64,000 bases of DNA from Meloidogyne chitwoodi (taxonomy: Eukaryota; Nematoda; Chromadorea; Rhabditida; Meloidogynidae). The DNA lies in the NCBI GenBank assembly GCA_015183035.1, contig JACZZP010000003.1, positions 806,001 to 870,000 of the forward strand, given 5' to 3'. A model generated the notes under the pieces. It saw only the letters and a list, made by a program, of their open reading frames with translations. It was not told the origin of the DNA and did not search any database. Within the stretch, counting starts at the first letter, position 1. Every line of letters begins with the position of its first letter. Position numbers and translations under genes: made by a program. Of this stretch, positions 1 to 64,000 are shown in pieces.

Positions 1-2443
1 AGATATGGTCAGTCAGTATTTAGTACAACAACAAATTCAACTTGAAGCGGCTAAGCGTGATGCCGGTAAGAAGAAAGAAAAGAGTGGATCGTTTTTATAA
101 CAAAAATGAGAAAGGGAGGGAACAAACTGCTTTTAATTCATTCCCACGCTTTTCTAATCGATTGCCACATTTTGTAAAATGACCAAAAAACGAATTGGAT
201 TTATGTTTTTTGACTTTTTTACAAAACTTTGGCGAACTTAAATTTAATAATTTAGTTTTATTGATTTGCTTTAATTTGGACTTTTGAGTCAATATTGTTT
301 CGAATTTAATTTTTATAAACTATTTAAACTTCAAGATAAGATTCGTGCTTCATCATCATACGATTCAACGTCCAGTACTACTTTTCCGTCACAAATGGTA
401 CAGCAAGAAATAGATCAACAAATAACTGGCCATGAGCCGGATAAGACAGAACATTTTCCTCAAGAACATGATATTAACGAATTTGTGCCTGATGAGCCGT
501 CTGTTAGTCTTCAGGAACAGATGGTGGAATCAATTGAACCTTATTTACAACAGACTGAGGCTGTTGATGAGGTTTTTTTATAATTTTTTTCTCGCTTTAA
601 TAAAAATTATTTTTAGATAGTTCAAGATAACTCGCAACAAGAGATTAATTCAAATGACGAAAACGAAGAGTCAGAAGTTGATGACAAAGCACAGCCTTCA
701 ACAGAATCTTCTGCTAATGATGAAGGTTTTGATGATATTAAGGGTGATGATGAAGATACAATGCCAGCTGCCGAAGAAGGTATAATTATCATTCCGCCAG
801 TAGTTGCTAAAGACGAGGAATCTGATGTTGAGGTTTTTTTTTAATTATTTTAGTTTAAATTAATTTTTAAAATATATAGGTTGTAAGTAAAAAGGAAAAT
901 TCTGAATATGATGAAGAAGAATGTGATGATGTTGTTGATGATTCTGGAAAACGTAGAAGGAAGGATTTATCTTCTTTTGAAGAAAAAGAACTTGAGAGAG
1001 ATTTTGAAGAAAATAAAAATATTAATGAAAACAATCAAAAGGGAAGTGATGGTGAAAAATTATTTGAGAAAGATCAATTCGCTCCTCAGACCGTTTCTAC
1101 TCCTCAACAGATCTCTTCCAGTTTTGAATCAAGAAGGACAGAACGAAGACGTTCTTCTACTATTTTAGCTAGTGTTGAAATGTTGGAATCAAGCAGACCA
1201 CCCCTTGAACAACAACAAAAAGAACAAGAGGAAATCACACCTGATGGCTTTGTGAGAAAAAGGGCTGCATCTCCAGCAAGGTTTTTTTAAAATTAATTTT
1301 TCTTAACTCTTCGTAACTAAAATTATTCTCTTTAGAAATTCGCCTTCTCGTTGGATACACATTCGAGGTCTTAAACGCCCATATACTCAACGTGCGTTGC
1401 TAGATTTGCTTGGTAAGTTTGGTACAGTTGATGAAAATTCTTTTTGGATTGATTCTATTAAGAGCAACTGCATTGTGACGGTTAGTTTTTTTTAAAGTTT
1501 TTTAGCAATTAGTTTTTAAATTTTTAGTATGACACAGTTGAGCAAGCTGAATTTGCTCGAGAGCGTCTTCACAATGTTATATGGCCAATTGCTAGTACTG
1601 ATTCACTTTGTCTTGAATTTTCTACAGACGAAAAGGTTTATTTAAATTTTTTAAAAATTGTGAAATCATAAAATGTTTTTTTAGCTTAAACGAAGGCAAT
1701 CTGAAGAAGAGCAAAATGAACCAACATTAAGATTCCGTGGAAGTGGCACATTCGATTCTTTGCAAGAAACTGGAGGAAGGAGTGGGTTTGGAGGTCTTAC
1801 AATTGTAGTGGATAATCGGGTATATTTAATTGTTAAATATTTATATTTTTTAAATTATTTTAAAGCATCCAATTTCACCTTCTGGACCTCAAGTTCATAT
1901 TCAACACGAGAAGGAACAGCAAAAAGAAGCAGAAATTCGAAAGCGTAAAGGTTTTAAAGATTTTGTTTTAAATAATTATTTTATATTTTAGCAGAAGAAT
2001 TGGAGAAGTCACAGGATAAACTCAATCAACTTTTCAAGAAAACAAAAGTTCAACCTTCACTTTATTATTTGCCATTGTCAGATGCTGAAGTATATTTATT
2101 TTATTATTATTTTTTGAGATTGAATAGTTTCTAGTTATTTATTTAATTTTTAACTGCATCATTTTTTGAGGAAATTGCATTAATTTACCTAAAAATCTTT
2201 TTAATAAATTATTATAATTTTTAGGCTGCCAAACGTCGATCAGATAAAAAACAATCTTCTTCAACAAATAAAAATATTTCTTCAACTCGAGAAAGAGGAG
2301 CTCGTGAACATCGAAAAGACAACGAAAACAACCGTGATAGTCATCATCAACGTTCTTCAAATATTCATTCTTCTTATCAAAGAACTAGTGGTGGTAATGA
2401 TCGGAGGAGGACAGAAGCCACTACTTCTAGTAATAGGCGCTAA
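1..2443 (+). CDS. Acinus-like RNA-binding protein (3' part)
   Basis: Homologue of Acinus (ACIN1), a nuclear protein of the ASAP/PSAP complexes that sits on the exon junction complex and acts in splicing. The 5' end lies outside the window. Traced exons: 1-65, 336-571, 617-832, 880-1280, 1336-1480, 1528-1635, 1685-1819, 1866-1950, 1992-2089, 2225-2443; all join in frame. The first exon (SQYLVQQQIQLEAAKRDAG) resembles the segment after the SAP domain in vertebrate Acinus. A long acidic, low-complexity middle follows. Exons 5-6 encode the RRM (WIHIRGLKRPYT, FWIDSIKSNCIVTY), and exon 9 the RNPS1/SAP18-binding motif (LFKKTKVQPSLYYLPLSD). The tail is Arg/Ser-rich. About 570 residues are visible. 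Identity is firm from the RRM plus the downstream motif; joining of the first exon is inferred from splice signals, since reading straight through stops at about position 100. Confidence 0.88.
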
Positions 2444-3855
2444 ATAATATTCTGCCAAATTTTAAGCAAAAAAGGGAAAGTGAAAAAATAATTTTTATAT
2501 ATTTTTTACTTCCTTTTAAATAATTTTATCAGGTTTGTTTGATTGCGAAAATTTTAATGAATATAAAACGGCAATTTTTTTTTAAATGTCACATCTTTCT
2601 TTAAAAATCAACAAATGTTCCCCAATTTTTTGGTTAAATTAATATTTGATTTTAGTATATTTTATACACACATTTGGCGCAATTTTATTTATTAAAAAAT
2701 ACCTTATGTCCAAATTTAAATATTTTTTTTCCATGATTCTCTTCCAAATTTATCTTTTTGCATTTAAGATAATTTGGAATTCATCTTTTTATTTTTTTTT
2801 TGAAAATTTATGTTAAATTATATTTAAAAGAAAATTGTACACAAGAAAAAAAGTTTTTTTTTTTCATTCAAAAAATTTATAAATTAACAGGATTTTGTAA
2901 AAAATAAATATTAAATTAAAATTTCATTTAAAATGTTCTTCGTACATTTTTTCAAAAATAAATATTTTAAAAAATGTTATAAAAGCAATGGTTTTTCTTT
3001 TTATTCAAAAATGTGTTTATTAAATATTATTTTTTAAAATTATTGCTTTATTTTACCCCAATTATTTTCTTTCTTTTTTTTAATAATATATAAATATTAT
3101 TATGTATTTTTTTAAATGTTTTTTATATTAAAAATTATTTTTTTTCAACATTTTTGTTGTTGATATTCTCTACTGATTTAATTAATTAATTAATTCTTTT
3201 GTGTGTCTATGAAAATGAAGAAAAAGAAATATTTTCTCGTCTAATAATGAAGAATTTTAGAAGAAAATGATGAATTTTTTAAAATAAATTAAAAATAAAT
3301 AGCTATATTATTATTTATTTTAATTTTTTAAAATATTCTCTTCAATTATATTTTGTTAATTTTTATAATATTAATCGAAATAAAAATAAATTAAATTTTT
3401 GTTTTTTAAACAAAAAGCTTTATTTTTTATATTTTTTAGAGTGAAATAATTTTGATTTTTTTAATTTTTCTAATTTTAAAAAATATTAATTTTGTTCTAA
3501 ATAATAAAATTTATATAAAATATTTTTAAAAAATTCTCTTTTTTAAAAATAAAAGAGAAAAATGAGAGGGGAGATTTTGCACTTTTGCTTTTATAGTAAA
3601 TTGGAATATATATTAAAATAAAAATATTTTTATTTATTTGAATCGGTCCATTTCATACATTAATTGTTTATTATTTAAAATAAATAATTCACTCACTTTT
3701 TTTTTTTAGAGGATTTTGATTTTATATTAATTATTATTCTCTTTTTTTCTTTAAAAAATAAATATTTATTTTCCTTACTACAAAATAAAATTTAATATTA
3801 TTATTTTTCAAATTATTTTAATTTTATAATAAAAATTAAATTAAAAAAAAAAGAA
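2444..3855. other. AT-rich intergenic DNA between Acinus-like and MAM genes
   Basis: No coding potential beyond chance ORFs. The left part probably holds the Acinus 3' UTR and polyadenylation signals, the right part the promoter of the MAM gene. A short TTAATTAATTAATTAA tract lies near 3178-3195. I see no convincing RNA gene or transposon here. Confidence 0.6.
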
Positions 3856-6800
3856 ATGAATAATTTATTTATTTTATTTTTAATAATTTTTTGTCAATTT
3901 AAAATTAATTTTTCATCATCAATAAATTGTACTTTTGAGGATAAAAAAGAAGGAAAAGAAGATTATTTTTGTGGGTGGAAACCAGAAAGTAATTTATGGA
4001 AAACAGGAAATGCAGTGCTTGTTGATTCTGTTAATTCTGTTATTCATTCCTCTAATGGAGGTAATTAATTAAATTAATAAATTAGTTTAGAACAGTAAAG
4101 TCACACTTATCTAACGGAATTAGAATCTGAGGATAAGTAAGAGATTGGAATAAGTGAGAGGTGTGATAAGTAAGAGATATGGAATAAGTGAGAGGTGTGA
4201 TAAGTAAGAGATTGGAATAAGTGAGAGGTGTGATAAGTAAGAGATATGGAATAAGTGAGAGGTGTGATAAGTAAGAGAGATTGGAATAAGTGAGAGGAAA
4301 GGTTTAGAGTCTAATTAAATATTAATTTATTTAAAAAATTAAAAGGAGATAGTTTTGCCTATGTTCAAGGCCATTATGGATTACCCACAGAAGGAACACT
4401 TAAAAGTCCAATAATTTTATCAAATAAAAAATATCTTCGTTTTTCTTATTGGAAAATATCAAAAACTGCTTCATTGGATATTTGTATTGAAAAAGAAGAA
4501 AATAATAAATTAATAATAAAATGTATTTATTCAATAAAAGGAAAAGGAGAAAATAAATGGATAATTAAATTAATTAAATTATTTGAAGAAGAAGAAGAAA
4601 AACAATTATTTAAATTTAAATTAATTTTTAAAGCAAAAAATTTACTTTCTGGTAAAATTTAAAAATTAAAAAAAAAATTATTTTTTAATTTAAGAGTAAA
4701 TAAATATTAATTAATTTAATTTCTCCCTACTATAAAATTAAAAAAATAAATATTAATTAATTTATAAAAATAATTATTTAGAATTAAAATAGTTAAATTA
4801 AATAAAATAATATTTATTTTGGACCATAAAATAAATTTTTGTAATTTTTTATAATTTTTTATAATTTATAAAAATAATTATTTAGAATTAAAATTATTAA
4901 ATTAAATTATAAATAATTAAATTAATAAATTAAAAAATATTTATTTTTAATTTTTTAGCTGAAGATATAATTGGAATAGATGATATTGAATTATTAAATA
5001 ATATTTCTGACAATTTAAAAGAAGAAGAAAATAAAATAATGAAAAATAAAAATATTAAAATAAAAAAACAAATAATAAATAATAAAGAAGAAGAAGAAGA
5101 AGAAGAATTAAATAATAATAATAATATAACAAGTAGTAGAATAATTCCATATTCTCAAATAAATAAAAAGAATAATAATTCTTCAATTTTAAAAAATATT
5201 AGATTATCACAAGTAAATGGAAAAAAAAATAATAATAAATTATTTAAAAATATTGAAAGGTTATTTAATTAATTTTTAAAAATATTTTTTTTTTAATTAA
5301 TTTTATTATGAAAAATTAATTTTTATAGGCCCAACACAAAATTATTACTTGAAGGACCTTCATTTACAACAACAAAAATAGGTAAATTAAATTATTAATT
5401 TTTGTTAATTTTTATTTTTAATTAATGTTGACTCCCTTTATAAGGACACTCAAAAGGAATTTCTCACAGATATAGGCTTATAACCGTTATTTCCTTTTTT
5501 TATAAACGGATAGTCTTATGAAAAATTAAATTTAATTTCTTGAAACAAAAAAATTATTTCTTGTTCACTCCCGTTATAAGGACATCCAGAATTATATTAT
5601 ATAATTTAAAAATAAAATTAAAAAAAAAATTAAAATAATTAAGAAGAAAGAATTGTAAAAAATGAACAATGTACAGCAATAAGTTGTTCTTTTATGGAAG
5701 GAATATGTTTTTGGTTTTTTAATAAAAAAATTAAAATAAATTTTTATTTAAAGGAATTTGGGCCAAGGATGGAAAAGTGATTCTCATGGAAGTATTTCAA
5801 TAGAATTAATTTTATTAGATCATTCTCAATTAATTAGTGCTTTATTTAGACCACCAGTTGCTTCTTATGTTGATTTTGATTTGTGGTTAAGGTTTTAATT
5901 AAAAATAATTTAAAAAATAATTAAAATATTTTTTAAAGTAATAATGTTAAATTTATGGTAGCTGAACAAATAATTAATAATAATTTAAATTTAAATGAAG
6001 ATGATAGAGAAGAAAAAGAAATTATAAAATTGTTTGAAAGAGAAGGAGCAACAGATGGAGGATGGCATAGGGCAAATATTTTTTAAATAATCTTTTTAGA
6101 ATATTAAAAAATTAAGAGAAATATAGAAATAAAGGAAAAGGTTCTAATAAATCCAAAAAATATATGGGCTGAAAGGAACGGTTCCCTACGAACTACTTAT
6201 GGGCTGAAAGGAACATTATTTTTTCTGAATTAATTTTAACTTTCAAATGAAAGTTTTTTGAATATTTAAATTATCCATAAATATATTACAATATTTTATA
6301 TAATAAGATTATAATTATTTTTATTAATTTTTTAAAGTTTCGTGTCCCATTACGGCCATCATTTCTTCCTGTCCGACTATTATTTATTGTAGAATTAATT
6401 TTATATTCAAAAAAAGGAATAAATGAAGAAGAAGGATTTGTTTCTTTATCAAATATAAAATTAGTTAATAATGAAGGTATTGAAATTGGTTGTCAAACTT
6501 TGGAAGATATTAAATTATTAAAAACAACAACAACAACAACAATAATTCCTTTTATTAAAGAAGAAGAAAATATTAAAGAATATGGTAATTTAAATTAATT
6601 TTCAAATAAAAAAATATTTAAATATTTTTTTTAGTTTTTAAGTAACTCTAATAGTCCTCCCAAACAACGGGGAGGACTATTATAAGCAGGGCCTCCAAAA
6701 ATATTGAGGAAAAAGTGGCAAAATATTGAATAAATATTGATGAAAAAATCTCAAAATATTGATAGAAATATTGAAAAATCTGTGAAATATTGACCAAATA

Positions 6801-8574
6801 TTGACGAAATTTTTTACACTTTGTCATATTTTACCCTTGGTGACATTTTGTCACATCTTGCATTACTGACAATTTGTCATATTTTACTCTTGGTGACATT
6901 TTCTAATAGTAGAAAATATACAGAACCACATAAAATTGCCTGAAACATAAATTCTGTGGCTCTGTGGAAAAAATATAGATCTGTGGATTTTCCCCATAAT
7001 TTCATTCTCTCAGATTCTGAGAAAGTTTTCCGCAGATTCCGAGGTGTTTCCTCAGAATCTGCGAGCACCCCAGAATTTTATTGAAACAGATTTTCCCAAG
7101 ATTCTGTGTTCTGTGCTCAGAACCAAAATCTGGGGGTAATTGTGATAGATCCCTGTTGAATAAACATTGTTTCCATCTATTGGGTTAATCCATTCACAAA
7201 CCAGGCTATTTTATATTTAGTTTGGGTCATTCTTTTTTTATTTGAAATTTTAGTTATCAGCTAAAAATGTTAAAAAATTTGAAATAGCGTTGAAACAATA
7301 AAAAATATATAATAGAACAAAGAAAAAGCGAATTTTTGGCGCGAATTTTTGAAAAAAGTCCAAAATATTGACAAAATATTGAAATATTGACAAAAATCCA
7401 AAATATTGAAAAATATTGAAAATATTGAAATCAAAAACCATCCTAGACTCTCCAAACTAACCCAGAAATGTGTTTTTCGTGCATTTCATGCTTCCATTAG
7501 TTCGCAAAAAAAATATTGATTTCAATATTTTTGGAGGCCCTAATTATAAGGGTTAAGGATTTTTTTTTAATTTTTATTTTTTATTAAAAAAAGAACGTAA
7601 ATTATTGGCTGATGCTGGAATTGAATGGTTATCTAAACAAGCACCAATATCACTTAAATTAACAACAAATGAATTTAATACACCAATTACTTCAACATTT
7701 TCATCTTCTTCTAAGCATAATTCAATTTTAAAAAAAGAAGAAAATTTAAAAATACCAACAAAAATATTTAATCCTTTTCAAGTAAAAAAATATTAAAAAA
7801 ATATTTTAAAAATAATTTTCAGCCTTTATTTGAAGGGATTGCCCCAATTATTCCTCAACAAAACAATCCACAACGATTAACTGCTTTAATGGATAAACAA
7901 AATAATATTCAATTAACAAAACATTTATTACAACCAAATAATGTTTTTTTAAATTTAAAAATTATTTTAGAAAAAAAAATTAAAATTTTAGGCATTTCCT
8001 CAATTAATTTCGCCTTTTGCTATTTTACAGCCATATTTAAAAGAAGAAAATAATGTAAAATAAAATATTATTTATTTATTTTTTACTTTAATACATATTT
8101 TTAAGTTAATGGAAAATGAAAAAAATATTCAAAATAATCAGCAAATGATTTATGGTGCAACACCAATAGAAGGATTATATTCAGATATAGAACATGAAGA
8201 AGATGATGAAAAAGGGTATGAAGGAAAACAAAAGGAAGGTCTTCTTCCTTTTGATGTTAAAGAAGAATTAAATTTAGAAAATGAAGAAAATAATAGGAAA
8301 AAGGTATTTTTATAATAAAGTTTAAGCATTTACTTATTTAAATATAAATACTAACTAACAACTTTAAATTAAAAAATAATTTTTAAAATTTAAAAAGGAG
8401 AATAATGAATTAACTCTACCATCAAATAATGATCAAAAAAATGTTTTAGAAAATTTAAATAAAGATTTGTTTGATGAAGATAATAATAATAAATTTTCTT
8501 CAGAATTTTCTTCTTCATTAAATAAAGGATGGAGTGAACGATTAGAAAAATCGATAGAAAATGCCGCAAAATAA
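3856..8574 (+). CDS. MAM-domain secreted or membrane-associated protein
   Basis: Starts with a clear signal peptide (MNNLFILFLIIFCQF) followed by a MAM-like domain: CTFEDKKEGKEDYFCGW, then LRFSYWK, then a region ending DIIGIDDIELL, the classic MAM order. A second, more divergent MAM domain begins at CSFMEGICFW (about 5688-5713) and continues through GGWHR and FRVPLRP. MAM domains are extracellular adhesion modules. Traced exons: 3856-4060, 4346-4651, 4959-5258, 5329-5381, 5644-5713, 5754-5891, 5939-6071, 6338-6584, 7594-7781, 7823-7942, 7992-8054, 8106-8303, 8398-8574. The exon ending at 6071 needs a GC-AG intron. The C-terminal third is acidic low-complexity sequence with no recognised domain, and the final codons overlap an antisense transposase-like fragment, so the original C-terminus may be lost. 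Introns contain a minisatellite and a hAT-like element. I found no clear transmembrane segment. Confidence 0.75.
4132..4300. repeat. 33/34-bp minisatellite in intron 1 of the MAM gene
   Basis: About five head-to-tail copies of a unit beginning GATAAGTAAGAGAT and ending AATAAGTGAGAGGTGT. Units alternate between a form reading GAGATTGG (33 bp) and one reading GAGATATGG (34 bp), so the real period is a two-unit repeat of about 67 bp. The last copy is degenerate (GAGAGATTGG). It lies wholly inside the intron between 4061 and 4345. Confidence 0.9.
6687..7542. mobile_element. hAT-like non-autonomous element with 8-bp target duplication
   Basis: Terminal inverted repeats read CAGGGCCTCCAAAAATATTG at the left and the matching TAGGGCCTCCAAAAATATTG on the other strand at the right. 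Both ends are flanked by the 8-bp direct repeat ATTATAAG (6679-6686 and 7543-7550), the target-duplication size of hAT transposons. The interior is rich in AATATTGA-type motifs and has no transposase ORF. It sits in the intron between 6585 and 7593 of the MAM gene and should be spliced out with it. Confidence 0.85.
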
Positions 8575-8752
8575 CTGTCCAATTGATGACGTGCTGTTCC
8601 CCGATATTTCTTATTACGCCATTTGGCACTGCCCCACATCATTTCCACTTTTTGAAATTACATCCTGTTTCGGGGTCTATAAAGTTGTACCTATCTTGTA
8701 AAAATTCGATAGCATCTTTTTCAGTTGTTGGCAAATCCAAAATTTTCATTAT
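8560..8752 (-). pseudogene. Transposase N-terminal fragment, possibly Merlin/IS1016-like
   Basis: Read on the minus strand from an ATG at about 8750, the frame gives MKILDLPTTEKDAIEFLQ, continues to TGCNFKKWK and stops. In a shifted frame it resumes as AKWRNKKYRGTARHQLDSYF. This layout (a DAIEFLQ helix, a degenerate Cys site, then a WR-type zinc-ribbon half leading to a hydrophobic SYF) resembles the N-terminus of Merlin/IS1016-type transposases. The stop and frame change make it a fossil. It overlaps the last codons of the MAM gene in antisense. Family assignment is tentative. Confidence 0.35.
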
Positions 8753-9159
8753 AAATTAAATAAAAAACTAAAAAGAGAATAGAAAATGATAAAAAATGTA
8801 CTTTATTCTTAGTTTTCATATATAATATTATACACAGCATTTGATCAATTGATTGAGTGCATCGGGAGGGAAAAAGGGAATACAGAATATTTGTCCCAAA
8901 AATTTTATGTCCGCAAAAAGTGTGTAGGGATAACGGAAAAGTATCAAAATTTGTATCCGTACCCGTCCGTATCCGCAGATATCCGGATTATCAGTATCCG
9001 TGCACGCCTGTTTTTTTCTATTTTAATTTATATTTTAATAAAAATTTGCCTTCGCGGCTAATCAGCGGCGGCTAACTATCCTGTTCCGTTTTGTCACTCA
9101 TTGTTAGCAACTTATTTATCATACAATTAGCCTAGTGAACGCAAAAACGAGGCAGCGCG
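8753..9159. other. Non-coding, degenerate repeat-like DNA
   Basis: No gene found. Between 8940 and 9010 there is an internally repetitive GC-richer stretch built from TATCCGTA, TATCCGCA and TATCCGGA motifs, which looks like the remains of a repeat. Short ORFs here have no recognisable content. Confidence 0.5.
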
Positions 9160-10380
9160 ACTTTTCGTCAATGGACTTTCCGTCAACGGACCATTCGTCA
9201 ATACCTTTCGTCAACGGACTTTTCGATAACAGACTTTTCGTCAATGAATAAAATTTTGAAAAAAAGAGAAAAATACTAATTAAAAACGATAAAGGTCGTT
9301 TCAGAGTGGCCGGTTGTTTTTGCCATAATTTTTTTGCTTCTAAACCAATTTGAAAAGCTCTTTTATTAATCAAAATCTCTAGATAAGCGGATTATTTTTA
9401 CTAATTAGATAAATCCATTCAGATATCATCCCAGTAAAAGACAGCATGATAAAGTGGAAGATAGCGATTGTCGTGTTTTTCGAGCGTTTTTTAGAACCAA
9501 CTGATGTGATCTGTCCATTAGTGGGCAAACGTTAAGAATCCGGGTCCCGCAATTTTTTTATTAATTTTTTCGTGAAACTTGGTATCTGGGGGTTATCAAG
9601 GACGCTGATCACGAATCTGATATCAGATTTTGTCTAACACTTGATTTTATCTATGATTTTTCATCAAGTACTTGATTTTTGATCACAACATAATGGTGTC
9701 GGTCAAATTATATATCATTCGATTCCTCTCGAAAATCTGAGTCTATTGGTACCACTCCCATAATGCAGAAATGCCGATGAACCAAGATACATGTCCTTGA
9801 AAATCGAAAAAACGAAAGTTGGTGCAATCTGATTTTTGGAGTTGAAAATTAAATATATATATGATATCTAATTCGAAAGCATTTATCGACCTGAGTTGAA
9901 TGACACCAAAATTATCACGATTGGTCGATTTTACACAAAGTTATGACTAATCAAGAAAAATAAAAAGACACGAAAAATCAAGTACTTGATGAAAAATCAT
10001 AGATAAAATCAAGTGTTAGACAAAATCTGATATCAGATTCGTGATCAGCGCCCTTGATAACCCCCAGATACCAAGTTTCACGAAAAAATAAATAAAAAAA
10101 ATTTCGGGACCCGGATTCTTAACGTTTGCCCATTAGTGTAAAGAATCCACTTTTAGAGATCTTTCGATTGACTTCAAAACTTTTTGAAATGGTTTAAAAT
10201 AAAAAAGTTATGATAGCTATCTGAAACGACCTTTATCGTTTTTAATTAGTATTTTTCTCTTTTTTTCAAAATTTTATTCATTGACGAAAAGTCCGTTGAC
10301 GAAAAGTCTGTTATCGAAAAGTCCGTTGACGAAAGGTATTGACGAATGGTCCGTTGACGGAAAGTCCATTGACGAAAAGT
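9160..10380. mobile_element. Foldback element with about 145-bp TIRs made of 15-bp tandem motifs
   Basis: The left end (9160-9305) is the reverse complement of the right end (about 10225-10380). The outer part of each arm is a series of about seven degenerate 15-bp units close to TTGACGAAAAGTCCG; the inner part (AACGATAAAGGTCGTTTCAGA) is unique. There is no transposase ORF. I could not find a convincing target duplication. A second foldback element (9524-10130) is nested inside. Confidence 0.82.
9524..10130. mobile_element. Nested foldback element with CATTAGTG target duplication
   Basis: Inverted repeats of about 160 bp start GGCAAACGTTAAGAATCC on each side and include a shared stretch around CTGATATCAGAT. 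The element is flanked by perfect 8-bp direct repeats CATTAGTG (9516-9523 and 10131-10138), which fits hAT-type integration. It lies within the 9160-10380 element, so it inserted later. Confidence 0.85.
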
Positions 10381-10633
10381 TATAGAGCCCAAAAACGATG
10401 TTTTCGTCGATTCGCGGCGAATAACGACTTTTATTCGCGAACGACTATTTTAAAAATACAAAATGCCAGAACGATGTCAATAACGATGTTTTGTGCCAAA
10501 CGACTTGCGAAACGACGTTTTTGAGTCTTTTTTATTAACGTCTCTTAACTTCATCATACTCTCTACTTTTCTTTTTTCTGTTAACTAAATAAAATACGCA
10601 AATTGCTTGATTTAAAATAAAAAAATTTTTATT

Positions 10634-12653
10634 TTATTTTTTAGATGGATGAATTTCGAGAATCCAAATTTCGGACATAAATGGCATTTTCATTGGAGCA
10701 TTCTGGAAGAAAGTCCCAGCAGAAACAAGTAATTGAGTTACTCCATTATTTAATGAATAAAGTCCATAAAAATATGGCAAAAAGAAACGAGCAAGAGGCG
10801 CAACTACGAGAAACTGTCCGGCATGTGTATGCCCTAAAAATGTTGAGAATTTTATAAATTTATGAAAAAAATAAATACCAGACAAAATCAAATCAACAGG
10901 CCGCGACAAATTATCAGAAAAAGCCAGAATTTGTTTTGTAGCTGATGGATTGTGTTCAAGAACAATTGTTGTTTCGTTTAATGGGCAAGCTTTAATTGCA
11001 GTAACATCCATTACATGGTTGTGAATTCTAAATTTTAAACAAAATTAATTTTTTAATTTATTTAAAATGGCTAAAATATTGAAGGAGTAGCAAGATAAAA
11101 ATTTTAAAATTATATAAAGCTAATATATGAATATTAAAATCGACCATGTGATAAAGGTTCTACCGATATACTCCTATTTTCCATGGGAAATTAATAGGAT
11201 AATTATTTTTAAAATAAAAAATACCCGCTCTCCTCACTGTAAATATCATTTAATCCAACTAAGCAAAAGCCTTTTAAATTGACTGCTCTACAAAAATTTT
11301 TTTTTATAAATTTTAAATTAAAAAAAATACCGATTTTTTAAAATTTGAATTCCATAAGAATCAAATAATTCAAACCATTCATTAACATTTCCATAATAAT
11401 ATTCATGATTTCCAGTCACATAGAACGTTCCAAATTGCGATCGTAAATGCCTTAACGATTCTACACGTTCTTCAATTAACTCGCGAGGAGCGTCGATAAT
11501 ATCACCTAATTCATTTTTAAAAATTAAAAAATATATATTTAAAGAGAAAACCTATAAGAAAAACAGCATCCAAATCTTTAAGTCGATTAACACTTTCAAC
11601 TGCTTTAGCAATTTGTTCGGCGTAAACAGCTGCTCCCGCATGTAAATCTGTGAGAACAGCTACCTAAAAATTTTTTTAATTTATTAGAAAATTATTTTGA
11701 CAAAAAAAAAGATTAAGAATAACACCCTCTCCAAAAAATAAAACCTTTAAATTCTGCTTTGTAGAAGTCAAACGGGGAAGTCGAATTTGTTGATGGCGTA
11801 TAATTAATTTATCGCTAGAATACCAATGAGAAAATGAAAGTAAAGCAGTCAAAATTAAAGTTAATCCAACTTGAAATTTGCGATTTAAAGTAATAAATTT
11901 TATGCAAGGAAAAGAAAATAGTTTATCCAAAACTTTACGACCACAAATGAAAGCCTAAAAAACTATTTACTATAGTTTTTAAATTATTAAAGTACCGAAA
12001 GCATTCTCATTCCAATATTGTAAGCCATAAAATCATAGCAAAATAAACATAAATGAATCCAAATTCCATTACAAATTGCAGACAAATCGTAAATAAAAGA
12101 ATTTACTTCGAATGATTCTATCACATAAAATAAATAAGTTAAATGGGCCATTAAAAGGAGTAAAGCAAAGCCAATTAAACAGAAAATTCGAAGCCTCTAA
12201 AAATTTTATAAATTTATAAAAATTAATCCAAAATTTTAAATAAAAAGTAACAGAAACAGTTTATCCGCAAAAATCTTAAAAAAATAAAATAAACCTCATT
12301 TTTAGACCGTAAAATGCTTGTTTTTGCATCAAAAACAGAAAATAAATGTAAATATATTGGTAGATCAAGATGAAACATTGCCCATTCTATGGCTATAATT
12401 GAAGAAAAACGCCTAAGATTTCCTTGACGGTAACCAACTAATCTATTAGCCTGAAAAACTTTTATAAAAAATAAAATAAAAAACATACACAAAAATTCCC
12501 AACAAGTTTAATTTCACAAATTCCAATTATTAAAGTAGCATGAAAAATAAAAATCTTTTTTACAAGTAATTTAAATTTTGGTATAGTCATATGCCATTGT
12601 TTATCATATATAATCTTTGGTTTTGATCGATGAGATGAAGAAGACGAAGTCAT
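10634..12653 (-). CDS. Transmembrane metallophosphoesterase (TMPPE-like), left-arm copy
   Basis: Mirror copy of the gene at 18244-20263, with the same predicted 476-residue protein. Exons are the reflections of that copy (position = 30897 minus the other), starting at 12653 and ending at 10634. It has several N-terminal hydrophobic segments and then a C-terminal calcineurin-like phosphoesterase domain with LTDLHAG, GDIID, GNHEYY, LEHNPS and GHTHAG, the full metal-binding set. Both copies look intact, so this is a recent duplication or one kept uniform by gene conversion. The gene is transcribed away from the palindrome centre. The physiological substrate cannot be read from sequence. Confidence 0.88.
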
Positions 12654-12779
12654 TTAAGTAATTAATAATTCTAAACCTATTTTTTGTAAAAATAATAATT
12701 TTAAAAGAAGCAAAAATAGGCTTACCTAAATGAATTTAATGTTTTTAAAAAATAAAAAGTCTGGCATAATGATTTTGTT

Positions 12780-12870
12780 GCAACTTGGCGCTATGACAAT
12801 TGCACATTGAGACAATTGCCCAGTAAGACAATTGCTAGAGGACAACTGCACTGTGGACAATTGCACAGTA
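12780..12870. repeat. ACAATTGC-motif cluster upstream of the phosphoesterase gene
   Basis: About six short copies of GACAATTGC or close variants (GACAACTGC) occur within 90 bp just upstream of the left phosphoesterase gene. The same cluster occurs in the right arm at 18027-18117. ACAATTG is close to self-complementary, so the cluster can pair with itself. It may be a regulatory cluster or a small repeat remnant; the sequence does not decide. Confidence 0.55.
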
Positions 12871-13140
12871 AAGGTGGTTAAGTGGTTTAGTTTTGTGGAA
12901 AATTAAATAATACAGAGTGTCGTGCCACCAAAGTGAATGGGAAAAATAGATTTAAATTTTGGCATAATGTAAAAAGGAAAAGATTTAGCTAGTTTTGGCA
13001 CTTGCTTCAACGACTGAAAGTGCTGTGGTGTTTCCTTTAAAATTAGTATATTTAATAATTTGATAAATGTTTTCACTCATTTTTATTTTTTTGCTGATAT
13101 TGATCAATTATTTTTAGATTGTTATTCTTAACAGTGTAAT

Positions 13141-14510
13141 ATGATTAATCCGGTGGAGGATAAGTATGATGCATTAATGCCGTCTAAACATGACATGCTG
13201 TTAGCAGATATTGATCATGATGAATTGACAAAGGTATTCTATTTTTAAAAATTTAACTAAATTTTAGCAATATTTGTTAGTTGAGACGGCCTAAGTTCGT
13301 TTTCCGTCCTTTTGTTAAAAACTACCGGATTTTATCTCATTTTAAAGAGCTTGTCGAGCTGATTTTAACAACACTAAAATTTAAAATTAGTCCGCGGAAA
13401 CAAAAATGGACCAAATTTTACAGGTCCCTAAAAATTGAAAAACCATAGGGGGAAGTAAGCTCATTTTTGGTGTGAAAAATTCAAATATGAGTGATAGTCA
13501 TTCAAAAGAAGCTCTTCGAGACCTATCTAATGAGACCAAAATCGTGATTGAACGATTTTGAACAAAGTTATGAAAGATCGAAGTTGGAAACACGTCAAAC
13601 ATTGATCCATTGGGAGTGTTTTATTACTCCTTCATTTTTGCGCCCATGACTGGTTGGCTTTTGATACATACGTTACTCTATGGACTAAAATTACAACAAA
13701 ATAATTAATCAATTGAAAATATTTGTGTAGCCGCGTTAATTACATAGAGGAGCTTATCCCCCTATGGTTTTCCAATTTTCAGGGATCTGTAACTTGGTCC
13801 ATAGTTGTTTCTGCGGGCTAATTTTGTCGTTAAATCAGCTCGACAAGCTCTTTCAAATGACATATAATTCGGTAGTTTAAAAAAGGACGAAAAACGAACT
13901 TAGGCCGTTGAAACTTTTCTTCTAGTAATTATTATTGATTTAAAAAGTAATTGAGAATGGTCCAACTTTTGTTAATGCACCTCTAGATTTTCGGTTGCAT
14001 TTATCGTATTTCATTTAGTTTCTTATTATTTTTGTATTTTAGATTGGAAAACAGATGAAAATTGAATACTTGAGTAAGGGATCATTTTCTTCTCCATATT
14101 TTCCTGTTGTTGGCACGATATTTGGTCCAAAATATAGATTAATTGTCAATTTGGTATGCCGACGTTATAATAAGCCAAATGCACCAATACTCAACGTTCT
14201 ATTTCTGGTTGATTGTGGTGCGCCCATTTCCTACATAAGCTCTGAAACAATGCGTGCACTAATTTATGGATCCTCAGACTCTAATATCATACCTGATCTC
14301 CCTGATTCTCTGACTATTTCAATCCAGGTTTACTTTTATTTTTTGAATTAAAGTTGATAATTTGTTCTAGGATCCAGATTTTAAACACGAGTGCAAACGA
14401 TCAAAAGAATATATAGCAAGCTTGAATATTTTAGGGATGAATGAACTACGGACATTAAACTTAACAATAGAGGAAATGAATTGGCAGAATACTAGTTTTC
14501 GCCTTGCAAG
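13141..14510 (+). CDS. Retropepsin-like protein, copy a, spliced toward a P-glycoprotein fragment
   Basis: First of five related copies. Exons 13141-13233, 14043-14327 and 14371-14510 join in frame. Exon 2 has NVLFLVDCGAPISYIS, which matches the place of the catalytic D[TS]G[AS] loop of retropepsins, with Cys instead of Thr/Ser. Exon 3 has ASLNILGMNEL, matching the later hydrophobic-hydrophobic-Gly motif of that fold. Standalone copies end SFRLAKQ and stop; here the sequence is changed to a GTAATG splice donor that leads to 14548, where P-glycoprotein-linker sequence follows in frame. Intron 1 is enlarged by a foldback element. The first 56 bases lie inside the palindrome arm. Family function is unknown; the retropepsin assignment rests on motif order only. 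Confidence 0.6.
13287..13907. mobile_element. Foldback element in intron 1 of retropepsin copy a
   Basis: Inverted repeats of about 150 bp begin CGGCCTAAGTTCGTTTTCC at the left and are mirrored at the right. Flanks are TTGAGA (13281-13286) and TTGAAA (13908-13913). The paralogous intron at 33320-33345 gives the empty site (TTAGTTGAAACTTTTC), which proves insertion. The core includes GGGAGTGTTTTATTACT, also found in the element at 41861-42113, so the two are related. Confidence 0.88.
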
Positions 14511-14547
14511 GTAATGATATCGTATTATTTTTTAACTGAAAAAACAG

Positions 14548-16769
14548 AGTTGTAAATAAAATAAAAGTAGAAGAAAGTACACAAACAGATAGTCCGCAAT
14601 CAATATCTGATGAATCACAAAGTTTTTCTACAAAAGATGCTAAAATTTCTACTCCTTCTAAGACGACTTCACATAAATCAATTGCTTCTTGTGTAATAAA
14701 AAGGAGCCGAACGGACGTTGATCAAGTAAGTCATTCAATTTTTTGGTCACTATTTATTGTTTTGGTAATTTTTAATATTCTTGGATTTGCTATTTCGATT
14801 TTATTATTTTTTATCATATAAATTTATATTTTTTTAAAGGCAAATATGCTTGGTAGAAGTGGAGAACTTCTTACTCGTTTAATGGTTGTTATTTCCTCTA
14901 TTGTTACTTTAATTGGTGCAATTTCTATTGGTTTCATTAATGGATGGAAATTGGCATCAATTTTGCTTATAATTATTCGTTAGTGAACTTTTATTTATTT
15001 TTTAATGTATTAATATTTATCTTATTTTTAGCTCTAATAATTGCTAGCGGTTATTTTGAAATGCAACAACAAGTTTAAATTAAATAAATTTTTTTAATTT
15101 TTTTCAAGTTTGGCAAGAAAATGCGTGATACAAAGTTATTGGAAGATGCTGGAAAAGTCGCTTCTGAAGCAGTAGAAAATATTCGAACAGTTCAAGGATT
15201 AAATAAACAATCTGTATTTCATCAAAAATATTGTGAACAGTTAATTAGACCTTATCGGTTGTTTAAAGTATATTTTTAATTTTCTTCTTAATTTAGTTCT
15301 AATATTATGCAAGTGCACGTTTATGGAGCAGTTTTTGCATTTTCTCAGTCTTTAATCTTTTTTATGTATGCATTGGCATTTTGGATAGGGTCAATATTTG
15401 TTTTAGATGGAAGTATGACTCCAACCGCTGTTTTTCTGTATTTTTTATTTTAATATTTTTATTATTTTAATTAAAGTGTTTTCTTTGCCATTACTTTTTG
15501 TGGACAATCTGTTGGTCAAATTAGGTTTTTAATTCTTTTAATTATTTAAATTTTATTTTTTTCAGTTCTTTTATACCAGATGTGGTAAAGACACGTTTGG
15601 CTGCTTCTTTACTTTTTCATTTAATTGAATATCCGCCTCAAATTGATTCTTTATCAGAATTTGGAATTAGACAGGTTTTTAAATCTTTTGAGTTTTTAAC
15701 TATTCCTTATTGAAAAAGTAATTCCTAAATGAATACGGGGAAGATATTCTTTTTAATATTAGGCCTAGGCCTCTGTTCGCTTCTTCGAAATATTTTTAGT
15801 TTTTTTTTTAATTTTAAAACATTTTTTAGAATGTAAAAGGCTATATTCAATTTCGAAATGTTTATTTTTCTTATCCTTCTCGCTCTGGAATTCCAGTACT
15901 TCGTGGACTTTCATTGGATGTAAAAAATGGTCAAACAGTTGCTTTAGTTGGTTTTTCTGGTTGTGGAAAGAGTACAATAATGGCTTTACTTGAACGTTAT
16001 TATTCACCAACACGCGGTACAATTGTTAGTTTTATTAATTTATTTAAATTAAAAATATTTTTAAAAATTCAGCTTTTGGATGGTATTCCAATTGAAGACA
16101 TGAATATTCACATGTATTGTATCACAGGAACCAATTCTTTTTGATTGTTCAATACGTGATAATATTTTATATGGATTGTCTGATCAAAAGAAAATTTCAC
16201 ATGAAAAGATTGTCAATGCTTGTACTTCTGCTAATGCACATAATTTTATTATTGGATTGCCTGACGGTTTTTTTAATTAAATTTTTTAATAAGAAATTTT
16301 TTGAGGTTATGACACTCGTGTTGGCGAGAAAGGAATACAATTAAGTGGTGGACAAAAACAGAGAATAGCTATTGCTAGAGCTTTAATACGTGAACCTTCT
16401 GTGTTATTGTTAGATGAGGCAACTTCTGCATTAGACTCAGAGAATGAAAAGGTTTTTTTTAATTCCAACTAGCTATTTATTTAAATTTTTTAACAATTCC
16501 TTCTAATTCAAGGTTGTACAAAAGGCACTAGAAACTGCTCGTATAGGGCGTACTTGTCTTATAATTGCACATCAATTGTCAACTATACAAAATTGATCTT
16601 ATTGCTGTTATTGATGAAGGAAAAGTTGCAGAATTGGGTAAATTATTAAATAATATTTTTCAAAAAAAATTAATTTGATATTTTTGAAGGAACACATGAC
16701 GAATTATTGAATAAAGTTGGAGTTTACAGGACATTATGTGAAACTCAAATTTTTAATGACAATACATAA
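14548..16769 (+). pseudogene. P-glycoprotein (ABCB) C-terminal half, broken
   Basis: Encodes part of the linker ([11 protein letters not shown]), then the second transmembrane domain from mid-domain (GWKLASILLIIIPL, TRLAASLLFHLIE), then the second nucleotide-binding domain: Walker [10 protein letters not shown], signature LSGGQ, Walker [10 protein letters not shown]-loop IIAHQLST (Gln replaces the usual Arg). Exons: 14548-14725, 14840-14978, 15032-15072, 15109-15257, 15297-15437, 15477-15524, 15566-15674, 15830-16024, 16073-16266, 16306-16451, 16513-about 16638, 16690-16769. Two lesions break it: near 16112 about 20 bases are missing between Walker A and the Q-loop (VSQEPILFD resumes in another frame), and near 16593 the frame is lost after LSTIQ. 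Intact ABCB proteins are full-length drug and lipid exporters of about 1,250 residues; this piece lacks the first half entirely. Confidence 0.85.
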
Positions 16770-16964
16770 TTTAATTGTTTTAATTTTGTGAATTATTATT
16801 ATCATAAAATGTTTCAATTTTTATTCTCACTTATGTTTATTTTTTATTGACTATTTAATTGAAAACTTTATGCTAGTTAAAAAGCTTTGTTTTACAAAAA
16901 ACATTATATTTTCCATAAAAAAATTTGAAAAATATTTATTCATCAATTAAATTATAAAATATCA

Positions 16965-17756
16965 TTACTGCTTTGCAAGGCGAAAACTACGTTTCTTAAG
17001 GTTCATTCCTTCAATAGTCACTCCTAGTTGCAGTATAGCTGACATTCCCAATACGTTCGCCTCTTTGAAATGACTGTGTGAGAGATAGCATTCATTGGAA
17101 AAATTCGGATCCTTAAAACAAATCATAAAAATAATTCAAAAAATAATAAAAGTAAACCTGGATCACAACTTTCATATAATCAGGAACATCATCTGAACCA
17201 TTGAGTGTCTTCATCGTTTTTTCGTTAATGAAATTACAGTTGAATGCTACATTGACCAAAAACCAAACGTTGACGATTGGTGCATTTGGGTTATTGAACT
17301 CTTGACAGACTAAGCAAATCATGAGTCTATTATTTATACCATAAAATGTGCCAACGACCGGAAAAAACGGAGAAGAGAATGATCCCTTGCTTAGGTGTTC
17401 AATTTCCTCCATTTCGCCTATCTAAAATACAAAGATATCATATTTACGTAAAATGCAACAAAAAATAATAATTGCAGGATCAATGTCTAAACGAGTCTGA
17501 TACATGCGATCAAAAAGCGATAGGGTGAAGTAACAAAAATGGGTTTCATTTCAAATAACTTTTAAAGCTCTAAATTACTAATAGAATAAAGGCTTTCACT
17601 AGAAGTAAGATGCCAAAATTTGTTTAATTTTCATGGCAGTTAATTTCACTAAAAATATAATACCTGTTTCAACACCTTGTCATCAATGTCGGGAAGCATC
17701 ATGTCATGTTTAGACGGCATTAATGCATCATACTTATCCTCCACCGGATTAATCAT
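16965..17756 (-). CDS. Retropepsin-like protein, copy b (catalytic motif lost)
   Basis: Complete standalone copy of 167 residues. Exons on the minus strand: 17756-17664, 17421-17158, 17111-16965. It shares MINPVEDKYDALMPSKHDM with copy a, then GSFSSPFFPVVGT and NAPIVNVWFLVNVAFNCNFI, where the DTG position is replaced by NVA, and in exon 3 ANVLGMSAIL. It ends SFRLAKQ-stop. It is convergent with copy a across the P-glycoprotein fragment. The start lies within the palindrome arm, and its upstream region is identical to that of copy a. An intact reading frame with a lost active site suggests a non-catalytic role or early decay. Confidence 0.6.
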
Positions 17757-20298
17757 ATTACACTGTTAAGAATAACAATCTAAAAATAATTGATCAATAT
17801 CAGCAAAAAAATAAAAATGAGTGAAAACATTTATCAAATTATTAAATATACTAATTTTAAAGGAAACACCACAGCACTTTCAGTCGTTGAAGCAAGTGCC
17901 AAAACTAGCTAAATCTTTTCCTTTTTACATTATGCCAAAATTTAAATCTATTTTTCCCATTCACTTTGGTGGCACGACACTCTGTATTATTTAATTTTCC
18001 ACAAAACTAAACCACTTAACCACCTTTACTGTGCAATTGTCCACAGTGCAGTTGTCCTCTAGCAATTGTCTTACTGGGCAATTGTCTCAATGTGCAATTG
18101 TCATAGCGCCAAGTTGCAACAAAATCATTATGCCAGACTTTTTATTTTTTAAAAACATTAAATTCATTTAGGTAAGCCTATTTTTGCTTCTTTTAAAATT
18201 ATTATTTTTACAAAAAATAGGTTTAGAATTATTAATTACTTAAATGACTTCGTCTTCTTCATCTCATCGATCAAAACCAAAGATTATATATGATAAACAA
18301 TGGCATATGACTATACCAAAATTTAAATTACTTGTAAAAAAGATTTTTATTTTTCATGCTACTTTAATAATTGGAATTTGTGAAATTAAACTTGTTGGGA
18401 ATTTTTGTGTATGTTTTTTATTTTATTTTTTATAAAAGTTTTTCAGGCTAATAGATTAGTTGGTTACCGTCAAGGAAATCTTAGGCGTTTTTCTTCAATT
18501 ATAGCCATAGAATGGGCAATGTTTCATCTTGATCTACCAATATATTTACATTTATTTTCTGTTTTTGATGCAAAAACAAGCATTTTACGGTCTAAAAATG
18601 AGGTTTATTTTATTTTTTTAAGATTTTTGCGGATAAACTGTTTCTGTTACTTTTTATTTAAAATTTTGGATTAATTTTTATAAATTTATAAAATTTTTAG
18701 AGGCTTCGAATTTTCTGTTTAATTGGCTTTGCTTTACTCCTTTTAATGGCCCATTTAACTTATTTATTTTATGTGATAGAATCATTCGAAGTAAATTCTT
18801 TTATTTACGATTTGTCTGCAATTTGTAATGGAATTTGGATTCATTTATGTTTATTTTGCTATGATTTTATGGCTTACAATATTGGAATGAGAATGCTTTC
18901 GGTACTTTAATAATTTAAAAACTATAGTAAATAGTTTTTTAGGCTTTCATTTGTGGTCGTAAAGTTTTGGATAAACTATTTTCTTTTCCTTGCATAAAAT
19001 TTATTACTTTAAATCGCAAATTTCAAGTTGGATTAACTTTAATTTTGACTGCTTTACTTTCATTTTCTCATTGGTATTCTAGCGATAAATTAATTATACG
19101 CCATCAACAAATTCGACTTCCCCGTTTGACTTCTACAAAGCAGAATTTAAAGGTTTTATTTTTTGGAGAGGGTGTTATTCTTAATCTTTTTTTTTGTCAA
19201 AATAATTTTCTAATAAATTAAAAAAATTTTTAGGTAGCTGTTCTCACAGATTTACATGCGGGAGCAGCTGTTTACGCCGAACAAATTGCTAAAGCAGTTG
19301 AAAGTGTTAATCGACTTAAAGATTTGGATGCTGTTTTTCTTATAGGTTTTCTCTTTAAATATATATTTTTTAATTTTTAAAAATGAATTAGGTGATATTA
19401 TCGACGCTCCTCGCGAGTTAATTGAAGAACGTGTAGAATCGTTAAGGCATTTACGATCGCAATTTGGAACGTTCTATGTGACTGGAAATCATGAATATTA
19501 TTATGGAAATGTTAATGAATGGTTTGAATTATTTGATTCTTATGGAATTCAAATTTTAAAAAATCGGTATTTTTTTTAATTTAAAATTTATAAAAAAAAA
19601 TTTTTGTAGAGCAGTCAATTTAAAAGGCTTTTGCTTAGTTGGATTAAATGATATTTACAGTGAGGAGAGCGGGTATTTTTTATTTTAAAAATAATTATCC
19701 TATTAATTTCCCATGGAAAATAGGAGTATATCGGTAGAACCTTTATCACATGGTCGATTTTAATATTCATATATTAGCTTTATATAATTTTAAAATTTTT
19801 ATCTTGCTACTCCTTCAATATTTTAGCCATTTTAAATAAATTAAAAAATTAATTTTGTTTAAAATTTAGAATTCACAACCATGTAATGGATGTTACTGCA
19901 ATTAAAGCTTGCCCATTAAACGAAACAACAATTGTTCTTGAACACAATCCATCAGCTACAAAACAAATTCTGGCTTTTTCTGATAATTTGTCGCGGCCTG
20001 TTGATTTGATTTTGTCTGGTATTTATTTTTTTCATAAATTTATAAAATTCTCAACATTTTTAGGGCATACACATGCCGGACAGTTTCTCGTAGTTGCGCC
20101 TCTTGCTCGTTTCTTTTTGCCATATTTTTATGGACTTTATTCATTAAATAATGGAGTAACTCAATTACTTGTTTCTGCTGGGACTTTCTTCCAGAATGCT
20201 CCAATGAAAATGCCATTTATGTCCGAAATTTGGATTCTCGAAATTCATCCATCTAAAAAATAAAATAAAAATTTTTTTATTTTAAATCAAGCAATTTG
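17701..20298 (+). repeat. Right arm of the 2,598-bp inverted duplication
   Basis: Reverse complement of 10599-13196. The inner edge falls inside exon 1 of retropepsin copies a and b (after the shared ...CATGACATG). The outer edge falls about 35 bp past the phosphoesterase stop codon (...GCAATTTG). The 4.5-kb spacer between arms is not palindromic as a whole, although it contains diverged inverted copies a and b. Confidence 0.93.
18244..20263 (+). CDS. Transmembrane metallophosphoesterase (TMPPE-like), right-arm copy
   Basis: Nine exons: 18244-18408, 18447-18602, 18701-18901, 18943-19152, 19234-19345, 19392-19566, 19610-19672, 19870-20018, 20064-20263. They join exactly in frame to give 476 residues, close to vertebrate TMPPE (about 450). 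The N-terminal half has four or five hydrophobic membrane segments (for example IFCLIGFALLLLMAHLTYLF). The C-terminal half is a calcineurin-like phosphoesterase: D250 and H252 (LTDLHAG), G282-D283 (GDIID), G313-E316 (GNHE), then LEHNPS, and G411-H414 (GHTH). These are the usual metal ligands, so catalytic activity is likely. The start ATG opens a Ser-rich cytosolic tail. It is probably a membrane-anchored phosphohydrolase; the substrate is not inferable. Confidence 0.9.
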
Positions 20299-20703
20299 GG
20301 TTATTTTATTTTGTAAAAATTATATAAAAAAAATTTTAAATGCTTGATTTAAATAAAATGTAGGCATTAAATAAATTATATAAAATAATTATAGCTACAC
20401 TAAACACTCATTTTGTTCCATTTTGTTTTAAATTTTAAGCCCGGTTTATTTTAAAAATAATAAGGAATCTAATTGGCAATATTTAGAATCTGAATAATTT
20501 TTTTAATTAAATAATTTTGTGACATTAAAAAATAATGTAAAAATAATTAGAATTTTTGATCATCAACTTTAACATATGTATTTTTATTTGAATAAATAAA
20601 TTAATATAAAATATTTTTATTAAATCTTTGTTATAAAAAACAAATTTTAAATATTTTTTTAATTATTTTTGAATTTTTATTATTTTTTAATAAAAAATAG
20701 AAA
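20299..20703. other. AT-rich intergenic DNA
   Basis: Contains the phosphoesterase 3' flank, unique to the right side of the palindrome, and the PINX1 upstream region. The TGCTTGATTTAAA motif at 20340 repeats sequence just outside the arm edge. No gene seen. Confidence 0.55.
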
Positions 20704-21543
20704 ATGTCATTATTAGCTGAACCAAGAAGAAAACAAAAAATTAGTATCGATCCACAAAATTTAAATTGGGCAAACGATGAAAAACGTTTTGGAAAGAAAT
20801 TAATGAAACAAATGGGTTGGAATGGTAAAGGATTGGGACCTGAAGGTGGTGGAATACAAAATTGTATTGAAACAAAACACAACAGTGATCAAAGAGGTTA
20901 GTGACTTTATAAAAGTGAAAAATGGAAGTACTTTGGTTTGGTGATTGAAAAAGAATTTATAGAATTAATAAGGTCCTAGAGAGCTGTTATAGTTTTTCGA
21001 CACTCCTGTGGAATTTTTAATTTTTTATAAAATCGAGCCAAAATTGTTACCAGAAAACTTGTTATTTTTTTATTGAGTTATATTTAATTTTAAAAATAAT
21101 TTTTTAGGACTTGGAGCCAATAATTAGAGATCGGCCAAATTCAAATATTTGTCAAATTTTTTCAAATATTTGATCAAATTTTTTTCAAATAGTTTGATTT
21201 GAATTTGATTTGACGTATTTTTTGTAAAATCAAATAATTTCAAATATCAAATATTATCAAATTGTTTGATTTGAATTTGATTTGATTTATTTTTGGGAAA
21301 TCAAATATTTGATCAAATATCAAATAATTTGAAATTATTTGATTTTCTGGATTATGTCTAATATTGGCATAATGTAAAAGGAAATATCGTGTGTCAGAGT
21401 GATAGAATAATTTTATATTCACTATGTCTCCTTCTTTTACAAAGTATTTCTTATTTTTATGCATTTCTTTCCGTCCTTAGAAAAAAAGCCAAAATGTCAC
21501 AAAGGGGTTGCTGGACAAAATGTCCGTAAGGGTAAGTGTTAAT

Positions 21544-21704
21544 CAGGATTGCTGCGGGTTACCCGAAACCCGGCCTTTTTTTCGACCTGAAACCCGACCC
21601 GGAAACCCGATCCGACTCTTTCAGCATTACCCGAAACCCGACCCGAGGAATTTTCGACGACCCGAAACTCGACACGACACTTGAGCTCACCCGCTGCAAC
21701 TCTG
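21544..21704. mobile_element. Small GC-rich element nested in the PINX1 insertion
   Basis: 161 bp with imperfect inverted ends (CAGGATTGCTGCGGGT against CAGAGTTGCAGCGGGT). Flanked by near-identical 8-bp repeats GTGTTAAT (21536-21543) and GTGTGAAT (21705-21712). The interior consists of CCCGAAACCCGACCCG-type repeats. Much more GC-rich than its surroundings. Confidence 0.78.
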
Positions 21705-21721
21705 GTGTGAATGATAAAAAG

Positions 21722-21898
21722 TAGAGACCGGAACGGGTCCGTGCCCCGTTTCCGGGCCCTTTTACCCGGTTTTTTGGAGTCACCGGGTTGAAATAGGGAT
21801 CCGGAATTCCAGGTTTACTCGGTTCGGATCCCGGCCGGTCATTTCATATTTCAAAAACCCGGAACCCGGACCCGATTTTTTCAAAATTCCGGTCTCTA
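21722..21898. mobile_element. Second GC-rich nested element with ATAAAAAG duplication
   Basis: 177 bp with inverted ends TAGAGACCGGAA and TTCCGGTCTCTA, flanked by perfect 8-bp repeats ATAAAAAG (21714-21721 and 21899-21906). The interior is rich in CCCGG and GGGTCC motifs. It lies 17 bp from the previous element. Its TAGAG start is shared with the host element and with the one at 41013. Confidence 0.88.
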
Positions 21899-22621
21899 AT
21901 AAAAAGTAAATCTACTATATACTAAAATTAAAAACTATTTTTCGAAATTCAGACTTATTTAGCCTTTTTTACCTTTTTAGGGCCTATTTTGAATTATTTG
22001 ATATTTGATCAAATATTTGAATTTTTTTTGTCAAATTATTTGAAATCAAATATTTTTCAAATTGTTTGATTTGAATTTGATTTGATTTATTTTTGGGAAA
22101 TCAAATAATTTCAAATATCAAATTCTTTGATTTGAATTTGATTTGAATTTGATTTTGGGAAAATCCCGATCTCTACCAATAATGACAATTGTATTCCACA
22201 TCAAAATGAATATGCACAGATTTTGGCTGATTTAAATAAAGCAAAAGAAATTAAAAATAAAACTGAAGAAAATAGTTGTGAAGAGAAAAGGATAAATAAA
22301 AAAGGAAAATTAAGAAAAAGGTTATTTTTTATTTTAAAATATTATTTTTTTAATCTTTATTTTAAGAAAAATTGAAGGAAATCAGGGAATTAATGAGAAG
22401 GTAAACAATTTAACAATGGATCAATATTTTGCTCAAAAAATGGCAAAGATCAAGAAGAAAAAAAAAGAGTAAAGAAAATGTATTTTTTGTTTCTTGTTTT
22501 ATAAAAATTTATAATCTGTTAATTAGGCTGAAGCTTTTGTTGTGTTAAATATTCTCTTAATTTATTTTTTAAAATTTTATTTTTTTTTAGAAAGTATTAT
22601 AATTTTTTTTAAGTTTAATTA

Positions 22622-24511
22622 ATGTCGGAAGAAAATATCAATCCTTCATCATTACCTCCATGTTGCGCCAAATTGTATAATGAAAAAGAAATGTTTAGAA
22701 AAGCTTTGCACCGAGAAAGGGAAAAGAGGCAATTAATTGAAAAGTCTTACGAGGAATTGCTATGCAATTATGAAAGATGGACTGAATTAAAGATTGATAA
22801 TAAACATGGATCTGAACAAAGGTTTTATTATTATTTTGGTTTAATTGGGGAAGTCTTTGGCTTTAGTGTATTTTTGATCCCTGACGGTCCCTTACATTAA
22901 TGCCTTTGGATTGTCAAAGATGCACCCTTTAAATTTTTTCAGTTCTGTACCTGCAGGTTCTGAATGGTTTAAACTAGAAAAAGCATATGAGAAGGTCAAA
23001 TCTTCTATCTTCACTCTGCCGCTAATTCAAGATTCTGAAAAACACAAAATTTGTTTAGCTATCGCTCTCTACAGCAATTTATTCTGTGGTTATACCTCCG
23101 GGTTTTCCTAAAAATATTGCAAATGTTATATGGACAACATCTAATACATATTTACGGACTAGCTATGAAGAAATGCCAGTTTTATTAGGTTTGTTTGTAT
23201 TTATTGTAATCTATGATTCACTCAACAAAATAAAGTTTGTTTAGAAAAGTCTATAATTTTATTAAAATATAGGTAAAACAATTTTAAATAATTTATTTTC
23301 CAACTTAATATTTAGAAGGAAAAGCTCCATATATCATAACAACTGAAACGCCAAAATCATTAATTAAAGCTCATTCAAAACTTGAGTCTTATTTATCTTC
23401 AAAACTTATTATTGAAGTTGAAAAGAAAGAAATTGTCGAAAAAATAGTTGAAATGATGAACATAAAAAATAAAAAGTTGAAGATGAAATTGATAGTTTGG
23501 AAAATTCTTCAAAACTTCGTGGAAAACTTATGATGATTGGGGAATTTTCTTTTCATTTGTTCGATTGGCAATTAAAAATATTGAGCATATGGAAAAAATT
23601 TTCACTTTAGATAAATCAAGGTCAAAATTTTTAGCCCTTGCCGGCCTTAGTGACTCGGCTACATTATTTCAAAAACCTAATAAATCTAAATGGAAAAAGC
23701 TACAAAAAAATTTGACACCATATAAACCACTACTTGGCCATTTTTGCACTTATTCTTACTTAAAGGAACCAAAAGCTTATATGGTTATCAAAAAATTTGT
23801 TGGTCTTAGAGCTGAATTTTACGGAATGTCACTTTTGACTATGGCAGCGCCTATTCTTAAAAATTTGTTACATCCATATAATGCATTATTGTCATTTTCT
23901 GAAACAACAAATGTTAATAATTTAGTAAAACTCTGTGCTTCTCTAATGTTATATTTTTCTGAAAATCCTGAGGTTTATTTTATACATACAAGTTTAATTT
24001 TTTAATTTAATTTTTAAAGAGTGCTATACATTTTTGGGGAGATACATACCCAGAATTGAAGAAAATGACTATGGATGATGCTAGAGCAGGAAAATTTGCT
24101 AGATTGTTCTCCGCCGATTATATGCCTTGGTTGTCATATAAGAAGGAATCAAAATTGGCTATAAAAATTGCAGGTATATTTTTGTTTTTTGCGAATATGT
24201 CCAAAAATTTTATCCTTAAATTTTATAATTATTTTTTATGGCATAAAATATACATTTTTTATAATTTTTTCCTAATTTAAGGGTTGAATGCAGGAGTTAA
24301 AGGAGATTTACATGACCCTAAACCTTCACTGGGAATATCAATTAGAGATGGAGATTATCTCAAGGCATTGAAAGCTGGTATTCAGTTGTCGAATGAAGAT
24401 GATGATAAGGATGAATTAACATCTGACCTTTGGAGAAAAATAAAGAAAGAAAGTACTGAACGCTTACTCAAAGAACTTTACAAATTAGAATTAATGAATC
24501 TTTTTGATTAA
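22622..24511 (+). pseudogene. Unrecognised tandem gene, copy 1 (frame-shifted)
   Basis: I do not recognise this family. Exons: 22622-22821, 22943-23188, 23316-23972, 24020-24173, 24282-24511. Exon 1 encodes a charged, coiled-coil-like segment (FRKALHREREKRQLIEKSYE) absent from copy 2. Conserved blocks shared with copy 2 include SSIFTLP-IQDS, IALYSNLFCGY, PKNIANVIWTTSN, GKAPYIITTETPKSLIKAHS, KPLLGHFCTYSYL and FARLFSADY-PWLSYKKESK. At about 23095 the frame is lost (GYTSGFS then stop, where copy 2 reads GYNPQGFPK). It is shifted again near 23480-23560 (stop codons between WKIL and NIEHMEK). So this copy is probably a pseudogene, although its last two exons remain open. No signal peptide or catalytic motif is visible. 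Confidence 0.65.
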
Positions 24512-24723
24512 ACGATATTTGTGTTGATAATTATTAAAATCTTAAAATAATTGAAGAAGAAAAGGATGAAAAAGATTAAAATAATATTTATTAAATTTAA
24601 ATAAAATAAATTTTAAAAATTAAATTTATTTTTTTTTGTTCAGTTTAATTTTCTCAAATATTTTATCTTTAAAATTTTTTTTATTATTTTCTTTTCATTT
24701 TTTAGATTTTTTTAATTCGACTA

Positions 24724-26633
24724 ATGTCAATTGAAAATATCAATCCATCATTGCCTCCCAGTTGCTCCAAGTTTGATTTAATGATTCAATTTATTGGTTA
24801 ATTTTATTTTTTTAGTTCTGGTTCATCAACTGAAGGTGATAAATGGTTTAAATTGGAAAAAGCATATGAGAATGCCAAATCGTCCATCTTCACTTTGCCG
24901 GTAATTCAAGATTCTAAATGCCACATGCTCTCCTCAGCTATTGCTCTCTATAGCAATTTATTCTGTGGTTATAATCCTCAAGGTTTTCCTAAAAATATTG
25001 CAAATGTTATATGGACAACATCTAATGCATATTTACGGACGGAATTTGGATCAGCATTTACGGAACCAGGAGGAATGCCAGTTTTGTTAGGTTAGTTGGT
25101 TTTTTTTGTAAATTGAATAATGATCAAATTTAGAAAAGTTTAAAATTTTATTAAAATATAGGTAAAAATAAAAAACAATTTTAAATAATTTATTTTCCAA
25201 CTTAATATTTAGAAGGAAAAGCTCCATATATTATAACAACTGAAACGCCAAAATCATTAATTAAAGCTCATTCAAAACTTGAGTCTTATTTATCTTCAAA
25301 ACTTATTAAAAAAGATGAAAGTAAAGAAGAGAAATGGGCTATAAATAAATATGTTGAAAAATTGGTTGAAAAGATGAAGATCAAAAATAAAAAAGTGAGA
25401 ATGAAATTGATAGATTTTGGAAAATTCTTCTGCACTTGTTCTAAATTTTGTTCAGCATGGGGATTATTCTTTTCATTTATAAGATTGACAGTTAAAAATA
25501 TTGAGCATATGAAAAGCATTTTTACTCAAGAGACTAAAAGAAAAAAGCTTTTAGCCCTTGCCGGCTTTAGCGATTCTATATTATTTCAACGACCTAATAA
25601 AGCTAAATGGAAACAGCTACAAAAAAATCTGACATCATATAAACCACTACTTGGCCATTTTTGCACTTATTCTTACTTAAATGAACCAACAGCTTATTTG
25701 ACTATCAAAAAATTTATTGGTCTTACAGCTGAATTTCACGGAATGTCAATTTTGACTATGGCAGCGCCTGTTTCTGATTATTTGAGACTTCTTTACGGAA
25801 TTTCAACTTTTTCTATTGAAACAACTGTTGCTGATTATTTGAAATCTCCTAACAATGCATTATTGTCACTTGCTAAAACAACAACTACTGATTTTAAAAA
25901 AATATGTGCTTCTGAAATGTTGTATTCTCCTCACATATTGTACGTTTCGAAAGATTTTCAGGTTTAGTTTTATTCATGTTCAACGGATTAAATCTATTTT
26001 TTAGGAGGCTATTCTTAAGTTTGGAGAAACATATCCAGAGTTGAAGACAATGACAATTGATGATGCTAAAGCAGGAAGATTTGCTAGGTATAATTTGATG
26101 ATATACCATCTCTTTTAAAGCTGTGCTTTTTTCTGCTCAAATTTTATTGGCTTGCTTTCTTCAGTTTGGTGGAGAATGAGTTTACAGATTTTTTTGTTGC
26201 AGAAAAAAGTGAATGAAGTGGTATATCATCAAAGTGCTTTTTGTTAGATTGTTCTCCGCCGATTATTTGCCATGGTTGTCGTACAAGAAAGAATCAAAAA
26301 TGGCTGAAATATTACTTGGTTGATATATATGTTTTTATAATTGACTATATTTATATAATTACAGGGTTGAACGCAGGATCTACAGTAGAGTATTTTGAAA
26401 ATAAGTCACCATTTGGAATCGAGTCAAATGTTAATTATCTAAAAGCGATGGAAGTTGGGATTCTCTTGGCAATTGAAGCTTATAATGGTGAATTTTGGAG
26501 AAAATTTGGACTTATGGAAAATTTATCAGAATCTGAAAAGCGAAAACATTGGGAAAAGGTTGTTTCAGTAGTTAAGCAAAGCTTAAACAGCCATCTTCAA
26601 AAAGTACAAATGAAAATATCAACAATTAAATGA
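24724..26633 (+). CDS. Unrecognised tandem gene, copy 2, with a transposon-derived intron
   Basis: Tandem paralogue of 22622-24511 with open frames through the conserved blocks. Exons: from about 24724 (first exon uncertain), 24816-25090, 25213-25961, 26005-26087, 26248-26318, 26365-26633. Exon 1 (MSIENINPSLPPSCSK) does not join exon 2 in frame with an obvious GT donor, and the coiled-coil segment of copy 1 is missing, so the 5' end may be damaged. The third exon is long and hydrophobic in places (CSAWGLFFSFIRL, YGISTFSIETTVADYL). The ARLFSADY codons that are continuous in copy 1 are separated here by a 160-bp intron built from an inverted-repeat element. No known domain was recognised; possibly a nematode-restricted protein. 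Confidence 0.55.
26088..26247. mobile_element. Short inverted-repeat element acting as a new intron
   Basis: A 160-bp insert present in copy 2 but absent from the matching exon of copy 1 (24093-24111, uninterrupted). It contains a perfect 15-bp inverted repeat, TTTGATGATATACCA at 26094-26108 and its reverse complement at 26219-26233. The flanks are TTTGCTAG (26080-26087) and TTTGTTAG (26240-26247), a near-perfect 8-bp duplication. The insert begins GTATAA and the second flank ends in AG, so the whole insert can be removed as a GT-AG intron with the protein frame kept. Confidence 0.8.
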
Positions 26634-26981
26634 ACATTTATGATAAACAATATTTGTTTGGGTACCTATGAAATTTTGCTTTATTAAGGAAAAGGATGAA
26701 AAATATTAAAATGATATTCATTAAATTTAAATAAAATAAATTTTTATTTTTGAATATTCTCAATTTATAAATATTTTTTTTTGTTGTACTTAAATCGTTA
26801 CTGAATCGTCCACAAGGATAGGTTTTGGACTAAATGCCAATAATATTTTTGGTCATAGACCATGTTTTGAACAAAATAGTCATAGGCTTTTTCTTGTAGA
26901 ATAATTCTTTTTTGATTTTAATATGTTTTGACATGAAGAAAAGTTAATTTTATTTTATATTTAAAAGAAAAAAGATATTAA

Positions 26982-29900
26982 ATGCTTGGCGGTGGTGAAC
27001 TGATTACTTCTCCTTCATCCTATATTGAAAAACAGTAAATTTTAAATTAGCAATTATATTTTATTTTAATTTACATTTTTTAGTAAACTTACTGGATCTG
27101 ATGATGTTCTTCAATTTGCTGTTGGAACAGATGTTATTTTACAAATTGAGCAACCCCAACAAGACAAAAATATACGTTCACGTGACTCAGTTCGTGCATC
27201 TTCCCAAATTTTGACAGAATACAAATGGGAGAGTAAAACAAATTATACTGGACGAATTCTTAGTTCAAATGATAAATTGGTTTCTTTTACAATTTTTTTA
27301 AGAATAATAATTTTATAAATTTAAGATTGCTTATCGTCTTTTTAATGAAACTACTGGAGAAGCTGTTCGTGTACTTGAACGGGAACAGCGTTTTCGTCAT
27401 TTAATTAAAGATTTTCAACATCAAACAGTTGATTTACAATGGGCAATGCATGCACCACTTTTAGCTGTTTTGGATTCTAATGCAAATATTTACATTTATA
27501 TGATGGACAATAATGGGGAAAAATTGTAATGATTAAAATTTTATTAAATAGGAAGAAGGAAATTAAGATTATGTGATAGAATGTTTAATTAAAGCTTTCT
27601 AATTAAATTTTCTTTTATTTAACTATTTTTAGAAGTAAATACTTAATAATAATCCAAGAGAGTGATCACACCAACAAAGGTACTGCACGTCTTGTTTGGT
27701 GCCCTTACGTCTCAGATGATGGAAGCGAACCAGGCGAACATGAAGATGTTCATTTATTGGGTGTTGTTCAAGTATTTCTTTAATTCTTACAAAATTTTAC
27801 TAAAAATTAATATTAAGGGCCAACGTGTAACTTTATTTATGCTAAACAAAATTAAAGAAGAAATTGGCCGTACTGAAGTTACTTATGAACGAATTAGAGA
27901 ACTTGACGGGGTCACAACGAGCATTCAAATTGAATCAGTAAGTTTTCTTTTTATTTTAATTGGTTAAAATTAAAAAATGATGTTTTTTTATGAAGCACTT
28001 TAGTGATAAAATTTCTAAAAATTCTTAATCAATAACTACCAAATAATTTTTTTAAGGAAATCACAGCCTGTAAAATTAGTCCAGATGCAACAGCTTTAGT
28101 AGTAGCCGGTTCTGATGGAGAATTGTCATTTTTTGTAATAGAACAATTCTGTGATGATATTCAAATAGCGAGCAATTGTCGACCACTTGCTAATAATCCA
28201 ATTGAAGAATTAATTTTTTTGGATCCTTTGTGGAAAAATGTTGTTCTTTCTTCTGATAATGGACGTCGTTTAGCTATTTTTGACTGTGATAATTGGCAAT
28301 GTATGGCTAAATTACGATTTGAATCACCAAATCAAGTAACAAGAATGGAACTTATGGTAGAACCAAATATGCATTTTCTATTTGTTGCCGAGTATGATCT
28401 TTCTGTAAGAATATCTTTAAAAAATAAGGGAATTATTAGAGCTTTGAAATTGAGAAATCACTCTTATTTTTCTTTTAAATTGTTTAATTATTTTTTCTAA
28501 GAATCTTTTTTGCATTGAACTCAGTCAACCAGTATTACAACCTTCTGGAAAATTTGGTCCTCTTTGTTTTGCAGCTTGCACACAAATTACTTTTTGTAAT
28601 CCTCTCATTTGTATTGTGCCATGTTCTTTGACAGATCAATGTATAAAATTAAAATAAATTATTAAATTTAAAATATTTTTCTTTTCTTTTTCAGCTACAG
28701 ATTTATCGCTAGAAGATGAGGATCAATTGTTGGGAGGTGATAATAATTCGGGAACAACACCTTCTACATTAGTTACTTTAGTAGCAATAAATCAACGTTA
28801 TCTTTTGGAAATTAATGTTGAATTGGTTTGAATATTTTTCTTTCAATTTTTATTTAAAAATTTCATTTAGGACCGTGTATTTAATGTAGATCCTTCTGTT
28901 ATTTCTGCAATTCCAATAAGTACTTCACAACAATCATCAAGAAGTCATCATAATATTATTCCTCCTCCTTATACTCAATCAATTGAAAATACTATAACAG
29001 AAAATTTGCCACAACAAACGGTACAATTGAGATTGTTGGATGAATTTATTGATCCAAATGATTTGGCTAAAAAGTATATTTTATTTTTATAAGAATTTTA
29101 TTTTGATAATAAAAATAATTTTTTTAATCTCAGTTCTCAAACCCTGTCTTTACGAAACTCAAGCCGTTCTGAAAAACAATCATTTGAAAATATTGTTAAT
29201 CAAAATATTAAAAGTTTTGGTTGTATAGATGGAGAAATAAATGGAAATAACTATCAAAATGAATGGCAACCTTCGCATTTTACAGGAAAAGAATTTTTAG
29301 AAAAAATGAATGAAATGATTGAAAGACGTTTTGGAGAATTTGGAGAAAAGGTTTTTTTATTCAAATTAATTTAAATAAAATTTTTTTTATTTAAAAAAGA
29401 TGGATGAGCTTTCACAACAATTAACAAAATTACAAGTGGAAAATGAACAGCTACGTGCAAATCAGGCAGACAATTTGTCTAATGTTTTGGAGAAAATATG
29501 TAATTATTTTTGTTTTTCTTTATTAAATATTTTGTGGTTTTTTTGGAAGAGTTTTTGGCTGATTAAAGTTTTTTTTATTTGCTAAAAAATATTTATGTCA
29601 AAAATTAATTTATGTATATAAATGACCTTAAATTACAGCAAATGAACTTAAATCTCGTGAGGATCGAATGGAGACTTTAGTTGTTAAACAATACAAAGAA
29701 GGGGCTGAACAAATTGTGAGAAGCACTGAAGCATTGTTGACAAATCATTCAGAAACTTTGCAACGAAATTTTGATTTTGTTCAAAGACGTAGTTCTGAAC
29801 AAATTCATTTGAGTTTAGAACGTATTTTGGTTCCTCAGGTTTTTTTTTTATTTTCTGAATCTAAGATTAAAAAATTCTTTAAAGGTTGAAGCAGTCTGTA

Positions 29901-30738
29901 CTCAACTTTTTCACCAATTAAATGAGTCTTTTCGTTCAGGCCTTCAAGAATTTGTAGAACAATTAAAAACTTTAAGTAAACAACAATTAGAACAAGTAAA
30001 AATCATAGCACAACAACAACAATATTATCAGCAACAACAGCAAAAACAAACAGAACCACAACTTACAGAATTGGAACGATTAAATCGTTTATTAAATACA
30101 AATAAATTTAAAGATGCTTTTGAACTGGTTAAATTTATTTATTTTTTAAAGTAAAAGTATGTCCTCTTTTTAGGCTTTAAACCACGATGATTCTGCCACT
30201 CCAGGAAGTGATTTACTTCTTCCAATTGTTTGTAAACGTGTAGATCCAGATACTTTCTTTTCTTCAAACAGTGCAGCAACAGCAGTTTCTCCATCTACTC
30301 CAAATACATCTACAACATCAATTCCTCCACCCCCTCTTCCAATAGGGGCAATTTATCAACTTCTTTTACAATTAGCAGCTAAATTAGAAAATGACACTGA
30401 TTTGAAATTTCGTTATTTGGAAAATGTTTTGCCTGCATTAAATAATGTTTTACTTTTTGGTAGACAATCTACAGCAACTCCTCCAGGAATAGTTGCAAAA
30501 GAACAAAAAGGAGGAGGAAGTATTAAACAGCAAAAAACACTTGAATTACGTGGAGTTATGGAACGGTTAGGACAAGCACTTTATGGTATTTTTACAAATA
30601 TTTTTTTTTAATTTAAAATTATTTTCTCTCTCTTTAGCGTTTGCGGAGCAAGATGCAAATCGTGAATGGAAACGACGTATTCGGCTTTTGAATCAATTAA
30701 TAGCTAATATGCTCACTGTAAATTCGGGCCATTGCTGA
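26982..30738 (+). CDS. edc-4: EDC4/Ge-1 mRNA-decapping scaffold
   Basis: Homologue of EDC4 (Ge-1), the P-body scaffold that links DCP2 and DCP1 in mRNA decapping. The N-terminal half is a WD40-type propeller: YKWESKTNYTGRILSSNDKLIAY, LAVLDSNANIYIYMM, ARLVWCPYVSDDG, and CKISPDATALVVAGSDGELSFF. First exons: 26982-27034, 27084-27279, 27326-27525, 27633-27771, 27818-27938, 28057-28408, then 28501 onward. The middle is low-complexity linker (TPSTLVTLVAINQRY). Near 29400-30100 there are coiled coils and Gln-rich runs (QQQQYYQQQQQK). The C-terminus (IYQLLLQLAAKLENDTDLKFRY, AFAEQDANREWKRRIRLLNQLI) matches the conserved EDC4 tail. It ends at TGA 30736-30738. Short tracts of it recur at 37552-37600. 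The frames I checked are intact. Confidence 0.85.
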
Positions 30739-31378
30739 TAGTTAGAGGTGATTCTAAAGAATTTTTTGATTCGTTAAGAAAAAGACCAAAAAAGATTAGC
30801 AGCAAAAAAACAACTTATTTGAATTATTTTTTCACAAAATAGTATTTAAAATTATCTGGCAAAATCTTTATTTTTAAAAATTTAATTTTGGATAGGTGAA
30901 TTTCAGGCGTAGTTATAACAATAAAAATAAAGATTAAACCAGAATATGCCCATTTATTTTTTTCACAATAGTTTTATTTAAATATTAAACACTAGAACAA
31001 GATTTACAAAGATATTTTTTTCTCTTCACACATTTTAGGCTTCCTCGCTCACTGGTGGAATAATATTAATAATAAAAAATTTAGTGGTGAGAGGAAATTT
31101 TAAAATTTTAATTAGCTTTTGGTCGTATTTTTACTGTTTTATTCTTTCCTTTTTACCCATAAAAATGAAATTGTTAGTATTTTTATAAAATTTAATTTTT
31201 AATTATTTGAATTTTATTATTTTTAGTTTTTCGATTTTTAACATTTCTTTCTTATGTTTCGTTTTTATTGACTTTAATTGAAAACTTTATGCAAGTTAAA
31301 AAGCTTTCTTTTGTTTTATAAAAAAGTTATATTTTCCATTGAAAAATATTTATTCATCAATTAAATTATAAAATATCA
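30739..31378. other. EDC4 3' flank, partly duplicated elsewhere
   Basis: AT-rich DNA without a gene. The stretch 31093-31180 (AATTAGCTTTTGGTC onward) recurs with few changes at 37612-37700, and a weaker version lies at 32620-32700, so this flank has been copied into both rearranged regions downstream. 31260-31378 matches the 3' flank of retropepsin copy b. Confidence 0.65.
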
Positions 31379-32172
31379 TTACTGCTTTGCAAGGCGAAAA
31401 CTACGTTTCTTAAGGTTCATTCCTTCAATAGTCACTCCTAGTTGCAGTATAGCTCTCATTCCCAATACGTTCGCCTCTTTGAAATGGCTGTGTGAGAGAT
31501 AGCATTCATTGGAAAAATTCGGATCCTTAAAACAAATTATAAAAATAATTCAAATTTAAAAAAATAATAAAAGTAAACCTGAATTGCAACATACATACAA
31601 TGAGGGACATCATCTGAACCATTGAGTGCCTTCATCGTTTTTTCGTTAATGAAATTACAGTTGAATGCTACATTGACCAAAAACCAAACGTTGACGATTG
31701 GTGCATTTGGCTTATTGAACTTTTGACAGACTAAGCAAATCATGAGTCTATTATTTATACTAAAAAATGTGCCAACGACCGGAAAAAAACGGAGAAGAGA
31801 ATGATCCCTTGCTTAAATGTTCTTTTTGCTCCATATAGCCTATCTAAAATAAAAAGATCTCATACGTAAAATTCAACCAAAAATAATTATTACAGGATCA
31901 ATGTCTAAACGGATCTGATACATCAACCGAAAAGCTATAGGGTGAAGTAACAAAAATAGGTTTCATTTCAAATAGCTTCTAAAGCCCTAAATTACTAGCA
32001 GAATAAAGGCTTTCACTAGAAGTAAAGATTGCCAAAATTTGTTTAATTTTCATGGCAGTTAATTTCACTAAAAATATAATACCTGTTTCAACACCTCGTC
32101 ATCAATGTCGGGAAGCATGATGTCATGTTTAGACGGCATTAATGCATCATATTTATCCACCGAATTAATCAT
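31379..32172 (-). pseudogene. Retropepsin-like gene, copy c (1-bp frameshift)
   Basis: Closest to copy b. Exon 1 is 32172-32083, exon 2 lies about 31842-31579, and exon 3 ends at 31379 with AKQ-stop. In exon 2 the A-run near 31781-31787 has seven bases where copy b has six, shifting the frame just before the PVVGT block, so the protein would be truncated. Downstream sequence still shows FLVNVAFNCNFINEKTM, lacking the DTG motif, as in copy b. It is divergent from copy d across an 808-bp inserted element. Confidence 0.7.
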
Positions 32173-32277
32173 ATTATACTTTTAAGAATAACAATCTAAA
32201 AATAATTGATCAATATCAGCAAAAAAAATAAAAATGAGTGAAAACATTTATCAAATTATTAAATATACTAATTTTAA

Positions 32278-33085
32278 TAGTAAACACGAGGGATTTTTCG
32301 CGAAATTAGGATCAGAGAAATATAGTGATTAAAAACGATGACAACGACACTACTAAAAATCGACGGATTTTTTGCGAACTGTTTTCTTGGGAACAACCCG
32401 ACTAGGCACCGACGATTAGGCGCATGTAGTCTCTCGCTTCCTTTTTATCTCTAATTCTCTTCATTAGATATATTATTGCGCGCCTAGATGGCCCGCGCCT
32501 AGTTGGGCTGTACCCGTTTTCTTGCTGACATTAATGGCTCGCCCCGAATTCTTTCTACCTTTAATTCTTCCCACATTTATAAAATTTCGAATTCGTACCT
32601 CCCGAATTACGATTAAATTGTTTATAGTAAATTTTTTCTTTCCTTTTTTACCTCTAAAAATGAAAATTGTATGTATTTTGATAAAAAAAATTTTTTATAA
32701 ATATTTTTTATTTTTAACAATTTTAATACTTGAGATAATTATAAAAAAGAAAACCATAAAACATCAATTTAATTAAAAGTTCTTTATCGAGCATCATAGA
32801 CCATCACTAAAATTTAAAAATTGAGTAAAATCCTTAAAAATATAAACAAACTTTTTCTAGTACGTTTTTTGTAAAGAATTCTATATCCACATTCTCGGCA
32901 TCTAATAGGATCTTTTGGACGTATTTCATTTTCTCTATGACAATATTAAAATTATTGATAATTATTATTAAATTCAAAAATTAATTTTAACCTCCACAAA
33001 TATGTATATACAACAGCTGGAATTGTTTTTCCTCCAGTCATCTTATTATTAGCCTAATTTCCCGAAAAATCCCTCGTGTTTACTA
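32278..33085. mobile_element. TIR element carrying a captured rpb-12 fragment
   Basis: Inverted ends of about 32 bp begin TAGTAAACACGAGGGATTTT at the left, with the mirror image at the right (ending CCCTCGTGTTTACTA at 33085); one internal base differs. The element contains the 3' flank and most of the coding sequence of the rpb-12 gene found intact at 37805-38109, plus a smaller GC-rich inverted repeat near 32393-32513 (ACAACCCGACTAGGC with a GCGCCTAGTTGGG mirror). No transposase is present. This is the structure expected of a Pack-type element that acquired host gene sequence. Confidence 0.78.
32784..33041 (-). pseudogene. rpb-12 pseudogene inside the TIR element
   Basis: Matches the intact rpb-12 gene in exons 2 and 3 ([20 protein letters not shown] coded on the minus strand) and the intron between them. 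Exon 1 is cut to MTGGKTIPAVVY and carries 4 extra bases where the intact copy reads VVYICG, which breaks the frame. The N-terminal codons of the intact gene are missing. Confidence 0.85.
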
Positions 33086-33190
33086 CTATTATAATTAGTA
33101 TATTTAATAATTTGATAAATGTTTTCACTAATTTTTATTTTTGCTAATATTAATCAATTATCTTTAGATTGTTATTCTTAACAGTATAAT

Positions 33191-33873
33191 ATGATTAATC
33201 CGGTGGAGAAGTATGATGCATTAATGCCGTTTAAACATGACATGCTGTTATCAGACCTTGATCACGATGAATTAATCAAGGTATTCTATTTTTAAAAATT
33301 TGACCAAATTTTAACAATATTTATTAGTTGAAACTTTTCTTCTAGTAATTATTATTGATTTAAAAAGTATTTGAAAGTGGTCCAAGTTTAATTATTATTT
33401 TTTTATTTTAGTTTGGAGAGCACAATGGAATTAACTACTTAGGAAATGGATCATTTTGCTCTCCTTCATTCCCAGTTCTTGGAAATATTCATGGTCCTAA
33501 AGATAGATTCATTATCAATTTACTCTGTCAATCTTGTCATAAGCCAAATGCACCAATAATCAACGTTCTTTTTTTGCTAGACACAGGATCGCCCATATCT
33601 TTTCTGAGTATTGAAACGATTAGTACACTACTTTATGGGTCTCCAGATACTGGAGGTGCTATCCCTGATTCTCTGAAAGTTAAAATTCAGGTTTACTTTT
33701 ATTTTTCAATTAAACTTGATAATTTGTTTTTAGGATCCTGATTTACAGTTAGAATGTAAGCCGTCTAAAGAATTTTTTTTTGGAATAAACGTCCTCGGGA
33801 TGAACCAACTAAGAGCATTGGAAGTAACAATCGAAGAAATGAACTGGACGACAAATACTTTTTGTCTTGATAG
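33191..33873 (+). CDS. Retropepsin-like protein, copy d (DTGS motif intact), leads into P-glycoprotein
   Basis: The copy with the best active site. Exons 33191-33280, 33412-33690, 33734-33873. Exon 2 reads NVLFLLDTGSPISFLS, a canonical aspartic-protease loop with hydrophobic residues on both sides. Exon 3 has GINVLGMNQLRAL, equivalent to the second conserved Gly motif. Retropepsins are dimers of about 100-residue subunits with one DTG each, and the domain size here fits that. As in copy a, the end is a GTAATG splice donor rather than a stop, and the next exon (33911) continues in frame with P-glycoprotein-linker-like sequence. The surrounding DNA shows no integrase or reverse transcriptase, so there is no sign of a retroelement. 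Confidence 0.62.
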
Positions 33874-33910
33874 GTAATGATATCGTATTATTTTTTAACT
33901 GAAAAAACAG

Positions 33911-36051
33911 AGTTGGACATAAAAGCAAAATTGAATCAAGAACACAATCTGGTAGTCAAAAACAATCGATATCTGATGAATCACAAAATTTTTCTTCAAA
34001 AGATGCTAAAACTTCTCCTTCTAAGACGACTTCACATAAATCAATTGCTTATGGAGGAATAAAAAGAAGCCGAACTGACGTTGATCAATTAAGTCATTCA
34101 ATAACAATACATTCTTTAAATGCTGAACAACAAGAATTAGAGAGGTTTTTTAAATTAAAATTAATTTTTTTTGTTTTAAAATTCAAAAAATATTTTTTTA
34201 GATATGAAAGAGCATTAGAAGACGGCCGTAAAACTGGTTTACTTAAATATCTTTATATGGCACTTGCAGGTTTTTATTTAAATAATTTTTATAATTTTTT
34301 AAAAAATATTTTTAGTTGGTATAAATAATATAATTATGCATTTTTCTTACGCTGTTGCTTTTTGGTATGCATCTAGGCTTGTATTGTGGTATTCAGATTT
34401 TGATAGGGGTGCTGTGTTTACTTTTTTTGTTTGTTTATTTTTATTAATTAATTTTTTAAATTAAATTTAAAAACCCTGTTTCCGACTTTTTGGTTATTTT
34501 AAACACCAAACTTCTCTTAGCTTTTAAAATTTTATTTTTGAAAATAAATTTATTTTTTAGTTTGCCCTAATGAGTGGTTCAACAGCTTTAGGTGGTGCTC
34601 TTCCTCAGTTGGTAAATATAACATCTGCAAAAGGAGCCGCAAGACATGTTTTTCGAATTATTAATCGAGTTCGTTTTTTATATTTTTTGACTTTAAAAAT
34701 TTTAATAAAATTAATAAATATCAGACCATAATTTTTAAAAATTTAGAAACCACATATTGATCCATATAGCAATGAAGGTCATATATTATGGGAAGTTAAA
34801 GGTGCAATTCGCTTTCAAGATGTGAATTTTACTTATCCATTACGAAAGGATGTTAAGGTTTTTTATTTTTGTATTTTTCACCATTTTTTTTTTAATTTTT
34901 AGGTTTTAAAAGGTGTAACATTCTCATTAGAACCAGGAAAGAAATTAGCTTTAGTAGGAGCTAGTGGATGTGGAAAATCAACAATTGTTAATTTATTGCT
35001 TCGTTTTTATGATCCAATTAAAGGAACAGTGCTTTTAGATGACCATGATTTACGTAAATTAAATGTTAGATGGTTAAGAGATCAAATTGGTGTTGTTAGC
35101 CAGGAACCAATTCTTTTTGATGGAACTTTAGAGGTTTTTAATTAAATTTTTAATTAAATTTAAAAAAGAAAATATATTCAAAGGAAAATATAATGCTAGG
35201 TAATGAAAATGCTACTAAAGAACAATTATTAGAATGCTGTCGTTTGGCTAATGCTTTTGAGTTTATTCAAAAGTTATCAGATGGGTTAAGAACTAGAGTT
35301 GGAGAGCGTGGTGCTCAGTTAAGTGGCGGTCAAAGACAGGTAAAAAAATAAAAAATAATTTTATAACATTTTTTTAAAGAGAATAGCAATTGCTCGTGCA
35401 TTAATAAAAAATCCAAAAGTTTTACTTTTGGATGAGGCAACTTCAGCTTTAGACACAGAATCGGAAGCTCTTGTTCAAAGAGCATTAAATAAGGTTAATT
35501 TTTAAAAATTATTTGTTAACAACAATTTAACACTTAGGCACAAGAAGGACGTACAACAATAATTGTCGCTCATCGTCTATCAACTATTCGAGACGTTGAT
35601 CAAATTTTGGTTTTTAAAGAAGGCCGTATAGTTGAAGTTGGGACTCACACAAAACTTTATAATGAACATGGAATTTTTTACGGGATGGTTAACCAACAAC
35701 AAATTCATAAAAGGGAAGCTGAGAGGGCACTAGGCATTGTAGATGGTAATTTTTGTGTTTAAACTTGACGAAAATATTAATTGAAAAATATATTTTGTTT
35801 ATACAGAAGAAAATGGTTCAACTAAGAATGAAGATGAACAAACTGACAAAATTGAAACTGTTGCTCAAACTGATAAACAACCATTGCTATTAACCTCTGG
35901 CGGATCTCTTCGTTCCTTAAAAGGTGCTTCATCTGTTCCTTCTCGAACGACCTCACATAAATCAATTTCTTCTCCAGGGCCATTGAAAGGATTAAAAAGA
36001 AGAACATCGGAGACTTCAGTTGGTTTTTTGGACGTGGAAAGATTACAATAA
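33911..36051 (+). CDS. P-glycoprotein (ABCB) N-terminal half, rearranged
   Basis: Continues from retropepsin copy d. Exons: 33911-34144, 34202-34269, 34316-34428, 34561-34668, 34747-34857, 34903-35133, 35184-35339, 35380-35493, 35538-35745, 35807-36051, all in frame. It begins with linker-like sequence ([11 protein letters not shown]), switches within the exon to first-membrane-domain sequence ([20 protein letters not shown]), and then gives the last helices of that domain and a complete first nucleotide-binding domain: [53 protein letters not shown]. The usual inter-domain linker follows ([11 protein letters not shown]), then a stop within former Walker A sequence of the second half. So it is open-reading but lacks most of membrane domain 1 and all of the second half; transport is unlikely. 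It may be a transcribed relic or a half-protein. Confidence 0.8.
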
Positions 36052-36165
36052 TGGCTTTACTTGAACGTTATTATTATTTAAATATTTTTAATTGTATCTC
36101 AGGAACCAATTCTTGCTCAAACATGATAAACTCAAATTTAAATGACAATAATACATAATTTATTT
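36023..36165 (+). pseudogene. Remnant of the second P-glycoprotein nucleotide-binding domain
   Basis: Three scraps in correct order match the C-terminal half at 15950-16770: Walker A region (GGAAAGATTACAATAATGGC, Ser changed to Ile), the Q-loop (TCTCAGGAACCAATTCTTG), and the last exon end (ACTCAAATTTAAATGACAAT). All sequence between them is deleted. This shows the locus once had a complete P-glycoprotein. Confidence 0.8.
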
Positions 36166-36339
36166 TAATTTATAAATTTTACTATTACTATTATTTCAAC
36201 TTTTAGCAAGTTTATTTTTTATGTTTATCTTTTTTATCGCTTTATGACTATTTAATTGAAAATCTTATAAAGACGTTATATTTTCTATTTAAAAAATTTG
36301 AAAAATTCTTCATTTATCAATTAAATTATAAAATATCAT

Positions 36340-37081
36340 TACTGCTTTACAAGGCGAAAACTTTTCGTCTTCCAGTTCATCCCTTCGATACTCACTTTCA
36401 TGTGCAGCATATCATCTATCCCCAATATGTTCGCCTCTTTGAAATGGCTATGTGAGAGTCGGCATTGAGTGGAAAAATTCGGATCCTAAAAACAAATTAT
36501 AAAAAAATAATAACAACAAAAATTGAAAAATAATAAAAGTAAACCTGAATTGCAACATCCATACAAGTATGGACATCATCTGAGCCAGCGAGTGCGTTCA
36601 TCGTTTTTTCGTTAACGAAAGTACAGCCGAATCCTAAACTGACCATAAACAAAACGTTGACGATCGGTGCATTTGGCTTATCAAAATTACGACAAACCAG
36701 GCTAACCATAGGTCTATTGTTTACACCTGTGATTTTGCCATAGACTGGAAAAAATGGAGGAGAAAATGATCCTTCACTCAAGTATTCAATTCCCATCATT
36801 ACTCCTACCTATAATACAAAAATTAACATATATTTATGTAAAACAAAACTTGATGGTTGCATTAACAAAAATAGAGTTCAACTATTATTTAAAGCTCATT
36901 AGGAATAATAAAGGTTTTACAGGTAAAGAAGAGTGCTAAAATTTCATTTAATTTTCATAACAGCTTTTTTAATTATAAAAAGTAAAATTACAGCTCGCAA
37001 CTCCTTGTCATCAATGTCGGGAAGCATCATGTCATGTTTTTTCGGCGGTAATGCCAAGTACTTTTCCAACGAATTAGTCAT
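36340..37081 (-). CDS. Retropepsin-like protein, copy e (catalytic motif lost)
   Basis: Standalone copy with an open frame. Exons on the minus strand: 37081-36992, 36808-36545, 36485-36340. It encodes MTNSLEKYLALPPKKHDMM, later GSFSPPFFPVYGK, NAPIVNVLFMVSLGFGCTF (SLG where DTG would be), EANILGIDDML and a SFRLVKQ-stop end. It is more diverged from b and c than they are from each other. It is convergent with copy d, repeating the a/b arrangement of the first locus. Confidence 0.58.
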
Positions 37082-37804
37082 GTTACGCTACAAATAATAA
37101 ATATTAGTAAAATTGTTAAAATTAGTAAAAACAATAGAAATGTTTACTAACAAAAACGTGGTGCGACCGATGGGGACCGACACTTGGGGACGACATTTTA
37201 GGACCAACATTTGAGTAAAAAATGAAAAAACCGTCTTAAGTTTAGAAATTTCACCCGGAATCGGGCACAGAACTATTTATCCGACAGTAGCACTATTCGT
37301 TTTTTTCTAAATTTTTTAATCAATATCAGTCCGCAAATGTCGGTTCCAAGTGTCGTGTCGCCCAAAAAACGGACAAATTGCCAAAAAAATCAACTTTATT
37401 CAGTTTGATGGCATTATGCCTTAATCCACCGGATTAATCATATTACTGTTAAGAATAACAATCTAAAAATAATTGATCAATATCAGCAAAAAAAATGAAA
37501 ATTGGTTAAAACATTTATCAATATACTAATTCTAATAGTAAACACGATACAGATTTGGAACGATTAAATCGTTTATTAAATACAAATAAATTTAAGGATC
37601 CATTTTCTTTTAATAAATTTTAAAATTTTAATTAGCTTTTGGTCAATATTTTTACTGTTTTATTCTTTCCTTTTTACCTATAAAAATGAAATTGTTAGTA
37701 TTTTGATAAAAAATTCTTTTTATAAATATTTTAATTTTTAACAATTTTAAACATGAGATAATCATAAAAAAGAAAACCAAAACATCAATTTAATTAAAAG
37801 TTCT
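37082..37804. other. Junction zone: retropepsin stub, TIR stub and copied EDC4 pieces
   Basis: 37150-37380 is a GC-richer insert with imperfect inverted ends (GACCGACACTTGG near the left, CCAAGTGTCG near the right). 37417-37535 matches the 5' region of the retropepsin-like genes, truncated after MINPVD (sixth, partial copy, minus strand). 37537-37547 is the first 11 bases of the TIR of the 32278 element. 37552-37600 copies an EDC4 coding segment, and 37612-37700 copies DNA downstream of EDC4. The rest is the 3' flank of rpb-12. Confidence 0.7.
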
Positions 37805-38109
37805 TTATCGAGCATCATAGACCATCACTAAAAATTTGAGTAAAATCCTTAAAAATATAAACAAACTTTTTCTAGTACGTTTTTTGTAAAGAATTCTATA
37901 TCCACATTCTCGGCATCTAATAGGATCTTTTGGACGTATTTCATTTTCTCTATGACAATCTTAAAATTATTGATCATTATTATTAAATTTAAAAATTAAT
38001 TTTAACCTCCACAAATGTATACAACAGCTGAAATTGTTCCAGTATTTCCTCCAGTCTTAGCTTGTGCTGTATTACCAATTTGTGTTGCTGGAGTTGCTGA
38101 ACCGTCCAT
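37805..38109 (-). CDS. rpb-12: RNA polymerase common subunit RPB12/RPABC4
   Basis: Small zinc-binding subunit shared by RNA polymerases I, II and III. Exons on the minus strand: 38109-38007, 37959-37867, 37827-37805; they join to 72 residues. The C-terminal core matches POLR2K almost residue for residue: [26 protein letters not shown] (the CxxC...CxxC zinc site), RILYKKRT, and the terminal VYDAR. The N-terminal 30 residues are Thr/Gly/Ala-rich and longer than in human. This is the intact copy; a truncated, frame-broken copy lies in the element at 32278-33085. Confidence 0.93.
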
Positions 38110-38701
38110 TTTTTATGTTTTTACTTTTGAAATTTTTTAATTATTAAAAATAAATTTTTAAAACAAATAATTCTTATCAGGATCGCAAAAAAACAGAAAT
38201 TTCATAATTTTAATAATAAGTTGTTATCTGTAACTCTCATAGCATTCTCTCATTGTCTCCAGCCGTCCCTCATACACTATTTCTCAAATCCCAGTTATAA
38301 ATAAAATGGATAAAAAACAAAATACCAATAAGGTAAAAATCTTACAAAATACCAAAAGACAAATTGCTAAAAAATGTGTTATGAAAAATTGCCAATACTT
38401 ATGTGTGGACAAAATGGTTATATGATAGAATTGAAATACTTTATGTTTTCCTCATAGAGTTTTCTCTTTAAACACCTTTACATTTTTGTTTTTTTATTTA
38501 AAAATAATAAAAATAATTAAATCCAATAAAAAACCAATTGGGAAGGAAATTTTTGAAATTAAATCAAAATTATTTAAATATTTAATTATTTTATCAAAAC
38601 ATAGATAAATGAGATTAATTATAAAATATTCTTAAATTAATTTTTTTTATTATTTTATTTAATTATTTTGTAATCTTTGCCATGTCTAAAATTTAAAAAA
38701 A
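38110..38701. other. AT-rich intergenic DNA
   Basis: Contains the rpb-12 promoter side (38110-38300) and the 3' flank of the next gene. No coding content was recognised apart from a short ATG-initiated run at 38308 ending at a GTAAAA donor-like site. Confidence 0.5.
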
Positions 38702-41700
38702 TTAATTTTTTAAAAAAATATTTACTTCTTCTCCTCCACAAAAATCCTCTAAATTTTCATTTTGTCTAAAATTCCAAACAGAATTTTCTAATAATTCTTT
38801 ATTATTGTCATTATTATAATTATTTAAATTAGTTGAACATTCCAAAGAATTAAAATAATTATTTTTAATATTATTATTAAATTTATTATTCTTAAAAAAA
38901 CAAAAAATTTATTAAAAAAAAAAAAAATAAAAAAACTTTATTATTATATTTATTAAATTGATTTTGTGGTTCAATTAATGGAAGTGAACAACGTGATGTT
39001 AGTAATGAAGTAATTTTATTATTATTATAATTTATTTGATTATCTAAAATTAAATTAATTATTATTTTTTAAATATTAATTAATTAAATATTTAATTAAT
39101 TAAGGCATTATTGACTATTCAAAATTAGTAAAACTTTATTTTGGTATTTTTTGCCTAAATATGTTTATATAAAATTTTAATTTTCTGATTTTTAAAAATT
39201 CAGAAAATCTGTCTAAAATTTCCGAAATTTTCCAAACAATTTAATTTAAAAATATAATTCACTAAAAATTCAAAATTTTACAAAAAAATGTTATATAAAT
39301 TAATATTTTTGTCCAAAAAAATTAATATCTCCTTTAATAAAATTATTTTTTAATTTTTACAATTATTTATAGGTAATTGTTGTTGTATTCTTTTATTATT
39401 ATTTATTTGTTGTTGTCCTTCATTTAATTTATTAAAATTATTTTTTTCTGAAGGAATTTTCATTTTTAATAAGATTTGGCCATTTTGTAAAGATAATTTT
39501 TTTAAAGAAGAATTTTGATAATTATTATTTTTTGATATTTTATTTTCAATTAATTCATTTGGAAAAGACTAAAAAAAATTAAAAAAAAAATATTTTAATT
39601 AATTTTTAATTAATTTTAATTTATTTAAAATATTATTAATTTAAATAAATATTTTTTTAATTTAATTAAACTAAATATTAATTAATTAATTATAACCCTT
39701 CTATTTTCTTCTAATGAATTTTTAGCCTTTAAATGTCCAAAACGTTGTTCTTGTTTTCTTAAATGAAGAACTCTTAGAGGTAAATGAATATTATTATAAT
39801 TATTATCTTCTTCTTCTTCTTTTATTATTTTTTTATTATTAAAAATATTTGAAGAATAAGATATTGGAGGAAGTGAAGATAATGAAGAATAATATTTCTT
39901 TAATTTAAAATAAAATAATTAATTAATTTAAATAATTAAATTAAAAATATTTGAAAATTATACTCCTAATGGAGTTGGATAAATAATAATAAAAAGAGAA
40001 AAATATTTAAGATGAATATTTATTTATTTTATTAAATACTTTTCTCAATTAATTAATTAATTTTCATAGGGATAATTAAAAATTTATAAAATATTATAAA
40101 TATAAAGGAGAATATTAATTTTATTTTAATAAAAAATTGTCTTTTTAAATAAAAATATTTTTACTTTTAAATGAGGCTTTTGGGATGATCCTGATAATTC
40201 AGAAATTAATAATTGTGCTGTTGTTGATGTTGTACTAATATTTATAAAAATTAAAATTTAAAATTTAATTTTAAATAAAATTATTATTTTTAAAAAATTT
40301 AAAAAATATTAAATAAAATTAAATTTTACTAAATAAAATTTATAAAATTAAAATTAAATTTAAAAAAATACCTAGCAGTGCTGGGTAAAGAAATATCAGA
40401 ATCAAAAGATTTATTATTTTTTTCATTTTTTCTAATATTAATAGAATTATTATTAATTAAATGACTATTATTATTATTTTTTAGAGAAGGTTCTTCAATT
40501 GGTAATAATTTATTTGTTGTTATTATTTTAGAATTATTATTATTATTATTTAATAAAGTAACACTTAATTGCTTTTTTTGTTCATCTAAATTATTATTTT
40601 TAAATATTTTATTTATTTAAATTTTAATTTAATTAAAATAAAATTATTTTAATTAAATTTAAAAATATTTTAATTAAATTTAAAAATTTATAAAATATTA
40701 AAATATAAATAAATTAATTTAATTTTTCCTTTATTTTATTAAAAAGTCTCTCAACTAATAATATTTTAAATTTCAGAATTTTAGCTTTTGTATTTTTAAA
40801 GTTATAACCAAAGAAAAACTAATAATAAGACAAGCAATTAAAAAAAAGAGTTGAGACACTTTTTGCCTTTTATTTAATTTTATAATTAATTAAAAAATTT
40901 AAAATTTTTAGAGAAAATAAAAAACACATTTATTTATAATTATTTAAAATTTATTTGATAAAAATGATAATTTGATTATTTTATTAAATTTTTAAAAATA
41001 AATACTTAATACTAGAGTTGAGCGCTTTTCTGTATTTCTCTTCAAAGCTCTAGTAATAAAGGCCACTCTCTCGTTGATAAAGACGCAGAAAAACTGACCA
41101 ATATATGTTTGAGGTTAGAGAAACGTCAAATGACCTGCTCTTTTCCAAAACTGTACACATTTTCTGCGTCTTTATCAACGAGAGAGTGGCCTTTATAACA
41201 AGAGCTCTGAAGAGAATTATGTAATCCAGGAATACAGAAAAGCGCTCAACTCTACTTAATACTATAATTTAAATTTATTTATTTTTTAATTTAATTAAAA
41301 TAAATTAGTACCTTTATTATTTAAATTTTCATTATTTTTATTATTATTAATTTGTTGTTTTAAATTATTAAAATATAAATTAGTAATATTATTATTTTCT
41401 CCAACTGGAGAAGCTCTCCTAAATGGACGTCTATTATTTTTATTATTTTTATTTAAAGTTTCTCCTCTTTTTAATTTACGAGCTGAATTCCAAAGAGATT
41501 CTACATGCCTTTATTATTTAAAAAATAATATATAATATTTAAATTAAATTAATTTACCAATACCAATGCCAATAAACATAAAGCTAAAAATAAATAATTA
41601 TTTAAATTAATAATTTAATTTAAAACCAAAAAGAAATTCATTAAAGTTCCAAAAATATAAAAAGCAATTGGACGTATAGGAGCATTTTGTAAATCACCAA

Positions 41701-43895
41701 TTAATTGAGCTGCTTTTGGAAATGCTGCCAAACTTTTTTTAAAAATAAATAAATAAATATAAATATTATTTTTTCTTTTCAAAATATCATTAAAAAATAA
41801 TAAAAAAAAATAAATAAATAATTATATTTAAATAATTAAATCAAAAATAAATAATCAAAAGGAGTCCACCCCTATAGATCGAATGAACCAATTTGTCCAA
41901 TTGTCAATTCGGTCAAATCTCTTAAAAACAATTTGGCCCTTTTAAACTTGGACCTACTGGGAGTGTTTTATTACTTTACCATTTTAGAGCCCATGGCCAG
42001 TTGGTTTTCGTGCAAACTTGGTCCTATTGGGAGTGTTTTATTACTTTACCATTTAAGGGATTTGACCAATTGGCAAATCGATCAATAGGGTTTCGGCCTA
42101 TAGGGGTGACCCGAATCAAAATATATTAAATTTAATTAATTTAATTAATTAAAATACAATTTTAAAAATTAATTAAAATAAATAACCTTAAAATAAGCAT
42201 TCCAACACCATAAGCACTTTGTTGAATTAACAAAGGCCAAAGCCAATAAGGACGAGGACGAGAACAAAAAGCAAAAGGTAAACAAATAATTAAAGCAAAT
42301 ATATGTGTTATACACCAACAAAAACGACCTTTTTTTAATTAAATTAAATTAATTTTTTATTTTTAAATTAAAAAGATAAATTTAAGGAAAGGAAAAAATT
42401 AAAATAATAAATTAAAAATAATTTAATTTACCATATCCTCCATCTAAATGTTGAGCAACACAACCAGTAATACCCCAAAGATGATGAAAAAGACCAATAT
42501 CATAAATAATCTATTTTAATTAATTAAAGAAAATTAATTTTAAATAAATAAAATATGTGTAAATATTTTAAATTAAAATAATTAATTAAATTAAATTAAC
42601 TGCATCAACACGAGTAAGTAAAGGAGGCAAAGTTGAATTATCAGAAAAATCACAAAATAAAATCTTTAAAATTAAAATAAAAATTAATTAAAATAAAATA
42701 CTTGATTTAAATTAAACATTGCCCAAATATGTTGTGAAAATGCCCAAATACAAATAAATAATTGAATCTTTAAATATTAAATTAAATTAAATTAAATTAA
42801 ATTAAATTAAATTAAATTAAATTAAATTAAATTAAATTAAATTAAATTAAATTAAATTAAATTAAATTAAATTAAATTAAATTAAATTAAATTAAATTAA
42901 ATTAAATTAAATTAAATTAAATTAAATTAAATTAAATTAAATTAAATTAAATTAAATTAAATTAAATTAAATTAAATTAAATTAAATTAAATTAAATTAA
43001 ATTAAATTAAATTAAATTAAATTAAATTAAATTAAATTAAATTAAATTAAATTAAATTAAATTAAATTAAATTAAATTAAATTAAATTAAATTAAATTAA
43101 ATTAAATTAAATTAAATTAAATTAAATTAAATTAAATTAAATTAAATTAAATTAAATTAAATTAAATTAAATTAAATTAAATTAAATTAAATTAAATTAA
43201 ATTAAATTAAATTAAATTAAATTAAATTAAATTAAATTAAATTAAATTAAATTAAATTAAATTAAATTAAATTAAATTAAATTAAATTAAATTAAATTAA
43301 ATTAAATTAAATTAAATTAAATTAAATTAAATTAAATTAAATTAAATTAAATTAAATTAAATTAAATTAAATTAAATTAAATTAAATTAAATTAAATTAA
43401 ATTAAATTAAATTAAATTAAATTAAATTAAATTAAATTAAATTAAATTAAATTAAATTAAATTAAATTAAATTAAATTAAATTAAATTAAATTAAATTAA
43501 ATTAAATTAAATTAAATTAAATTAAATTAAATTAAATTAAATTAAATTAAATTAAATTAAATTAAATTAAATTAAATTAAATTAAATTAAATTAAATTAA
43601 ATTAAATTAAATTAAATTAAATTAAATTAAATTAAATTAAATTAAATTAAATTAAATTAAATTAAATTAAATTAAATTAAATTAAATTAAATTAAATTAA
43701 ATTAAATTAAATTAAATTAAATTAAATTAAATTAAATTAAATTAAATTAAATTAAATTAAATTAAATTAAATTAAATTAAATTAAATTAAATTAAATTAA
43801 ACCAATCCAAGATAAAGAGAAAGTTGAGAATTTAATATTCGATGACCAAATAATTTAGAATGTTCATCACTTATTATTACAAAATTAGTTTTCAT
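38702..43895 (-). CDS. Multi-span membrane protein with a long Asn-rich tail
   Basis: I do not recognise the family. Traced exons on the minus strand: 43895-43803, 42767-42702, 42663-42601, 42510-42432, 42328-42187, 41732-41627, 41583-41558, 41508-41312, 40585-40372, then approximate exons near 40240-40165, 39900-39690, 39570-39370, 39060-38950 and 38890-38702. The first eight exons join in frame. They encode hydrophobic helices: SLYLGLIQLFICIWAFSQH, DIGLFHHLWGITGCVAQHLD, CWCITHIFALIICLPFAF, WLWPLLIQQSAYGVGMLIL, and IAFYIFGTLMNFFL. A basic segment (SARKLKRGE) follows, then a cytosolic tail dominated by Asn runs (NNNNNN) from AAT codons, ending CGGEEVNIFLKN-stop. Intron 1 holds the (TTAAA)n tract, and two other introns hold small transposons. 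Likely a plasma- or organelle-membrane protein; role unknown. Confidence 0.7.
41013..41254. mobile_element. 242-bp hAT-like MITE with CTTAATAC duplication
   Basis: Strong foldback: the left end TAGAGTTGAGCGCTTTTCTG is mirrored at the right, and an inner block (AAAGGCCACTCTCTCGTTG) is also mirrored. Flanked by perfect 8-bp repeats CTTAATAC (41005-41012 and 41255-41262). It sits in an intron of the membrane-protein gene. Confidence 0.93.
41861..42113. mobile_element. 253-bp MITE with AATCAAAA duplication
   Basis: Inverted ends share CACCCCTATAG (left GGAGTCCACCCCTATAG, right complement CGGGTCACCCCTATAGG). Flanked by 8-bp repeats AATCAAAA (41853-41860 and 42114-42121). Inside, GGGAGTGTTTTATTACTTTA occurs twice, about 80 bp apart, and once with changes in the element at 13287-13907. 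It lies in an intron of the membrane-protein gene. Confidence 0.85.
42776..43800. repeat. (TTAAA)n pentanucleotide array, about 204 copies
   Basis: More than 1,020 bp of uninterrupted ATTAA/TTAAA repeat with no visible variant unit. It fills nearly all of intron 1 of the membrane-protein gene and abuts the splice donor at 43802. Uniformity on this scale points to recent expansion, although assembly may have set its length. Confidence 0.97.
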
Positions 43896-46800
43896 TATTA
43901 TTATTAAATAATAAATAAATTAATTAATTTAATTTAAATTTAAAAATGGACGGAATAAAAACTGAAAAATTAAAATAAATTAAATTAAAATAAATTAATA
44001 AACTTATTATTTATTTAAATTATATTTTAAATTAAAAGAAAAAAATATATATATTTATTTTAAATATTTAATTGATTATTTTAATTATTTTTTTTTCAAT
44101 TAAAAAAATTAAAATAAAATAATTTTAATTAAATAAATAATAATTTTAAAATAAAAAATAAATTAATTATTCGTCAATTATTTTATTTTAAATTAATTCA
44201 AAAAAAAAAGAAGAGGTTTTCCCTGTTAAAAAAATAAAAAATAAAATTTAAAATAATTTAATTTAATTTTCAAAGCTAAAATAAAATAAAAAAATAAATA
44301 ATATAATAATAATAATATAATTTTATTGTTTTATTTTATTTTATTTTTAAAAAATCTTCTTTTTATTATTATTTATTTTATTAAACCATATGAGGCACAC
44401 AAATAGTGGAATAATTAAATTATTTTTTATTTTATTTTTAATAAAATAAAAAATAAATAAATTTTAGAAAAATCCTAAGGGAATTTTAAAAAATAATAAA
44501 ATAAAATAATTTTTAAAAAATAAAATAAATTTAAATTAAAGAATAATAAGGGGAGGGCACAGGTGACGCTTAGGCAATTAAAAATTAAAAAAAGTATTTA
44601 AATGAGCAATTAAAAAATATAATATATTTTTTAAAAATATATTTATTTAATAAAGTATTATTTAAATTAAATTAAAAATATTTTAAAATATATTTTTTAA
44701 TTAAAAAAAAATATTTTTAAAAGATAATAAATAAATAATGAAAAATATATTTATTTTAAAAGACCTTTTAAATTATTTTAAAAATTTAAAAAAATTAAAA
44801 TAAATTAAAATAAATTAAATACATATTTATATTATATTTTTAAAAATAACTATTAAATTAAAAAATAAATATTTTAAATTTAATAATATTATTTAATATT
44901 TTATTAAAACTATTTTCTTCTTTTCCTATGGGATTACTGTAATAAATAAATATTTTTTAAATAAAATAAAATAAATAATTATTTAATAAATATTATTATT
45001 GTTGCGCATTTCCTTTTTATTTATTTTATTTTATTTTTGTTTAGTTAGCACGGAATATTTTAAAAAAAAATTAATTTATTATTATTCAAAAAAGAGAATT
45101 AAAAAATAAATATTATTTAATTTATTTAAATAAAATAAATTAAATTTTGAAAAATATTAATAAAATTAATGATTTTGTGTTTTTTTAATTTTTTTATTAA
45201 AATTAAATATTAAAATATATAAATAAATTATTTAATAAAAAGGTCTACTAAATAATTTAAAAATAAATTACTTATATTCAAATAAATTATTTAAATAAAA
45301 AATTCTAAAAATAATAGAAAATAAATGGACTTTAAATAAATAAATATAAAAAGTATTTTTTTATTAAAAAAAACTTTTATTTTTTTTCTTTTAAAAAATA
45401 AAAAGAGGTAAAAATAAGCAATTAATGTCATTCTTTTATTTTAATTTAAATAAAGTAAATAATAATTATTTTAATAATTTTATTTTATTTTTTAAAAAAA
45501 GATTAAACATTAAATAATATTAATTTATTATTTATTTATTTTAATTAAAAAATAAAATAAAAAATTTAGAAAAAATAAATTGGGGAGAATATCTATAAAA
45601 TTGAACAGAAAATAAATAAAAATAAATAAAATTGTTGGAAAAGTTTAAAAAAAAGAGAAAAGAAAAGTGCTAAAAAAAGAATAAAAAAAGTTTTATTTAT
45701 TTTTATTCTCATCCATTTAAATAATTAATTTAAAAATAAATAAATAAATTTATTATTTAATTTAAAAATAAATAAATAAAATAAAATTATTTTTAATTTT
45801 TTAAAATAAAAAATAAATATATTAAAAAATATAATATTTAAAATATTATTACTTTTACTTTCCCTTTCCCTGTTATTTTAAATGGCTTCTTCTTCTTCTT
45901 CTTTTTTCACACCAATTTATTTGTAAATAATATTCTTTTATTTTTTTAAAAATTGATTATTATTATTTTAAGTAAAATAATAATTTTTTTTATATTTTTA
46001 AAAATATTATTTTGTGTTAAAAAACAATTTTTTTTAATTTTTAAATTAAAAAATAATTTAAATAATTAATTATTTTATTTTTAAAAATTAAATAAGAAAA
46101 TATATATTAACACTCAATCTTTTTTTTAAGAAAAAAAGTTTTTTTAAAAAATAAATGAAAGATTGACATGAAATTCTTCTAAAATAGAGTTAAATAAAAT
46201 AAAAAAAGTAGAAGGTGATATATTCAAAAAATCTTTTTTTTTTTAAATTTATTATTTATTTATATATTTTCTTCTATAAATATCCTAAAGCATTCTCTTG
46301 ACATTAATAAAAAATAAAAAGACTAAAAATTTATTTTAAAATTTTTGCAAAAAAAAAAGAAATAAAAAAAAACTAAATTAAATTTAAAAAAATCTCTAAT
46401 TATTTTAAATATTATTAATAAATATATTTTAAATTAATTAATTTATATTTAAGAAAGCTATTAAAAATTAAATAAAAGTTAAATAATTAAAATATTTATT
46501 ATTTAAAAAAAGATTATTAAATGAACAAAGGGGAGATAGTTGTAGTAAAACTTTTTTTATTATTCTTTTTAAATTTAAATTAATATTTTAAATTTAAAAA
46601 ATAAATATTTATTTTTTTTTTAAATTTAAAAAAAAAAGGAAAAATAAAATTATGGAGAAAAAAGAAAGGAAATAAATAAATAAAAAAAGTATTTTTTGAG
46701 CTTTAAAAAAAGTTTAAAAATATTTAAAGAAATAAAAGTCAAAAATTTATTAAATAAAAAAAGCTAAAAATAGAAAAGTTGCTTTATTTTAATACCTTTT

Positions 46801-48875
46801 TCTCTTTTAAATTAACAAAAAAAAAATATATTATTATTTTTAAATAATTAAAATATTTTTTTTAAATAAATATTAATTTAAAATAATTATTTTAATAAAT
46901 ACTAAAAAACACGCAAATTAATTATTTTTTAAAAAGTAAATAAATAGTACATATAATTATTTATTTTATTAATAATTTTCGTCATTAAAAATTCTTTTAT
47001 TAAAAAAAAATTTTTTTTCTTTTTTAATTATTATTTTAAATATTTTTAAATTTTAGAGATATTATTTAATTTAAAAAAAATAAAAATTTAATAAAAAAAA
47101 ATTAAAAAAGATGTCCAAAAATAATAAAATAAATAAATAAATATTATTTAAATATTGGAAGATATTTAATTTCAAAATATATATTTACTAAAATAAAAGA
47201 GAGGACAGCAAGTAGTAGTAAATATATATAAAAATTAAAAAGAGGAAATCTTTCTTTTTTTTTTAAATTTATTTTCTTTAAATTCCCAAAGGAAAACAAA
47301 TATATAAATACAAATTTTAAAGAAAAAATAAATAAATTTAAATTTGTTATTTTTTTATTTATTAAATTTAATATTATTTAAATTAAATTATTTTTTAAAT
47401 TTAATTTTTATTTTTTTTTAATGAAGAAAAAAATTATAAAATAAAAATAAAAATTAATTAATTAATTAAATAAATATTTTTTAAAATTAAAAAAATTAAT
47501 TAAATAATTTTTAAAAATATTTTCTTTAAATTAAAAATATTTATTAAAAAAAAATTAAAAAAATATTTAAAGAAAATATAAAATAAATTTATTAAAATAA
47601 ATAAAATGACGTATTTTTGTGCAAAGAAATAAAATAAAAAATAAAAAAAAAATATTTTAAGGTTAAAAAATTTTTTTACTTCCGAGTGAACTGAAGGAGA
47701 AGGAGAAAAAAAGGTGGTTGTTTTGTTGGGGTAAAAACAAATAAATAAATTTATTTATTTTTATAAAGTATTCCCTAATTAATTAATTTAATTTAGAAAA
47801 TATTATTTTTTAAAATTTATTTTTTGAACTCTGTCCTTTAATTTTAAATATATTTAAAAAATAAAAATTAAATTAAAAATAGTAAAATTAGACTAAAATA
47901 ATTTAAATAAATAAATTAAATTATAAAAATATTTTTATAATTTAATTAATTAATTTAAATAAGCACAAAATTTAAAAATTAATTTTAAAATTTTGCTAAT
48001 TTTTAAATAATTTAATTTTATTTTTAATAAAATTATATTAATATTTTAATTAAATAAAACAATTTAAATATTAAAAAAAAAAATATTTTTTTAACAAATT
48101 TATTAAAATAATAAAAAAAAAATAAAAAGAAAGAGAAAATAGAAAGAGAGGTAATAATTACTTAAAAAATACTAAAAATTAATTTTAGTCTAAAAGAAAA
48201 AAAATAATAATTTTTGGACATTAAAATTAATAAAAATTAAATAAATTAATTTAATTTGTAAAAATATTTAAATTAATTTTTAAATTAAATATTAATGTCC
48301 AAATATTTAAAATAAAACAATTTTAAATAATTTTAGGAGATTTAATATCAAAAAATTAAAAAAAAAGCACAAAATAATTTGGCGGTGTATTTAATTAATT
48401 AAAGGAAAGAAAAAAAGAGATTTAAAAAAAATAAAAAAAATATTTATTTTAAATATTGGAAATTAACCGGTAAAATATTAAAAAATAAAAAAAAGAAGAA
48501 ATTAAAAAATTAATTAATTAATGTGTAAATGCTTTTATTAAAAATAAATAAAATTAAATTTTAATTATTTCTCTTAATTAAAAGGAGAAAATAAATTAAA
48601 AAATTATTTTTAATAATTTTACAAAAATTATAATATTTAAGAAAATTTATTCTTTGTACTCAAAATATTTAATGAAAAATTTAAAAAAATTTTTCATTGT
48701 AAAATTTAAATAAAATATTAATTAATTATTATTATTAAATTAAAGAATATTTAAGTAGAAGAGTTTTATTATTCTTTTTAAAATTAAAATTAAAAATAAT
48801 TAAAAAAAAGAGCATTTACACATTTTAATTTATTTATTATTATACAAATTAATTAAATTTAAATTTATTTATTTT
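43896..48875. other. Very AT-rich intergenic region, about 5 kb
   Basis: No gene, RNA or clear transposon. The DNA is a near-binary A/T sequence with many AAATAAATAAAT and TTTTTAAA runs. Small GC-richer islands stand out near 44550-44575 (GGGGAGGGCACAGGTGACGC) and 47680-47745 (GAAGGAGAAGGAG and GGTGGTTG); these may be regulatory elements of the flanking genes, since both neighbours are transcribed on the minus strand. Confidence 0.5.
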
Positions 48876-51800
48876 TTAATATTCAAGTAAATGTTCTAAT
48901 AATTGTGGATTTTGTGTAATCATTGCCACTGATTTCTCTAATAGTTTGGCAGAATTAATTAAATCATTTGTTGTTGTAGGTGATGGTGGACTATTATTTA
49001 AATTATTATTATTATTAATTAATTGTTGTTGTTGAATATTCTTTAAATTAATTAATTAAAATTAAATAAAATTAATTATTTAATAATAAATAAATAATTT
49101 AGTTTTATTAATTAATTAATTAATTTATAATAAATAAATAAACACCCCCAAAGATATTGGATGTTTCAAATATTTCTTTTTTATTTTAAAACAATTGGGA
49201 TGGATATACTTAAAAATAAATTGAGACTTTAATCTCCTAAATAGATGAATTTTTAAATTATTTAAATTTTAAAATAATTTTAAAATAATAATTAAATATT
49301 AATTACCTTAAAAAAAGGAAAAACAATATTATTATTATTATTAATATTTGTTTGTTGTTGTTGTTGTTGAAATAAAATAAATTGTTCTAATAATGTTGGA
49401 GATATTAAATTATTTGTTTGTTGTTCAAATGAAGAAAATAAAGGAGAAGAAGGTGTTGGTGATGTAATTATATTATCATTCTTTAAAATTAATTAATTTT
49501 TTAATATTTATTTATTTATTTATATTAATATTAAAAATTAAATAAAAAATTTAGGTATAATATATTTTTTAATTTTTTTAATTTATTTTCATATATATTT
49601 GACCACTAATTAATTTATAAAAATAGGTAATTAAATTAAATAAATATTTAATTTAATTTAATTTAATTAAAAAACAAACATTTTGTTGTTGTTGTTGCAT
49701 TAATAAAATTTGAGGAATTAATAAATTATGTGATGATTGTTGAAGAGAATTATTATTATTATTATTTTGTTGACTGGCAAGTAATAAAAAATCTTCAATA
49801 TTATTATTATTATTCAAAATATCTAAATTAATAGTATTTAAATTTTGTTGTTGTTGTTGATCCTTTTTAATATTTAATTTAAATTTAATTTTATTTAAAT
49901 AATAAAAACCTCTAAAAAATTATTAAAATTTCCATTAGGTGATTTATTAATAAATGTTGCAGAATTAGGTGGTGAAGGGGAAAATGAAGAGGAAGAAGAA
50001 GAATATGAAGCTGTTGAAGAAATACCACAATTAATCTATTTTTTAAAATTAAATTAAATTAAATATTTAATTTATTTTTTAAAATTAAATTAAATTTAAA
50101 ATATATATAAATCCCTTAAAATATAAAAATTATTTTTGAAAAACCTTCAAATTTATTAATTTTATTAAATGTCATAAAAATGTTAATTTTAAATAAACAA
50201 AAATATTTATTTAATTTATTAATTAAATAAATATTTAATTAAGAACCTGTTGATTATTTAAATTTTTAGATCCATTTTTATTTGTTTTATTATTTCCTCT
50301 TTGTGTGCGTCTACGCATTTCTTTTCTTTTATTAGCAAACCAATTAGCAACAACTTGGGGAGTAACTACTTCTTTAGGCATTAATTGACTTCCTTTTTTT
50401 AATTTAATTTTAATTTAAATTATTTTATTTTTAATTATTTAATTTAATTAAATTTAATTAATTTATTTTAATTTAATTAATTATTAATTTAAATATTAAT
50501 TAAATTACCTTTTTTATCTAATTGTAAATGTTTATTACAAGCTGTTGCTATTTCCATACGTTTTGAAGTATCAGGGAAGGGACTTTCCTTAAAAATTAAT
50601 TTTTAATGTTTTAATAGAGAGAGAGAGGAGTTTATTTTATTTTAAAATAATAATTATTATTATTTTTAATTCTCAGATTTTTTTAATTATAAATTAATTT
50701 AATTATTTTATTATTTAATTAATTACCTTAAAATAATTATCCAAAATTCTAAGAAGAACAGGTCTAAAAACATAACGTTCTCTTCTTTGTGGTATTAATT
50801 CCCCCTCTGCTGTAGTGTCTAATCTACTTGTTGGGTGATCTTGAACAAAAAGGGCCAACTTTTCTGGATGTTTGCGACAATTTAAATACCAACAATAAAT
50901 ATTCTTAAAAAATAATTTAATAAATAAATAAATAGAAGAACATAAAACTAAGAATATTAAATTTTCTAAAAATTAAATAAATATATTGAAAATGAACAAA
51001 TTAATTTTTTATAAAAATTAATTATCGTAGCTATTGGGAGAATAAATAAATAAATAAAAGAAAGAATATAGAAGTAGTAGTAAATATATTTAATTTTAAT
51101 TTTTACCTTTCGACAACGAAGTGATAATTCTCTGTGATTTCCATTTAATAATTTAGAAATATATGGTTGAGAAACACCTAAATAATTAAATAATATTTAA
51201 ATAAATAAATAATTAAAATAATTAAATAAATAATTAAAATTAATTAAATAAATAAACAAAATAAATAATTAAAATAAATAATTGATTAATTAAATATTTA
51301 TTTAAAGCTAAATTAATTAATTAAATTAAATAATATTTAAATTTAAATAAATTAAATATTAAATTAATTAAATAAGAATTACCAGTCATTAAAGCCACAG
51401 TTGTTTGGCGAAGAGAAAATTGAGTAATAAAAGTACGCATATCTTGAATACATTGTTCTTCTCCACGAGACATAAACTAAATAATTAAAATTAAAAAGAT
51501 ATTCTTAAAGGAAGGTAAAATAATTAAATATTAATTTATCTTTGAGAGGTGTTTTTAAAAATATAAATATTTTTAAATATTTAATAAATACAAGAGGATA
51601 TATAGAATAAGGTAAAGGACGATTCAGAGTAGCTCGTATAACTTTTTTTATTTTAAACATTTTCAAATAATATTTATATTTTTCAAAAGAGCTCGAAAAG
51701 TGGAATCTTTTCATCAATTGGACCGATTAGATCAGTTTATGTTAGAAAAAGTTACACCCAAAAAACACAAAAATCAACATTTTCCACTTTATCACTATAA

Positions 51801-54548
51801 CTTTTTGTTGAGTGATCCGATTGATTCGGTCCAATTAATTAAATTTATCCGCTTATCGGATGCTTTTGACTAATAAAAGAACTGTTCAGATCGGTTAATA
51901 AATAAAAAAGTTATGGCCAAAAACAACAGGCTACTCTGAATCGTCCCCTACCCTATAGAATATATGTTCTTTTATATTATTTTGATATACATTTTTTTTA
52001 ATTAAAATACAGATATATTATAATTTAATAATTAATATGTTAAATTATATTTAATTAATTTTTTACTTTTTCTAATTCATTAGGATCATCTAAAGTAATA
52101 ATTTCTTTTATTGGAGCTCTCTGTGACCGAACAGATTTTATTGTTGATTTTTGAATAATTAAATTATTATTATTATTTAATTGTTGTGAAAATAAATAAT
52201 AATTATTATTATTTAATTGTTTTTTTAATTTATTTAATGATAATAATGAAGAAGAAGAATTAATTATTTGTTCATTATTATTATTATTATTATTAAAAGA
52301 ATAAATACGTTGACGAATAATTGGTTGATTTAATGAAGAAGAAGAAGAATTATTTAATAAAGATGATCTACGTTGTTTTTGTTGATTATTTGAAGAAGAA
52401 AAAGAAGAAAAAGAAGATGTTGTTGTTGCTTTAAAATTAATTTAATTTATTTTTATTTTTATTTAATTAAAAAATAATTATAATATTAATTAATTAAAGT
52501 TTTTGGCCTTAAAAATATTTTTTTAATTAATTACAAAATTTAATATTAATTAACAATAATATTTAGGCATTTATGATTGGTTTAAAAAAAGTTTTTTCAT
52601 TTAAAATTAATTATTATTTTATTTTTCTTTTTTATTATTTACCTTTTTCTTCAATAGAAGGAGACATTTCTTTATCTATTATATTAAATAAATAATTATT
52701 ATTATTATTTATTTTTAAATTATTATTAGAATATTCTTCTTCTTCTTCTTTATCTTCTTCTTCTAATATTTGTTGTTTATTTTGTTGTAATTGTAATGAA
52801 TTTATTAAAGGAAAAAATGACTCAAAAATTGGCATTTGTTGTTGTTGATTCTAAAAATAATTTTTAAAATAAATAAATAAATAATTATTTTAAAATAAAT
52901 AATATATTTATTTAAATTAATAATTATTTTATTTATTTAAATAAAATAAATATTTAAAATGTTTATGGACATAAAATATAAATTTATTATATTTTTGGTA
53001 TTTTTAAAAGTTAATTAATTATTAAAAATAATAAATTAATAAAATAATCAATGCCCAATTTTTTAAATATTTATTATAAAATAACAATTTATCCAATAAA
53101 TTTATATTTTTTATTTTTAAAAATTAATTTTTTTTAATTAAAAAATAAAAAACCTTTATCCTTTTAAAATTTAAATAAAAGGTTATAAATAAATAAAAAT
53201 AAATATTTATTGTTCATAAATTTAATTTTAAAATTTAAAATTTAATTAGCTGTATTTAAATAAATAAATTTATTTTCTAAAAATAAAAAAACCTAAAATA
53301 GCTTTTCCCTTTTAAATAAATATTAATTTAATTTTATTATTTCACTCATTCCCTTTTTTTAAAAAAAGAGTACTTTATTTTATTTATTTTTATTTTATGT
53401 CTGAGTAAATAAATAAATATAATAATTAATATTTTTTAAAAAAAGTACTTTTTTAAATGTAAATAAATAAATAAATTATGATTAATTTTTAGAATTTCGA
53501 AACAATTAAAAAAATAAAAATAAATTTTAAAATAATTAATTTATTTTTAAATATTAAATAAAATTAAAATTATATTTAATTAATTAATTTAAAAAAATAT
53601 ATTATTTTTTAATAAAATAAAAGTACATTTTTAATTAAAAAAAGCAAAGTTCAATATTAAATAATAAAAAAAGAGTATAATTGCGTGAAAAAATTAAAAC
53701 AAATAAATTAAATTAATTTAAAAAATAATAAAAATTTAATTTTGTACTTTTAAGGGAATAGTAATTTTTAATTTATTCATAAAAATATTTATTTATTTAT
53801 TTATAATAATAATAATATTATTATTATTTAAAAATTATAAATAATTCACTAATTTATTCAAATAACTTTTAAATTTATTTATTTTTTTAATCTCCTCCAC
53901 CTTCTAATTTTTAAACCTTTTTTCTGTTTTATTAAAAATAGAGATAATTAATTAATTAAATAAATAAATAAATTATTTTAGAAATTAAGAAGAAGAAAAG
54001 AAAAGAAGAAAAGAAAGAAGAGATGAAAGTTCATTTATTTAATTTTATTTATTTAATTTTATTTATTTTTAAAATAAAACAAACTCTCCCCTATTTTATT
54101 AATTTAATTTATTAATTTAATTTAATTAAATTTACTTGTTGTTGGGCATTAATAAGTTGTTGAAGTATTAAAAAAGTATTATTATTTGTTGTTATTTCAT
54201 TTGTATTATTATTTATTTGTTCAAATGATGATGTTGAAGGTATATTATTATTAATATTATTATTATTATTAATATTAGATATCTATAAAATATATTTTAA
54301 TTAAATTAAATAAATAATTAAATAAAATTTAAAAATATTTATATTCTCTTTTTTTATTTTTATTTTTTTAATTTATTTAAAATAATAATAAAAACCAATT
54401 GTGAAGGAGAATCATCATTTTGTTGTGAAGAAGAAAATAAATTAATATTATTATTTAAATTTAAATTATTTTGTTCTTCAGATTTATTAATTGGAGAGGA
54501 TGTTTTTGTTTTATTTTTGTTATTATTATTTTCTTCATTATTTGGCAT
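48876..54548 (-). CDS. hmbx-1: HMBOX1-type homeobox protein
   Basis: Thirteen exons on the minus strand join perfectly to 694 residues: 54548-54396, 54282-54136, 52850-52643, 52428-52067, 51476-51383, 51177-51107, 50903-50727, 50587-50509, 50392-50247, 50035-49910, 49862-49680, 49480-49307, 49040-48876. Residues about 291-365 form the POU/HNF1-like domain (FITQFSLRQTTVALMTGVSQ, PYISKLLNG, YCWYLNCRKHPEKL). The divergent homeodomain follows (RYVFRPVLLRILDNYF, FPDTSKRMEIATACN), with recognition helix VVANWFANKRKEMRRR (W448). The spacing and ESPFPDTSKRMEIATACN block fit HMBOX1 rather than HNF1. HMBOX1/HOT1 binds vertebrate telomeric repeats; C. elegans has hmbx-1. The flanks are Asn/Ser/Gln-rich. 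One intron holds a MITE. Confidence 0.88.
51610..51954. mobile_element. 345-bp hAT-like MITE in an hmbx-1 intron
   Basis: Inverted ends share GGACGATTCAGAGTAGC (mirrored as GCTACTCTGAATCGTCC at the right). Flanked by 8-bp repeats ATAGAATA (51602-51609 and 51955-51962). There is no ORF of its own. It lies in the intron between 51477 and 52066. Confidence 0.87.
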
Positions 54549-57500
54549 TTGTTGATTTTTTTAAATATTTATATATTCTCTAAAAAAGAATTTTTAAATT
54601 ATTTTAAATTAATAAAAAGAAGCAAATTATTTAAAAATAAATAAAATAATATTTTTTGACATTTAAAAATTAAAAGGAAGTGGATTAAAAAATAAAAAAT
54701 ATTTTTAAATAAAATATTATTTTAAAATAATATTTTATTTGAAAAAATAAAATAAAATATTTAAATTAAATAAATAATTAAAAAATAAATAAATATTATT
54801 TTTTAGTAAAAATAGTACTGTAATAAATATTAAATTTAATTAATTAATTTATAATTTAAAATAAAATATAATTATTATTAAAATTAATTAATTTTTTAAA
54901 ATTAAAATAATTACATCATTATAGTTAATATGTACTTTTTTTTTAAAAAATTATTTAAGTAAATTTAAATTAATTTAAAAAATAAATAAATTAATAATTA
55001 ATTTTTTAATGAAGAAAAATAATTTTAAAATTAAATTAATTAAATAAATTAATTTAAATTAAATTTTAAAAAAGATAATAAATAATATTTAATAATTTAT
55101 TTGTGAGTCATTAAAAATAATATAATTAATTAATTTCTGTAGATTTTTTATTTATTAAAAGGTTTATAATATTTAAATAAATATTATTATTTAGTTTATT
55201 AAAAATCACTTTTAATATTTTTAAAAATAAATATTTTTTTTTTAAATATTTAAAGTAAATTAATAATATTAAAAATATATTATTTATTTATTTTAAAAAT
55301 AATTTTAAAAAATTATTAAATTAATTAAATATATATTTATTAATTTAACTAAAAAAAGTGAAACTCTCTTATTAATTAAAAATTAAATTAATTAATTAAT
55401 TAATTAAAATAAAATAAATATTTAATTTATAATAATTAAATTAATTTTTAATTTTTTTATTTTAGAAAATAATTAAAAAAAAATATTAATTAATTTAAAA
55501 ATACTTTTCTTCACTAAAATTAATTAAATAAATAATTTTTATTTTTATTTAACTTAAATAATATTTTTAAAAAAATAATAATTTATTTTAAAATGCATAA
55601 ATTTGAAAAAAAAAAATATTTTTATTTTTTATTTGATTGAAATGTTTATAAATTTGATGAAAAATAAAATAAAAATAAATTATTATTTGCCAGTGTGCAG
55701 TCACGCAACAATTTTTTTTATTTTTTAGCACTTGAAATAAATTTAAAAAAATTATTATTTAATGAATAAAAAATAAGAAAATTTATTTAAATAAATTAAA
55801 TAAATAAATTAATTAATTAAATAATTTAAAATTAAATTAAAATATTTTTTATTATTTAGAGAAATATTTTAATAATTTTTTTGAGTAAAATTGTCCTTTA
55901 TTTATTTTTTAAAAATAAATAAAATTAATGAAAAAAATAAAATAATAAATTTAAATATGCATTGGGAAAAAAATAAAATAATTTTTAAAAAAATAAAAAC
56001 AATTTTACTTTTTTTTTAATATTTATTTTCTTTTTTTTATTTTTAAATAAATAAATAAATTAAAAAATAAATAAAATAAAATTTAGACTTTTTTTAAAAA
56101 AAAAGAAAAAATATTTTATTTAAAAATAAATAATTAATAATTTAGGAGATATTTAAAATAAAATTAAAAAAAAATATTATTTTAATTAAATTATAATAAT
56201 TATTTTTTTAATTTAAAAATATTATTTAATATTTTAAATAATTTATTTAAATTATTATTTTTTTTTATTAAAATGGTAAAAATAAATAAATTAGATTTTA
56301 TTTTATATTATTTGTTTGAGGCAATATTTAATTATTTATTACTTTAATATTTAATTTTATATTATTTAATTATTTTTTTATTTTTTTTGCGCAGTTTTGT
56401 AAAAGTACACGCAAATAAATAAATAAAAATAAATATTTGAATTAATTAGAAATAATGGCATTTTTATAAAAATAAAAAAGTAATAAAAATAAATAAATAA
56501 ATTAATTAATTAAATAATTTATTACATTTTTAGTAAAAAATAATAATTAAATTATTTTCAATTTAATAAATAAATAAAAATTAAAAATAAAATAATTGTC
56601 TATTTTTAATTAATTTATATTATTAAAAAATAAAATAATAATAATAAAAGTGCAATGTTTTTAATAATTAATTATATTCTTTTTAAATAAATAAATAAAT
56701 ATTTATAAAAATAAATTAAACAATTTTAACTAATATTTATTTTTTTATTAAAAAAATTAATAAAAAAATTTTTTCAATTTTTATTTAATTTTTGCAAATA
56801 AAATTAAATAAAATTTTAGATTTAATTAATTTATAGTACCAAAAGAATTAATTAAATTTAATTTTATTTATTTAAAAAAATAAATAAAATTATTTTTTAT
56901 TTTTACAAAAATTGTTTTATTATTAATAAATAAATAAATAATAATTATTATTTATTAAATCTTTTATTTATTTATACCTAAATATATAAATGTCAATTTA
57001 AATTACTGTAATCCTTCTAAGGCAATAAATATATTTTTAAAATAATTAAATAACCCATTACTGTAATTTATTAAATTAATTAATATTTAATTATTTAAAT
57101 ATTTAAATTTAAATATCTTTATTTTAAAAAGATATAATATTTTGGTTATATTAAAAATAATAATAATAAATTTAATAAAATTAATTAATATTATTTTAAA
57201 TATTTTTTTAATTATTTAAAAATTTAAAAAAATTTTTTTATATTTTTTAATTATTTTAAATTATAATTATTGTTAAAATAAATAAAATTTACAAATTTAG
57301 ATTTTTTTTTTTAAAAATTTAAAACTAAAAATAGATATTTTTAAATAATTAATTTTTAATAAAAAAAGAATAAATTATTTTAATTTCCTTTTATTAAATT
57401 GCAAAATATGGCAAAGATAAATAAAAAGGAAGAAAATAATTTAAAATATTTTTATTAAAAAAATTAAAAAATAAATAATAAATGTGTCAAAAAAAATTAA

Positions 57501-60500
57501 AAATTGTTTTTTAAATAAAATTTAATTTGTAAAGAAATATTTTGTTTAATTTTTTTAATTTTAATATTTATTAAAATAATTAAAAAAAAAACTTTTAAAT
57601 TCCTAATGCTAAATTTTAATTAAAATATTAAATAAATTAAAAATAAATAAATTAATTAATTATTTAAATTTTTAAATAAAATTAAAAATATAAATAAAAT
57701 AAATTTTAAAAATAATTTTAAATAATTTATTTTATTTATTACTAATTTTATTAAAAGTATTTATAAAAAAAGAGATCTTTGAAATAAAAAAATATTATTA
57801 AATAATTTTATTTTTCCAATTTAAAAAAAAATAAAACTTGGAAGAAAAAGAGATTAAATAAATTAAATATTTATTTATTTAAATATTTTTATTTATTTAT
57901 TTTAATATTATAAAATATTAAAAAATAATAAATTCCTCAAAAAATAATAATTTATTATTTAAAATAAATAAATGAATTTATTTAAATAAATAAGATTAAA
58001 TATTTAAAAACAAAAAGTACTCTATTTTAATTATAATTACTATTTTATTTTTCTAAAGAAATTAATGGAAGGATTTAAAAATAAAATAAATATTTAATAA
58101 TAATTGGATATTTTTTAAAATATTTATTTATTTATTTTAAATTAAATATCACTACTTTATTATTTTTAATTTAAAATAAATAAATATTTTTAAAAAAGGA
58201 AAATAATAATTAATTTAAAAAAATATATTTCAATGAAATCACTTATCAAATTTTGCAAATTAAAATATATCTAATTTAATTTAAAATAATTAATTAAAAT
58301 AAATAATACAAAAAAAAAAAAAGAATTATTTCAAAAAAAGAAAATTATTTAAATTAAATTAAAAAAAGAAAAGTTTATATTTATTTATTTCCATTTTTAG
58401 AAATATTTAAAATTATTTAAAATATTTGTTTTTAACAAAAAAAAAATAATAATTAAATTATTTATTTTAATAAAAAAAGACTTTTAAAATTTTAAATATA
58501 ATTAATTATTTTAAAATAAAAATTATTGTCAAAAAAATTAGAAAAATCTCTATTTTTTAAAATAAAGAAAATTAAAATTTTAAATAAATATTTGAACTAA
58601 TAAATAAATATATTTATTTAAAAAATACTCTCTTTCTCTCTCAGCTCATTTTTTGCATAAATAATTTTATTTTTAGAAATTTATTTAAAAAAAAAAGAAA
58701 TTCTTAGGAAATAAGTAATTTTAATAAATTAAATTTACTTAAAATAAATTATTAATTTATTAAAAAAATTAAAAAAATATAATAAAACAATTAAATTATT
58801 ATTTTTAAATAATGTAACATTTAATTACAAAAATAGAAAAAAAGATTTATAGTTTTATTAATAAATAAATATAAATTGACCAAAAATTAAAAAATAAAAT
58901 GGAAGGCTAAAAATGTGTAATTAAAACACGAAAAAAAAAAAGAGAAAAAAATAAAAATTAATTAAAAAAATAATATATTTATTTATTTTTAAATAAATTA
59001 AATTTATTTATTTTAAAATTTAAAAATAGAATAAAAACATTTTTAGGTTTCTTAAAGCTTTTTTTAGGGCTTTTTAATATTAAATAAAAAGAAGAATATT
59101 TGCAAAATAAATATATTTTATTTTTAATTAAAAAATAAAATATTATTAATTTATTTTAATTTATTCTTTTTTTTAAAAAAGAAATAAAAGAGAGAAAGAA
59201 TATATTAATGGATCAAATTTTATATAATAATAATATTATTTTATTTTTATTTTTTCGTAAAACACATAGAAATGTAATAAATATATTTATTTATTTATAG
59301 CACATTTAATATATATTATAAATAAATAAATAAATATATAATTGTTGTGTAAATAAATATATATAATATTTTAATATGACCTTAATATAAATTATTTAAT
59401 TATTTTTAAAATTAATTAAATAAAAGAAATAATTTATAAAATAATTAATTTATATTTTTAAATTATTTTTTTAATTAAAAAAGAAGGATATATATTTTAA
59501 AATATTTATTTATTTTAAAGATTAAAAACAAATAAATTAAAAACAAATAAATTAAAAATATAAATATATTTATTTAAAGTAAAATAATAATATTTAAGGG
59601 AAAGGAAGTGCATAAAATTGCGCAGCCAAAAACAAGTCCCTTCCCTTCCTTTTTATTTTATTTTATTTTTCTCTAATAAATAAATAAATATATTTTATTT
59701 TTTAATATGAATATTCGCAGCTGTTGTTGTTATTTGGGGGAGGAATAAAATAATAAATTTATTTAATAGGCAATTTACTATTTTATATAAAATAAATAAA
59801 AAGAGGGGAGAGATTATTGCTTTTTTTTTAAAAAATATTTTATTTATTTTATTTTATTGCATCTTTTCTTCTTTTTCACTCTTAAAATTGGGGGAATTTA
59901 AAAATTTATATTTATTTATTTAAAATAAAATAATAATAAATATATTATTTAAGGCCATAAAAAACTTGTTTTTTATTTAAAAATGTGAGAAAAATAAATA
60001 AATATTTAATTTTAAAATAAAAAGAAATAATTTATTAAAAATTTAATAAAGTTATATAATAATTGTGTACTATTAAAAAATAAAATATTATTATTTTAAT
60101 TATACGTAATAAAATAAATAAATAAATAAATTATATATTTGTAATAATATTTACTTAAAAAAATATAAAAATAGACAATTATATTATAGAAAGGAGATTT
60201 TTTTAATTAAATGAAAAGTAAATAAAAAAATAAAAATAATTATTTAATTAATTATATTAAATTATTTAATAATATTTTAAATAATTCAATTAAAAATTAA
60301 AAAATATTTCTTTTTTTTTAATTTTTTTATAATAAATTCAGAAATAATTTTTAAAAATTTTTATAAAAATAAAATTAATTAATTGTTTTATATAATTATA
60401 AATAAATTAAATTAAAAAAGTATTATTTTTAATATTTTTTAAAATTATTTTAGATGTGTGGTAAGTTTGTTTTTTCCTTTTTTTAAGGAAAATAAATATT

Positions 60501-61170
60501 TATTTGGCTATTTATGACAATAAAAATGATAAAAATAAATAAATGTAAATATTAAATATAATTTTAAAAATGTGCATTTATTATTATTTTTTTTTATTTT
60601 TTTTGTCTTTGCATTTAAATATAAAATTATATATTTATTTGATTATTATTATTTGTCTATATCACTAAAAAACCCTTTTCCTATTTAAAAAAAAAATTAA
60701 AAACAAAAATAATAAAAAATAAAAAATTATTCGCACTGATAAAATAAATTATAATAATTATTAATAATAAAATAAATAATAAAAGTGCAAAAATAATAAA
60801 TAAATATTAATATATTTAAATAAATTAAATATTAATTAAAATTAAAAAATAAAATAATTTTATTATTTTCTCTCATTAAATTAAAAAATAATTAAATTTA
60901 AATAATAAATAAATTATTTAATATTTTCTTTTTATTTTTCAGAAAGTAAAATAAATATTTATTTATTTACATATATTTTTTAGATTTTTTTATTTAAAAG
61001 AAATTATTTAAAAATATTTTTTTATTTAATTAAATAATAATTTTTTAAACAAAATTAATTAAAATTATAAAAAAAATAAATATTTCGGTGTTAATATTTA
61101 TTTATTTTAATAATACAATTTTGTAGACGCCGAAGGAAAAATTAAAAAAAAATTAAAAAAAAAAAGTAGT
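54549..61170. other. Very AT-rich upstream region of hmbx-1
   Basis: No coding sequence recognised. It is dominated by ATTTATTT, AATAAATA and TTAATTAA motifs. GC-richer spots at 55690-55715 (GCCAGTGTGCAGTCACGC), 59600-59650 (GCGCAGCCAAAAACAAG, CCCTTCCCTTCC) and 59720-59745 (CGCAGCTGTTG) could be promoter or enhancer elements. Nothing more can be supported. Confidence 0.45.
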
Positions 61171-61270
61171 AAAGGGTGAAAATAAGAAAAGAGAAAGAAA
61201 AGAAAAAGAAAAGAGAAAGAAAAGAAAAAGAAAAGAGAAAGAAAAGGAAAGAGAGAAAAGAAAAGAGAGA
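61171..61270. repeat. Polypurine GAAAA/GAGAAA tract
   Basis: About 90 bp of almost pure purine on the plus strand, made of repeated AAGAAAAGAGAAAGAAAAG units. It lies directly before the GC-rich island at 61387. Confidence 0.85.
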
Positions 61271-61386
61271 AACAGTTTCACATTCACAAACATTATATTT
61301 ATATTTAAAATAAATAAATATTTATTTATTTTTATAAAAACGTAAAGTAAAAAATATATATAATAATCTCTTTTTTTATTTTTAAA

Positions 61387-61560
61387 ATGAAAATTCTCGA
61401 GACAATCAGCCACCACGGCCTTCAATGGCTTTGGTTGGTCACCCCCAGCGGCAGAAAATATAGAGAGAGAGAAAAGCGCGGGGCTGGCCGACAGCTTTGA
61501 ATTGTAATAATAATAATAATAATAAAATTCTGTCCTCACCCATTCTTTCCCCCGTTTAAT
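61387..61560. other. GC-rich island in AT-rich DNA, possible promoter or first exon
   Basis: By far the least AT-rich stretch in the last 9 kb (CAGCCACCACGGCC, ACCCCCAGCGGCAG, AAGCGCGGGGCTGGCCG). On the plus strand it has a 37-codon ATG-initiated frame (61387-61500); on the minus strand it is part of a longer chance frame. A (TAA)n run at 61505-61525 follows. It may be a conserved regulatory island or 5' exon of hmbx-1 (transcribed leftward) or of a gene beyond the right edge. Confidence 0.4.
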
Positions 61561-62349
61561 ATATTATATTTTTATTTTATTTCATTATTATTATAAAAAT
61601 TAAAAAAAAAAAGTAAACAAAATTATTTATGTGCAATGAAAATATTAAAAGGTAAAATAATATATTTAAATTTTTATAAAATATATTTTTAGTTTTTAAT
61701 AAAAATAATATTGAAAATAAAAATTATTTAAAAAATAAAATATAGTAATTAAATTGTAATTTAAATGTATTATATTTCTTCCATTTATTTTTTTATTTAA
61801 AAGAAAATTTTTGGTTAAAAAATTTAAAATTAATAAGAAAAAAATATAAAATTTAATTGACCTTAAAATTGAAAAAAAATAAACATTTAAAAAATTAATT
61901 AATTTTAAGTAATAAATTATTTTTCTATAAATAATAAATTATTAAAAGATGAAAGTACAATAAATATATAAAATTAGTAAATTAAAAAATAATAATAAAA
62001 TAATTATTATTATTAAAAGTATTAAAAAAAAAAGATTCTTTTTTGGTTCAATTTTATTAAATGAAAATATTACTAAAATATTTATTTCTGGGAAAGGATT
62101 AAATTAATAAATAAAAATGGATTTTATAAATAAATAAAATATTTTAAAAAGAAAAAAGAAAAGTAAAATATAAATAAAAATAATTTTTGACAAAAAGAGA
62201 TTGATTATTACTAATAAAATATAAATAAATAAATATATATTTTAAAACAACCAAATGTTTTTGTTATTTTTATAAAAATTAAATAAACAAATAATATTTA
62301 TTATTTAAAAGGCTTAAAATAAAAATAAACATTAAAAAACGATAATTTA

Positions 62350-62670
62350 ATAAAAAATAAACTTGAAAAAGCACATAATTAAATAAATATACTTTTATAG
62401 TAAATAATAAAATCAAGTTTATTTTTAGAAAGTTTATTTCTATAAATTAAACCTTTTCAAGTTTATTATATTTTATTATATTTAAGTTTATTATATTCAA
62501 GTTTATTAGTATATATTTATTTTTATATTAAATAAACTTTAAAAAAAACAAACTTAAAAACTATTTAAGATAAATAAACTTTTTTTCAAGTTTATTTTAT
62601 AATCTTTAAATATTATAACTAAGTTTATTTTTTAAAAGAAAAGTTAAATAAACTTGAGCAAAGCTTGATC
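62350..62670. repeat. Cluster of CAAGTTTATT motifs in both orientations
   Basis: About a dozen copies of AAGTTTATT or its complement AATAAACTT in 320 bp (for example TCAAGTTTATTT, AATAAACTTGA). They are irregularly spaced and not in a simple tandem. No gene is associated. Confidence 0.7.
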
Positions 62671-64000
62671 TTTTATTAAATATTAATATTTTAAATAAAT
62701 ATGTATATTTATTTTATATTTTGTGTGTATTTAAAAAAATAAAAAATTTTGGGAGGACGTGTTTTTAAAGAATATATTTATTTATTTATTATTTTATTTA
62801 TTTATTATATTATAAACAACTGTTATATATTATATTAAATTTTCTTTTTTATTTTTTTTTTATTTTGTTGTTTTTTTAAAAGAATTTTAAATTATATAAA
62901 TAAAAAGCAATAAATAATATTTACTTATAAACAAAAAACAATTTTTATAAAATTAAAAAAATGATTGAAAAATGATATGAGGGAAAAATATTTTTAAAAA
63001 TCATATGACTCAATTATATAAATAGAAAAATATATACTTCTTAAAATTATTTAAAAAAATTTAATAAGCTATTTAAATGTAAATAAACAAATTAATTTAC
63101 TTAATTTTTAACAATTTTTATAAAAAGAATTTAAAAGATGATGTTATTTTAAATAATATAATAGTTAGATATTAGAAAATATATTCATTTTTAAATATCT
63201 CTGTTAATAAAAATGCCTTTCTATTTATGGATAAATTTTATTTTTAAAAATAAATTTTTAAAAATGAATTTCTAAATATCCACTAATCAAAAATTTATAA
63301 ATTTTTAATTTTTTTTGAATTAAAATATACGACAATTTTATTCATTTTATAATAAAAAATGTTTGTATTAAAATAAAAATATTAATTTAAAATGAATATT
63401 ATTTATTTTGAAACAAAAAATAAAAATATAATTTAATGTCTGGCCATATAAGAATGCCTAAAAAATTTTTAAATTTATTTCTAAAAATTAAAATTAAAAA
63501 AAAAAGCTAAATAAACAATCTAAAAAATTGTTTTTTTAATAAAAATAATATCATCTCCTTTTATTTAATATTTCTTTTTTCTACTAAAAATTATTTCCAT
63601 ATTTAGATATTTTTAAATATTGCTAATTTTGGTTTTATATAAATATTAAAATTTAAAATTATGTACTTTAAAAATTATTTTTAAATTTAATTGTTTTTTT
63701 CTCTCAAAAAATTAAATAAATAATATTTTTAAATTTTTTTAAACAATTTTATACACAATTGTATTGTTATTTAGAATTAGATATTAAATTAAATATTACA
63801 AAAAGACAATTATTTTTTTATTAAAAGAATTTAATTGTTTTTAAAATTATTTGTAAATTATAAACATTTTATGGTATTTAAATAGTGAGAGAATTTATTT
63901 GTGATAATGTTTTGTATGGTGTTTTGTTATTCTAAAATGTTCAAATAAGTTTTTTTTATATGTTTTAAAGGTGTTTTGTTCATAAGAATTTGTTTTATAA
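62671..64000. other. AT-rich DNA to the window edge
   Basis: No gene, RNA or element could be supported in this final stretch. Confidence 0.5.

Follow-up and report, generated by a model that had tools for sequence, protein, structure and literature searches.

The 64,000-nucleotide stretch of Meloidogyne chitwoodi DNA analyzed here (the window; contig coordinates C23:806001-870000) carries a phosphoesterase gene, P, twice, once in each arm of a perfect inverted repeat. The inverted repeat is real in the assembly, and it probably originated in a recent inverted segmental duplication of this one gene, with homology guiding the inner side and the right arm serving as donor. A sequence-only reading had described a perfect 2.6-kb palindrome without indels, whose arm positions sum to 30897, whose introns are as identical as its exons, and whose arms enclose a 4.5-kb spacer; the alignment bore out this description in full. 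Reverse-complemented, the left arm matches the right arm exactly over 2599 bp, with 0 mismatches and 0 indels, the positions add up to 30897 at all 2599 consecutive bases, and the spacer measures 4502 bp (Table 1). The number of single-nucleotide differences between the arms in the assembly sequence is thus 0. By content, the exact stretch divides into P coding sequence (1431 bp, with 183 fourfold sites), introns (589 bp), a tail beyond the P stop (35 bp), P-R intergenic DNA (487 bp), and part of exon 1 of a second gene, R (57 bp), which together total 2599, and the arms are alike in coding and non-coding DNA (2599/2599 positions). A repeat search recovered the same arm pair, stretched to 2657 nt at 99%. 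The probability that a 2.6-kb exact match arose by chance is far below plausible.

Table 1. Features at and around the inverted repeat (positions in the window unless marked C23)
Feature	Position	Strand	Remarks
Element with terminal inverted repeats, left flank	9160..10380		Ends 218 bp before the outer edge; a neighbor, outside the repeat
Left arm	10599..13197	+	Exact reverse complement of 17700-20298; without adjoining PINX1-like gene; probably the newer copy
Left P, TMPPE-like phosphoesterase	10634..12653	-	Nine exons; identical to right P
R1 gene model	13141..14725	+	First 57 coding bases inside the arm
Spacer	13198..17699		4502 bp; bodies of R1 and R2 with an ABC transporter fragment between them
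MITE-like dispersed insert in R1 intron 1	about 13279-13915		
ABC transporter gene, 3' half copy	14733..16802	+	93.9% identical over 1966 bp to C23:788753-790689 (minus strand)
R2 gene model	16968..17756	-	First 57 coding bases inside the arm
Right arm	17700..20298	-	Exact match to left arm; P, then the single PINX1-like gene; probably the original
Right P	18244..20263	+	Intact frame of 476 codons in nine exons; introns GT..AG in the gene model
PINX1-like G-patch gene, first exon	20704..20898	+	440 bp past the right P stop, same strand; PF01585, E 3.5e-9
R3	31189..32287	-	90.3% identical to the R2 region
Locus B	33089..37142	+	R4 (+), ABC 5' part (34103-36022), R5 (-); arranged like the spacer but lacking P

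Within each arm lies a single complete P gene, the two copies being on opposite strands of the same locus. The encoded protein has a calcineurin-like phosphoesterase domain (PF00149, E 9.3e-13, 49.5 bits against a cut-off of 21.5). When P was searched against the assembly (47,477,280 bases in 30 contigs) at E <= 0.001, all 16 matches fell within the two arms and none elsewhere. In comparisons with public proteins, 600 homologues passed E 0.001, and the following statements refer to the best 120 of these 600. Four Meloidogyne homologues are 85-90% identical to P, one of them covering only 49% of it; the near-full-length relatives, in M. hapla, M. graminicola, and M. enterolobii, are 85-87% identical. 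The next relatives come from Heterodera (58%) and Globodera (56%). Close relatives among the matches listed are nematode proteins, some of them named transmembrane protein with metallophosphoesterase domain. P resembles TMPPE-like membrane phosphoesterases in having PF00149 and differs from them in being present here as two identical copies.

The two arms differ in what lies beyond P. The PINX1-like gene has a single match in the assembly and adjoins the right arm only; no second PINX1 piece was found in the assembly, and none lies beside the left arm. Among the best 120 of 600 P homologues, seven proteins from four genera have a G-patch domain as well as a phosphoesterase domain (Heterodera schachtii, Aphelenchoides besseyi with three, Anisakis simplex, Caenorhabditis bovis, and C. 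auriculariae), and in 7/7 the phosphoesterase comes first and the G-patch second. These may be true fusions or joined gene models; either way, PINX1 follows P in distant nematodes, while the other 113/120 listed homologues, including all four from Meloidogyne, are silent on gene order. In C. elegans, we take T23G7.2 and T23G7.3 to be neighbors; a literature search returned no paper on their adjacency. Because the single-copy PINX1-like gene follows right P only, and the order of P then G-patch is conserved, the right arm probably preserves the ancestral order and is the original, which makes the left arm the copy. Copy direction was also sought from substitutions in R exon 1. The in-arm R sequence is alike at 153/158 positions with R3 and at 149/156 with R4, some sites favoring R3 and others R4, and R5 and R6 were no more decisive; gene order was used instead.

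The conserved order on one side also bears on whether the arms could be the long terminal inverted repeats of a transposable element. Such an element would have internal genes flanked by inverted arms, as here, and a transposon-like element lies 218 bp off, but one arm extends a conserved gene order, and the arm is not dispersed. A left-arm DNA query of 2642 bases gave 51 matches in the assembly, 49 of them other than either arm, and all 49 were confined to the last 474/2642 query bases, outside P, in the R end and a dispersed repeat. The P-bearing part of the arm has two occurrences only, and dispersed copies of the whole arm unit were not found in the assembly. We give a transposable element next to no credence.

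The inner edge of each arm falls in R exon 1, at codon 19, in register between R1 and R2. Within the arm, R-family homology covers codons 1 to 19 and extends about 100 bp upstream. The sequence-only reading had taken the arm edges, one inside this exon and one just past the P stop, as base-level breakpoints. Both positions stand, but the inner edge is not a junction of unrelated sequences: just past it, R1 and R2 are alike at 44/63 positions, and their exons (271/440) and introns (154/213) beyond the edge remain in register at about 70%. Over the same stretch just past the edge, R1 pairs with R4 (54/63) and R2 with R3 (79/80). R3 and R4 show the same step as R1 and R2, with 143/153 positions alike before the edge point and 44/63 after it. 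Given homology that continues in register past the edge at only about 70%, and the pairing of R1 with R4 and of R2 with R3, these alignments identify R1 and R2 as older paralogues in inverted orientation; the inner edge, so read, is the start of their difference and not a random breakpoint. This placement weighs against a spacer inversion with staggered breaks. Such an inversion leaves an inverted copy at each end and so yields inverted arms around an internal segment, the arrangement seen here, but both inner edges would lie in register within two paralogues only by coincidence, and we regard this origin as very improbable.

R is a small orphan gene family. All 10 DNA matches of the R2 region in the assembly are on contig C23. 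R had been called retropepsin-like, which proved a weak label, since the R4 model compared with public proteins gave 16 candidates, none at E <= 0.001, and an R1 segment compared with aspartyl protease domains reached only E 0.12 and 0.13 (13.4 bits against cut-offs of 28.2 and 24.3). Between R1 and R4, dS is near 1.0, at odds with introns that are 92.6% alike. A dN/dS value for R2 and R3 is meaningless because the R3 gene model is out of frame.

The spacer layout recurs elsewhere in the window. A longer copy of the ABC transporter gene lies at C23:788753-793289 on the minus strand, and the ABC 5' part of locus B is 95.0% identical to it over 1931 bp. P is absent from locus B, the protein search of the assembly having placed P matches in the arms only, which shows that the layout of R (+), ABC, and R (-) exists independently of P. 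Judged by their divergence of 5-6%, the ABC copies predate the last identity of the arms.

That the R pair is old and that the arms are identical can be read directly from the aligned DNA; the break, the copying step, and the joining step of the favored duplication are inferred. The 5' ends of R1 and R2 (about 160 bp) were probably already alike before the event, as the step between R3 and R4 suggests. A break near the R1 5' end would have been followed by ectopic repair templated by the R2 5' end; repair through R homology is proposed because the inner edge lies in register within the two paralogues. Synthesis would then have run outward through the R2-P intergenic DNA and all of P, halting 35 bp past the P stop, and the new end would have been joined to the left flank, perhaps via a 10-bp AT-rich microhomology. 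R1 would thereby have gained its first 19 codons, and the DNA upstream of them, from R2. The left copy of P has an intact frame and upstream DNA of its own, and it may be expressed.

The outer edge, between P and the PINX1-like gene, lies 35 bp past the P stop. The 10-bp AT-rich sequence TATTTTATTT is common to both flanks; it lies 2-3 bases beyond the edge, with an offset of one base between the flanks. Among random 25-mer pairs from the window, 28/2000 (about 1.4%) shared at least 10 bases, and the local alignment score of the flanks was reached by 85/5000 random pairs. Just past the edge, 14/16 flank bases are alike, and comparison of the outer flanks found no recognizable homology beyond about 20 bp. 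The match hints weakly at microhomology joining or at a leftover of older homology. A copy-stopping hairpin was considered and rejected: the edge was positive in a scan, but so were 97/5000 random positions (stem 13), and one specific stem proposed at the outer edge was not found.

With 0 differences in 2599 sites, the 95% upper bound on divergence is 0.00115 per site. The mutation rate of C. elegans is 2-3e-9 per site and generation, and at that rate the arms would have last shared a sequence at most about two to three hundred thousand generations ago.

Last sharing of sequence need not coincide with the duplication, and conversion of an older duplicate would leave nearly the same sequence as recent copying. 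P and R could have been duplicated in inverted orientation earlier, with the arms equalized recently, perhaps repeatedly, by gene conversion in tracts ending in R exon 1, where homology drops. The R genes on the two sides, R1 and R2, already form an old inverted pair, and the 14/16 like bases just past the outer edge may be what is left of earlier homology. The passages of PMC1803023 on Caenorhabditis inverted gene pairs describe them as up to 100% alike over long times, and those of PMC3966223 on conversion report it between Caenorhabditis paralogues in either orientation; on this account conversion is a realistic rival. Against it, the outer flanks have no further homology and there is no second PINX1 piece, so a conversion tract would have to reach almost exactly to the end of the duplication. 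We consider this history unlikely, though it is the foremost alternative to recent duplication.

An error of assembly is less likely still. The left arm could stem from a chimeric or misjoined read path, or true differences between the arms could have been erased by polishing; zero arm differences would suit either, and the part of PMC7953838 that deals with assembly notes that wrong scaffolding creates false palindromes. The surroundings add to the concern. A second perfect inverted pair, of 590 bp with zero differences (C23:776914-777503 and 787928-788517), ends about 28 kb from the left arm. Counting inverted pairs of at least 300 bp at >= 95%, and omitting pairs that start in the satellite at window positions 42000-45000, we found four in a 124-kb block around the locus, the P pair included, and none in two 40-kb blocks on contigs C12 and C1. 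Either the region rearranges often or it is locally misassembled. An error would, however, require the assembly to be wrong at two junctions separated by 2.6 kb, of which one falls in register within a paralogue, and a simple join of alleles does not fit outer flanks, R1, and R2 that are all differing sequences. Owing to the nearby 590-bp pair and the regional excess, we retain a small but tangible chance of misassembly.

Three origins had been offered by the sequence-only reading: a very recent duplication, arms kept equal by gene conversion, and two alleles assembled head to head. The first is now the best supported and the second keeps a place as a possible account, but the third does not fit: R1 is a different paralogue from R2, the sequences outside the two arms are unlike, and the only PINX1-like gene adjoins the right arm.

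A broader reading of the favored duplication is that R 5' ends are recurrent homology anchors in this part of the chromosome. Repair starting in one R would copy the upstream DNA of another in inverted orientation; the P palindrome would be the newest product, while the similarity of R3 and R4 at their 5' ends and the ABC halves scattered next to R genes would be older ones. We hold this to be rather doubtful. If it is true, R genes receive new upstream regions and first exons. For the duplication itself, the locus offers a single event whose donor and target are both probable, whose inner edge is in register, and whose arms have not diverged; models of recent copying and of an old copy plus conversion would be separable here through genotypes of relatives and isolates. 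If real, it doubled a conserved phosphoesterase gene and, in an orphan gene, replaced the first codons and the region upstream.

Among known systems, primate Y-chromosome palindromes are likewise gene-bearing with near-identical arms, as the relevant passages of PMC7953838 describe, but there conversion is demonstrated by population and species data, and the P pair is known from one assembly. Another palindrome in a Meloidogyne assembly, in M. hapla scaffold S1, is composed of telomere repeats and was confirmed by long reads; as characterized in the section of PMC12643312 devoted to it, it is built from over 300 copies of a 16-mer repeat per side rather than from genes.

The sequence-only reading had drawn a parallel to palindromes of asexual Meloidogyne, which holds loosely. 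The palindrome account in PMC5465968 gives one in M. incognita and three in M. arenaria, all collinear blocks with Ks in the range of other duplicated regions, and lists none for M. javanica, M. hapla, or M. floridensis. Our case shares with these, and with the palindromes of Adineta vaga (PMC5465968, PMC7953838), an inverted duplicate on one scaffold, here of a Meloidogyne. In contrast to those multi-gene blocks, the exact arms contain P as the only whole gene, together with 57 coding bases of R, and have zero differences; neither several collinear genes nor the divergence of homologous regions was found in them.

The closest counterpart of the P pair is the set of inverted gene pairs of Caenorhabditis. 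In the portions of PMC1803023 that present them, these pairs are up to 100% alike within species and much less so between species. F44E5.4/F44E5.5 and the hsp-16 locus, like our locus, have paralogues on opposite strands, with arms alike up to 100% including non-coding DNA. In one pair the first 297 nt are identical and the 3' ends have diverged, which parallels the identical 5' end and later divergence seen here. The spacers given there (PMC1803023) are 126 or 414 bp, unlike the 4502 bp here that hold other genes; a further difference is that here the donor side can be inferred from gene order, in a pair known from one assembly. With similar gene pairs known in other worms, the case is neat, not unprecedented.

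Two partial copies of an ABC transporter gene, one in the spacer between the palindrome arms and one in locus B (33089-37142, which has the same R-ABC layout without the phosphoesterase gene P), adjoin members of the orphan gene family R. The last exons of R1, which starts in the left arm, and of R4 in locus B (14548-14900 and 34000-34200, respectively) extend toward the ABC sequence, and both terminate in a stretch similar to the ABC linker, so that chimaeric R-ABC genes are possible on sequence grounds.

Features near the palindrome and on the contig that carries the window (C23); bare coordinates are window positions
Feature	Coordinates	Remarks
ABC transporter gene, longer copy	C23:788753-793289	
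ABC 3′ half, copied into spacer	14733-16802	93.9%
ABC 5′ part, copied into locus B	34103-36022	95.0%
MITE-like foldback insert	13279-13915	within R1 intron 1
Element with nested terminal inverted repeats	9160-10380	218 bp from the palindrome's outer edge
Inverted pair, 590 bp, 0 mismatches	C23:776914-777503 vs C23:787928-788517	opposite orientations

Comparison of R1 (13141-14740) with R4 (33191-34110) showed 466 of 630 exon positions and 199 of 215 intron positions to be alike, the opposite of the usual pattern, with a dS of ~1.0. This reversal may reflect a mosaic origin or diversifying selection.

The MITE-like insert has relatives across many contigs, at roughly 76-83% identity, and the nested repeats of the element outside the palindrome comprise 85 nt at 100% and 128 nt at 98%. 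Elsewhere in the window, we observed a direct duplication of ~1 kb (80%) at 22933-25772 (22933-23855 and 24806-25772) and a tandem repeat array at 42776-44169. The 40-kb control block on contig C12 also holds a direct duplication (942 bp, 98.9%; 1017321-1018254 and 1021143-1022084).

C23 carries a 375-bp inverted pair at 98.1% (887770-888144 and 889966-890340), perhaps transposable element ends. The copies of the perfect 590-bp pair are separated by ~10.4 kb, and their source, judging from a motif, appears to be an M16-peptidase gene. The copy at 787928 seems to be the native one, because its reading frame continues beyond the copy's edge. A third copy lies on contig C2 (693611-694207), at 84% identity.
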